Origin: Armillaria gallica
Taxonomy: Eukaryota; Basidiomycota; Agaricomycetes; Agaricales; Physalacriaceae
DNA length: 64,000 bases
Assembly (NCBI GenBank): GCA_037576215.1
Contig: JBANDB010000016.1
Location: 124,001 to 188,000 of the forward strand
Reading direction: 5' to 3'
Positions within the stretch are counted from its first letter, which is position 1; each line of letters opens with the position of its first letter. Positions 1-64,000 of this stretch are shown here, piece by piece. The notes under the pieces are model-generated. The model made no database searches, was not told the DNA's origin, and worked only from the letters and a program-made list of their open reading frames with translations. The translations under genes and the position numbers were made by a program.

Positions 1-560
1 ACCTACTTCTCATCACGAAAGAATAAGCAGTATGCAGGATCATTCCATCTAGTTGACGGGACACAGAGAGGATACCTTCAAGAGGCTTCGGCACCTGGCG
101 CAGGGAATGTTCAGGATCCATTATCTGACGGGCACAAGTAAGTATATCTTCTGTGACTTTCTCGATTCCGACATTCGCCCTCAACAGTGAAAGGGACCAG
201 AGATGTACGACTTATTACCCGCGGACTTTAATCGCCGTTTTGAACCTCACGATTCATAGCTTATCGATGGCGCCACATATCGCATACAGGTGACCTGTTA
301 TCTGTGCCGGCTTTTACTGGACGGACAGTATCCCGTTAATGAAGTAGCATTTATCAGCAGCTGGAGTTTGTTGATCTCTTGTGACCTACCGGTACTTGTC
401 TTTAGCTCGCCACTTCGTGATAGAAGTGGAACTTACTAGTCATCAGCTCTTCGATTACCTGGAGTACTGATTACCGCCATCAGAAGGTACAACAAGCATT
501 GATTTAGCCTTCGATGGAGACCCCATGACAGACCCAAGCCTTATAGTCAACCAATCGCAA
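1..560. other. Upstream flank of unit A, no gene seen
   Basis: I see no coding region. From about 225 onward the sequence matches 52225-52560 in the same orientation, with scattered substitutions and small indels. This marks the left edge of the large direct duplication (unit A versus unit B). Before about 225 I see no convincing match to the other copy. Confidence 0.6.
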
Positions 561-640
561 GAGTTGTGATAGATCTTTGAAGCGAAACACGTAAACAATG
601 GGTCACGAATAAAAGCCCTTTAACTAGGTATGGCCACTGT
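560..640 (+). promoter_or_regulatory. Probable P450 promoter, AT-rich TATA-like box
   Basis: A TATA-like GAATAAAAG lies about 30 nt before the P450 start codon at 641. It is retained in the same position before the duplicate gene at 52627. This is position and conservation evidence only. Confidence 0.35.
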
Positions 641-2544
641 ATGTCCCCAATGCAGAGATACAGCGACGCCATAGCTCCTCTTGCCCTTTCTTATGTCCTT
701 TACCTAGCAGTCTACCGTTTACTCCTCCATCCTCTGAAATCGTTTCCAGGGCCACGCTTAGCTGCTCTCACAGGCTGGTATCAAACATACTACGAGGTAT
801 TCTGCGACGGCCTATTTGTCCAGAAACTCGAGGAACTTCACAAATTATACGGTATGTCTCCTCGATCTTCCACCAGCGTGAATCCGCTGATCCAACCTAG
901 GACCGGTGGTTCGCATAAATCCAAACGAGGTAAAATCTTCACAAACGCCCCCGCGTCTATTTGACTGACTTGTATCTGTGAAGCTACACTTCAGCAACCC
1001 GCAAGCATACTTCTCCATCTACTGGTCCCAAGTTAAATTCATCAAAGACCCGAATTTCTACTTCTGCTTCGCCCAAGACGAGTCCTCGTTTGGGTTCACT
1101 GACCATGCCGTCGCAAAGAAACGAAGGGACGTGCTCCTCCCTTTCTTCTCTCGCCGATCGATCCTCCGGCTTGAGAGCATCATACAATCTAAGGCAAGTC
1201 GGCCCTCGCCACTACCTTATCCCAACTCACCATACCCTTCCCTTAGGTCGACACCCTCACCTCCCGCCTTCGGAAAGACTATTCTGACAAACCCGTCAAC
1301 CTCTACGCCGCCTTCAAATCCCTAACCATGGACATCATCACCGCCTTCTGCTACTCCCATTCATTCGACGCTCTCTCCTCCCCAGACTTCTCTCACCCAA
1401 TCCTTCTCAGCCTCGAGCGCGCCATGCCCATGATGACCACCATCCGCCACTTTCCTATCCTCCAACTGCTCTACCGTCTCCCCGAGTCCCTCACGCGCTA
1501 TCTAAATTCTGATACCGTCGGATTTGTTGACCTGCGAAACGCGCTGTCCATTCAGATCGAAGGGATCCTAGAAAATCCTTCGTCCCTCGATGGGATGCAC
1601 GAGACTATTTATCATAGTTTGCTGTCACCGGAGAAATTCAAGTCAGGCGAGATACCATCTAAGAAATCTCTATCGGATGAGGTACGTAATCCCGTATCTT
1701 CTTCTCAGATCGCCCTTATGACTGTAAGCGCAGGCCCAAAATCTACTCTTTGCCGGAACAGATACAACAGGCAACACAATGACCATCGGCTTCTTCCACA
1801 TCATGCAAAACCCGGATATCTATTCCAAATTGATGTCAGAATTACTCGAAGTATGGCCCAGCAAAGAGTCATCCGTCTCCTTTGAAGTGCTAGAGAAACT
1901 GCCGTACTTGGTAAGCCACCCATCTTCCTGCTCTCACCCGGGAATTCACCATCGAAACAGACCGCGGTCATAAAAGAATCCTTACGAATCAGCAACGGCG
2001 TTCCCGTTGCCAAACCACGCGTCGTCGACTCTCCCACCGTAATCGAGGGTGTCCTCGTTCCTGCTGGAGTGGGCTTTTCCAACCATAATCTCGACTCGAA
2101 ACCGCATATCTAATAAATTCGCAGACGACCATTGGTATCGGCAGCACCTTCGTCCTCATGAATGAGGAAATCTTCCCTGACCCCCATTGCTTTAACCCTG
2201 ACCGATGGCTCCAACCTGGGGTGTCCCTCGACAAGTATCTCATTCCATTCTCAAAGGGTCCTCGTGCGTGTCTTGGTATCAAGTGAGTTACGCGTCGCCG
2301 TGTTACTTTGATTCTTCTGAAATCAGCTTGAAGCTTGGCATGGTGTGAACTGTATATCCTCTTTGCGAACGTTCTTCGGAAATTCGATTTGAAGAATTAC
2401 GAGACGAAGTGAGTACCATAGTTCCTTCTATGCCGCGCCATTCCTTATTTTTGTTTGTTTCAAAGACATGTCAATTTCAGATATCACTTCTTACCCGCAT
2501 TTCGTGACAAACATTTGCATGCCGTTATGACCGAGCGGGAGTGA
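641..2544 (+). CDS. Cytochrome P450 monooxygenase (intact, 9 exons)
   Basis: A haem-thiolate monooxygenase, probably ER-anchored through the hydrophobic N-terminus (residues about 10-30), which is followed by the proline-rich hinge HPLKSFPGPRL. Exons read by eye: 641-851, 901-929, 984-1193, 1247-1681, 1734-1910, 1961-2068, 2125-2282, 2334-2408, 2481-2544. They join in frame to 488 residues, the usual P450 size. Visible motifs are the I-helix AGTDTTG (exon 5), the K-helix KESLR (exon 6), a FNPDRW-type meander (exon 7) and the haem loop FSKGPRACLG with the cysteine ligand. The layout resembles fungal trichodiene-oxygenase-like P450s. The substrate cannot be told. The third intron uses a GC donor (GCAAGT). 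The paralogue at 52627 is broken, so this is the working copy of the pair. Confidence 0.93.
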
Positions 2545-3001
2545 CATCTGTGCGTTCCGTATTCGTGCTACGGTTGCTCTCGGCTAAATAGAAACTGTAG
2601 AAGAACGGTCAAGTCTTAGAACACGCCGAAACTTGTATCATGAGGTTGGCATCGTTGACGTGAATGCCCGCGTCAGACTTCCGCTAGATATATCTTCAAA
2701 GAGGAGTCGCAGAGCGGCGGCTGCATGTAACAATACTAATACCAAAGAAATATAGAGAATATTCAGGCCTTCAGCAGGTGGCGCTACACAACCCCTGGAC
2801 AATCACCGGATTGATTTCATTTCAGCATAGCAATTACGTATCTGGAGCTTTCTGCCCTCCGCATTGGGGCAACGAGGTTTTAATCTCTGTATCAATCACG
2901 CTTTCTGCCGACGAATGATTATTTGACAATTCACCACCGGCTACTTGTTAGAACTCTACTGCATAGAGTCTCAAACCCATCGAACGAAAACCACTCTTCT
3001 A
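2545..3001. other. Intergenic, no gene seen
   Basis: No supported coding region. The stretch aligns with 54532-54949 in unit B but is clearly more diverged than the exons on either side, as expected for non-coding sequence between the P450 and the kinase-like gene. Confidence 0.55.
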
Positions 3002-4150
3002 ATGACATCCCGGCCCTCAGATCAGTCGTACGAACCTGATGAATATGATCCGGACTTTGGCTGGGACTACGACATTGACAATCCAATAGCCCTGCGCGAG
3101 TGTTGTCGCAAACTTCTCCGTCTGCGTAAGGCAGCAATCTTCGGTCGCTCACTACAGGTGGGCTTGTCTTTCACAGTCACCTTTCCCCACGTCTTCCACA
3201 CGTCGACCATCGCCAGTGCCCGCGAACTGCCATTGTTTGCGAACCCTGCTGGGAACTATAACGTTGTGGTTACCTCCGTCATCCAGACCTTCATCGAGCG
3301 TAGAACCCTTTGGTCGCAAGTCTGCATTGCCGAAGTTCGCATAGACGGAGAAGCCAAGGGAAAGGTCGCTCTAAAGATTCTTCAGCCTTGGCTACTGCAC
3401 ATTCCGCAGTCTAAATCTGAGGACCCCTTGGGTTAGTGCATTTTTCCTAGGCATCCTGCCCGTATGGAGGATTTAGTCTATGGGAACTGAAGTCTCTGAA
3501 AGGCACTGTGATTCTATACTACTTCGGGCTGCACAAGGTACATCTACAATCTGATTATTTGTCGTTCTAGCTCATGTTCTGTGAACAGTTGACGATGCCT
3601 AACGGATAAGTAGCACGTGTTTTGTTTCTGGAGTATATTGATGGTGTTGCGGTCGCACAGTAGAAACGGACGTATCTGAAGCACGAAATTTTACATAGCG
3701 ATGATGAAGATGATGACGATAAAGCGGACAGTAGAATGTCGGAAGACTCGTGCTCAAGTTCCATGGAGCGTGAGTTTGAGGCTCTGAAGTTCAAACCTGA
3801 GGGTGGCCCCAAATGGTTTTATCGTGTGCTTGGAGAAGCGAAGCGAATTGTACTCTCAATTTTTTCGTCCTTGTTCTCGGTCTTTTACTGAAACTCTCTG
3901 ACTAGTTTCCTTTCGCTTTGCGTGGAATCACGGAAATAAATTCTCGGGGTGTCGCCCACCAGGACGTCTGTCGTGAAAACATGATCATCTACCCGAATGT
4001 TAAGTCACCCCAAAGTTCCGTTTTCGTCGATTTCGCGAGGAGTTGCGTAAATATTCCTCACGAAGAGATTCAAGCTGAATGGGTTGAAAATAAACATGTC
4101 GTCAATTATAGTTGCGGATGCTGTTATTGTCACAGGGATTCACAGGGATA
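3002..4150 (+). pseudogene. Protein-kinase-like gene, decayed
   Basis: The first part (3002-3436) begins with an acidic leader rich in D, P and Y (DEYDPDFGWDYD) and ends in a KGKVALKILQP segment. Further on, MEDLVYG, ILYYFG and LFLEYIDG segments follow, then a degenerate catalytic loop HQDVCRENMI and VFVDFAR in place of DFG. This order matches the kinase-like/phosphotransferase-fold proteins expanded in agaricomycetes. Lesions: a frameshift near 3482 just after VYG, and an in-frame TAA near 3606 where GEVARV would be expected. The copy at 54950 shares the TAA but not this frameshift, so the TAA predates the duplication. An acidic low-complexity insert (D/E/S rich, about 3698-3780) lies before the catalytic part. 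The function is probably lost. Confidence 0.65.
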
Positions 4151-4416
4151 AAGTGACGAGATGGACCAACGGGGATGGGAATCTCCCTCCTGGCGTGTCT
4201 TGCCCAGTAGATAGTGACTCTGATTAGTTGACGATTATGATTTATATACGAGTATGTTGATTAGAATGTGTTTGCGTGCTTTGTACTGAACTTCACGTCG
4301 AATTTAAATTCGCAAATAACAGGACAATGTAATGAAATTAGATAGGTTTCATACCCACATATTGCACAAGAATGTCGAGTGTAACTATTCATCAATCCGA
4401 GTAAACTACCTAGTAT
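4151..4416. other. Convergent intergenic gap
   Basis: A short AT-rich gap between the end of the kinase-like gene (+) and the fungalysin stop codon (-). It probably holds both 3' ends. No gene seen. Confidence 0.5.
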
Positions 4417-6699
4417 TTAACATCCAGCGGGAACGGTAGCATCATCCACGTAGTTTGCTGCACGCATTCCCAAACCTCGGCTCGCGAAGGCATTCCAAAG
4501 GATGCAAGCATTAGCTCCGTTGTACCGGTTCACGTCAGCCTGGATCCATGCATCCCGGGCTTGCACGACTGAGAGTACTCAGTGAGACAGATTTATACCA
4601 GGAAAGATAACATGCTTACAAGTAGGGTTGCAGGGCTGCAATGATAAGGCGTCGATGAAAAGGTGCAGGTAGACTATATTTCCCTCGCGGCCGGTAGCAT
4701 CATCCATAGCCGTCGATGACCATCCGTAAGTCTGGACCAGAGCGGCATATACATTGTGTAGCATGTTAGCCCACACCTCGCCGATAACTGAGGACTAATG
4801 AGTGACTGCTGACTGGGTCATAGGTACACTCACAATGAACCTCGACGAGTTGAGCAAGCGAGGAATACCGCAGTGGGTTCACGTTGGCATTTGTGGAGTA
4901 GGGATAGTGGCGGATGCCACGAGGATTGTTTGTCACCCAAACCCCAGTGACATAGTCAGAAATAGTGCCACTTTTTTGTTCAGTCCATCTGTGGTCATGG
5001 ATTAGATTATAAGTAGCACTGAGAAGGGAAGCACACCGCCATACTCCGCCATTGCGTCTGACCATCCTGAAAACCGCATTATCAAACAATAATTCGAAAG
5101 GTCACTCGTAAGTGCTCACCTTCTCCTAGTCCAGCAGATTCAAGTGTCTGCAGACACCTAGCCGTTCCGCCCCCAGTCAAACGATTGGTAATACCATGGG
5201 TCATTTCATGAACGATTATATCGTTCTGCAAGTCTCCATCACGACTGGGAGCTGTGATGGTCCAAATAAACATCCGGCAGATCCCAGGCTGACCACTGAA
5301 AATTTCAAATCAGTTTACGCTGCTGCCTGAATTCAACAAACAACCCACTCAGGAAGAGTCAGGAAGTTGGCATTATTAACCCCGCCAGCATCTTGGACAG
5401 ACATCTGCACACGATCCCCGCTTAGTCCTCCGTTACCGAAATTGTCTTGCTGGAAATTATAAGCGGCCTCGGTCCATCCGTACTTGTACACAAAGTCGTG
5501 GACTTTATTGATGATGTAGAAGGTATTGGTTCGAGCAGCATCGACGTTACCGCCAAGCAGCGGGTCGACGGCGGTGTTATATGGGTAATTGAACGTGTTG
5601 GCTGATGACTGTAGAGTGGTGCTAGCCAACAATCCCTTGAAGGAGATGACATTGTTTCCGCTACCAAAAATCAGGGAGATGTATCATGGGGGTATAAAAT
5701 GCTTACGCGGTTTGCCCGTTCTGTACCCAGCCTTGGGGAGAAGAGTTCAAGTCCTCAGGGTTGACGAGAGTTTGCTCGCCTTCCGCAACGGACGCCCTGG
5801 TTATGGGTACGACAGTATACTAGGACACAATTCAGAAAGACGCGAAAGCGAGAAGAAATCAGAGATTACCGTGGCCTTGGCAGAAAAATCGGTGACTGCG
5901 ATTATATCTCCTGAATGGGCGTCTACAAAAGCTTCGTAACCGGTGTTGGCTTCAGCATTGAGGACTTGGACTACATGAGCAAGTGCCACAGATCCATCTG
6001 CGAGGGCGAAATATTCGAGGGAATTTATGCCGCCGTAGGTCGCAGTGAAAGCGTCTTCGACCTTGCTGATAATCGAATCTAGCGCTACGGAGGGCTGGGA
6101 GGAAGCGATGTTCGCTACGCGGTGTCAAAGATTCAGAGGAGAGGGTGTAGGCATACTACGTCACTCACATGTATCTACGAACGACGACCCGAGCGAAACG
6201 GCATTGCCGTTCTTGAAAGCGACGTTGGCAACAGCGTTGGCAAAAGGAACGCCATCCTGAGAAAGGGAAATGAATGGTATTGTAAGAGAGATTAGAAAAT
6301 GAGATGTACATGGTACTGCTTCGCATAGGCGTAGCTCATATCGTTCTCAGCTGTGTGTCCCGAGTTGTACATGACTGTAGAGGAGTCGACACCGAGCTCC
6401 GATGCAATGAAGGAGATTGCGGTAGCCTCGAGGTCACCGTTAACGAAAGAAGCGATCCCTTTCCCTCCTCCGTAAGTCTACAAGAGAAATTTGAGACGAC
6501 GAGTAGAGTAAAATGATTGCGCTGTTACCTTGAACGTCGACTCGGGATGGTAGGTATCGATCGTTAAGTCCCGTCCAATAGTCCTTCGTTGGTGGGTAGA
6601 GTGCTTTGAAGTCATCGGCCAAGGCGCCGCGTGTGAGACCTTAGCCAGGAGGACCGCAAGAAGCACGGAAGAGAGTAGTTGTTTTCCAAAGACGAGCAT
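4417..6699 (-). CDS. Secreted M36 fungalysin metallopeptidase (intact)
   Basis: A zinc metalloendopeptidase secreted as a zymogen. From the start at 6699 there is a signal peptide ([15 protein letters not shown]). An FTP-type propeptide follows ([56 protein letters not shown]), then the catalytic domain with NTFNYPYN and [10 protein letters not shown]. The [11 protein letters not shown] motif at about 5200-5220 supplies the two zinc-binding histidines and the catalytic Glu. GLGEG followed by WSDAMAEW across an intron supplies the third zinc ligand. [12 protein letters not shown] and the C-terminal [20 protein letters not shown] complete the family pattern. Several introns of about 50-60 nt join in frame and I found no lesion. 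The start is supported by the signal peptide and by a TATA box 58 nt upstream. The likely role is extracellular protein digestion. Its copy at 56343-60323 is interrupted by a transposon. Confidence 0.92.
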
Positions 6700-6756
6700 A
6701 GTCAGTTAAGGAAGAAGAGGATACTCTTGCTGAGTAGAATTAAGATTCCGAGGTGG

Positions 6757-6765
6757 TTTATATAG
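6757..6765 (-). promoter_or_regulatory. TATA box of the fungalysin gene
   Basis: CTATATAAA read on the minus strand, 58 nt upstream of the ATG at 6699. It is conserved at 60382-60390 in unit B at the same distance. Confidence 0.6.
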
Positions 6766-8135
6766 AAATGGCCACTACCCATGCGAAAGGGGAGGAGGTC
6801 TCCATTGAATAGTATATTGAGTCCGATGAGGAACATAGAAATTTGGACCATGTCTTGCACGGCGGACGACGAGTAATCAGGAAAAATGGAGCTAGAGGAA
6901 CTCGGGCGGAGTCAGCAGGAATACAGTGAGCCGCCATTTTGATGGCCCCAGGAGCATTCAGGCTGTCGATCCAGTACATTGAATTCCTGATCATCCTATT
7001 TCCAAAGATATATCAGCAGAGCATCCTCAGAGAGACCGGTACCCTGCTCAGCAGGGAGAGGAACAGTATAGAAGGGCATCAGACTGAGAAGCTTCGAGGT
7101 TCGGCGACACGATATTGGTCGTAGAACAAGAGGACACGCCGAAAGCAGTAAAGAAGGACCCATAACAGCATGCACCAGCATCCGGAGTTTTTCTTTCGGT
7201 TTGTACATACACTGGAACTCTCGCCGATCAAGAAGCCGAGTTTGACGGACAGACAGGAAGTAGACGTTTGTGGAAGCTACTGCCGGTTAGAATTCACCAT
7301 CCCAGGGGCTGTTGCAGAGCTAATGGGCAGAATGAGACATGGATACATATCGGTAACGAGTGATAGCCATACCGTCCGTGCATGCTGATTTTCTTCATTC
7401 AGTTCCCGCCGCTGCTAACTTCCGCTTCAAACGGTCTTATCATCTCCATGATTAGCGGTGCTCGGGTGGACAAGGTTTGGCGGGAAATACATACCATAGA
7501 AGGAGATGTTGGTCGGATCGTAAACTCCTCCGTCTTTCGGGCCAGGGCTCAGGAGCATCCGGTATTGCTTCCATAGTCCAACAAGCATTCATTCACAGGC
7601 TACAGCATCGTCATAACGCCACGCTGTTCATGTAATGCTTACCAAGAACATAGGCGGCCTGCGTTAGTGTCTATACGCTTATACAGGCTAAGCCAATGGC
7701 TGAGGGGATGAATTATTGAATGGATCGGGTGAAGGCGTGAATACGGCCCGAGGACCGGATGAGTAAGTTTCCCACGACTCCTTACTATGACCACCTACCC
7801 TACCTACCCTACCACCGACCGTCATTTCGACTGACTCTTTTTTCTGGCCATTTCTCATGGTCAGGCCCTATTACATTCGCCTCTACGGGACCCTTCTTTT
7901 ATATTCTATGTAGTAGGATGGCCTTTGGAGAAGAAACGACCAAGAAATGACCTGAAACTTGAAGCGAAGTAATGATAAAACGGGAAAGGTTGGGGAAAGG
8001 TATACTACATTTTCCTGCCGCTTTGAGTATTCAAATTCATTAGATAATTTACAGCAGCTTCTTTTCCTGCTATTGGCACCTGAGACCTGAGACTCGGTGC
8101 TATCGACGCGGCTTTCTCGAGGTAAGGGCACCAAC
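6766..8135. other. Conserved flank, no recognised gene
   Basis: This stretch is well conserved with 60391-61815 in unit B. Short open frames on both strands do not keep the same frame in the two copies and carry no domain I recognise. A minus-strand reading over 6760-7210 has one hydrophobic stretch but is broken. The part after about 7740 is the block that sits upstream of every BTB copy in the window (see the finding on the BTB module). Confidence 0.45.
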
Positions 8136-8768
8136 GTATCCTCCCTTTCATCTCTCATCACGTTTACCATAGCTCTTCATATGGTGGCACTGCCTTGACC
8201 TGTTATCAAAGGAAAGAAATGGACAAGGACTCACTTTATGCAGGGGCCAGTTGCGACTCTCCTATAACGTTGCTTCGTGATTGACATTTCCTGTGATAGT
8301 ATTGCCTTTCCTGATGTTCGATGGTGTAGCGTTGCTTCTTCGATATCATAAATGACTTGCTAGTGTCACAGTGAAGACTAATTCTGGCGGAGGCAGCTTG
8401 TCCGTGACGGACGTTGCGGATGAAGCATGTACACATACACGTTCGACGATGTGACCCATGGTGTCTAGATGCAAGTCACAGGCAGTGACGAGATAAGTAT
8501 TGGGAGGGTATGGAGTGGGACGCAAGATGAAGGGACTGAGGTAATACCGGCGACGGGTCAGCGTGCACGTCGCTGGTATGGAAGATGCGTTGGGAAATGG
8601 ACGCAAGGCCATCGGGAGATAACCTGTGTTCATTGGACATAGAAGAGTGGCCGGAGATGGAAGCTTGTTCGACGGAGAAATGTCCGGGACGCGGAAATTC
8701 AATGTATGATATGCTCGAGGTCCTGGAGGGTGAGGAAGTACGTGACTGAGTTGCCAGGAATGGTGTAA
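8136..8768 (+). pseudogene. BTB-gene remnant with its upstream block
   Basis: From about 8480 the plus strand reads pieces of the C-terminal half of the BTB protein encoded at 29149-29958. Examples are WEMDARPSGDNLCSLDIEEW, PEMEACSTEKCPGRGNS and YDMLEVLEG. The first half of the gene, including the BTB fold, is missing and frames change. The matching fragment in unit B is at 62345-62844. Not functional as a BTB protein. Confidence 0.65.
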
Positions 8769-9443
8769 AGGCAAGGCGAAGGCGACTTGTTATCCTTTTG
8801 TTTTGTGCTAACGGTATACCTTCATAGGTACTCCCCTAAGGTCCAATCCCATCATACATTCATGAAAGGTGAGCATCATTACATCGTTCTCCGAATGCAG
8901 GTCTGATGGATGCCGTCCAGTAATATCTATCACCGAATGTCGTAGCCTGGGTTGTGTGCATTCAGTGTTCTGTTCAAGCGAACTTCGTGAAGAATGCTAC
9001 CTACGACTCCGACTGTGAGTCTGTCAAGATTCTCGAGCTTTGGAGACTGCCTAGCGAGACGAGCATGCATCGCATCGTGCTTGGTCAAAAGCTTGATCTG
9101 CGTGACCATCAGGATAATCCCATAACTTCTGTGTCGTGAGGCAGCCGCAGTGGTTTCTCTGTTCTGTGTCAGAGACTAGGATTCGCTGTATTTTTTTTTG
9201 CATGAAAATCCAGATGTTAGCTTCTGGAATAAGAACGTGTATCAGAGCGGCTGGTGTGTGGTTCTTTTATCTTCTCCCGTGTTCTCATTTCTGATTCGAT
9301 GTTTGGTGGTACTGTAGTGCTAAGATGCACTGGCATTGTTACTTACTACGTGTAGTTTGGTCATCATAATAATATTAGAGGTATAATAGATGTGAAACGT
9401 GTTTATACTACTGTACCACAAATGATTCGAAATCTATCTCTGG
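8769..9443. other. Flank left of the palindrome, small ORF of unknown status
   Basis: A 61-codon plus-strand ORF at 8954-9139 is kept open in unit B (63031-63216) with several amino-acid changes, which is suggestive but not proof of coding. It has no motif I recognise. The rest is AT-rich and aligns with 62850-63516. The last six bases (9438-9443, CTCTGG) are the left target duplication of the palindromic element. Confidence 0.4.
9438..9443. repeat. Left 6-bp target-site duplication (CTCTGG)
   Basis: CTCTGG directly precedes the element end TATGGGCG and recurs at 26560-26565 directly after the other end ACGATA. Unit B has a single CTCTGG at the corresponding uninterrupted site (63511-63516). 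Confidence 0.88.
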
Positions 9444-9468
9444 TATGGGCGTAATAATGTACAAAAAT
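9444..9468 (+). repeat. 25-nt terminal sequence, copy 1
   Basis: It begins TATGGGCGTAATAATGTAC and is identical, in the same orientation, to 18008-18032 at the palindrome centre. It forms the extreme left end of the element and has no counterpart at the right end, where the arm stops at ACGATA. Confidence 0.85.
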
Positions 9469-9502
9469 ATCGTGGTTATACTGTACAAAAATTGATCAGA
9501 TC

Positions 9503-9680
9503 CAGGTAGTGCCGTGTCTCTGGCTACGACAGGTACTTTTTGTACGCACCTAGTTATTTCATGACCTCCAGGTACTTTCTGTCGTGTATATAGACCCACC
9601 GATATTTACAGGTACTCCCTTGTGTACCTGTGATAAGCTACGCAGGTACCTTTGACTGTGCATATGGGTAGATACAGGTA
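9503..9680. repeat. Subterminal CAGGTA array, left end
   Basis: CAGGTA occurs at 9503, 9530, 9569, 9609, 9643 and 9675, and in reverse (TACCTG) at 9625. That is seven copies in under 180 nt, several extended to CAGGTACTTT. Such clusters next to element ends often bind the transposase or integrase. The mirror array is at 26347-26524. Confidence 0.6.
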
Positions 9681-9903
9681 GTCGGTATTATACATGGTCC
9701 GAGGGGGAACGCCGCCGGACCGAGTATCTACGCTGCCGAGATCAAGCCGAGCTGCCAAAATTGCGCCGTCTTCGCAAGTGTACAGCTCAAATGGATAATA
9801 TAAGTCTATGCCAATGGGTTCTTATCCTCGTAACATATCACAAAACCAAGATCTCTACCAGACCATCCTAAGAAAATAGAGAAAAAAGTCAATTATGTAG
9901 CAT

Positions 9904-11552
9904 CTATGGCATATCTATATCATTACTCTGAAGTACGTTCTCCATTTTAATCACCGCCTCGCAATACACCTCGATTCCCCAATTCCCGTCGTCCTTCTCA
10001 TATTCAAAATCACCTAGAAGTGCCTTTGCCAGCTCTAAATGCAAATCCTCATTCAAATGAGTTTCCGTTCCCTCTTCCAAACCCTTGGGTGGTGGTATGA
10101 CGGAGTTGCCATCCAATGCACCTTCTTCTCCATAAAAAGGGTTGTTCAAAATGGTTTCAATATCGTCTCCTGCATCCCCTGTCCAATATCCCCTTCGGAT
10201 TGCTTGTTCTCGGCTCAACTCGTACATAGCAAGGGGTGTTCGATTGCCAGCAGTCCTGATCTTGTGATGGTTCCATGCATTGCGGGTTCGGTTTAATGAG
10301 GCCTGGATGCGAGGTTGAAATACCAGAAATAGACATAGACAGTGGACAGGATTCTCCTTGTCCCAAAGACCATTAGACTCTAAGTAATCAAAGATCTGAC
10401 GAAATGTTTCGAGAGAATCCTTGCGTACATCTAGCCATAGGCGCTTGATCCGAACATTGTTGGTAGATCTGTCAAGTGTGTCTTTCAATTTTTTGCACAG
10501 TGTAAAAGCAGAAAGCTCTACATTACCTTCCGCGAAGATAAGCCCGATGTGCTGCTGCCCCCAATGCTCAATCATCACTATCTCAATCCCGTTGTTTTCT
10601 GTTCCAAAGTCCCCTCTAATGCGACTTGGTCAGCCAAATATTGCGATTGCTCTTCTAAAGCAATCCAAAACCGTCTGAGATCGCTTGTTCGAGCAGCATT
10701 CCAGATATATGATGAGATGAGAATGACCATCAACACATCTATGCACCCAAAAGCCCCAATGGCGCAGCTTTTCGTTTCCATCCTGATGCCACAGCGCATT
10801 TGATCCTCGGACCTTGTAAACATGACGCTTGATTATTCCAGCCCATCTATGGCTGATGTGAGTTCATTTCCTGTTGCTTCAGAGAAGAGACCATAATACC
10901 TTACAAGTTCACCAATAGCATCTACTCTGCGTAGGCTTTCCTGGACTCTTTCACGAGGAAGATGGATACCCTTGGCTTCTAAATGCCCAAGGATGATTAC
11001 TGATCCAATAAAAGGATGAGCAAGTGAGATCTCTGCTATGACATCGTCCAGCTCCGCATCACTGATTGCAGTAAATTCTGGTCGCTCAGATGGTATACCA
11101 GCACATTGCAGATGGTTGTACATGGTTCCCCAAGTGGTCCCCATTGCCTTTGCGACATCGTCCCAGCTATTTCCAAGGTTATGCAATAGACAGGCTCGTT
11201 GGAGGTCTATATCATAGCGTGGACGGCCTGGCTGCCCAGTGTGAATACGAGGAAGGTGAGCAGATGGGGCAGGTGGTGGATGCGCAAGAAAATTCTCCAG
11301 AGGAAGTAAAAAGCCATTCACAAATGCGAGAAGCTCTTCAATATCCTCAATAGAAGTGGTGTCGGAAGGATCATTGAAAGAATGGAGGATTGTACAGATG
11401 GCAATAAGCTGGTGAACAATGCACTCGACTGCTGCCAAATCTGTATTAGGGAACGAGTCAATGATAAATTGAGCCTCAGATGTGATCTTATGGCTCTGCG
11501 TGAAGAACTGATAGATGGGATCGTGTCTTCCTTGCCCTTGACCATCACTCAT
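9904..11552 (-). pseudogene. Integrase-type DDE gene, left arm (one in-frame stop)
   Basis: It starts at 11552. The N-terminal half includes a GRPRYDIDLQRACLLHNLG motif and helix-turn-helix-like SWDDVAKAMGTTWGTMYNHL. An intron at 10847-10899 joins in frame to a retroviral-type integrase core. The first catalytic Asp is in LWHQDGNEKL and the second in RIRGDFGTEN. The family's C-terminal pattern follows (NRTRNAWNHHKIRT, TPLAMYELSREQAIRRGYW). Total length is about 530 residues. Two defects: TGA at 10630-10632 just before PSRIRGD, where a Trp codon is expected, and RIKRLW where the family has RIERLW, so the catalytic Glu is Lys. Both are shared with the right arm. This looks like the former transposition enzyme, now inactive. 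Confidence 0.8.
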
Positions 11553-11730
11553 GGTGGTTAAGAAGCAAGTTTAGGAGTCTGCACTCGGAGTAATAAAAAT
11601 TCGCCATTTTCTATCACTTCAGATGCTACAGTTTGAGAGGAGATGTATTTAGTACAGCCGAATGTGGTACCATTTGCATATGTAGCATACCATCAATAAT
11701 TACTTATGTGTACGGTTGTATATCAAGGAT

Positions 11731-14700
11731 CTAGTGCCCTTTTGGCCATACATAAGTACCTTCAATGCACTCCCACCAAAGGTTCAATGCTGGCTTGAAT
11801 ACCGAACAGATCTTCTGCCACTCCTCAGACTGGTTTCCATTCTTATCAATGTGATAAACCTACAAAGATAGAAGCAGCTGTTAGATGTATACATTCCCCG
11901 GTGCATGAAAAGATGTACCAGATGAATTTTTTTCCATTGCACAGTTGGCTTTATACCTTCCCGAAAAATGTCCGTCAATCGGGGTTTTACGATTGGGATC
12001 TGGGTGACCGAAATCATTCAGTAATCCCGATAGAAAGTGTGGCCACTTGATACGAGGGTCCTTGTGTGTATTTGCAAGTTCTTTGGCTTCTTCAACTCGA
12101 GATTTTACTACCTTTGCACCATTGATAGCGGATGGTCCTGGTTTAGATGATGGTCCTGGCTTAGACGATGGTCCTGGCTTGGGAGTCCTGCTCTGGGATG
12201 ATGGCTTAGGGACCGATGAAAACGGCTTCCTAGGATGTTCAGCTGAACGAGGAAAGGGTCGTTTTCCTGGATGTTGTGTAGATGGTTTCGCTGAGTTATG
12301 TGGACCAGCCGCTGAATGTCTCAGTGGGATCGTATGTGTGCTCGTTTTCTTTGGCTTCTTCCCTGAAAGACTGGATCAGTTGCAACAAAAATTGATGAGA
12401 GCGCAAGGTACCTAGCCACGCATACTTGTCTGAGATTTCATCAAAATTGTCCCATTTGGACTTGGGCGCCTCATCACTTGATGAGCCTGGCACATATGTA
12501 AACGTCGGTTTGGCTATGACAACGATAGGTGCAAAGAATATAAATTGATACAGAGTACTCACAATCAGGCGCTACTCTCTCTGGATGCCGAACTTGGTGC
12601 CGAAACTTGATATCTGGTTGATTTGGCTGGACTTTAGTATAGTAGTCAGATCCGAGTGAGTCCATATTCGTCATGTCTTCAAGATTTTGTAGCAACGTGA
12701 CGGTAAGATTTTACTAGAGTCAAATGAGACATACCATCATGACTATCGGTTTCATATTCATGCCACCATTCGCTGGACTTCTTCTGTCGATAATAGCCTG
12801 TCCTAAGAAGCGACGTCTATTCGATTATATATGGAAACATCTAGGAAGAAATTACTTCGAGTTTAAAGTAGCTCCAGGTACACCTGGGCCCTTCTTCGAT
12901 GACCATGTCTTCCTATGTGACTTCTCTGCTCCACTTGCCTGTCCTTTATCATGCTTCTCCTCTGAAGGTGGCCTATACGACTGAAGTTTCTATCGCGTCA
13001 GCCTACGATCATGCATTATTAGAGTAAATGACACACCTTTATGGTATTGCTCATCTTACGAGCTAGTCCCTTACACAGCTTCACCAGGATAGCCAATAAA
13101 TCGAAGTATCCATCCACATCGTAATTGATGTTGTCAAGGACAGGAATGACGATCAGTGAGTAGAACCCATCGAGGCCGTACTGACCAGTGCAGATGGCGT
13201 CATGGCGCATATGCATCGGGTTGGACAAGTTTCCGAATGCCGTTGCAAGGAGAAACTTAATATGTTCTACCTTTAGTGGGCTCTCTGCAACGTTGATCTG
13301 CGACAAAGACTCATACAAGGTTGACTGCGGTGTTCCTACCTGTTCGTCAGATAGTATGTTTAGCAATACATTTACAAGGAAAAAGTGATTGGCTCACTGG
13401 AAGCTTGTCACCATGACTGTAGAGAATGTATATGAGGTCGCGACAGCCATCGGCGTCCCAAAGTCTGCAGTGGTGTTTGGTTCACAGATGAATCAGCAGT
13501 ACACTGAGATGGAATGGAAGATCACGAAACAAATTCAGAGCACGAGTGCCCAATGCATCCAAGGGTACATCTTGGGGCAGTGCACAGAGCATATTGAACA
13601 AGTCCATCAAGAACGAGATCAATATGCCCATGCCGCTGGGAGCATAGGCACAGTCCGGTTCCTCCACGATCACGTGTACCATATCCGTAGTTTCCTGCTT
13701 GTTCGTAGCTACATCTGTGACTATCACCAGCATTCCTCCATTCTCTCTCTCGTGGACCTAGCGATACGGTTCCACCGCCTGGACCGACAACAAACGTGTC
13801 ATCAAAGTCCTTCTCAAGTGTCAGTGAAGATAAGGAAGACGCTGAGATAGAAACTGATAGCTCTATGAATGGTTGCAGTAAATCATGAAGTAGCTGGTCC
13901 AGGAAGATGAGGAACCCATTAACGGTGCTTGGTTTCTCATCTTCCGACAAAGCAACTACCTTCTTGATGTGCGCATTGAGAACTGGCTGTAGTGCTTTCA
14001 TATCTTTGAAGAATTTTGGGCTCGGATGGCTGGTTAGACCCGTCAAAAACTGTGTGTCTTTATTCAGGACTTTCATGACTAGTGAAAGTAGAAAGACGTA
14101 CCCATTTTTGATGCTGCGTTGGTAGGACCGCCATGAGTGCAGGCGCTGAAGTCTCAAGATCGCCAGAGGAATAGTATTATCGAGGAAGATACCTGTCTTG
14201 GGTGGAGTGGGTTTTATTTCAGCATGCAATGGAGACTGGACTGTGCTTGTGGTGGGTGTCGGAAGGGAGCCCGGGGTATACATCTGTGACTGGCTTGAGC
14301 TAAGGAATGGCACGCCGTAAAGGAAGGAATTTATATGTACCTGACTTGCACCTGCGCCGCCACTTCTCTTGAGGCCTGGATCTCCATGGGTCTGAAGAAA
14401 TGGAGGAACATGAGATTTTCACAGCGTCGCTATACCAGCTTATGCACTTACAGTAATATAACCATGTTGGAACAACTCTGGGGACGTAGGTCCATGATGT
14501 GTGCCAAACTTCTAATGATGATCGTAACTTATGAATCATGCCAAACGTACATGACAAATGTACAAATTGCTGGAAATCTGGTGTACCTGACACGTTTGTG
14601 CTACCTTGGAAAAATTCATTGTGAAACCCGGGCTGAATTGACATGATTTGAGTCACAAATGCCACTTCTAGCAGTAATTCATATAGACATACATCAAAAT

Positions 14701-16519
14701 CTCCAAATTCCGGCGGCAAGTGTCCAAAATCCTCGTCGCCAGTGGCAAAGACAAAGGCATCAGGTAGCTATGGATGATGTTCAATGATACTTATATTTAG
14801 GAGAAGCGATAACAAAATTGACTCACATTGTGTGCTGTCGAAGCCTTGTTTGGCACCTTCGGTACATTGGAACTTTCCCAGGATGCCTCAGAGTCACTTG
14901 CCGGTGGAAAAAAACAGTGGTTGCTATTGTGTATGATCTATGAGTATACGAGCAGAGTATTGGATATAACAACACTGATCCATACCATTGCAGAATTTAT
15001 CTGAGGGCCATCCTGTAGGCCAGCTTGAGGCTCCTAGATCATTGTCGTTCGTCAGCACACATTAAAGATGATATGAGAGGGCACTTACATCATGACCATC
15101 CTCCCTGCTGGAAAACCCAGAACTTCCAGCGGCAGCGACATTGTCAGCGGGTATATTCCTGTCACCAGTACCTAACTCTTCATCATCCATGTTGTTGTCA
15201 GGCTCAAAAATGGAGGGAACATTGATGTCGGGTTCTCCGATTTGGATACCCGCCACTTTTGACGTCATGAGGCTGAGTATTATAACCAGAACTGAAACAG
15301 TGTTCAGTACAGATATTGGAGAGTGATCGCACAACATACAACTTGAGAGCCTCATAATCTAGTTGACCATTTGTTACCAGGGTGGTAGCCTTGAACACAG
15401 TGCATTGACCTTTGCAGCCAGCAGAAGATTCTCCCCGCAATACCGACCAGTTTCCTGGATGAATAAGGTCCTTGAATGCATCCTCAATCAGTGCGATTAC
15501 CAGAAAGCTTTTCGTGCTCTTAGGAACCTGAACTTCGTGCACAAAGCGAGCTATACAAAGCGCAATGAACCTGCTGTTCATTTCTCTGTGAGTCTGGGAA
15601 ATAGATTGAAATGAAAACAGACGTACTGATGAGTGCTAACCCATTCAAATTTCCCAGATCACATCACAGATGTCTCGCTGACCAAGGCAATCATAAACAT
15701 TGTTGGTGAGTCATTGCCTTGGGCAGAAGAGGCCTTGGTCTTCTTTGACTGCTTCATTCCAGACACTGAGTCAGATTCGGTAGTTGTCGCCGCCTTCTTG
15801 CGCTTCTTTGGTGGGGCAGTATCTTTACTGTTCTTGCTGATGATCGCAGCAATCTGACTCTGAGGCAGATTGATTCAGCTTGCGTTTCTGGGAAGGTAGG
15901 AAAAGATATATCCTCACCTTTTGAGCTGGATTGAACGGCTGCCCGCCAATGACGGGGTTGTTTGTCATGGCAACGGTCATCGACTCGTGGCGTTTCTTGG
16001 CCATGGCAGCAAACGTCAAGGTATTATGAGTCAGGGTAGGGTCTGTATGGCTCAGAGATGCCATATGGGTCGCCGATGAGCGAGACTTGTACATAGTTTC
16101 CTTGGTCACATTGGCATCGATATTTCCGCTAGTTCCACTACTGTTTGGAGTAGCCTAAAGTTCGAGTTTAATGAAGTATTTAGTATAAGAGCAAGTTCAT
16201 TCCCATACCTTGATATTCACGGACGCCTTACCAGAGCCAGAGAGATTGACAGGAGTTAGCTTTGGTGCTGCGGCCGGTGCCTTCAGATGCTCCTAGAGTC
16301 TGTTAAGAACGATGATATTCACAGAAGGACTAGCCTCAACGATACATTTTTGATATGAGAGGCGGCAGGGCATTTGCAGACTGCGCAAACACTCAAAACT
16401 GGAACGGTGTTTCCATCGATGGCCTCCGTGGCAATGAAACCAAACCCGCAGTAAGAGCTGCATTTTACAGGATCATTGCGGCAAGAGCCAAGGCGGTCAA
16501 GGGTAATATGCTGTGACAT
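11731..16519 (-). CDS. Large multi-exon element gene, function unknown (left arm)
   Basis: A suggested start at 16519 opens a Cys-rich module (SCRNDPVKCSSYCGFGF followed by CAVCKCPAASH) that could bind zinc. Then comes a basic, Lys-rich linker (PPKKRKKAATTTES) that resembles a nuclear-localisation signal, then a FVHEVQVPKSTKSFLVIALI segment. Acidic and Ser-rich linkers, a mostly helical region (RLQRLHSWRSYQRSIKNGY to VVGPGGGTVSLG) and a PGPSSKPGPS repeat follow, ending in FKPALNLWWECIEGTYVWP. Exons are short and most junctions look normal. One 7-A run near 11935 puts the last two exons out of frame in both arms, and a TGA near 15663 needs an intron or is a lesion. It lies about 180 nt upstream of the integrase and runs the same way. 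No domain is recognised. It could be two genes. Confidence 0.45.
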
Positions 16520-16612
16520 TCTAAGAGGCAAGTCAATGTAGGCTTTTGGGGAGGGAAAAAGGAATGGGAACAAACAAGAAATTTTCACCGAAGTTTTTGG
16601 CATATTTGCCAC

Positions 16613-16620
16613 ATTAAAAT
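16613..16620. repeat. 8-bp target duplication of nested element (ATTAAAAT)
   Basis: ATTAAAAT at 16613-16620 and again at 17725-17732 flanks the nested element exactly. Confidence 0.85.
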
Positions 16621-17724
16621 AAGGCCAAGAGAATTCTGTGTTAGACATCTGCGTGGATGCATTCAACTGCATTCATCTGTGTTTGCGTGAGTTCAACTTT
16701 CATATGTTCGTGGGCCTGTCAATGCATTTAGATGCACGGTATCCTGATAGTCAGTACCATTTCAACAATACCGGTTAATTATGTTTTCTGTTGAATAATG
16801 ACTTACTTTTCTGATTTTCCTGGAAATATCTCCGTGACTTAATATAACTTAAAACAATGGGTAATTGTCTATAAAGGCCATGAATGCATGCATGTTGGTC
16901 AGTCCTAGTCTCACAACAACTAGAGTACCGTTTTATGTCAAACTACTTGTGATCCCTTTGCTTTTCTTGACTTTGAGTAAATCAGGCACCTCTAAAATCA
17001 ACGCAAAGACTCACACATCTCAAAAATAAGTCACGCATGTGTCCAAACATCGAACGCATAGCGTTAAGAAAGTGCACGCATGCGTTCCTTTTGAAAACGC
17101 ATGCGTCCGAGATTAAACGCAAGTGTGTGACAGTTATGTGACAAATCTGCGTTCGGTGCATTTGATGCGTTTAAGTCCGAGTTGAACTAGTTGACTTATG
17201 ATCGCTTTGATTTCTCCTGCCCATATTTTCCTCTAGTCGCTCATTCTAGGCAAGTATTTTATTTTTATGTTGTATTCCAGTTGTGTATAGCCAGGTTGCT
17301 GTCAAGTTGCTGTTTTGGAGCTGTAATTTTGCTCAGTTTCTTCAGCTTGTTTCTTGAGAGAATGGTCATGGTACCATAGTCTGTACTGAAGGTTATTATA
17401 CCTCATGGCCTCTAACACCTCTTGAAACCTCCGAGCACTCTTACATCTAAAATTCCATCTCTTACATTAATGAATTCAACTGTATAGAGACTCTACCATG
17501 ATGAAAAAAGTCAATTCTGGCGGGTGTTGATGTCGTGCTGGCTATAAATTTGATAGGCAGTAAGTCTTACTTATACTGTAGCTAATAAAAATAATTTTAC
17601 AGGCGTCTGTAAGCCCAAATGCACAAGACGCCCAACAAACGCATCCATGTCACGCTCACACAGACGTGACAAACACATGCGTGAAAACGCAAACGCAAAT
17701 GCAAACGCAGAATTCTACGTGCCC
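16621..17724. mobile_element. Nested hAT-like non-autonomous element, left arm (1104 bp)
   Basis: Ends are AAGGCCAAGAGAATTCTG and, from the other side, GGGCACGTAGAATTCTGCG. They share the core GAATTCTG, and the flanking duplication is 8 bp, as in hAT elements. Subterminal regions are dense in ACGCAAAT/ATGCGT words. There is no transposase; the longest ORF (17191-17379, 62 codons) is hydrophobic and not recognisable. The element is present in both arms, so it inserted before the dimer formed. It is related to the 1.69-kb element at 57921-59610. Confidence 0.8.
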
Positions 17725-18007
17725 ATTAAAATAGGCACAAACACAGATAAGGCCATGGCCATGCATAATTCTGGAGGGGTCAGTCATCGGTAGTAGTGTC
17801 AGGATCCCCTGAAAAGTACTTGCAAATTTGAAGTGGTGGTGAAATTCAGGGACATATGTGACGTGTCAATCCAGTAGCATATGGGAAAGTGGCTGTGCAA
17901 ACCTAATCTGAGAAACAACCAGCGGAAGGGCAGCCATCTACTTAAATAAGTGGTGCTAGGTCACTTCTGAAGTAGTGATGTTGCCCCGTGGAAAGAAATA
18001 ATTTTTG

Positions 18008-18032
18008 TATGGGCGTAATAATGTACAAAAAT
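18008..18032 (+). repeat. 25-nt terminal sequence, copy 2, at the palindrome centre
   Basis: Identical to 9444-9468. It contains the 14-nt non-palindromic spacer (18010-18023). It is the only asymmetric part of the centre. Confidence 0.85.
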
Positions 18033-18308
18033 TATTTTTTTCCACAGGGCAACATCACTACTTCAGAAGTGACCTAGCACCACTTATTTAAGTAGATGGC
18101 TGCCCTTCCGCTGGTTGTTTCTCAGATTAGGTTTGCACAGCCACTTTCCCATATGCTACTGGATTGACACGTCACATATGTCCCTGAATTTCACCACCAC
18201 TTCAAATTTGCAAGTACTTTTCAGGGGATCCTGACACTACTACCGATGACTGACCCCTCCAGAATTATGCATGGCCATGGCCTTATCTGTGTTTGTGCCT
18301 ATTTTAAT

Positions 18309-19411
18309 GGGCACGTAGAATTCTGCGTTTGCATTTGCGTTTGCGTTTTCACGCATGTGTTTGTCACGTCTGTGTGAGCGTGACATGGATGCGTTTGTTG
18401 GGCGTCTTGTGCATTTGGGCTTACAGACGCCTGTAAAATTATTTTTATTAGCTACAGTATAAGTAAGACTTACTGCCTATCAAATTTATAGCCAGCACGA
18501 CATCAACACCCGCCAGAATTGACTTTTTTCATCATGGTAGAGTCTCTATACAGTTGAATTCATTAATGTAAGAGATGGAATTTTAGATGTAAGAGTGCTC
18601 GGAGGTTTCAAGAGGTGTTAGAGGCCATGAGGTATAATAACCTTCAGTACAGACTATGGTACCATGACCATTCTCTCAAGAAACAAGCTGAAGAAACTGA
18701 GCAAAATTACAGCTCCAAAACAGCAACTTGACAGCAACCTGGCTATACACAACTGGAATACAACATAAAAATAAAATACTTGCCTAGAATGAGCGACTAG
18801 AGGAAAATATGGGCAGGAGAAATCAAAGCGATCATAAGTCAACTAGTTCAACTCGGACTTAAACGCATCAAATGCACCGAACGCAGATTTGTCACATAAC
18901 TGTCACACACTTGCGTTTAATCTCGGACGCATGCGTTTTCAAAAGGAACGCATGCGTGCACTTTCTTAACGCTTGCGTTCGATGTTTGGACACATGCGTG
19001 ACTTATTTTTGAGATGTGTGAGTCTTTGCGTTGATTTTAGAGGTGCCTGATTTACTCAAAGTCAAGAAAAGCAAAGGGATCACAAGTAGTTTGACATAAA
19101 ACGGTACTCTAGTTGTTGTGAGACTAGGACTGACCAACATGCATGCATTCATGGCCTTTATAGACAATTACCCATTGTTTTAAGTTATATTAAGTCACGG
19201 AGATATTTCCAGGAAAATCAGAAAAGTAAGTCATTATTCAACAGAAAACATAATTAACCGGTATTGTTGAAATGGTACTGACTATCAGGATACCGTGCAT
19301 CTAAATGCATTGACAGGCCCACGAACATATGAAAGTTGAACTCACGCAAACACAGATGAATGCAGTTGAATGCATCCACGCAGATGTCTAACACAGAATT
19401 CTCTTGGCCTT
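18309..19411. mobile_element. Nested hAT-like element, right arm (1103 bp)
   Basis: Mirror copy of 16621-17724 with the same flanking ATTTTAAT duplications (18301-18308 and 19412-19419). It was carried along by the inverted duplication, not inserted independently. Confidence 0.8.
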
Positions 19412-19511
19412 ATTTTAATGTGGCAAATATGCCAAAAACTTCGGTGAAAATTTCTTGTTTGTTCCCATTCCTTTTTCCTCCCCAAAAGCCTACATTGACT
19501 TGCCTCTTAGA

Positions 19512-22500
19512 ATGTCACAGCATATTACCCTTGACCGCCTTGGCTCTTGCCGCAATGATCCTGTAAAATGCAGCTCTTACTGCGGGTTTGGTTTCATTGC
19601 CACGGAGGCCATCGATGGAAACACCGTTCCAGTTTTGAGTGTTTGCGCAGTCTGCAAATGCCCTGCCGCCTCTCATATCAAAAATGTATCGTTGAGGCTA
19701 GTCCTTCTGTGAATATCATCGTTCTTAACAGACTCTAGGAGCATCTGAAGGCACCGGCCGCAGCACCAAAGCTAACTCCTGTCAATCTCTCTGGCTCTGG
19801 TAAGGCGTCCGTGAATATCAAGGTATGGGAATGAACTTGCTCTTATACTAAATACTTCATTAAACTCGAACTTTAGGCTACTCCAAACAGTAGTGGAACT
19901 AGCGGAAATATCGATGCCAATGTGACCAAGGAAACTATGTACAAGTCTCGCTCATCGGCGACCCATATGGCATCTCTGAGCCATACAGACCCTACCCTGA
20001 CTCATAATACCTTGACGTTTGCTGCCATGGCCAAGAAACGCCACGAGTCGATGACCGTTGCCATGACAAACAACCCCGTCATTGGCGGGCAGCCGTTCAA
20101 TCCAGCTCAAAAGGTGAGGATATATCTTTTCCTACCTTCCCAGAAACGCAAGCTGAATCAATCTGCCTCAGAGTCAGATTGCTGCGATCATCAGCAAGAA
20201 CAGTAAAGATACTGCCCCACCAAAGAAGCGCAAGAAGGCGGCGACAACTACCGAATCTGACTCAGTGTCTGGAATGAAGCAGTCAAAGAAGACCAAGGCC
20301 TCTTCTGCCCAAGGCAATGACTCACCAACAATGTTTATGATTGCCTTGGTCAGCGAGACATCTGTGATGTGATCTGGGAAATTTGAATGGGTTAGCACTC
20401 ATCAGTACGTCTGTTTTCATTTCAATCTATTTCCCAGACTCACAGAGAAATGAACAGCAGGTTCATTGCGCTTTGTATAGCTCGCTTTGTGCACGAAGTT
20501 CAGGTTCCTAAGAGCACGAAAAGCTTTCTGGTAATCGCACTGATTGAGGATGCATTCAAGGACCTTATTCATCCAGGAAACTGGTCGGTATTGCGGGGAG
20601 AATCTTCTGCTGGCTGCAAAGGTCAATGCACTGTGTTCAAGGCTACCACCCTGGTAACAAATGGTCAACTAGATTATGAGGCTCTCAAGTTGTATGTTGT
20701 GCGATCACTCTCCAATATCTGTACTGAACACTGTTTCAGTTCTGGTTATAATACTCAGCCTCATGACGTCAAAAGTGGCGGGTATCCAAATCGGAGAACC
20801 CGACATCAATGTTCCCTCCATTTTTGAGCCTGACAACAACATGGATGATGAAGAGTTAGGTACTGGTGACAGGAATATACCCGCTGACAATGTCGCTGCC
20901 GCTGGAAGTTCTGGGTTTTCCAGCAGGGAGGATGGTCATGATGTAAGTGCCCTCTCATATCATCTTTAATGTGTGCTGACGAACGACAATGATCTAGGAG
21001 CCTCAAGCTGGCCTACAGGATGGCCCTCAGATAAATTCTGCAATGGTATGGATCAGTGTTGTTATATCCAATACTCTGCTCGTATACTCATAGATCATAC
21101 ACAATAGCAACCACTGTTTTTTTCCACCGGCAAGTGACTCTGAGGCATCCTGGGAAAGTTCCAATGTACCGAAGGTGCCAAACAAGGCTTCGACAGCACA
21201 CAATGTGAGTCAATTTTGTTATCGCTTCTCCTAAATATAAGTATCATTGAACATCATCCATAGCTACCTGATGCCTTTGTCTTTGCCACTGGCGACGAGG
21301 ATTTTGGACACTTGCCGCCGGAATTTGGAGATTTTGATGTATGTCTATATGAATTACTGCTAGAAGTGGCATTTGTGACTCAAATCATGTCAATTCAGCC
21401 CGGGTTTCACAATGAATTTTTCCAAGGTAGCACAAACGTGTCAGGTACACCAGATTTCCAGCAATTTGTACATTTGTCATGTACGTTTGGCATGATTCAT
21501 AAGTTACGATCATCATTAGAAGTTTGGCACACATCATGGACCTACGTCCCCAGAGTTGTTCCAACATGGTTATATTACTGTAAGTGCATAAGCTGGTATA
21601 GCGACGCTGTGAAAATCTCATGTTCCTCCATTTCTTCAGACCCATGGAGATCCAGGCCTCAAGAGAAGTGGCGGCGCAGGTGCAAGTCAGGTACATATAA
21701 ATTCCTTCCTTTACGGCGTGCCATTCCTTAGCTCAAGCCAGTCACAGATGTATACCCCGGGCTCCCTTCCGACACCCACCACAAGCACAGTCCAGTCTCC
21801 ATTGCATGCTGAAATAAAACCCACTCCACCCAAGACAGGTATCTTCCTCGATAATACTATTCCTCTGGCGATCTTGAGACTTCAGCGCCTGCACTCATGG
21901 CGGTCCTACCAACGCAGCATCAAAAATGGGTACGTCTTTCTACTTTCACTAGTCATGAAAGTCCTGAATAAAGACACACAGTTTTTGACGGGTCTAACCA
22001 GCCATCCGAGCCCAAAATTCTTCAAAGATATGAAAGCACTACAGCCAGTTCTCAATGCGCACATCAAGAAGGTAGTTGCTTTGTCGGAAGATGAGAAACC
22101 AAGCACCGTTAATGGGTTCCTCATCTTCCTGGACCAGCTACTTCATGATTTACTGCAACCATTCATAGAGCTATCAGTTTCTATCTCAGCGTCTTCCTTA
22201 TCTTCACTGACACTTGAGAAGGACTTTGATGACACGTTTGTTGTCGGTCCAGGCGGTGGAACCGTATCGCTAGGTCCACGAGAGAGAGAATGGAGGAATG
22301 CTGGTGATAGTCACAGATGTAGCTACGAACAAGCAGGAAACTACGGATATGGTACACGTGATCGTGGAGGAACCGGACTGTGCCTATGCTCCCAGCGGCA
22401 TGGGCATATTGATCTCGTTCTTGATGGACTTGTTCAATATGCTCTGTGCACTGCCCCAAGATGTACCCTTGGATGCATTGGGCACTCGTGCTCTGAATTT

Positions 22501-24299
22501 GTTTCGTGATCTTCCATTCCATCTCAGTGTACTGCTGATTCATCTGTGAACCAAACACCACTGCAGACTTTGGGACGCCGATGGCTGTCGCGACCTCATA
22601 TACATTCTCTACAGTCATGGTGACAAGCTTCCAGTGAGCCAATCACTTTTTCCTTGTAAATGTATTGCTAAACATACTATCTGACGAACAGGTAGGAACA
22701 CCGCAGTCAACCTTGTATGAGTCTTTGTCGCAGATCAACGTTGCAGAGAGCCCACTAAAGGTAGAACATATTAAGTTTCTCCTTGCAACGGCATTCGGAA
22801 ACTTGTCCAACCCGATGCATATGCGCCATGACGCCATCTGCACTGGTCAGTACGGCCTCGATGGGTTCTACTCACTGATCGTCATTCCTGTCCTTGACAA
22901 CATCAATTACGATGTGGATGGATACTTCGATTTATTGGCTATCCTGGTGAAGCTGTGTAAGGGACTAGCTCGTAAGATGAGCAATACCATAAAGGTGTGT
23001 CATTTACTCTAATAATGCATGATCGTAGGCTGACGCGATAGAAACTTCAGTCGTATAGGCCACCTTCAGAGGAGAAGCATGATAAAGGACAGGCAAGTGG
23101 AGCAGAGAAGTCACATAGGAAGACATGGTCATCGAAGAAGGGCCCAGGTGTACCTGGAGCTACTTTAAACTCGAAGTAATTTCTTCCTAGATGTTTCCAT
23201 ATATAATCGAATAGACGTCGCTTCTTAGGACAGGCTATTATCGACAGAAGAAGTCCAGCGAATGGTGGCATGAATATGAAACCGATAGTCATGATGGTAT
23301 GTCTCATTTGACTCTAGTAAAATCTTACCGTCACGTTGCTACAAAATCTTGAAGACATGACGAATATGGACTCACTCGGATCTGACTACTATACTAAAGT
23401 CCAGCCAAATCAACCAGATATCAAGTTTCGGCACCAAGTTCGGCATCCAGAGAGAGTAGCGCCTGATTGTGAGTACTCTGTATCAATTTATATTCTTTGC
23501 ACCTATCGTTGTCATAGCCAAACCGACGTTTACATATGTGCCAGGCTCATCAAGTGATGAGGCGCCCAAGTCCAAATGGGACAATTTTGATGAAATCTCA
23601 GACAAGTATGCGTGGCTAGGTACCTTGCGCTCTCATCAATTTTTGTTGCAACTGATCCAGTCTTTCAGGGAAGAAGCCAAAGAAAACGAGCACACATACG
23701 ATCCCACTGAGACATTCAGCGGCTGGTCCACATAACTCAGCGAAACCATCTACACAACATCCAGGAAAACGACCCTTTCCTCGTTCAGCTGAACATCCTA
23801 GGAAGCCGTTTTCATCGGTCCCTAAGCCATCATCCCAGAGCAGGACTCCCAAGCCAGGACCATCGTCTAAGCCAGGACCATCATCTAAACCAGGACCATC
23901 CGCTATCAATGGTGCAAAGGTAGTAAAATCTCGAGTTGAAGAAGCCAAAGAACTTGCAAATACACACAAGGACCCTCGTATCAAGTGGCCACACTTTCTA
24001 TCGGGATTACTGAATGATTTCGGTCACCCAGATCCCAATCGTAAAACCCCGATTGACGGACATTTTTCGGGAAGGTATAAAGCCAACTGTGCAATGGAAA
24101 AAAATTCATCTGGTACATCTTTTCATGCACCGGGAATGTATACATCTAACAGCTGCTTCTATCTTTGTAGGTTTATCACATTGATAAGAATGGAAACCAG
24201 TCTGAGGAGTGGCAGAAGATCTGTTCGGTATTCAAGCCAGCATTGAACCTTTGGTGGGAGTGCATTGAAGGTACTTATGTATGGCCAAAAGGGCACTAG
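19512..24299 (+). CDS. Large multi-exon element gene, function unknown (right arm)
   Basis: Mirror of the gene at 11731-16519, with the same order of parts: Cys-rich module at about 19512-19690, KKRKK basic stretch near 20225, acidic linkers at about 20780-21330, helical region at about 21720-22260, Pro/Gly/Ser repeat near 23850-23900 and a terminal aromatic motif ending at the TAG at 24297-24299. Introns of about 50-60 nt can be placed between most segments (for example a donor after VNIK near 19822). The 7-A run near 24099 gives the same frameshift as in the left arm. Because it is always paired with the integrase within the element, it may be an accessory protein for mobility. That is inference only. 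Confidence 0.45.
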
Positions 24300-24477
24300 A
24301 TCCTTGATATACAACCGTACACATAAGTAATTATTGATGGTATGCTACATATGCAAATGGTACCACATTCGGCTGTACTAAATACATCTCCTCTCAAACT
24401 GTAGCATCTGAAGTGATAGAAAATGGCGAATTTTTATTACTCCGAGTGCAGACTCCTAAACTTGCTTCTTAACCACC

Positions 24478-26124
24478 ATGAGTGATGGTCAAGGGCAAGG
24501 AAGACACGATCCCATCTATCAGTTCTTCACGCAGAGCCATAAGATCACATCTGAGGCTCAATTTATCATTGACTCGTTCCCTAATACAGATTTGGCAGCA
24601 GTCGAGTGCATTGTTCACCAGCTTATTGCCATCTGTACAATCCTCCATTCTTTCAATGATCCTTCCGACACCACTTCTATTGAGGATATTGAAGAGCTTC
24701 TCGCATTTGTGAATGGCTTTTTACTTCCTCTGGAGAATTTTCTTGCGCATCCACCACCTGCCCCATCTGCTCACCTTCCTCGTATTCACACTGGGCAGCC
24801 AGGCCGTCCACGCTATGATATAGACCTCCAACGAGCCTGTCTATTGCATAACCTTGGAAATAGCTGGGACGATGTCGCAAAGGCAATGGGGACCACTTGG
24901 GGAACCATGTACAACCATCTGCAATGTGCTGGTATACCATCTGAGCGACCAGAATTTACTGCAATCAGTGATGCGGAGCTGGACGATGTCATAGCAGAGA
25001 TCTCACTTGCTCATCCTTTTATTGGATCAGTAATCATCCTTGGGCATTTAGAAGCCAAGGGTATCCATCTTCCTCGTGAAAGAGTCCAGGAAAGCCTACG
25101 CAGAGTAGATGCTATTGGTGAACTTGTAAGGTATTATGGTCTCTTCTCTGAAGCAACAGGAAATGAACTCACATCAGCCATAGATGGGCTGGAATAATCA
25201 AGCGTCATGTTTACAAGGTCCGAGGATCAAATGCGCTGTGGCATCAGGATGGAAACGAAAAGCTGCGCCATTGGGGCTTTTGGGTGCATAGATGTGTTGA
25301 TGGTCATTCTCATCTCATCATATATCTGGAATGCTGCTCGAACAAGCGATCTCAGACGGTTTTGGATTGCTTTAGAAGAGCAATCGCAATATTTGGCTGA
25401 CCAAGTCGCATTAGAGGGGACTTTGGAACAGAAAACAACGGGATTGAGATAGTGATGATTGAGCATTGGGGGGCAGCACATCGGGCTTATCTTCGCGGAA
25501 GGTAATGTAGAGCTTTCTGCTTTTACACTGTGCAAAAAATTGAAAGACACACTTGACAGATCTACCAACAATGTTCGGATCAAGCGTCTATGGCTAGATG
25601 TACGCAAGGATTCTCTCGAAACATTTCGTCAGATCTTTGATTACTTAGAGTCTAATGGTCTTTGGGACAAGGAGAATCCTGTCCACTGTCTATGTCTATT
25701 TCTGGTATTTCAACCTCGCATCCAGGCCTCATTAAACCGAACCCGCAATGCATGGAACCATCACAAGATCAGGACTGCTGGCAATCGAACACCCCTTGCT
25801 ATGTACGAGTTGAGCCGAGAACAAGCAATCCGAAGGGGATATTGGACAGGGGATGCAGGAGACGATATTGAAACCATTTTGAACAACCCTTTTTATGGAG
25901 AAGAAGGTGCATTGGATGGCAACTCCGTCATACCACCACCCAAGGGTTTGGAAGAGGGAACGGAAACTCATTTGAATGAGGATTTGCATTTAGAGCTGGC
26001 AAAGGCACTTCTAGGTGATTTTGAATATGAGAAGGACGACGGGAATTGGGGAATCGAGGTGTATTGCGAGGCGGTGATTAAAATGGAGAACGTACTTCAG
26101 AGTAATGATATAGATATGCCATAG
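24478..26124 (+). pseudogene. Integrase-type DDE gene, right arm (stop plus frameshift)
   Basis: Same protein as the left-arm gene. The first exon is 24478-25130, the intron 25131-25183, and the second exon runs to 26124. It shares the TGA (25398-25400) and the Glu-to-Lys change in RIKRLW. It additionally differs by a net 2 nt at about 25466-25475 (six G then CAG, against five G then CAGCAG in the other arm), which shifts the frame right after MIEHW. This copy is therefore more damaged than the left one. Confidence 0.8.
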
Positions 26125-26346
26125 ATGCTACATAATTGACTTTTTCTCTATTTTCTTAGGATGGTCTGGTAGAGATCTTGGTTTTGTGATATGTTACGAG
26201 GATAAGAACCCATTGGCATAGACTTATATTATCCATTTGAGCTGTACACTTGCGAAGACGGCGCAATTTTGGCAGCTCGGCTTGATCTCGGCAGCGTAGA
26301 TACTCGGTCCGGCGGCGTTCCCCCTCGGACCATGTATAATACCGAC
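26125..26346. other. Outer non-coding part of the right arm
   Basis: Mirror of 9681-9903. It holds a GC-rich patch (CGGCGGCG near 26311) but no gene, and leads into the subterminal CAGGTA array. Confidence 0.5.
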
Positions 26347-26524
26347 TACCTGTATCTACCCATATGCACAGTCAAAGGTACCTGCGTAGCTTATCACAGG
26401 TACACAAGGGAGTACCTGTAAATATCGGTGGGTCTATATACACGACAGAAAGTACCTGGAGGTCATGAAATAACTAGGTGCGTACAAAAAGTACCTGTCG
26501 TAGCCAGAGACACGGCACTACCTG
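26347..26524. repeat. Subterminal CAGGTA array, right end
   Basis: Mirror of 9503-9680: seven CAGGTA/TACCTG words within 180 nt, starting about 35 nt inside the element end. Confidence 0.6.
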
Positions 26525-26559
26525 GATCTGATCAATTTTTGTACAGTATAACCACGATA

Positions 26560-26565
26560 CTCTGG
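26560..26565. repeat. Right 6-bp target-site duplication (CTCTGG)
   Basis: CTCTGG directly after the element end at 26559. It is followed by AACTGTTGTCCG, which continues the unit A sequence as in unit B (GACTGTTGTCCG). Confidence 0.88.
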
Positions 26566-26741
26566 AACTGTTGTCCGTAACACGAAGCTACCACTAATGG
26601 GCACCCTGGTATCGTCCGTATTTTTGTCTGATATGGTACATGGTAGCGGGTTTTGCCGCAGTACGTAATTATGTACTTTACCTGTTTTCCCCTAAGTAAG
26701 CATGGAGTGTTCCTTTGTTACGTGCTAGTAGACAAACAGGA

Positions 26742-27616
26742 TTAGTCCGGTGGTACTGGCGGAATGTGCTTGTATCCGACACGGCCCTGCCATGGACCAG
26801 CATCATCACTTAGGGAAAGAAGGAAGAAAGCAAAGAAACACAGGGCCAAGGTGCTGTAGTATGCTGTCTGCTTGATTATGGCACTGATCTCCATTGCTTC
26901 CTTCGACGCCGTGGCCTTCACACTGTGCATATCGACCATCAGATCATGTTGCTGGCAGATGATCTCCATGAGCGTTATTTTGAAGTCACCCAACATATAC
27001 CGTCCTCATCTGTCAAAAAAGGTATATCGTCGTCTGTCTAGGAGAGACTAGAGCTACGGCATACTAGGATCAGATTGTCGCCTTTCGAGGAAATGTAAAA
27101 ATATACACACCAAGAAGTCTATCCTCAGGTGATTGACACGCCTCCCATAAGTCTCGATGGTCGCTTTAAATTCAGGAGCATTGAGGATTCCCTTGATGCC
27201 GTGTTGCTTCCGTTGGGCATCTTTCAGTCCTTGAATTATAAAGTCAAGGTATCTGTAGTTTCAAAACAAGTTGATAGCTGTTGAGACATGACAGCCAACG
27301 GAAATGCAAACTCACCGTTCCATCTCCAAACAAATCTCCTTGAAATGAGTTTCTCCTGTTTCCCTCTGCATTTTAGTAAGTATATCGACGACAACGATGG
27401 TATCAGTGATGCTTTCGCAGAGTTCCTTCGTGGCTGCTTTATTCTTCCCCTTAGCCTATAGAGTACTGAATCAGGGGACAAGTAGTACAGCAAAGACTAC
27501 ATGCGAACCTCGAGCAACTCCATAATGGCTGCCGCGACTTTGGCCAGGTTCCCGACGTACGGTGCTCCAGAATCGGCAACGATGCGGGCGAGTTTCAGAG
27601 AAGTACTGAGTGACAT
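26742..27616 (-). CDS. Small helical protein with C-terminal membrane segment (MLKL-N-terminal/HeLo-like, tentative)
   Basis: Start at 27616 (MSLSTSLKLARIVADSGAPY). The first exon, ending AKVAAAIMELLE, is followed after a short intron by AKGKNKAATKELCESITDT and then, after another intron, by YLDFIIQGLKDAQRKQHGI. The last exon, MEIICQQHDLMVDMHSVKAT onward, ends with a single hydrophobic segment (STLALCFFAFFLLSL) and a GYKHIPPVPPD tail. The alternating helices resemble the four-helix adaptor/MLKL-N-terminal-like domains common in agaricomycetes, which in other proteins link to membrane-damaging cell-death responses. That link is family inference and weak. The last splice junction, around 27000-27095, does not join cleanly, so the gene may be damaged. 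The tail is duplicated at 63695-63946, and relatives lie at 28243-28875 and 41690-41990. Confidence 0.5.
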
Positions 27617-28242
27617 AGTGGTGGTCTCGTAGAGAGAGAGGGAGAGATGCTGTCGAAAAGCAGTACAGAACCGAGCGCCTAACGTCCCGGTCATTGTAAA
27701 AAATAGCTCGTAATTACTCTCATACAATTTTACCGAGGAGGGAGAAGTCGTTTTCGTTCAAAGAGACTGCTACGAGACTGCTGGGCGTTTATGCAGCGCC
27801 AAATCGAAAGAAAGCTGTGCTTGATCTCTGCAGTAGGGCGAGTCAACCTCGAGTCGTAGGCAATATCAAGTCGCTGCGAAGGATTACTGATCTCAAAGGA
27901 ACATAGACTATAGTATTGTTCGTCCACAACCTCCGAGTCCTACCACCGCCGTTGATAGTAGTAGGTAGCTTTCAGCAAGTCACCATAAACAATTTTGGAA
28001 CGACTTTCCAAGGTATATTCACATACGAATAGGTTCGTTGTTACATATTGACCGGGTTTACAGGAGGAGCGGGTTTACATGAGTCGACGACATTCATTCA
28101 TTAATATTGATCTTCTTGTGATTGTCACGAGTACAAATTCTAAAACAGTCTATCTGGGACAGCCTCGCCACAGCATATAGAATAGTTCATTTACGATACA
28201 GGAAATCATGTGAGCAACCTATCATATACTGACGACCGTTAT
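27617..28242. other. Intergenic, no gene seen
   Basis: AT-rich stretch with only short open frames on either strand. It probably contains the promoter of the minus-strand membrane-protein gene. Confidence 0.5.
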
Positions 28243-28875
28243 TTATAAATGTACAATGCCCATTCCGTCTGGAACAAGGAAAGAAAAAGATAAAAAGAAG
28301 AAAAAGAGGAAAAACAAGGAAACAGGTAAAGACTCGGTCGGAAAAGCCCCGAAGAAAGGGGAATCCTTGAAATCTGAAGAGCAGGATGCTCTGTCCTTGT
28401 ATATAATTGACTGCATACGAGTAATCTCTCCAAGTGACGACATACAGTCGCCTGTCAGGTGGATCTATATCATGCTTAGATCAGATGATCACCTTCGCAA
28501 ACTGAAAAGTAGGCGTATCAAGAAATCTACCTTAAGATCGTCAATACGCTTCCTGTAAGCCTGAATGTCATCTCTGAGCTCATTGGCTTTGATAGCACCC
28601 GTGATGTGTCTCGGGGTATTTGCCTGGTCTGTCGGAGTCTGAGGAGGATAGCTGTAGCCGAAAAATCAGAATCTATTGGACCAACCGAGTCAAATGGGGT
28701 GTCGACTGAACCGTTTTCGATGATCGATTGATCTTTGACCATATAGACCATCGCGCAGCTCGTCGGACATCTCTGAGGAGATTGCTGAGTCACAAACCAC
28801 CTCTGTGGCTGGTATTCAAGGTAAACTCGGTCTGACGTGGAGTACAGGATACTGATACAATATAGGATTGACATT
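28243..28875 (-). pseudogene. Partial paralogue of the small helical membrane protein
   Basis: The minus strand reads PRHITGAIKANELRDDIQAY then RKRIDDLK, comparable in position and style to the FKATIETYGRRVNHLRIDFL part of the neighbour gene. An intron and a short exon follow, ending in a strongly hydrophobic stretch (SLFFLFFFFLSFSFLV) before the stop at 28243. I could not find the first helices upstream, so it looks truncated. The Lys-rich plus-strand ORF over the same DNA is just the reverse of the hydrophobic stretch. Confidence 0.4.
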
Positions 28876-29148
28876 TAGTAGGTCACAGATATGCTGCTAG
28901 ATGTCGTTCATCAGTAGTGTGCACATGGGTATCATGAATCCATGATGCTTACCACTCGGAAATACATGCAATCATATACCGACGAGGATCTATGGATTAC
29001 TTTCACGACCTGCGCAGCAACGAGAGAAAGGATGTGGACCTGGATTAATGGAAAGCTGGGACGTGTCTTCGGCACACCTAGGGAGGACGCTATGAAAGTA
29101 TAACGTTAGCGAAAAAGAAAAGGATAACGAGTCGCCCTCACCTTGCCG
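28876..29148. other. Intergenic between minus-strand genes
   Basis: No gene seen. It holds the 3' end of the BTB gene. Confidence 0.45.
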
Positions 29149-29958
29149 TTACACCGTATCCGGCAGCTCAGCAAGGCACTTCCTCACCCTCTCCAGCACT
29201 TCCAACCTATCATATACCAACCGACCACATCCCGGACATTTCTGCGATAGACAAGTCTCCATCTCCGGCCACTCTTCTATCTCCAACGAACATAACCTAT
29301 CCCCGGACGGCCTCGCGTCCATTTCCCAGAACATCTTCCACACCAGCGCCGTCCACGCTGACCCGTCGACCGAGCTATCACACCCTCTACATGTCGCGTC
29401 ATTCTCCATACCCACACGAAAATCATCTCGCCGCTTCCGGTGAAACTTGAACAGCTTCGCCAGGGAGCGCGTCGAGATCCGTTGCAGCGCTTCCTGATGC
29501 TGCTCCTCGTGGAGGGATAAGCTCAGCGTGTGCTTTGATGCAAGCTCAGCTTCCTCTTCCCACCCGAACCTCGTCGCTATCGCATACACCCGGAGCGGTT
29601 CTCGTAAGAACATGGGCGCAGTGATTGCTGCGCGTACGATGCCCAGAGCACCTTTTGCTCCCCAAGTCTCAGCGAGACTAAGCACACCTTCGAGGTCGTC
29701 AAATGTGCGCCAAGGAGAGATCACAAGACCGCTAATGATTCGCAGCAGCCGTTCGAGGACGACATCATATTCGTGGATGGGAATGGGCTTGCTATTTGGT
29801 TCGAATGTGAAAGACTGTGACGCGAAAAAGGTGGTGGTCCTTTGCAAGACTGACGATGGGAGACGGTATAGAGTGCCATCGAGCGAGGATAAGATGGCGT
29901 CGGCGTCTGGGGTGTTGAAGGTAGGATGATATGTCGTTGCGAGTTCTTGGGACACCAT
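29149..29958 (-). CDS. BTB/POZ-domain protein (intact, single exon)
   Basis: I chose the ATG at 29958 (MVSQELATTYHPTFNTPDAD) because the fold begins there. The frame stays open further upstream but lacks family sequence. The BTB core is at residues about 10-90: ADAILSSLDGTLYRLPSSVL, TTTFFASQSFTF, then a KPIPIHEYDVVLERLLRIIS helix. The second half has a helical EEEAELASKHTLSLSLHEEQ region and a conserved FKFHRKRRDDF. Near the C-terminus are two CxxC pairs (CRGCD; CPGC), which may bind zinc. Length 269 residues. BTB proteins of this mushroom-expanded group often bridge partners to cullin-3, but that is not shown here. At least five decayed copies of this gene lie in the window, so this is the best preserved member. 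Confidence 0.85.
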   Translation of the reverse strand: MVSQELATTYHPTFNTPDADAILSSLDGTLYRLPSSVLQRTTTFFASQSFTFEPNSKPIPIHEYDVVLERLLRIISGLVISPWRTFDDLEGVLSLAETWGAKGALGIVRAAITAPMFLREPLRVYAIATRFGWEEEAELASKHTLSLSLHEEQHQEALQRISTRSLAKLFKFHRKRRDDFRVGMENDATCRGCDSSVDGSAWTALVWKMFWEMDARPSGDRLCSLEIEEWPEMETCLSQKCPGCGRLVYDRLEVLERVRKCLAELPDTV

Positions 29959-31230
29959 CGTAGAAGTAATGAAGGAAGAATGTAGTGATGGCCTGGTGAC
30001 GGTGCTGGGTGGGCATGTGTTGATGGACTCGTTGCCGCATGCTCGTGCCGGTAATCCGAGTCGCATCAACATGAACAGAGGCCGTCGTTGGTGAGATGTT
30101 CGTGGAGCTGAATGCTGCCTAGCATGTCCTGTCACTAGAATTGTAAGGATAGCACGGTATAAGTGATCGAATGATAACGCACCGGAATGCGAGCGTCCCC
30201 AGCAGAGCCGATACATCGGAGCCTCAGATTATCGGATCCGGTGTCGGACAAGGTACGAATGGATGTCGAAATTGGCCCTCTTGTATCCGGTGTCCATGAA
30301 GTATCGGAGAGTTAAACAACGTTTATCAAACCGGCATCAATACACCGTCAACCGGGTATACGCTGCACTTGCAACGTCCCATCACGGATAAGCTAACTCC
30401 GTTGTGACTATTCTTCATTGTGATAGGAGCCAGTTATCGATGGACTCGACGAACAGATGGTGACACTGTCAAATAGATCAGGAAACGGAATATAACGGCA
30501 GGACATGTCGCATACCTTTCTAACCGCATTTGCAGCCCACGGTTGTTCCAGGCGAGTTGCGAGTTGTCGCTGCAGAGACCGGCTACGAGTCCTCATCCGT
30601 TTTATTCATTCAATGATGTATATGAGGGCAGCGACACCAGATCCAGCGCACTGATGGACGTGATCAGAGACGAAAGGAAGGATACGCCGGTGCCCTTACC
30701 TTGAGAAAAGTACGTCGATACCACCAACAAAAAGCAGGCGCCGAGCATTGCAGCAAAAACTCACTGAAATTTTTAATGAATTTGAGCACTCAAAGGTGGC
30801 TGGAAAAAAGCAGGCCTGCCTTTCGCGCTTCATCATTTCGCTCTCGAGTTATTTCTTGGCATCGTTTCTCTTCCAAAGGCAATCCTTCAACAGAGAATAC
30901 GAGGGAAGTGTCCTGTAGAAGCGCATATAGTAGGGTTCGACAATGGGAAAGAGCCAGAAAAAGTCGACGGTCGTTGGTCGCGGTCACAAACAAAGGAACC
31001 ATGGGAAAATACTGGTCAGTCCTCCTACATAATATGAATTTCAATCCGGTCCTCGGGCCGACTTCTGATTGCACTCACGCAACATTCTGGATCCACCCAA
31101 CTAACATCGTATCTTCTCAGCCAATAACTCAGTCTCTGACCGAGAGCCCATTAATTATTAATAAGTATCGCATGACCTATGCAAACCAGAGGCTAGTCTA
31201 TTTCAACTGATAAAAAACGAAGCTTTACAA
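29959..31230 (-). promoter_or_regulatory. Conserved block upstream of the BTB gene
   Basis: This block recurs upstream of each BTB copy, in the matching orientation: 7740-8480, 43500-44850, 49170-50400, 50850-51900 and 61430-62340. Markers are the motif around GACGTGATCAGAGACGAAAG (30658) and TTTCTGGCTCTTTCCCATTG (minus strand, near 30950). It holds short open frames, but none is preserved across copies, so it is more likely promoter plus 5' untranslated exons than a separate gene. Confidence 0.4.
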
Positions 31231-32837
31231 GGTTCTGAGTTAGCGAAGCCTTTCGCGGTCGTCAGTAGAAAGGCATGGAAACTGCTCTCCCTGGCGAACC
31301 ATGGACTTGGGGTATCTTCTCATCGTACAGTGCACAACACAAAGTCGTCAAAAGTGGAGCTGAAATCGAAACTGTTTTAGGTCCTATTCTAGGCTATTAG
31401 AAATGCACTAGCATCTGCAACGACGTCTCTCAAAGCTGGCGACTCCAACGCCACTGGGATTATAAGTAAGTTACAATCTTTCAATACAGACACTCAACTG
31501 AGTATCAATATTTGTCCATTCTGTTCTTGTTCAATAATGTTTATGTTTATGTCGCCAATCTGTCCCTCAGATGCAAGTACGGATTAGAACCCAAACTCTC
31601 CGCATATGCACGTGTTCCTGGAAGGGAATATATCAATGAGAGAGACAACAGGCGCACAATTAGTTACGCCTGGAGCCTCGTAAGTGTGAGTTCCCTTAGT
31701 CTCGGCATAAGGTATCAACGATGCAATACAGGAAGACCACACCGAAGGGGCTGCTCGATGTCAAGCAAAGGTAACTGAAACAGTCACCTTCCCTCCCAGC
31801 GGGCTGAATCCTCGCAGACTCAGGGAAGCACGCACATAGAGAGAGGGCGAATTTTTTTTTCGACGCTGGAGAGTAATATGGGCGGTATACCTAAGTTTAG
31901 CACAGTCGATTCAGTGGGTGTGAGAGGTCGGTCATTCATCCTCAGAAATGATGGCAAACCGAGTGAGGATCGACAAGGTCGGGGTATTCACCTGGTATCT
32001 CCACTCGCAAAACGTATTGGACGGTTATTCCGATACACCGTGGGCGAGTAACCGTGAAAGGCTGCCACCTCGATTCACACGACCGATGTGAACAGAACAA
32101 TTGGCCGTCGTACGAGAGATCAATTCCGCCGTCTCGACACAAAAAACGAATGATCTTCCTCAGTAGAAAATAAAATCCTCAGCTCAGAATCGCGCGCTAC
32201 AACCGACTTAGTTGATTTCTGGCCTGTAAAATTGGACAGCGCGCAGCCAAACCACTGCTAAGCGTATATATGTGGAATTTGAATCACTGATCGTGACTGA
32301 TTGATAATTTGCCAGGTAAGATACGTAAATAATTATGTGCGCGAGTTGTATGGACCACCCTCTTACATGAATCATACGAAATCCTCTATCCTCTCAAATA
32401 TTCCCTGAAAAAAAATCTGAATCCTAGACGTAGATAACTAATGTAGTACTGGCAACCGTGAACCTGCGCCTAATGTAATTCATATGGGTGGATAATCTGC
32501 AGATATAAAATTGTCATTCAGGATGCAGTGTAAGTCATCAGCAGGGAACCGAACCCTTACGCGGACAAAGGATGGAAACCGTGTTGCCGTTACGCGACTG
32601 ATGTATATTGAAACCAAATGGTCCCCACATAGTTCTTAGGGTTAGCCCTAAGAAAGTGTACGTAGCTCTTCCCTCTTGCAATACGCTCCCCCGCCCGAGC
32701 GAACTATTCCGTAACATCGAGCGTTAACATCCTTGTTTTCATCTACCTCTCATCATTACGTACTCCATGTATATTACTATAAGTGCATTCTTTGTTCCTT
32801 TACTGCGCATGCCCTCAAATCGTACGGGGCATTGCTA
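31231..32837. other. Repeat-derived intergenic region
   Basis: No gene supported. Part of it (about 32110-32300) matches 45180-45400 in the same orientation. That places it as the outer flank of the BTB module that was copied to 43-45 kb. Short AT-rich runs occur (for example eight T near 31850). Confidence 0.45.
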
Positions 32838-34440
32838 CTACTGCACCCCATACGTAGCAAACCCTTCATCGCACAAATTCCTCCAACGCGCAGCCACATC
32901 AGGATTGAGTCCCACAGGCATGGCAAGCGGTACAGAAAGACGAAGCGTCTGCAACGCTACACCTGTGCTTGTAACGGGTCTCCGAGACTGCACCATGTCA
33001 ACGAAGGAGGGCGACAAATACGGCACCACATTGATAAACCGGATAGCCAACGAGGTGAGTCTCGGAACAACGTCAGGGTTGGTGTTTGCGTTCAGCCCAA
33101 GTAATAGCCCCTCATTTTGTGGGTTGCCTCCGTAAACAAATCGACAGGAAACCGATAAACTATCAAGCGATGTCGTTGTTCTGAGAAGACTGACTAAATC
33201 AGCTTGTGCTTCGGAAGAAATGGCGAATGGAGTATCGAATGAAAGAGACTTCAAGCCCCCCGCCGTCGAGCCTATTAGGGAAGTAGGAACCCGAATGAAT
33301 GTATGCGCATATGCCATCCTCAGTGACTTCAGAGCAGGAAATTCAAAATGTGAAAGGACATTGATGATGCCTCCAGGTGAATCCACCGATCCTTCGACTT
33401 CGTACACATGAAGGATGTGAAGGCATCTGTGTGACGAGGGGAGAAATATCCCCAGTTCAGGATCCAAATCACATTGCATGGAAGCGATCTCCATATTCGG
33501 CGCGCGCTTCAAAATATCGATATATCCGCCCGTGCAATCATTGCCAGCATAGTCGGTAAGCTGAGACCACGGAAGACTCATTCGTCTAGTGCCTTTGTTT
33601 GCTCCCCTGAGAGAAAAACTGCGAAGTAGTGGGGCGTACTCGAAGGCGTCAAATATAGGCTTTGGTAACTCCGCAAAGAAATTCGGTTGAGGTAGGACAG
33701 GAACGTCCCCAATGAACACGACGGAGAGACGTTCCAGGCGGTGAAGGGTCCCTCTAGCGGCGGAGAAGGCATGGAGGGATCTGTATGGAATGGATAACGA
33801 AACATTGGTCCACCGTGGCGCACTCAGGAGAAGAACAGCTATGAGGTTATTCCTTGAAATCTCCCTCGTGCTGTGCAAAGAGATGACAACATCGTGAATC
33901 GCAGAACGCTGAAGATACGTCTGAAGGAGATATTGACATGCTAGCTCGTCCCGATACAAGTCAAAGTCCAGCTTTATGGATGACCAAAGCCGAGATGTCG
34001 ACAATGCGGTGACCCTCCAACCTCTGCATACCTGTGAGAGAATGAGCAAAGGTTTTGTCCAGCATATCCTTTCCATCCCTTGTGTCCATCCGGAAGGACG
34101 TCAAGAAGATTTCGCGTACGATGTCATCCGGAATCCTGCGGATAGGGTGTACGATCGTCTTGCATGACTCCATCTTTTGTTCGACGCGCTTTTCCTGATC
34201 CAAAAGCACTTCAAGCGCATTGCGATGTTTGGCTATCCGCTCCTTTATCCAGGCTAAAAGAATGTGGTCTTCACTTATAACACTCTCCAGATGAACGCGT
34301 TCGGCTTGAAGAGGAGGGTGGTTTGACTTCAACAGTTCATCCATCCGCAACTCTGCCAGAGTGGCAGATTCGACTATCGTGGCCTGAAAATGGTTCTGTC
34401 CGTCGGAACCGCATTTTAGGCAACGAATCGAGGCAGACAT
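32838..34440 (-). CDS. F-box protein with leucine-rich-type C-terminus (one apparent frameshift)
   Basis: The gene starts at 34440. Its first 100 residues form a coiled-coil-like stretch (WIKERIAKHRNALEVLLDQE) leading into the F-box IRRIPDDIVREIFLTSFR. The match continues in a different frame with KPLLILSQVCRGWRVTALST and SRLWSSIKLDF, the standard F-box ending, then about 330 residues of irregular leucine-rich repeats to the stop at 32838. The frame change must fall at about 34050-34075 and corresponds to one missing base; no intron fits. It is either a pseudogene or a sequence error. F-box proteins of this kind act as substrate adaptors of SCF ubiquitin ligases. No close copy lies elsewhere in the window; the F-box genes at 39 and 46 kb are only distantly similar. 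Confidence 0.65.
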
Positions 34441-35604
34441 CTACTGTGATTTTCAGATCCTGGGACCGGCGTGAATCAATGTTTACCTAGGATCAAACGT
34501 TTCCTTGTCCGAGGTGAATGGTTTTATTCCGACGGATCGATAATTTGAGGGATATTGCGAGTGGCCACCAAGGGTAAATAACTGGGTCGTCAAAAATTTC
34601 TCGAGTGGCGCCTGTGAACACCAAAGAAGGTTCAAGTGTAGCAGGGAGTACGGTGTCGAGTCCTACACACGAAGGACTCGAACAAGGAAGAGAGGGAGGA
34701 AGATGCAAGGAAAGAGAAAGGTAGGTGTTCGTTCTGAATACGCTTGAGCCTTTATACTACTGGACGTCGCCATTGAGTGGCTATGGACTCCATAAATAGA
34801 ACAAACGAAGACAGGAAACCCAAAGGGTATAGATATATCGGGACGGCATTGGTGAAAGAAAGGGAATGTCGGTCAGGGGGAAACACAAGGGCCAGATAAG
34901 GTACATATCTGTGATGATGCAAATATCGTCTCGTGCTATCAAGCAGCGACTAAACCACCGGTTTACATAAATGCACTGCATGAAAATAAACTGATCAGCG
35001 ACCAATTAGTGACTCGCGAATGGAAATCGGAAGGTTATAGGTACTTATATGCGTGGATTCTCATCTCATAAGAATCCCCCTAATCACTATACCTGTCATA
35101 TAAAGCAGGAAACAAAACGTAAGTGCAATAATCATAAATAAATAGTGTGGCTACTGGATAGTCTTGGAAAATCTTTACACCAGAATAAAAAAAGGGTCTA
35201 GCCAACAAGAAAATAGGTCTCGGTATAGAATCGAACACTGAGCGTAAGGGCAGTGGCCACGGCCCACAAAGTGCACAGCAAGGCTGACTGATCCTCCGAT
35301 CAAACTGTATCGGACGAAGAGTTCTGAAAAAACTCATAAAGCATCGTTGGAACCGGTCCGATGGAGGTTAGTGATAGTCGCGGCTGAGCAAAGAGAAGCG
35401 GAGAACGCCGGAAATGCTGTCAGGATGTACACGTGATCGAGGATGAATCGGACCAAGTCCAACCTTTCTGTTCAGTGCACCACAAAAACTGTAAAAAGAT
35501 TGCTAGGATAAGTAATTCATTGGGGTATTTGCAATGAAATGTTATAATCACCATGCTTTGCAAAGTGTTTGTAAAGCAAGTTACAATTAGGTTATCTTGC
35601 AATC
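34441..35604. other. Intergenic, no gene seen
   Basis: Short minus-strand frames at 34493-34708 and 35080-35337 have no recognisable content. The stretch becomes AT-rich toward the repeat at 35.6 kb. Confidence 0.5.
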
Positions 35605-36114
35605 CCTAATAAGTAGCACAAGGACTTATGATGAAAGCCAATCTTGGGACATGATAGGTGACATTTCTAAGGTGATCAATATGCTATTGCAAGGTGTTTG
35701 CAAGAACAAATAGCAAATAAATGCCAGCCTAGCTTGCTATAAATATTGTGCAAGAACTAAAATAAAAAAAAGCCTCTTGGTCTAATGGCTATATCATGCA
35801 GTCATTGGCTGATTCTGGTAAAGTTGAGGGTTCAATTCTGTCTATTGACATTTCATTCTAGTCTGGATCTGGCATGAAATTCTGCTGCCTGGAAGATGAC
35901 CCTGGTGGGGTGTTGTGCTTTAGGAATTATTTATTATTGGGTAATTTTTTGGTAATCCATTCTAATACAGCCAAGAACATGTAATGGCTATTATTTTTGG
36001 CTCCAATTGCAAGGGATTGCAAGGGATAGTAGGGATCTTAACCCTCTTTCAAGGACATTGTTTTCCATAACAATGCAAAGGGACCTATATTGGATAGCCT
36101 AATAAGTAGCACAA
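35605..36114 (+). mobile_element. tRNA-derived SINE-like repeat flanked by 17-bp direct repeats
   Basis: CCTAATAAGTAGCACAA occurs at 35605-35621 and 36098-36114. Inside lies a tRNA-like unit at about 35772-35850, with an A box (TGGTCTAATGG, 35778-35788) and a B box (GGTTCAATTC, 35829-35838) about 40 nt apart, as in polymerase III promoters. The 3' side does not fold back to a tRNA acceptor stem, so it is not a functional tRNA. An A-rich run lies directly before the tRNA-like part (35758-35770). An alternative reading uses the inverted pair TTGCAATCCC (35597-35606) and GGGATTGCAA (36013-36022) and would make it a MITE. Confidence 0.5.
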
Positions 36115-36361
36115 TCAATTGAATGCATTGGGACGTATTGCTTCCAACATAAGGGTCTTTCATTTGTTTGGTATAGTTACTTAGCCTGATGATAGTATGT
36201 CTTTTTTTGTGGTGCCGTGCTCTGCTGTGTTCTGCTGTGCCATCATCTGAGTCTGACTCTGAGTCTGAATCTGATGGCTGCCATCTGTAGTTTCTGGAAT
36301 CTTTTCTGCTTCAACACCACCTGTAGATCCCGACATTGACTTGTATAAATAATGCCCCCAG
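36115..36361. other. Short intergenic stretch
   Basis: No gene. Contains a run of CTGA/CTGTG-type simple repeats at about 36220-36275 (GAGTCTGACTCTGAGTCTGA). Confidence 0.5.
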
Positions 36362-38618
36362 ATGATGATTTCTTGCTCAATGCCAGTGCCTTTCCCAAAG
36401 ATCGCACTCATCTTTAGCCTCTGCATTCTTTTCTATACCGAGTTCCTGCTCCCAGAAGTATCGGCTCAGAGCAATTTTCATTGGAGCACTGTGTGTCTAG
36501 CCGGTCCTCACCGTGGCGCTTTCATTCATGACCTGATTATAGATCTTACCGACGAGTAATTTATCATGGGTAGACTGCTACTCCAAATATCAATATGCGC
36601 GCTTCAAGGTACTTCCCAACTCCCATCACGGTATTTCTCACTAACATTTGTGCCCAACTTTGAAGGTACCCATTGACTATTCGAACGAGGATGGTGACAA
36701 AGCAGTCATCAAGCTTTCTGTGCGATCCAAAACCGAATATAAAGGCGCCGCACTAATGAACCCAGGAGGCCCTGGCGCAAGCGGAGTCGCTATCCTGGCT
36801 TCCATTGGTTCATTACTTGCGTCAGTTGTCAGGAACCAATACAATATCATCAGCTTCGATCCCTGTGGTACGTTGAACTATATTTTCCATTACGCAATAT
36901 ATCTCACACTACGAGCCCTGTAGGTGTCGGCAATTCAACGCTTCGAGCAGAGTTCTTCCTCTCCAAAGAAGAGCACTACCAGTGGCTTGCCATTCCCAAC
37001 CATTGGAACACTGTCTTTAACACGACTTCCGACGAGATTCCTTATCTATGGGAATCTGCCCAGGTTGTAGCCGAACTTGCCAAGGAAAGGGGATGATGGA
37101 ACCATGAATTACATTAGCACAGACAACATTGCCCATGATATGCTTCAAATTAACGAGGCAGCGGGTCAAGCAAAACTCCAGTATTGGGGATTCTCGTAAG
37201 TCAGCAGTTCACTTTTTACGCTGCTTGATGGCTGATTGCCTCCCTCTAGTTACGGAACAGTGCTTGGCTTCACCTTTGTCACAATGTTTCCAGTGTGCTC
37301 TCTCATCTTTCTTGTATTATTTAAGCAACCAATTATTCTTCTGACTTCCAGGATAAGGTTTAATGCATGGTGCTTGATGGCATGTATTCGACTCCTCCCG
37401 TAATCAAGCTCGTTTACTTATATTAATCAGACATATTGGATATGGATCGCTGTTATCACAGTGAGACCACCACGCTGCGCCCTCAAGGTCATAGTGTCTG
37501 ATATCCCTATCATTCAGATGACTTGCACGGTAACTCTGTCGACGCTGACGAGGACATGAAATCTTTCTTCAATGGATGCGTAGCCGCAGGCCCTGACAGA
37601 TGCGCTTTCTACGCTCCCACTGCCATGGATATATCCAACAAACTCGATTCTCTATATGAGTCAATTCTTGTCTAGCCAGTCCCGTTTGTAACCCCATCGT
37701 CCTATGGCGTCATCAACTATACTGTCTTGAGAACTGCAGTAAAGAACACCTTGTACCAACCGTACCAGTATTTCTCTGTCCTCACCAAAGGTCTCGCTGG
37801 TCTGGCAGCAGGGAATGGCAGCATACTGTATGGGTTGCAGGGGACAACATACGACCCATCATCTGTTTATGATAATTCATGGGAGGCGCAGATTACCATT
37901 TCCTGTGGTGATGCACCAAATATGATGGAGTCTGTGGCAGATCTGTTCGCATATTGGGACATTGTCAAAAGTGTATCGACCTTTGCCGATAAACTCTTTC
38001 CTCAGAGAATCAGCTGCTTGTGTGTATATTTCCTCTGTGATAAGTATGTGTGCTGATTCTATTTTTCTTCAGCGGATGGAAGTTCCATTGTGAAGGCAGA
38101 TATACAGGTCAGCTTTTGCTTGCACAGATAACCGTCACTTGCTCTGACGTATTCCGTGGTAGGTCTGATCACCGCAAACACCAGTTATCCTATCCTTTTC
38201 ATAGGAAACATGGCGGGTATGTACATCTGTCTTAATTCTTACTTTCCTACTAATAAGTAATATTAATGTACTGTTCATATTCCATTGCTCCTCTCTCTAC
38301 GTAAGTTACTCCAGCCCTACATGACAAGCTCATTTCATTGGTATTTCCTCAGCCAAGAAGACATCGCACGCATTCCCCGGCTCTGTAATTCTAACTCAAA
38401 ACTCGTCGGAGGTAAGTAACAATTTGAAAACAAGTGTTCGTACACTCGCCCACCATCCAACTCCTGCGCAGCACAGATCCCTGGGCGCTTCGTCTGCATG
38501 CACACACGCGTACGTTCAAGCATACTCTCAAAACGGCACTCTATCCGGTGATGGAACGGTCTGTGAAGTCGAGTCTGAGATGTTCCTAGCTTCTTCAAAC
38601 GGCACTGGCGCTCAGTAA
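36362..38618 (+). pseudogene. TAP-like alpha/beta-hydrolase (secreted peptidase family S33), decayed
   Basis: It begins with a secretion-signal-like stretch (ALIFSLCILFYTEFLLPEVS). Then come VPIDYSNEDGDKAVIKLSV, the oxyanion-type loop MNPGGPGASG, ISFDPCG followed after an intron by VGNSTLRAEF, and the nucleophile elbow YWGFSYGTVLG with Ser in GFSYG. Later there is MVLDGMYS and the TAP C-terminal segment QNGTLSGDGTVCEVESEMF. The family comprises secreted tripeptidyl-aminopeptidase-like enzymes. Lesions: a frameshift near 37090 (before DDGTMNY), a TAG near 37672 after LYESILV, and other disrupted joins. A shorter remnant lies at 45670-46290. Both copies sit tail-to-tail with an F-box gene. Confidence 0.7.
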
Positions 38619-39218
38619 TAGGATCATATATTCTTAGCGGACTCAAGTAGCCTTGGCTTGGTTAATGTATCAATGATCGTTGCTGAATTACCATAGAGTA
38701 TTACTGTAACACCCGATTACATCAGGATGTGGGACAGAAATATAAGTGGTTTTGGTGTTAGTGTTGGTATCGAGCTCTAGGCTGATTCTAAGTCTCCTAA
38801 GGCCGACGCTCGCCACTCACGATTGACATGGCTTATATCGCAAGAATAGTAAAACACGTCGAAAACAACATAGCAGCCATTCTTGACGTGAAGGGATATT
38901 TACCTAAGCAGTTCAGGGAAAAGACGACGCACGGCATGGAGTATGTCACGGCCTTTGGATATGACTTTAGGCATATCAGCGTGTTGCGTTTCCACCGCCT
39001 CCAGAATCTGGATCGCTGCCGCGGAATCTACGTCAGACCGGCCATCCGAATGTCTTCCTAGGGTCTCAAATAATCGAGAGAGGGAAAACCGACATTGGAT
39101 AGGTAAACACGACGCTCTACTTGTCGACAAATACTACATCAACCGACGTAGACAGAACGCGGGATACTCTCTCATTCAACCTGCATGGAATCAGTTTGTC
39201 TATAGGCCTATGGAAATT
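38619..39218. other. Convergent intergenic region
   Basis: Between the TAP-like pseudogene and the F-box pseudogene. The part nearest the F-box stop (about 39080-39218) matches 46310-46438 of the second module. Otherwise no gene is seen. Confidence 0.5.
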
Positions 39219-40815
39219 TTAGTTCAAAGCAGCAGGAAAAGAGAAATTGTACTGACCTTTGATCGATGCTGAGATTTGCATTCCTCCCCCTGGCGCGGTG
39301 AGTTGTTGCCATCGACTACGTGCATCAGCACCATCGTTGACAAGTCCCCGTTGCCATGTCATTTTGAATTCTCGCAGAGATCCCTGATCTCTTCGAGATT
39401 GGACGAGCTCTACTAGGATATGAATATCAAGGAGATCCTCAGACAAGCCGAAGTCACGTCCACACTTGATGTCAAATGTAGACATCTTCGGAAACATCAC
39501 GTTCCTTCTGGGATGGATGGTCAATGCATCCAGGAAGGGGTTGATATTTGGGCAGTCCTCGACAGTAAGATGCTGGAGGTTCGGCAGCTTACAAAGTGAG
39601 GAAAGATCTAGCTCAATATCCGAAGCCGAATATTTCCGTAATAAGCAATGGAACCACGTCAAAATAAGGCTGGAAACCATTGATGAGCTGATCGGCTGAA
39701 GGACCTGTGGAGGGACCTTCGTATGAGAGAGGGTTAACGACATTTGAAGGTGGTGAGAAACGGGAATTCGAAGTGATTATACGTGACGAATGCGGCCCCC
39801 AAGCTGCGTAGATCCATTGTCAATTCGAGCTGGGAGAGCTTCGGGAGGCGGATTCGGGGTAGTTCACTTGAATACGAGCTGCACGAAATTGAGAGATTTT
39901 CGATATTGACAAGGCTATGGAGGGTGGCACGTGTATCTGCATCGAATGGCAAGTCATCGATGAACTTGACGACATTGGCAGGGAGTAAAAAAGGGGCCTT
40001 CATTGACTTTGTAAAAGAGCGTAGACGTGGGGCCACGGCAAATATGTCTATGGCCTCTGGTCCCCAATTATGGTGCCGCCGGACGTCGGCAGTTTCAAGC
40101 CGATCAAAAAAAACCACGGCAATGCGACAGGAAGCCCAGGTTACAGGTTGTTCCATAGACCTTCAAGGACTTCCAATACCAAGCACTAGGAAGAAGTACT
40201 GCACAAACGGGGGTGTGTAGATATGTCATACTGAAGATGGATGATAACATCGAGATCGTGGGACCGGGCTTGATCGAGGTTCACGCCAAGCATGAACGCT
40301 GTTTTATGCATGTGGCTTCCTCGAAGGAACTTGTCATGCCAGAAATCCAAACGAATACTGGACCATATTTTCGGGGTGGTGATGGCGACCTCACACCATT
40401 TCCTGCAAACATGCGTCAATTTCCAAGGCACTGCACGAGGATTCAAAGGAGGACCCGTTCGCCCATAGAATGACCAACACAGGATAAATATCTCGGTTAG
40501 CACCTCCGGTGGAAGCCGACGAGATGGGGAGAGGATCTTTTTCGCATCAGCTTGGTTTGCTATGGCTTGACTGCGATCTTTAGTTAGGTACTCTAGAAGG
40601 GATGTAGTCGCATGGATGAGGGAGTCGATCTCTGCTATACAATTAGGAGTTTCAGAGAGAGTATCTTCGAGACCCTTCCTCTCAAAGGCAGTCGGTGGAG
40701 CATTGGTTCGTAGAAGCTCGATGATTCGTGCGTCGGGAGCTGCATGGGAATAATCAGGAAGAAGAGGGGCTACCCTAGAGTCAAAATCCGATTTTTGAGT
40801 TGGTATGTGGGCCAT
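39219..40815 (-). pseudogene. F-box/LRR gene, copy 1 (frameshifted)
   Basis: It starts at 40815 (MAHIPTQKSDFDSRVAPLLP). The F-box is SRRLPPEVLTEIFILCW, then WKLTHVCRKWCEVAITTPKI and WSSIRLDF. An extra C in the run near 40205-40215 (five C, four in copy 2) shifts the frame after YDISTHP and stops it at 40186. The rest survives as two open pieces: 39734-40156 (RLRSFTKSMKAPFLLPANVV) and 39219-39743 (CKLPNLQHLTVEDCPNINPF). Copy 2 at 46439-48021 is open across this position. Would-be SCF ubiquitin-ligase adaptor; probably non-functional. Confidence 0.75.
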
Positions 40816-41689
40816 GACTCTGTCGGAAATATGTAAAAAAAATACGAATGATGAGAAGAGAGTGAATTTACTTTCGGCGCAATCGAAAAGATGTGACAAA
40901 AGAGAAAACTGCTTGGCAAAAAATCGTGAGTAACATCACGTGGGTGTGACACTTCACGCCATGCCGGATTGTCCCTGGACGGGCCTGACAGCGACATGCC
41001 GCCACCTTACAGCAGGCGATATCAAGCACCATTCGTGCTCTCATATGTCACAGCTCCGCACAACTGTCAACCACAAAGCGGTTAGCCAGCTTTTTGTATA
41101 TTTGTTGAGTCGTCATTTGCTGCTTTACTGTACAATGAGAGAGATCGCAGGGCGAGTGGAGACGTGGATGAATCAAGTGAAGGGAGAAAACACCGGCCCG
41201 AAATTCACCTTAATGGTGTGGCCCGCGGAACCTGCACTTTTTCCATAAACAGGTGACGTCGACAAATAATTATTGTTCAGCATGGATGTTTCCATTCGTC
41301 AACGTTTTGCCCGCTTCAGCGGGTGCATGGCTATCTCACCGATTCATGACTGTTTCACGGTAAGGTCTTGAGTAAGTAGCAGAGGACTCGAATGATGTGT
41401 ACTTGAGTAGTCGGCGTGCCTGGCCGCAACCCCTTGAACGAAATAGTACAGTAAACTACGAATATCTCCTCAAATACAAGGATATTCCGACAAGACAGTG
41501 CCCCCAGTAAGCGCGCCTTTATCACATGAAAGTGTGGTAGAGGTCGTGAGATGATTCTCATTGCCGGCGACACTTATTCAAATTGATTCAACCTCGCCCC
41601 GGTTCGTTCTGCAGCTCAAGTTCTGTGCTTTGACTAAGGTGTAAGTCACCCACTACAACGGGATTGAGTAAGGCAGGTTGCGACGATTA
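40816..41689. other. Intergenic, no gene seen
   Basis: The first 150 nt match the promoter side of the second F-box copy (48022-48180), including CACGTGGGYGTGACA near 40937. The remainder has no supported feature. Confidence 0.5.
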
Positions 41690-41990
41690 GTGCAATAATG
41701 TATCCGAGTCTGCTATCAATATATTCCATGTCAACCGTCGCGTTTGCGATGCTCACAACGATCTCCCCGGCATGCTTCTTGTTCTTTCCCTTTTGCTACA
41801 AAAACAAGGAGTAAGCGACAGCATTCATACGACAAGGTATGGTTAACTGAACCTCGAGGAGCTTGAACACGGCTACGGCGACCTTGGCCACAATCTCGAC
41901 GTACGGTGCACCAGAAGCAGACGGTGAGTTCGGGCATGATGGATAGTGGTAAGACTTGTGCTGTGGAAGTGACGCAAACGCACACGCCAA
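41690..41990 (-). pseudogene. Remnant of the small helical membrane-protein family
   Basis: The minus strand reads SASGAPYVEIVAKVAVAVFK LLE, then a short intron and QKGKNKKHAGEIV. This parallels SGAPYVGNLAKVAAAIMELL then AKGKNKAATKEL in the gene at 26742-27616, with the intron in the same place. No membrane segment follows. Truncated copy. Confidence 0.55.
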
Positions 41991-42814
41991 TTCGCAGAGT
42001 CGCCACGCTATGGCATTAGGAAAAGGTGCTGTAAAATTTGATAAGATAACCGAAGAACGTGATCACGACGGAAACTTACCAAAAAGCAATATCCCCCGAC
42101 AAGTCAATGGGAGTTTGCATATATCTGCCAGAGGAAAGACGATTCACTACGGCTTGAGCTATGGTTAGTTTGTACTTCCACGAGGCCGTTGGCATATTAT
42201 TGAAAGGGCTCGGTACCTAAGATGGTGTGAAATACCGCTTATCGACCACAATCGTGAATAGCGTACGCCCGACGGAGAATCTAATAGTATAGATAGACAG
42301 TTAGTAGAGATCCAAGGATAAGAACAGAGCGAGACTTACTCGACGTATATTCATGCCATCTAAAGCGCCACAAGGTGGTAGCGTCCAGCATCCTGACCGA
42401 GCATCCGCCGAGCCTCCCGCCCACTATGCCCAATGGCAATCGGGCAGCCGCATTCCAGGCGCCGTCTCTTACTCGCGTTCTCCATGACCATAGGTGTCCG
42501 TGTGGATATTCGAGTTCATCCACGGGTAGCATCACGAAGCGCAATCATCCCCAGATCCATTGAATGATGGCGGATGCCGAAGACAGTGCACGGACCAAAC
42601 AAGTTTCGAAGGGTGGAGGCATCGTTGTGTGTAGCATATCTCTGGCACATAACAAGGGCCTGTCATGGCAGTCTCAGATAGGAGAAGTGGAATGAACGCA
42701 TAAGTGTCCAATGGGAAGAAAACATGGAACTGCGAAGTGCACATGAATTTGGGCCCAGGATATATGCGCCTGTTAAAGAAGTCAACATTTTGATAATTCG
42801 CCAGTGATTATTTC
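41991..42814. other. Intergenic, no gene seen
   Basis: Several short frames on both strands, none recognisable. Confidence 0.5.
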
Positions 42815-43480
42815 AACGCACGTTCTGTATGAAACTTGAACGGCTCCACCTCACCAGCAAGCATGTCGAGATCTGCTGCAGTACCTTCTGATGCTGCTCC
42901 TTATGGAAGGGTGAGCTCAGTGCATGCATTGATGCAAGCTCATTTCCTCCTGCCACCCGAATCTCGTCACTATCGCATATACACGGAGCGGCTGTCATAC
43001 GAACACAAGTGCGGTGATGAAGGACCGCATTACATCCGTTGCCCCTCCCGCTCCCTAAGCCTCAACTATTGTGAGCACACCTTCAAATTTGTCAAATGTG
43101 CGCTAAAGAGTCGCGAAACCGTGGTTCGCAGCAGCCTTCTATGGCGACATCGTGTACGTGGATGGGAATAGGCTTGCCGTCTGGTTCGAAAGTGAAAGAG
43201 TTCGAAGCGAAGAACGCGGTGGACCTTTGCAAGAGGAATGATGCAATACGGCACAGGGTGCCTTCGAGTAAGGATAAGACGGCGTTGGCACCTGGGATAA
43301 TGAAGATAGGATATTACACGGCTGTGAGTTCTTGTAATACTATCGTGGAAGTAATGAAGGGAGGGAGGGAGAAAAACTGGCGCCCGCACGGAGTCCGTGT
43401 GTTGATGGTCTGGTTGCCGTCTGCTCGCTACAACAATCCGAGTCGCATCGGCATGAGCAAATGCGGTAGCTGGCAGCAGG
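42815..43480 (-). pseudogene. BTB gene, decayed copy
   Basis: It aligns with 29430-30070 of the intact BTB gene on the same strand. The sequence equivalent to FKFHRKR, HEEQHQEALQRIST and the HTLSLSLHEE helix is present (42815-42960), and the N-terminal BTB part is at 43085-43330, but indels break the frame many times. The C-terminal Cys-rich end is missing. Confidence 0.65.
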
Positions 43481-44850
43481 TAAAAGAGGGATAGTCGCTA
43501 CACAGTGACCAACTAGATGCTGCTGAACAGAACGCATTCAGCGTCTAGCTACATAAGTAAACAGAAGATTACACATCGGAGCCTACGTGTGAATGCCGCA
43601 CAATAGGGCCGGAACATATGAGATTGAGACAAGAATCTCTATCTAGCGATCGTTTTCACTTCCATGGCCAATTCGGAGTGTATCTGCATCATTGCTTGTC
43701 TTTGCTCGTAGAGAGTCCGAAGACTCGAGCAACGCGCTCGACGGTTCCTCCTATCACGCCACAAAGAATTTCGGCAAAAAGCCACATGAATCATCTTCCA
43801 AACGCTCGATATAAACTCGATTCCTCAAGGTGACATGATATCAGGATGGCACGAGGCGTGCGCGTGATGTCCGGCGGCGATAGAAGTACAGAAACCATCA
43901 GTATGGAGAATGTCGCGCAACGAAGACGGCAACGCTAGAGAAGTTTAGAGAAGCCATGGGTTTGTGCGCCTTTTTTGCCGCGATGTGGGATGAAACTCAA
44001 AGATAGAATTGATAGCCAAACTGACAGTCCGTGCTGCGATCGCGGCACGTCACGAAGTTAGGGATAACCGGCACCTTCCGCGTAGGAAAGCGGATCATTG
44101 TTATTGTCCAGGTATACTGCTGCACCTGGCTGTGCCCGTTGCCAGAGTTCCGTTGTGGACAAACTGAGATCAGCGTACGCGACGATTAGCCACTGTGGGT
44201 CGATATGCAGCAAGCTGCTGCTGAGCTCGACGATAGAAAGCTATACGACCAGGAGCATCAGGAAATGGAACATGATGACGGTCATTGTTACGCACCTTTT
44301 CGCCATAAAGAACTCGTATATGCAAGACACGGCTACCCCAATCGTGTCGCGCCTTCAGAAATTTGGTCCTTTCTTCACCTTAAATGTGACAACGGTGGTA
44401 TCGACAGTGCTGATAGACGCGATGAGCGACGAAAGGAAGGACACAACAAGGCATATACCTTGAGAAAACCGTTTCGACAGCTTCCACAGGATATACACTC
44501 CGAGCACGATATCGAGACCTCCCGCCGCAGAAGTTCTGATTAATCTTATTATCCAAAGAGAGAAATTTTAAAGAGCTATCTACCTTTCCTAGCTCATCAT
44601 CGATGCATCATCATCGAATCACTTCTTTGCTTCGTTCCCTTGTAGCCAGTTGCAGAGGCCAAGCATGACAACAAATTTAATGGATGGTCCCATAGATACG
44701 CACACAATAGGGTCCCAGGGAAAACCTAGAGGAAGGAAGGCAATTGAAACGACGGTCAATGGTCCTGGTCCCGAACAGAGAAGGGAGTCGTGGGAACGTT
44801 TACCTTATCTACAATTTGCGCGGACCTCGGGCCGCCTTCCGACCTTCCGC
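43481..44850 (-). repeat. Copy of the BTB upstream block
   Basis: It carries the marker GACGCGATGAGCGACGAAAG at 44418 and GGTCCTGGTCCCGAACAGAG near 44761. It corresponds to 29959-31230 next to the intact gene. No coding frame is conserved with the other copies. Confidence 0.5.
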
Positions 44851-45660
44851 TGATCGCGCCCGGCGCAACAAAAAATACCAACCTAAGTTCCTTCTTTCCT
44901 AAACTCGTTTGAGGCCTATATGCAGGTATTATATACTCTTTCTGCTCCTACCAATTTTGTGATAAGCTAAATGCCAGGTAAATGCTACTGAAAACAGTAA
45001 GCAGAGCCTGTTCTTTGTTCTCACAACGTTTCCCACAGCGAGCAATACAATTAACACAGACGATACCATCCAGTGCGACCTGCTATCTAACTTGTCAATG
45101 TCATTTTGAACTCCCGATAAAAATTATCTAGTGACTTATCAAGGGCTATCATCGCGAAGAAATAAGCATCGTACATTCTAGAGAGAAATCTCACCGTCTC
45201 GATACAAATAAAATGAAATTTCTTTAGTCGAAAAAGAAACCAGCCGGCTCAGAAGCGCGTGCTGAAGAACTACAACCAACTTACGCGATCAATCGCCTGT
45301 ACAGCCAAACCGCTTCCAAGTTCTCTTCTGAGCGCAGCTAATATTGGAATTGAATCTTTGCAACAACTGATTACTGACTTGAGAGATAAAAACACCTAAG
45401 CACTTGCACGCATGAATCAATGCGAGCTTGCAAGGATCTTCATCTCAATCAAAGAACATCGTCTATCTGAGGGCGGTCACTAATGACCGCCTATGCGATC
45501 TTTTTGATTCGTAATTAGAGGGTAATAATGCTGTAAACGTTCACACATACATGGGAAGTAAGCAATCACCCCCAATGTGTACCTGTACCTACCACAGCTT
45601 CAACGAACCATGGGCTACTTCGTATCTTTCCGTCTCCTTTCGCTGGCAGTAACTAAATCA
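44851..45660. other. Outer flank of the duplicated BTB module
   Basis: 45180-45400 matches 32110-32300, including CGTCTCGATACAAA and ACTACAACCAACTTA. No gene seen. Confidence 0.5.
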
Positions 45661-45669
45661 TCGTTGGTA

Positions 45670-46290
45670 GCTTTAGTGCTGGATGCTCCTAACTCTCTTA
45701 TAGCAGAATACGGAACAGTCGCAGCTTAAGCAAGTTCCATTGGGGAACTGTTTGTCTAGCCGGTCCAATATCGAGCAAATATGGAGGTACTGTTGCTGAC
45801 AACTCAATTACAAATTGAAGCAACGAGTAATTTATGGTTTGTATGTGTCGACTGCTACTCCAACCATCAATACAGATGTTTCGAGGTTTTTTCCCTCTCC
45901 CACTACGGTATTTCACTGTGACACTGTCTGTCTGCCCGAAGGGACCCATCGACTACAGGAATGACGATGACGACCAAGCTGCGCTCACGGTCATCAGGCT
46001 TTCTGCGGAATCCATAACGAAATGTAAAGGTGCCCCATTGATGCATCCGGGATGCTCTGGAATGTCTACATTGGTCATTACTCACCTTCGCTGTCGAGAA
46101 CACATACGGCATCATCAAGGGTTGGTTATTCAGCGCCTCGAACAAAGTTCTTCCTCTCAAAAGAAGAGCACTCGATCTGTACAAGTTATAGCCGAACTTG
46201 CCAAGCAAAGGCCTGATGAATTACAGTAGTACGGATAACATTTCCCGGGATATGTTGCATATTAGCGAGGCGGTGGATCAAACGAAGGTT
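45670..46290 (+). pseudogene. TAP-like hydrolase remnant, copy 2 (truncated)
   Basis: It matches the first part of the gene at 36362-38618. FHWG and LSGKLV-type starts are lost, but IDYRNDDDDQAALTVIRLSA, GAPLMHPGCSGM (the MNPGGPGASG loop, degraded) and VIAELAKQRPDEL followed by YSSTDNISRDMLHISEAVDQ are recognisable in changing frames. Everything after the region before the nucleophile elbow is deleted, and the sequence runs straight into the flank of the second F-box gene. Confidence 0.6.
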
Positions 46291-46438
46291 CCTTCAGACT
46301 ATAGCAAAATCGAAATTGGATAGGTAAACATGATGCCATACTTATCGACAATAATACATGAACCGACATGGACAGAACACGAGACAGCCGCTCCCCTAAC
46401 CTGTGTAGAATTAGTTTGCCTCAAGGCCTATGAATTAT

Positions 46439-48021
46439 TTAGTTGGAAGCAGTAGGACAAGAAAGACTGTACTCACCTTTGATTGACGCTGAGATTTGGA
46501 TTCCTCCCCCTGGCGCACTGAGTTGTTGCCATCGGCTACGTGTATCGGCATCATCGTTGACAAGTCCCCGTTGCCATGCCACTTGGAAGCTTCGCAGAGC
46601 TCCGTGAACTCTTCGAGAATGGACGAGTTCTACTAGGACATGCATATCAAGGAAATCCTTGGACAAGCCGAAGTCGCGCCCACAGCTGATATCAAGTTTG
46701 GACATCTTCGGAAACATCGCGTTCCTTCCGGCATGGATGGACAACGAACCCAGGAAGGGGTTGATATTCGGGCAGTCCTCGACGGTAAGACACCGGAGGT
46801 TCGGTAACCTAAGATCTAGCCTAATGTCCGAAGCGGAAATTTTCTGGGACATGAAAGGGGCCCATGTCAAAGTAAGAATAGTTACTGTGGATGAGTGGAT
46901 TGGCTGAGGGATTTGTGGAGGGACCATCGGTTGCGAATAGGAGAACCAGATTTTAAGGTGAGTGAGAGATGGCAGGTCAAAGTGATTGTATGTGACGAAT
47001 GCTGTGCCCACGCTCTGTCGATTCATTTTCAATCGGAGTTGGGAGAGCCTCGGGAGGCAAATTCTGGGTAATGCACTTGAATACGAGCTACATGAGAGTG
47101 CAAGGATACCGATATTGACAAGGTGACGGAGGGTGGTACATGTATTTTCATTGAACGGATGGGAATCATAGAACTCAACGAGATTCGCTGGGAGCAAAAA
47201 GGTGGGCTGCAATGACTTTGTAAAAGAGCGTAGATGTGGAGCCATGGAGAACATGTCTATGACCTCTGGTCCCCCATGATGGCTACCCCGCACCACGACA
47301 GTTTCAAGTCGCTCAAAGAAACCACGGCAAGGCGACAGGAATCCGAGTTGACAGGGCACTCCACTGACCTCTAAGAATTTCCAATACCGAACACTAGGAA
47401 GAAGTACCGCACAAGCGGGGTGTGTAGATATGTCGTCCTTATGGTGAATGATAACGTTGAGATCAAGGGGCCGGGCTCGATCAAGGATTATGCCAAGCAT
47501 GAACGCCGCTTCATGTATGCGGCTTCCTCTAAGGAACTTGTCATGCACGAAATTCAAACAAATACTGGACCATATTTCTGGGGTAGCGATGGCGACCACC
47601 CTCCATTTCCTGCAAACATGTGTCAATGTCCAAGGCACTGCACGAGGATCCAAAGGAGGACCCCTTCCACCATGGAGTGCCTGACACCACGTAAATATCG
47701 CGATCAGCATCTCAGATGGAAGCCGACGAGACGGGGTGAGGATCTTCTTGGCATTGGCTTGGTTTTGTAGGGCTTGGTTGCGATCTTGAGTTAGGTAGCG
47801 TAGAAGCGATGTGGTAGAATGGATGAGGGAGTCGAGCTCTGCTATATGATCAGGTGTTTCGGAGAGTGTAGCTTCGAGACTTTGTCTCTCAAAGGCCGTT
47901 GGTAGAGCATTGGTTTGCAGGAGTTCGATGAATCGGGCGTCGGGAGGGGCATGGGAATAATCAGGAAGCAGAGGTGCTAGCCTTGAGTCAAAATCCGTTT
48001 TTTTGTTGGAGTGTAGGCCAT
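46439..48021 (-). CDS. F-box/LRR gene, copy 2 (nearly intact, one N-terminal frameshift)
   Basis: The F-box PSRRLPSEMLIAIFTWC and WTLTHVCRKWRVVAIATPEI with WSSICLNF lead into about 350 residues of irregular leucine-rich repeats. The frame is open from about 48000 down to the stop at 46439. The ATG matching copy 1 is at 48021, but one base is missing in the A-run near 47997-48003. Translation from that ATG therefore leaves the frame after MAYTPTKK; an internal ATG at 47710 would give 423 residues starting inside the F-box. It may be a recent pseudogene or use another start. Expected role: substrate receptor of an SCF ubiquitin ligase. Confidence 0.7.
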
Positions 48022-48299
48022 GGATCTTGGATGGATCTGTCAGAAATACTCAGAGAAAGAAATAGTAGAGAGAAGAGTCAATTCACTTTCAGCGCAATCT
48101 AGGATCGGATGAGATAGAAGAGGAGGCCGTTCACGAGTGAGTAACACCACCACGTGGGCGTGACATCTCAAGTCATCATCATCGTTACACGGCGATTCAG
48201 TGCGAGTCCAATTACCCATGCATTTTTAACTGTCATTTACTAGGAGCTGTAAAGACTCGCTATAGAGGCCAGCAAAATCTTAAAACCTAAAACGGGACC

Positions 48300-49165
48300 T
48301 TCAAAGGATTCGATTGAGCCTTCCGATGATCCGCACCCTCTCCAGCACCTCCAGCCTGTCATATGCGAAATTTCTACAGCTCGAACATTTCTCCGACGAA
48401 CAAACCTCCTTCTCCGGCCACTCTTTTGTCTCCATCGAACACGGCCTATCTCCCGACGTCCTCGCGTCCATATCCGAAAACATCTGCCACACTAACCCAT
48501 CGGCTGAATTACCATGCTTTCTGTACCCTGCATCCCACTCCATACCCTCCCAAAACTTGTCCCACCGCTTCCGGTGAAACTTGAACAGTTCCAACAGCGA
48601 GCGCGTCGAGATCCGCTGAAGCGCCCCCTGGTGCTGCTCGTGGAGGGATAAGCATAGCGTATGCTTCGACGCCAGCTCTGCTTCCTGCTCCTACCGGAAC
48701 CTCATCGCTATCGCATACATCCGGAATGGTTCAGGTAGGCGCAGTAATAGATGCGTGGATGATATCTGTCGCGCCTCTCATTCCCCATGACTCAGCACAC
48801 CTTCGAAGTCGTCAAATGTGCGCCAAGTACTGCAAGGCCGGTGAGTATCCGTCGTAGCTGTTCAAGTGTGACATTGTGCATGTGTATGGGAACAGGTTTG
48901 CCATCTGATTTGAAAGTGAAAGTGCTCAAAGCGAGGAACGTGGTAGACGGCCGCAGGAAGGATGAGAGACAGTATAGTACGCCGTCGAGTGAAACAAGAG
49001 CACTCTGCCGCCTGGTGTATTGAAGTTAGAATGATACGTGGTGGCGAGTTCCTGCAAGACCGTGGTGGAAGGAATAAAAGGAGGGCGCCCTGTCGCCTGA
49101 AGGGAGACCATGTGTCGACGGTCTCGTTGCCATCTGCTCGTTCCGGTAATCCGAGTTGCATTAAC
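48300..49165 (-). pseudogene. BTB gene, decayed copy with C-terminal part open
   Basis: The C-terminal 97 codons (48301-48594) are still open: LFKFHRKRWDKFWEGMEWDA, then DARTSGDRPCSMETKEWPE and a retained CSSC pair. Upstream (48600-49100) the helical and BTB parts are recognisable but broken by indels. It lies directly upstream (in + coordinates, right) of the second F-box gene. Confidence 0.7.
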
Positions 49166-50400
49166 ATGAAGACACGCGGACTGACAGCAGATAAAAAGGC
49201 AATTTGTTGAAAGTTAACATCTGGACGCTGCTAAACGGGACGCATTCTAAGTCAAGTAGCATAAGTTAATGGAGGATCACACACCAGAACCTCCCTGCGG
49301 TACATCGAGCATCTTTCATGCGCTCGATATACGTCCGATCCCCCCAAAAAGGTGACATGAAACCGGGACGGAACAAGACCTGATCTCCGGTGGCGATAGA
49401 AGCACCGAAACTTCAAAAATGGAGAATGTCACGTAGAGAAGATGGTAACGCTGGAGTGTTTTCGAGTAGCCGTATGTTTGTGTATATTGTTCGCCACGAT
49501 GTGCGGTGAGATTCAGAGACGCCCTGGTATTCGTGCTGTTACCGGGGCAAGGTCAAGAGGTAAGGAAAGATAATGGATCTGCCAAACGGACAGTCTGTAC
49601 GGCGATTATGGAACGTCACGAAGCCAGAGAAACTGACACCCATTGCGTAGGCCAGCGCATAATTGCTATAGTCCAGGTTCTGCCGTTTGCCAGAGCTCTA
49701 TTGTGGACAAACTGACTTCAGTGGTGGCCAGGATTAGCCACTGCATGCCGCAAGCCGGTGTTGAGTTGAGCGAAATGAGGCTATACCATGAAACACATCA
49801 GGAAAAGGAAAATAATGACGGTTGTTGTCACGAACCTTTTCGCCTTCCCCTTATAATCAAGCCGCGGTTACCCCAAGCGATTCGCAACTCCAGAAATCAG
49901 GTCCCCACCCCGTCCTTCACCTTGAATGTAACAACGACGATAGTCTGAGTTAGCGCCGCTGTATCAATAGTGCTGACAGACGCGATGAGTAACGAAAAAG
50001 AGCAAACGACAAGATATCTACCTCGAGGAACCCATGTTGACAGCGCCTACGAGATATATGCTTCAAGCACGATATCGAGAACATCTGCGGCAGAAATTCT
50101 GATGAGTTTCATTATCTAAAGCAAGAAAAGAACTGTCTACCTTTCCTAGCTAATCATCGTCGAGGAGCATTTCTTTCGCGCCGTTCCCTTGAAGTCAATT
50201 GCTGAGGCCAACCCTAACTGCGAATATGATGGACAGGCCCATGAAGGTGGACGAAATAAGGTTCTAGGGAAAATCTAGAGAAAGGCAATTGAAACGACGG
50301 ACGATGGTTGTGGTCCCAAACAGAGAAGGGAGTCGTGAGAATTTACCTTGCTGGCATTTTGCGCCGACCTCGGGCCGACTTCCGATAACGCTTTCCTTCC
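49166..50400 (-). repeat. Copy of the BTB upstream block
   Basis: Markers are GACGCGATGAGTAACGAAA at 49979 and TGTGGTCCCAAACAGAGAAG near 50308. No gene seen. Confidence 0.5.
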
Positions 50401-50439
50401 AGCGCCGCGTAACAACTAGACTCGTAACCGTCTCTCTGG

Positions 50440-50800
50440 TCACTTGACGGTGCAAGTAAGAAAGTGTGATAATTCGCAGAAGCCGCTCGAGGATGGTATC
50501 ATGTTCGTGAATGGGAAGGGGTTTGCTATCTGGTCCGAAGGTGAAAGAGCTCGAGGCGAAGAACGTGGTAGACCTTCGCAAGACTGACGGTGGGAGACAA
50601 TAGAGGCCTTCGAGTAAAAATAAGATGGCGTCGCCACCTGGGGTATTGAGACTAGGATATGACTACAACGACTTGCGATGGCATTGCAGAGACAATGAAG
50701 GAAGTAGGCAATATCAACATGGTGACAGTGCAGGATAGGCTCGTGTTCATGGACTCGTTTCCGTGCGCTCGCCTTGGTAATCTGAGTAGCATCAACATCG
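50440..50800 (-). pseudogene. BTB gene, N-terminal remnant only
   Basis: The minus strand reads RSTTFFASSSFTFGPDSKPL and PIHEHDTILERLLRIIT, the BTB core of the intact gene. Unrelated or heavily decayed sequence follows where the second half should be. The front carries a frameshift near 50600. Confidence 0.65.
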
Positions 50801-50849
50801 AAACGTGCGTTGGTTGGTGGTAGATGAGATGAAGAGTGTACGGGAAACA

Positions 50850-51900
50850 GTTGACCCTAGGCACGGAAGGGGATGCTGCTAAACGGAACACATTCAGAGT
50901 CGAGTAACATAAATGCACACAAGATTACATACCGAAGCGACGAGCCTGTGCGTGAACGCCTCGCAGCAGGGCCGCTTGATCTCCGGTGGCGATAGAAGGA
51001 CAGAAGCCTTAACGATGGAGAATGTCGTGTAGAGAAGATGGCAACGCCGGAGATGTTTTGAGTAGCCATGGGTTTGTGTGCTTTGTTCGCCACGACGCGC
51101 GGAACACAACGAAGCCACTCAGAGACGACCGGCACCTGTCAGTGCTATCCCATAGGCCAGCGCATTACTGCTATAGTCCAGGTATGTTGCTGCACTTGGG
51201 TGTACCCGCTGCCAATACGCAGCAAGCCGATGTTGAGCTCGACGAAAGAGGGCTATATCGTGAAGCGCATCAAGAAACAGAACATGATAGCGGTCATTGT
51301 CACGCGCCTTTTCACCATAAAGGACCCTTATATGCAAACTACGGTTGCCCCAAACGATCCGAGACTCCATAAATCAAATCCTTGACCGTTTTCACCTTGG
51401 ATGTGACAGCGACGGTATGTCGAAGTCAGCGCCGCTGTATAGACAGTGCTGATAGACGCGATGAGTGACGAAAAGAGGACACGTCGAGGCCCTTACCTCC
51501 AGAGAACCTTGGTGATGGCGCCCACAATGTATATACTCCGAGCACGATATCCAGAACACCTGCTGTAGAATTTCTGATAATTTTTATCACGCAAAGATAG
51601 AAAAGGGTGGTCTACGTACCTGCGTCATATGCATCATCATCGAGGATCATTTCTTTCCCGTCGCTCCCTTGCAGAGGCCAGCACGGGCCGCAAACGGTCT
51701 TCATATAATAGAATCCCAGGGAAAATCTAGAGCAAAGGAATGGAAACGATGGTCGATGGTCGTGGTCCCAAACGGAGAAGGTAGTCGTGGGAAAGTTTAC
51801 CTTATCTGAAATTTACGCGAACCTCGGGCCGACTTCCGACAACGCTTTCCTCCCCACCGATCGCGCGGGGCCCAACATCAACACCAACCTACCTGTTTTA
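50850..51900 (-). repeat. Copy of the BTB upstream block
   Basis: Markers are GACGCGATGAGTGACGAAA at 51457 and CGTGGTCCCAAACGGAGAAG near 51761. It is particularly close to 49166-50400, suggesting a late tandem duplication. Confidence 0.5.
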
Positions 51901-52626
51901 TTCTCCGATTTTCTTCCCGGACTCGTGTTAGGCCTACATCCAGCTGAGATAATCTAGCTGCTCCTCCCAGTTGCAACTTTGCGATAAGAATATTCCATGT
52001 AGGTAATGTTGGGTAGAGTCTGTCTCTGTTCTCTCTTATCAGTGTTTCCCATATCCAGCGACACTACGAGGACATATGGCATTGGCGCCACCAAATGCTA
52101 CTTAGCATGCAACCTCTCAAAAGTAAACCGAAACTGAACTCCTAATAATGACTGCCCAATCGGCATATTCTCAGAAATGACGAAATAACGTGCGTCCGCT
52201 AGTCGCCGTTTTTAGTATCGCGTACATTCATAGCCAATAGAAGACACGACGTATCGCGGGTGGATGACCTGTTATATCTGCCGGCTTCTACTGGATGTTG
52301 ACAGCATCCCGTCAATAAAGTAACATTTATCAGCAGCTGGAGCTTGTTAATCTCTTGTGACCCACCGGTACTTGTCTTTAGCTCGCCACTTGGTGATGGA
52401 AGTGGAACTTAATAGTCATCAGCCCTTCTATTACCTGGAGTACTGATTACCGCCATCAGAAGGAGCAACAAGCATTGATTTAGCCTTCGATGGAGACCCC
52501 ATGACAGACTCACGCCTTATAGTCAACCAATCGCAAGAGTCCGCAAGAGTTGTGATAGATCTTTGAAACGAAACACGTAAACAATGGGTCACGAATAAAA
52601 GCCCTTCAACTAGCTATGGCCACTGT
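51901..52626. other. Junction into unit B and P450-copy upstream region
   Basis: From about 52225 the sequence follows 225-640 of unit A. Unit B has a 10-nt insertion (a repeated CGCAAGAGTC) near 52536. No gene before the P450 copy. Confidence 0.5.
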
Positions 52627-54531
52627 ATGTCCCCAATGCAGAGATACAGCGACGCCATAGCTCCTCTTGCTATTTCTTATGTCCTTTACCTAGCAGTCTA
52701 CCGTTTACTCTTCCATCCTCTCAAATCGTTTCCGGGGCCTCGCTTGGCTGCTCTCACAGGCTGGTACCAAACATACTACGAGGTATTCTGCGACGGCCTA
52801 TTTGTCCAGAAACTCGAGGAGCTCCATAAAATATACGGTACGTCTCCTCAATCTTCTACCTGCGTTTATCTACTGATCCAACCCAGGACCCGTCGTTCGC
52901 ATAAATCCAAACGAGGTAAAATTCATCACAAACGCCATCACGTCTACTTGACTAACTTGTATCTCTGAAGCTACATTTCAGCAACCCGCAAGCATACTTC
53001 TCCATTTACTCGTCCCAAGTTAAATTCATCAAAGACCCGAATTTCTACTTCTGCTTCGCCCAAGACGAGTCCTCGTTTGGGTTCACTGACCATGCCGTCG
53101 CAAAGAAACGAAGGGACGTACTCTTGCCTTTCTTCTCTCGTCGATCTATCCTCCAGCTCGAAGGCATCATCCAATCCAAGGCAGGTCAACCCTTCCTTCG
53201 ACCTTATCCCAACTCACCATACGCTTCCCTTAGGTCGACACCCTGATCTCCCGCCTTCGCAAGGACTATTCAGACAGGCCCGTCAACCTCTACGCAGCCT
53301 TCAAATCCCTAACCATGGACATCATCACCACCTTCTGCTACTCCCATTCATTCGACGCTCTCTCCTCCCCAGACTTCTCTCACCCAATCCTTCTCAGTCT
53401 CGAACGCGCCATGCCCATGATGACCACCATCCGCCACTTTCCCGTCCTCCAACTACTATACCGCCTCCCCGAGTCCCTCACGCGCTATCTCAATTCTGAT
53501 ACCGTCGGATTCGTTGAGCTGCGAAACGCGCTGTCTACTCAGATCGAAGGGATCATAGAAAACCCCTCGTCCCTCGATGGCATGCATGAGACTATTTATC
53601 ATAGCCTGTTGTCGCCGGAGAAATTTTAGTCGGGTGAGATACCATCTAAGAAATCTCTTTCGGATGAGGTACGGAGCCTCGCGTGTTCTTCTCAAATTGC
53701 TTTTGTGATTGTCATCCTAGGCCCAAAATCTACTCTTTGCCGGAACCGATACGACAGGTAACACAATGACCATCGGCTTCTTCCACATCATGCAAAACCC
53801 GGATATCTATTCCAAACTGATGTCAGAATTACTCGAAGTGTGGCCCAGCAAAGAGTCATCCGCCTCCTTTGAGGTGCTAGAGAAACTACCGTACTTGGTG
53901 AGCCACACATCTTCCTGCTCTCACACGAGAACTCACCATCAAAACAGACCGCGATCATCAAAGAATCCTTACGAATCAGCAACGGCGTTCCCGTCGCCAA
54001 ACCACGTGTCGTCGACTCTCCCACCATAATCGAGGGTGTCCTCGTTCCCGCCGGAGTGAGTTTTTCCCACCATAGTCTCGACTCGAAACCGCACATCTAA
54101 TAAATTCGCAGACAACCATTGGTATCGGCAGCACCTTCGTCCTCATGAATGAGGAGATCTTCCCTGACCCTCATTGCTTTAACCCTGACCAATGGCTCCA
54201 ACCTGGGGTGTCCCTCGATAAATATCTGATTCCGTTCTCGAAGGGCCCTCATGCGTGTCTTGGTATCAAGTGAGTTACACGCCGCCGTGTTACTTTGATT
54301 CTTCTGACATCAGCTTGAAGCTTGGCATGGTGTGAACTGTATATCCTCTTTGCGAACATTCTTCGGAAATTCGATTTAAAGAATTACGAGATGATGTAAG
54401 TACCTTGGTTCCTTCTATGCTGCGTCATTGCTTATTTTTGTTTGCTTCAAAGACATGTCAATTTCAGATATCACTTCTTACCCGCCTTTCGTGACAAACA
54501 TCTGCATGCCGTTATGACCGAGCGGGAGTGA
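52627..54531 (+). pseudogene. Cytochrome P450, copy 2 (premature stop, haem-loop change)
   Basis: All nine exons of the P450 at 641-2544 can be recognised in the same order. A TAG at 53627-53629 replaces a Lys codon (EKF stop SGE, where copy 1 has EKFKSGE), before the I-helix. The haem loop reads FSKGPHACLG, with His in place of the conserved Arg. Either change should be severe. The GC donor of the third intron appears here as GCAGGT. A truncated protein without the haem ligand would result. Confidence 0.88.
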
Positions 54532-54949
54532 CATTTGTGCGTCCCGTATTCGTGCTACGGTTGCTCTTGGCTAAATAGAAACCGCAGCCGGATGTAATAA
54601 TGGTGAAGTCTGGGAGTTCGTCTAGAAGTATATCATGAGCGCCAGCTTTCCCCTAGATATGCCTGAGAAAATGTGTCGCACAGTGCGCACATGCATGTAT
54701 CAGTACTAATAGTAAAGAATGATAGAGAATATTCAAGCCCTTAGCGGGTGTCGCTGGGCAATCGCCGGACTGATTTCATTTCAGCAGAAGAAGTACGTAT
54801 CTGCCCTACAACATTGCTACAACGAGGATTTGATCTCTGTACTAATAACGTTATATAATGCTTTCTGCCGACGAATGAGTACTTGGTAACCCGCCACCGA
54901 CTACTTGTAAGGACTCTACTATATCGAATCTCAAGCCCTTAGAACGAGA
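54532..54949. other. Intergenic, no gene seen
   Basis: Diverged counterpart of 2545-3001. Confidence 0.5.
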
Positions 54950-56080
54950 ATGACGTCCCGACCCTCCGATCAGCCGTACGATCCTGATGAATATGATCCC
55001 AACTTTGACTGGGACTACGACATGGACAATCCAACGTTCTACGTGAAACTTGTCTTGAACTTCGTCGTCTCCGTAAGGCAGCAATCTTGGGTCGCTCACT
55101 GCAAGTGGGCTTGTCTTTCACAGTCACATTTCCTCGCGTCTTTCACTGGTCAACCACCGCCAATGCGCGCGCACTCCCAATATCTGCAACCACTTTTCGA
55201 ACATATAGCATTGTGGTTACCTCTGCCATCCAGACTTTTAGCGAGCGTAGAAATCTTTGGTCACAAGTCTGCGTTGCTGAAGTCCGCTTGGGCGGAGAAG
55301 TCTAAGGAAAGGCCATCCTCAAGATTCTGCAGCCTTCGCTACTTCCAATTCCACAGCATAAATCTGAGGACTCCTTGGGTTACTGCATTTCGCCCGTATG
55401 GAGGATTTAGTCTATGGGAAACATCAGTCTCTGCAAGGCACTGTGATTCTATACTACTTCGGGCTACAAAAGGTACATCTACAGTCTGATTATTTGTCGT
55501 TATAGCTCATGTTCTGTGAACAATTGACGATGCCTAACGGATAAGTAGCACGTGTTTTGTTTCTGGAGTATATTGGTGGTGTTAAGGTCACAGTGGAAAC
55601 GGACGTATCTGAAGCACGAAAATCTACATAGCGAAGATGAAGATGATGACGATGAAGCGGACAGTAGAATGTCGGAAGACTCGTGCTCAAGTTCCACGGA
55701 GCGTGAGTTTGAGGCTCTGAAGTTCAAACCTGAGGGTGGCTCCAAATTGTTTTATCGTGTTCTTGGAGAAGCGAAGCGAATTGTACTCCCAGTTTTTTCG
55801 TCCTTGTTCTCGATCTTTTACTGAAACTCTCTGACTAGTTTCCTCTCGCTTTGCGTGGAATCACGGAAATCAATTCTTGGGGTGTCGCCCACCAGGACGT
55901 CTGTCCAGAAAACATGATCATCTACCCGAATGTTAAGTCACCCCAAGGTTACGTTTTCATCGATTTCGCGAGAAGTTGCGTAAATATTCCTCACGAAGAG
56001 ATTCAAGCTGAATGAGTTGAAAACAACCGTGTCGTCAACTATAGTTGTGGATACTTTTATTATCACAGCGATAAAGTGAC
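54950..56080 (+). pseudogene. Protein-kinase-like gene, copy 2 (decayed)
   Basis: Same order of segments as 3002-4150: acidic leader (DEYDPNFDWDYD), VSFTVTF-type strand, VYGKHQSLQGTVILYYFGLQ, LEYIGG, acidic insert at about 55640-55680, then ENMIIYPN and VFIDFAR. The HQD of the catalytic loop is kept but is followed by VCPEN. Lesions include a frameshift near 55040-55085, the TAA near 55544 shared with copy 1, and a TGA at 56013-56015 where copy 1 has a Trp codon. It lacks the copy 1 frameshift after VYG, so the copies decayed independently after sharing the first stop. Confidence 0.65.
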
Positions 56081-56342
56081 GAGATGGACCAACGGGGATG
56101 GAAATCTCCCTCCTGGCGTGTCTTTCCCAGTAGATAGTGACTCTGATTAGTTGACAATTATGATTTATATACGAGTGTGTTGATTAGAATGTGCTTGCGT
56201 GCTTCGTACTGAACTTCACGTCGAATTTCGCAAATAACAGGACAAGGTAATGAGATTAGATGGGTTTCATACCCACATATTGCGCAAGAATGTCGAGTGT
56301 AACTATTCATCTATTCATCAATTCAAGTAAACTACCCAGTAT
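56081..56342. other. Convergent intergenic gap
   Basis: Counterpart of 4151-4416. No gene. Confidence 0.5.
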
Positions 56343-57912
56343 TTAACATCCAGCGGTAACGGTAACATCGTCCACGTAGTTCGCTGCATGCATTCCCAAA
56401 CCTCGGCTCGCGAAGGCATTCCACAGGATGCAAGCATTAGCTCCGTTGTACCGGTTCACATCGGCCTGGATCCATGCATCCTGGGCTTGCACGACTGCGA
56501 GTACTCAGTGAGACAGATTTATACCAGGAAAGATAACATGCTTACAAGTAGGGTTGCAGGGCTGCAAAGATAAGGCGTCGATGAAAAGGTGCAGGTAAAC
56601 TATATTTCCCTCGCGGCCGGTAGCATCATCCATAGCCGTCGATGACCATCCGTAAGTCTGGACCAGAGCGGCATATACATTGTGTAGCATGTTAGCCCAC
56701 ACCTCGCCGATAACTGAGGCCTAATGAGTGACTGCTGACTAGTTCATAGGTACACTCACAATGAACCTTGACGAGTTGAGCAAGGGAGGAATACCGCAGT
56801 GGGTTCACGTTGGCATTTGTGGAGTAGGGATAGTGGCGGGCGCCACGAGGATTGTTTGTCACCCAAACCCCAAGGATGTAGTCAGAAATAGTGCCGCTTT
56901 TTTGTTCAGTCCATCTGTGGTCGTGGATTAGATTATAGGCAGCACTGAGAAGGGAAGTACACTGCCATACTCTGCCATTGCGTCTGACCATCCTAAAAAC
57001 CCATGATCAATCAATAATTCCAAAAGACACTCGTAAGTGCTCACCTTCTCCTAGTCCAGCAGATTCAAGTGTCTGCAGGCACCTAGCCGTTCCGCCCCCA
57101 GTCAAACGATTGGTAATACCATGGGTAATTTCATGAACGATAATACCGTTCTGCAAGTCTCCATCACGACCGGGAATTGTGTTGGTCCAAAGAAACATCT
57201 GACAGATCCCAGGCTGACCACTGAAATTTTTCAAATCAGTTTACGCTGCTGCCTGAATTCAACAAACAACCTACTCAGGAAGAGTCAGGAATTTCGCATC
57301 ATTAACCCCGCCAGCATCTTGGACAGACATCTGAACACGATCCCCGCTTAGTCCTCCTTTACCGAAATTGTCTTGCTGGAAATTATAAGCGGCCTCAGTC
57401 CATCCGTACTTGTACACAAAGTCGTGGACTTTGTTGATGGTGTAGAAGGTATTGGTTCGAGCAGCATCGACGTTACCGCCAAGCAGCGGGTCGACGGCGG
57501 TGTTATATGGGTAATTGAACGTGTTGGCTGATGACCGTAGAGTGGTGCTAGCCAACAACCCCTTGAAGGAGATGACATTGTTGCCGCTACCAAAAATCAG
57601 GGAGATGCATCATGGGGGTATAAAATGCTTACGCGGTTTGCCCATTCTGCACCCAGCCTTGGGGAGAAGAGTTCAAGTCCTCAGGGTTGACGAGAGTTTG
57701 CTCGCCTTCCGCAACGGACGCCCTGGTTATGGGTAGGACAGTATACTAGGACACGATTCAGAAAGACGAGAAAGCGAGGAGGAAGCAGAGATTACCGTAG
57801 CCTTGGCAGAAAAATCGGTGACTGCGATGATATCTCCTGAATGGGCATCTACAAAAGCTTCGTAACCGGTGTTGGCTTCAGCATTGAGGACTTGGACTAC
57901 ATGAGCAAGTGC

Positions 57913-57920
57913 CACAGATC
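57913..57920. repeat. 8-bp target duplication (CACAGATC), left
   Basis: CACAGATC at 57913-57920 and again at 59611-59618. Present once in copy 1 (5987-5994). Confidence 0.88.
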
Positions 57921-59610
57921 GGGCCAGGAGAATTTTGCGTTTTTGAGTGGCACGCTTGCGTTCACTTGCGTTTATTTGCGTTTCATTTGTAATCATTTGC
58001 ATTTCCTATCAATGTGTTTATGACATCATCAATGCATGTTGGTACATATGAATGCGAGGGAAATATATGCACCAGACTACTTCCGATGCTTTTTTGATCC
58101 TTGAGAGTTTTCACCACTGTTCCAGATAGATTTCAGTGTCCAGTTCAGTATTTGAGACATAATAAACAATAATTTACCTACCTACGATGCCCCCTCAGAA
58201 GGTCCGATGATCTGTTTGCACCACAATACTATCAGAAAATCAGTGGAAGCCCGCACACGAGTCAAATTATGTGAACGCGTGCACCAATGGAGGTAACGCA
58301 AGTGTTTCAATCACAAACGCATGCGTTGACATGATTTATGCATGCGTTTTAAAGTGAACACATGTGTTCTAACATTTCTCGCAAGTGTTTAAGCACGAAC
58401 GCAAATGGTAAAAATATCTAACGCATGCGTTACAAGGTGAACGCAAATGAACGCAAATGTGACAGACCTGTCACGTTTGCGTTTGACACTAATTTAAATC
58501 GAGTTCAACCGTTCCGGTCTCGCCAGCTTTCTACCTGTTACCGTCTCATTTGATTAATCTGTGTACTTATTGGCATACTTACTTTCTATAGACCATCATC
58601 TGCTGAGTTAGAATCACCATCCCTCAATTTGCGACGGGTACACTTAGCTGGTGGCTGATATTCCTCGCTACCATCGGTGGGTCTTAGCTCGACCGATTCT
58701 GCTGGGATTTTGGATGCAGCCCGCCGCTTTCTCATGCCCTTTCTCAGCAATGTATGTCTTGGGCATGTTCACCTTTGCATTTGTTCCCTTGCCTCTTCCT
58801 TCTCTAGCTCGGTTCTGTGCCATTTCGCTATCTCCTCTTTATCATATTCCGGCCCCATTTGGCTAGAAATAAATGTTGGGACTAATAACTATTGAGGTAA
58901 TCTAAATCTGTTGGAGAAACAGTATCATAAGCATAGAAGGATTACAGCGCAAGACAGATGATCAATGCAGATGTGGCGGTAGAGCGTGAGTTCCGAAATG
59001 GGTTCTTAGATGCCCGATCAGTTTGAGATGTTGGCTGTACCTATTGCCGGGCTTACGACTATCATCGACGTTTCTACGTGTTGCAACTGGATATACAACA
59101 TACAATGCACAGTGTCGAAGATGCGCCATCCGCATATGGCAATCCGGCAATCGGACTAGAGTTGAAGCCACGCGAGATTCTTCTCGTCTCTTCTCCTCGA
59201 GTCGTTCGTACGTCTGCTCACTCAGCAATGAGTCAGACATGGACAATAGTAGACAATAGTATATTCTAGAAGTACATACCTTGTAGTATATATACCGGGC
59301 AGACCAGCCCACCAATTAATTGTTTTACATCCTCTTCATCTTATTCTCTCTCACACGGACGAGTCTCACAGTTTACCACTGCGTTCATTACCTCTATTAC
59401 ACTCTATTTTACAACACACAGGTCTACTGAGGATAGGCATCAGAGACTCGAGAGAGTCGATCATGTCACGCACGCAAATGATGTCACACTCGAAACGCAA
59501 ATGCAATTTATTCAAACGCGTGCATATGATATACGCAAACGTAAATGCAAACGGAAACTCGCAAGGGAACGCAAGCGTGCAAGGGGAAAACGCAAAATTC
59601 TACGTGCCCC
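57921..59610. mobile_element. hAT-like non-autonomous element inside the fungalysin gene (1690 bp)
   Basis: The ends are GGGCCAGGAGAATTTTGCG and, inverted, GGGGCACGTAGAATTTTGCG, with 8-bp target duplications. Subterminal zones at 57940-58500 and 59460-59600 are packed with ACGCAAAT, ACGCATGCGT and related words. No full transposase is present. A minus-strand ORF at about 58650-58860 begins MAQNRAREGRGKGTNAK and could be a leftover exon, but I do not recognise it. The left and right ends each match the corresponding ends of the element nested in the palindrome, so they belong to one family. Confidence 0.82.
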
Positions 59611-60381
59611 CACAGATCCATCTGCGAGGGCGAAATATTCCAGGGAGTTTATGCCACTGTAGGTCGCAGTGAAAGCGTCTTCGACCTTGCTGATAATCGA
59701 GTCTAGCGCTACGGAGGACTGGGAGGAAGCGATGTTCGCTACGCGGTGTCAAAGATTCAGAGGAGAGGGTGTAGGCATAATACGTCACTCACATGTATCT
59801 ACGAACGATGACCCGAGCGAAACGGCATTGCCATTCTTGAAAGCGACGTTGGCAACGGCGTTGGCAAAAGGAATGCCATCCTGAGAAAGGGAAATGAATG
59901 ATATTGTAAGAGCGATTAGAAAATGAGATGTACATGGTACTGCTTCGCATAGGCGTAGCTCATATCGTTCTCAGCTGTGTGTCCCGAGTTGTACATGACT
60001 GTAGAGGGGTCGACACCGAGCTCCGATGCAATGAAGGAGATCGCGGTGGCCTCCATGTCACCGTTAACGAAAGAAGCGATCCCTTTCCCTCCTCCGTAAG
60101 TCTACGAGAAAAATTTGAGATGACAAGTAGAGTGAAATGATTGCGCTGTTACCTTGAACGTCGACTCGGGATGGTAGGTATCGATCGTCGGGTCCTGTCC
60201 AATAGTCCTTCGTTGATGGGTAGAGTGCTTTGAAGTCGTCGGCCAAGGTGCCACATGTGAGACCTTGGCGAGAAGGACCGCAAGAAGCACGGAAGAGAGT
60301 AGTTGTTTTCCGAAGACGAGCATAGTCAGTTAAGGAAGAAGAGGATACTCTTGGTGAGTAGAATACAAGATTCCGAGGTGG

Positions 60382-60390
60382 TTTATATAG
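60382..60390 (-). promoter_or_regulatory. TATA box of fungalysin copy 2
   Basis: CTATATAAA on the minus strand, 59 nt upstream of the ATG at 60323, as in copy 1. Confidence 0.55.
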
Positions 60391-62344
60391 AAATGGCTAC
60401 TACCCATGCGAAAGGGGAGTAGGTCTCCATTGAATAATATATTGAGTCTGATGAGGAACATAGAGATTTGGACCATGTTTTGCATGGCAGACGACGAGTA
60501 CTCAGGAAAAATGGAGCTAGAGGAACTCGGGCAGAGTCAGCAGGAATACATCGAGCCGCCATTTGGATGGCCCCAGGAGCATTCAGGCTGTCAATCCAGT
60601 ACATTGAGTTCCTGACCATCCTATTTCCAAAGATATATCAGCAGAGAATCCACAGAGAGACCAGTATGCTGCCCAGCAGGGAGAGGAACAGTATAACATG
60701 ACATCAGACTGAGAAGCCTCAAGGTTCGGCGACACGATATTGGACGTAGAACAATAGGACACGCCGAAAGCAATAAAGAAGGATCCATAACAGCATGCAC
60801 CAGCATCCGGAGTTTTTCTTTCGGTTTTTACATACACTGGAACTCTCGCCGGCCAGGAAGCCGAATTTGACGGACAGACAGGAAGTAGACATTTGTGGAA
60901 GCTACTGCCGGTTAGAATTCACCATCCCAGGAGCTGTGTAGAGCTAATGGGCTGAACGAGACATGAGTAGATATCGGTAAAGAGTGATAGCCATACCGTC
61001 CGTGCATACTGATTTTTTCATTCAGTTCCCGCCGCTGCTAACTTCCGCTTCAAGCGGTCTTATCATCTCCATGATTAGCGGTGTTCACATGGGTAAGGTT
61101 TGGCGGGAAATATATACTATAGAAGGAGATGTTGGTCGGATCGTAAACGCCTCCATCTTTCAGGCCAGGCTGCAGGAGCATCCGGTATTGCTTCCATGGT
61201 CCAACAAGCATTCATTCACAGGCTACAGGCTCCGCATCGTCATATCGCCAGTTCCGAAAGATGCTGTTCATGTAATGTTTACCAAGAACATAGGCAGCCA
61301 GTGTTAGTGTCTATACGCTCATACAGGCTGAGTCAATGGCTGAGAGGATGAAAAGCAGGTTCACTTTGGGTTCGAGCGTCGACGGATCGGATGAAGGTGT
61401 GGATACAGTCGGCCCACCGAGAACCGGATTCAAGGACGTTTCCCACGACTCCATAGGGCCCGGCCGTTCCTGATTGGGACCTGGCGCCGGTACACACCAT
61501 ACCATACTATGACCATCGACATCATTTCCATTGACTCTTTTTTCTGGCCATTTCTCATTGTCGAGCCCTATTACATGCGCCTCTACGAGACCATTATTTT
61601 ATATTCTATGCAGTAGGATGACCTTTGGAAAAGAAATGACGCCAAGAAATGGCCTGAAAGCGAAGTAATGATGCAACGAGAAAGGTATACTGCATTTTCC
61701 TGCCACTTTCGAGTATTTAAATTCATTATGGAATTTACAGCACCTTCTTGTTCTGCCATTGACACCTGAGACTCTGTGATATCGAGACGACTTTCTCGAG
61801 GTAAGGGCACCGACGCAACTTCCCTTTCATTTCTCATTGCATTTATCAGAGCTCTTCATATGGCACTGCCTCAAGCACATTGTCAAAGGAAAGGAATGGA
61901 CAAGGACTCGCTTTCTGCAAGGGCCAGTTGCGACTCTCCTGTAACTTTACTTCGTGAGTAGCATTTCCTGTGATAATATTACCTTTCCTGATTTGTTCGA
62001 CTGTGTAGCGTTGCTTCTTCGATATCATCAATAATTTGCTAGAGTCACAGTGAGGAATCATTTTGGAGGAGGCAGCTTGTCTGTGACGGACGTTGCAGAT
62101 AAAGCAAGTACACATACACATTCGACAATGTGATCATGGTGTCTGGATGCAAGCTAGGACTAATGTCCACATATCTTGCCCGACCTCTGATCTGACACTC
62201 TGAAGTATCAGCGCTGCTGGGTCATGCAAAAGCTCATTCTGGTATTTGATATTTCGTGCAGTCTCGCTATTTCACACATCATTAATAGGAAGTATGTAAT
62301 CTTGATTTCCCTGGATATTTATCTCACCAGCGACGGCATCTTTT
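60391..62344. other. Conserved flank and BTB upstream block, no recognised gene
   Basis: Counterpart of 6766-8480. From about 61430 it is the BTB upstream block in plus orientation, with the marker TTCCCTTTCATTTCTCATTG near 61820. About 200 nt before the BTB fragment (62150-62340) have no match in unit A. Confidence 0.45.
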
Positions 62345-62844
62345 CATGTTGATGCGATTCGGTTTTCGAAACGAGCGTGTGGTCACGGGCCACCGCCGCC
62401 AGGTCGATATCGCCTTCCTCCTTCCTTGGATTCACGATGGCATCGCAAGACCTCGCAGCTCAGTACATAAGCTGAACTTATCCATCCACGAAGAACACCA
62501 GGAGACGCTGCAGCAGATATCGACGTGCTCGCTGGCGAAATTGATCAAATTTCACAGGAAGCGATGAGATAAGTTTTGGGAGGGTATGAAGTGGGACGCA
62601 AGGTGAAGGGAGTGAGGTAATGCGGGCGACGGATCAGCGTGCACGGCGCTGGTATGGAAGATGCGTTGGGAAATGGACGCGAGGCCATCGGGAGATAACT
62701 TGTGTTCATTGGACATAGAAGAATGGCCGGAGATAGATGCTTGTTCGCGGGAGAAATGCCTGGGACGCGGAAATTTCATGTATGATATGCTCGACATCCT
62801 GGAGGGGTGAGGAAGTACGTGACTGAGTTGCCAGAAACGGTGTA
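62345..62844 (+). pseudogene. BTB-gene remnant in unit B
   Basis: The plus strand reads HKLNLSIHEEHQETLQQIST then CSLAKLIKFHRKR and a stop, corresponding to HTLSLSLHEEQHQEALQRIS then RSLAKLFKFHRKR of the intact gene. C-terminal pieces (MDARPSGDNLCSLDIEEWPE) follow in another frame. It extends further toward the N-terminus than the unit A fragment at 8480. Confidence 0.68.
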
Positions 62845-63694
62845 AGGACAAGGCGAAGGCGACTTGTTATCCTTGTGTTTTTTACTAACGGTATACTTTC
62901 ATAGGCACTCCCCTAAGTTCCAATCCCATCATACATTCACGAAAGGTGAGCATCATTACATCGTTCTCCTAATGCAGGTCTGATGGATGCCGTCCAGTAA
63001 TATCTATCACCGAATGTTGTAGCCTAGGTTGTGTGCATTCAGTGTTCTGTTCAAGCGAACTTCGTGAAGAATGCCACCTACGACTCCGACTGTAAATCTG
63101 TCGAGATTCTCGAGCTTTGGAGACAGTCTAGCGAGACGAGTATGCATCGCATCATGCTTGGTCAAAAGCTTGATCTGCGTGACCATCAGGATAATTTCAT
63201 AACTTCTGTGTCGTGAGGCGGCCGCAGGGGTTTCTCCGTTCTGTGTCAGAGACCAGGATTCGCTGTATTTCTTTTGCATTAAAATCCAGATGTTAGCTTC
63301 TAGAATAAGAACGTGTATAAGAGCGGCTGGTGTGTGGTTCTCTTATTTTGTCCCGTGTTCTCATTTCTGATTCGATGTTCGGTAGTGCTGTAGTGCTAAG
63401 ATGCACTGGTATTGTTACTTACTACGTGTAGTTTGGTCATCATAATAATATTAGAGGTATAATAGATGTGAAACGTATTTATACTACTGTACCACAAATG
63501 ATTCGAAATCTACCTCTGGGACTGTTGTCCGTAATACGAAGCTACCACTAATGAGTACCCTGGTATCGTCCGTATTTTGTCTGATATGGTACATGGTAGC
63601 GGGTTTTGCCGCAGTACGTAGTTATGTACTTTACCTGTTTTCCCCTAAGTAAGCATGGAGCGTTCCTTTGTTACGTGCTAGTAGGCAAACAGGA
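62845..63694. other. Flank with the empty site of the palindrome
   Basis: Aligns with 8769-9443 joined directly to 26566-26741. The single CTCTGG at 63511-63516 is the unoccupied target. The 61-codon ORF at 63031-63216 is the counterpart of 8954-9139. Confidence 0.6.
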
Positions 63695-64000
63695 TTAGTC
63701 CGGTGGCATTGGTGGAATGTGGTTGTATCCGACACGGCCGTGGCATGGACTAGCATCATCACCTAGGGAAAGAAGGAAGAAAGCAAAGAAACACAGGGCC
63801 AAGATGCTGTAGTATGCCGTCCGCTTGATCATGGCACTGATCTCCATTGCTTCCTTCGACGCCGTGGCCTTCACACTGTGCATCTCGACCATCAGATCAT
63901 GTTGCTTGCAGATGATCTCCATGAACGCTATTTTGCAATCACCCATGACCTGGAGCTACGGCATACTAGGATCAGATTGTCGCCTTTCGAGGAAATGTAA
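63695..64000 (-). pseudogene. Small helical membrane protein, copy 2 (partial, at window edge)
   Basis: The last exon is retained: MEIICKQHDLMVEMHSVKAT, the hydrophobic stretch SILALCFFAFFLLSL and a GYNHIPPMPPD tail. Compared with 26742-27050, roughly 45 nt around the last splice site are missing (between 63944 and 63953). The upstream exons lie beyond the window, so I cannot tell whether the gene survives. Confidence 0.5.

Follow-up and report, generated by a model that had tools for sequence, protein, structure and literature searches.

How does a near-perfect palindrome of 17.1 kb come to lie in a fungal genome between the two copies of a single 6-bp target duplication? The preliminary description of this locus, in Armillaria gallica, took the palindrome for a dimeric transposon that had inserted as one unit. 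We analysed the stretch of DNA in which it lies (C16:124001-188000, 64,000 nt, hereafter the window, in whose positions coordinates are given unless a contig is named) and searched the whole genome, 86 Mb in 28 contigs, for related sequences. The palindrome is probably the product of one hybrid element insertion between sister chromatids, whose target lay within the element itself, 18 bp into one of its ends (end2, below).

Structure of the palindrome

Comparison of the window with its own reverse gave one long inverted match (9468-26559, 99.825% identity). Alignment with mafft showed the arms, 9468-18007 and 18026-26559, to be more than 99% identical. Between them there are 3 substitutions and 5 short internal gaps that take up 6 columns, a count that excludes the outer 24 bp and the centre. 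The near-perfect palindrome bounded by CTCTGG that had been reported is thus present in the assembly; it is far too long, and its arms far too alike, to be a chance match. Positions 9444-9467, the outermost 24 bp on the left, have no mirror at the right end, and are repeated exactly at the centre (18008-18031). What had been described as a 14-nt spacer is a centre of 18 bp (18008-18025), whose TA..TA ends pair with each other and so leave 14 nt. The empty paralogous site does read through with a single CTCTGG, as previously stated, but at 63514-63519 and not at 63511-63516, which is 3 bases low. The parts of the locus are the following.

9438-9443, no strand: CTCTGG, left copy of the outer 6-bp target duplication
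9444-9467, plus strand: 24 bp from the tip of end2, belonging to the copy into which the insertion would have gone, identical to 18008-18031; its last 6 bases, CAAAAA, are the putative inner target site
9468-18007, plus strand: copy A, starting exactly at the end1 terminus TATCGTGG, 18 bp short at its own end2 and finishing with TTTTTG, the complement of CAAAAA
9904-11552, minus strand: integrase-type transposase gene of copy A; its PF24764 core is split into two pieces, and it has an in-frame stop as well as a frame change (frameshift or intron)
16612-16621 and 17724-17733: 10-bp duplication CATTAAAATA flanking the 1.1-kb repeat of copy A
16622-17723, plus strand: 1.1-kb high-copy repeat nested in copy A; copy B has one at the mirrored place
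18008-18025, no strand: 18-bp centre TATGGGCGTAATAATGTA, the tip of end2 of copy B
18008-26559, minus strand: copy B, a complete monomer of 8,552 bp, with end2 TATGGGCG at 18008 and the end1 terminus at 26559
24478-26121, plus strand: integrase-type transposase gene of copy B, with the lesions of copy A and an extra 2-bp gap
26560-26565, no strand: CTCTGG, right copy of the outer 6-bp target duplication
63514-63519, no strand: single CTCTGG, marking the place where the second copy of a segmental duplication has no insertion (empty paralogous site)

The 1.1-kb repeat occupies the same place in both arms and should therefore have been present before the arms were duplicated, unless conversion carried it from one to the other. 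The window also encodes an F-box protein with 95% identity to an Armillaria gallica protein.

The monomer and its target duplication

Fragments of the arms match shorter relatives in the same genome, and the ends of these relatives define a monomer of about 8.56 kb with two different ends, end1 (TATCGTGG) and end2 (TATGGGCG), and a 6-bp target duplication. Among the relatives, the tip of end1 resembles TATCGTGGTTATACTGTACAAAAATT and that of end2 resembles TATGGGCGTAATAATGTACAAAAATT. With up to 3 mismatches allowed, the genome holds 36 end2-like sites and 20 end1-like ones, and the backward-read control of this search gave zero sites at the same threshold.

The duplication was tested on the 12 elements with both ends recognised that lie outside the palindrome and outside an inverted pair at C18 (see below); one-ended elements, such as those at C20 and C5:2685249, were excluded. 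The flanking 6-mers agreed at 6/6 positions in five elements, at 5/6 in five, at 4/6 in one, and at 3/6 in one. Random 6-mer pairs agree at 5/6 or better in about 0.5% of cases. Two of the 12 elements lie in compound places, namely at C4 (3/6, an exchanged pair) and at C8:103628 (5/6, within the C8 complex). The preliminary description had proposed comparing target duplications as a check on the dimer. Monomers make 6-bp duplications (at least 5/6 in 10 of the 12), and CTCTGG is what a single monomer ordinarily leaves.

Junctions and probable formation in place

All junctions are exact, with no leftover bases at any of them. Reading from the left, the first CTCTGG leads into an exact end2 tip of 24 bp, directly behind which stands the exact end1 terminus. 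In the middle, copy A breaks off with precisely 18 bp to go to its own end2 terminus, and copy B opens precisely with its end2 terminus. The right-hand border is the precise end1 terminus of copy B, and the second CTCTGG comes next. The 24 bp kept at the left minus the 18 bp lost at the centre make 6, the duplication length of the family. The duplicated bases are CAAAAA, and this duplication is exchanged between the two copies of the palindrome.

Long palindromes are hard to assemble, and there are homopolymer length changes among the differences between the arms, two points that speak for an assembly artefact, by fold-back or chimeric join of one 8.5-kb element. Such an error predicts neither the 24-bp tip outside end1 nor the exact central loss of 18 bp, and neither the 6-bp difference nor the right flank after the second CTCTGG. 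We regard it as improbable, and agree on this with the preliminary description, which had dismissed a simple fold-back error. A simple fold-back in place, or hairpin replication, is disfavoured too, because it leaves the 24/18/6 relation unpredicted.

The mechanism that we favour would start from a single integrase-type DNA transposon of about 8.56 kb, IS3EU-like in its features, inserted at CTCTGG, its end2 facing the left flank and its end1 the right flank. Once the locus had replicated, the transposase would bring together ends from both sister copies, end2 from the first and end1 from the second. It would insert the paired ends into end2 of the second copy itself, at the CAAAAA found 18 bp into that end. 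There the outermost 24 bp of end2 would stay in place and be followed by end1, while what remained of the second copy would be inverted and become attached to the first copy's end2, which was still intact. A single transposase event between the sisters would make both junctions, and the product would read left flank, CTCTGG, 24-bp tip, inverted copy minus 18 bp, complete copy, CTCTGG, right flank. We scripted this insertion with a target position p of 8-199 and a duplication length k of 0-11, k not being preset. The model recreates both junctions solely at p=24 and k=6, and this k is that of the family rule. Fitted to the whole 17.1 kb of the structure in the window, the product of hybrid insertion leaves 3 substitutions and 6 gapped columns.

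If instead a 17.1-kb compound had been excised elsewhere and inserted as one unit, one could account for outer ends made of one end2 tip and one end1, for the perfect CTCTGG, and for the empty paralogue. However, CTCTGG is already accounted for as the ordinary duplication of a single monomer, and the inverted copy lies inside the end of that monomer with its own exchanged CAAAAA. The plain tail-to-tail dimer needs 48 gapped columns (with 3 substitutions) against 6, and the second pair, at C18, shows formation in place. A mobile inverted dimer should occur more than once in the genome or have like outer ends. The arm stretch 10445-13000 is found at one place, its matches across the 86-Mb genome being the two arms (2/2), and the outer ends are an end2 tip on the left and end1 on the right. 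Searches of the genome returned shorter relatives and the inverted pair at C18, and no third copy of this stretch. Insertion of a ready-made dimer is improbable on these grounds, and since the favoured origin is from one element present on both sisters, no donor is needed. The finished compound may have moved later as a unit.

The preliminary description rightly saw the structure as made by a transposon, with a genuine 6-bp target duplication and an empty paralogue. It also argued that a duplication around the whole, together with an empty paralogous site, speaks against formation in place. This argument does not hold, as formation in place gives both too. A long palindrome with a single target duplication can form in place, and such a duplication is therefore no proof of a dimeric transposon.

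Other inverted pairs and partner identity

Inverted neighbours were picked by eye from the listings of end sites, which gave four places: the window, C18, C4 and C8. The pair at C18:1307616-1309999 reads CAGCCT[M>]ACAATG ... AGGCTG[<M]CATTGT. Both of its duplications are exchanged, and its copies, separated by 86 bp, are identical at 1147/1149 bases. The right flank of this pair weakly resembles the 24-bp tip (query 8-24); we rejected a second tip there, since the exchanged ACAATG/CATTGT explains part of the resemblance and the rest was taken as chance. At C4:240428-241947, the end1 flank TATTTA is complementary to the second end2 flank TAAATA. The second copy at this place is a 95-bp remnant, 98.9% identical to end2 of the first copy, and one of the two exchanges could be tested.

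Exchanged duplications result either from hybrid insertion or from ectopic recombination. The partners are 99.9% identical in the window and 99.8% in the C18 pair, and the nearest other copies in the nine places compared reach 76.6% and 88.8%, respectively. We favour hybrid insertion because the identity within both pairs is far above that to any other copy compared: the copies are in opposite orientation, have exchanged duplications, and are near-identical, not chimeric. Ectopic recombination between two independent insertions is disfavoured by the same figures (99.8-99.9% versus at most 88.8%), an argument somewhat weakened by the unlinked copies at C3 and C9, which are 98.3% identical. High identity alone is thus no proof of origin from a single element, and gene conversion that equalised the arms could likewise limit what identity tells.

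Two successive steps would also lead to the same final sequence. First, a monomer cut out of one sister would be pasted, inverted, into end2 of the other at CAAAAA; later, an arm exchange or cruciform resolution would flip the 18-bp centre and exchange the duplications. Self-insertion of transposons is described in the cited part of the literature (PMC3952818). Ordinary inverted nesting occurs in this family at C8 (98517 to about 105000), between diverged subfamilies, with TAATTT at 6/6, no exchange, and further insertions present. Yet this route requires an extra recombination step in the window and again at C18 (and C4), and the unflipped nested form fits the window worse than the hybrid-insertion structure, with 15 substitutions against 3, the gapped columns being 6 in each. 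We regard it as unlikely but credible. The identity between C3 and C9 makes this route slightly stronger and hybrid insertion, which we continue to prefer, slightly weaker.

The transposase gene

The transposase has a PF24764 integrase core, which Pfam finds in two pieces. Relative to a 427-aa relative (P0130), it has an in-frame stop and a frame change common to both arms. An intron could explain the frame change, but hardly the in-frame stop. As the integrase is broken in both arms, either the enzyme came from elsewhere or the lesions spread later; it was probably supplied by another copy. The genome has 45 PF24764 matches, 4 of them inside the palindrome, and among the others are some whose frames have no stops. 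At C19 lies a stretch distantly related to the integrase region (65% over 904 bp), which indicates that diverged autonomous relatives exist. The integrase also has 96% identity to a fragment from A. nabsnona.

The Pfam scan covered 20 of the 38 listed reading frames of at least 70 aa. Above the curated cut-off, PF24764 was the sole family in these frames and no cargo gene was recognised; sub-threshold matches were to PF00665, PF05553, PF24530 and PF22642. The N-terminal frame of the transposase matched no Pfam family, and 3/16 of its homologues carry PF13384, PF13936 or PF02796, which we take to be helix-turn-helix domains. Mavericks/Polintons also make 6-bp target duplications, and were set aside because PF24764 alone passed the cut-off in the 20 frames scanned.

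Comparison with known systems

The preliminary description knew of no described fungal element of this shape with this integrase type. PF24764, the TA..TA ends and the 6-bp duplications match the published accounts of IS3EU, reported in fungi (PMC12730594, PMC10045372). According to the cited passages, IS3EU elements have TA..TA termini and usually 6-bp duplications (PMC10045372), and tips of the form TAYGG..CCRTA with inverted repeats of more than 30 bp are given for families of rust fungi (PMC12730594). The Armillaria element resembles the IS3EU/GingerRoot elements of these descriptions in its termini, its duplication length and its IS-like DDE integrase core (PMC10045372, PMC12730594), and we call it IS3EU-like on this basis. 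It differs in that end1 has TATCG, not TAYGG, and in that no alpha-kinase or TET gene was recognised by Pfam in the frames scanned. End2 fits TATGG, and the two tips are alike over about 24-30 bp only.

Hybrid element insertion by P and sister chromatid transposition by Ac/Ds are established, and non-standard transposition is also given as the source of rearrangements for impala of Fusarium and for Sleeping Beauty, in the cited passages (PMC3744419, PMC8225341). As described there and for Galileo (PMC2775673), the ends of two sister copies act jointly and leave inverted identical copies with exchanged duplications, as would be the case here. In Armillaria, by contrast, the enzyme belongs to an integrase-like class (PF24764), and because the target would lie in an end of the element itself, the inverted segment is 18 bp long and the product a near-perfect palindrome. 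In Drosophila, Galileo copies are also inverted with exchanged duplications, and the cited text associates hybrid insertion with identical copies and ectopic recombination with chimeric ones (PMC2775673). Galileo copies are chimeric and attributed to ectopic recombination, whereas the Armillaria partners are near-identical.

In double Ds of maize, one element lies inside its inverted twin, inserted in the body of the element. The arrangement of an element within its twin is the same in Armillaria, but the superfamily is another one and the insertion is 24 bp from the tip, not in the body. Loci like double Ds or Mu killer break chromosomes or give silencing hairpin RNA. Chromosome breakage is reported for double Ds in the cited source (PMC3260210). 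It is a speculative and rather doubtful idea that IS3EU-like elements of Armillaria repeatedly make hybrid insertions into or beside their own ends, producing palindromic loci, and that the 17-kb palindrome could break chromosomes or yield a hairpin RNA that silences the family.

The transposition accident itself is already known. Among the systems named for alternative transposition in the literature consulted (P, Ac/Ds, impala and Sleeping Beauty), the cited passages do not include an IS3EU-like group with a target in its own tip; our searches were not aimed at IS3EU together with such events, and we do not claim absence from print. The locus provides a base-exact record of what is probably alternative transposition in an integrase-type transposon group. 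It also offers a natural test, in a fungal genome, of how stable a 17-kb palindrome is when its centre measures 18 bp.

Repeats in and around the palindrome

Self-comparison of the window revealed that the sequence on both sides of the palindrome (291-9443 and 26560-27098) is duplicated at 52265-64000, a second unit that runs up to the end of the window. Piecewise, the identity between the two units is about 82-94%, with one 51-bp piece at 98%, and the palindrome is present in the first unit only, being absent from the second. The same comparison identified a pair of copies, 39085-40816 and 46306-48022 (79.8% identity), the second of which encodes an F-box-like protein.

Two repeats lie within the arms:

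13637-13774 and the mirrored place in arm B: 138-bp recurrent stretch, with matches elsewhere in the genome
16622-17723 and the mirrored place in arm B: 1.1-kb repeat, with the 10-bp duplication CATTAAAATA

Elsewhere, the 138-bp stretch often occurs as paired direct copies spaced by about 1.53-1.55 kb (contigs C5, C4, C11, and C22), an arrangement like that of a miniature element with terminal repeats. For the 1.1-kb repeat, at least 39 other genomic copies match at 76-95% identity.

Related loci on other contigs

Within the nested elements of contig C8 (98599-104367, loci L031/L039), the inserted element is interrupted after base 27 by about 4.9 kb and has a second start at 103628, beyond this split. 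This layout looks like a partial tandem arrangement of the inserted element. On contig C4, a small palindrome, ACGCCCTTTAGGGCGT (241628-241660, locus L022), lies immediately outside end1 of the inverted element pair and resembles two end2 fragments placed face to face.
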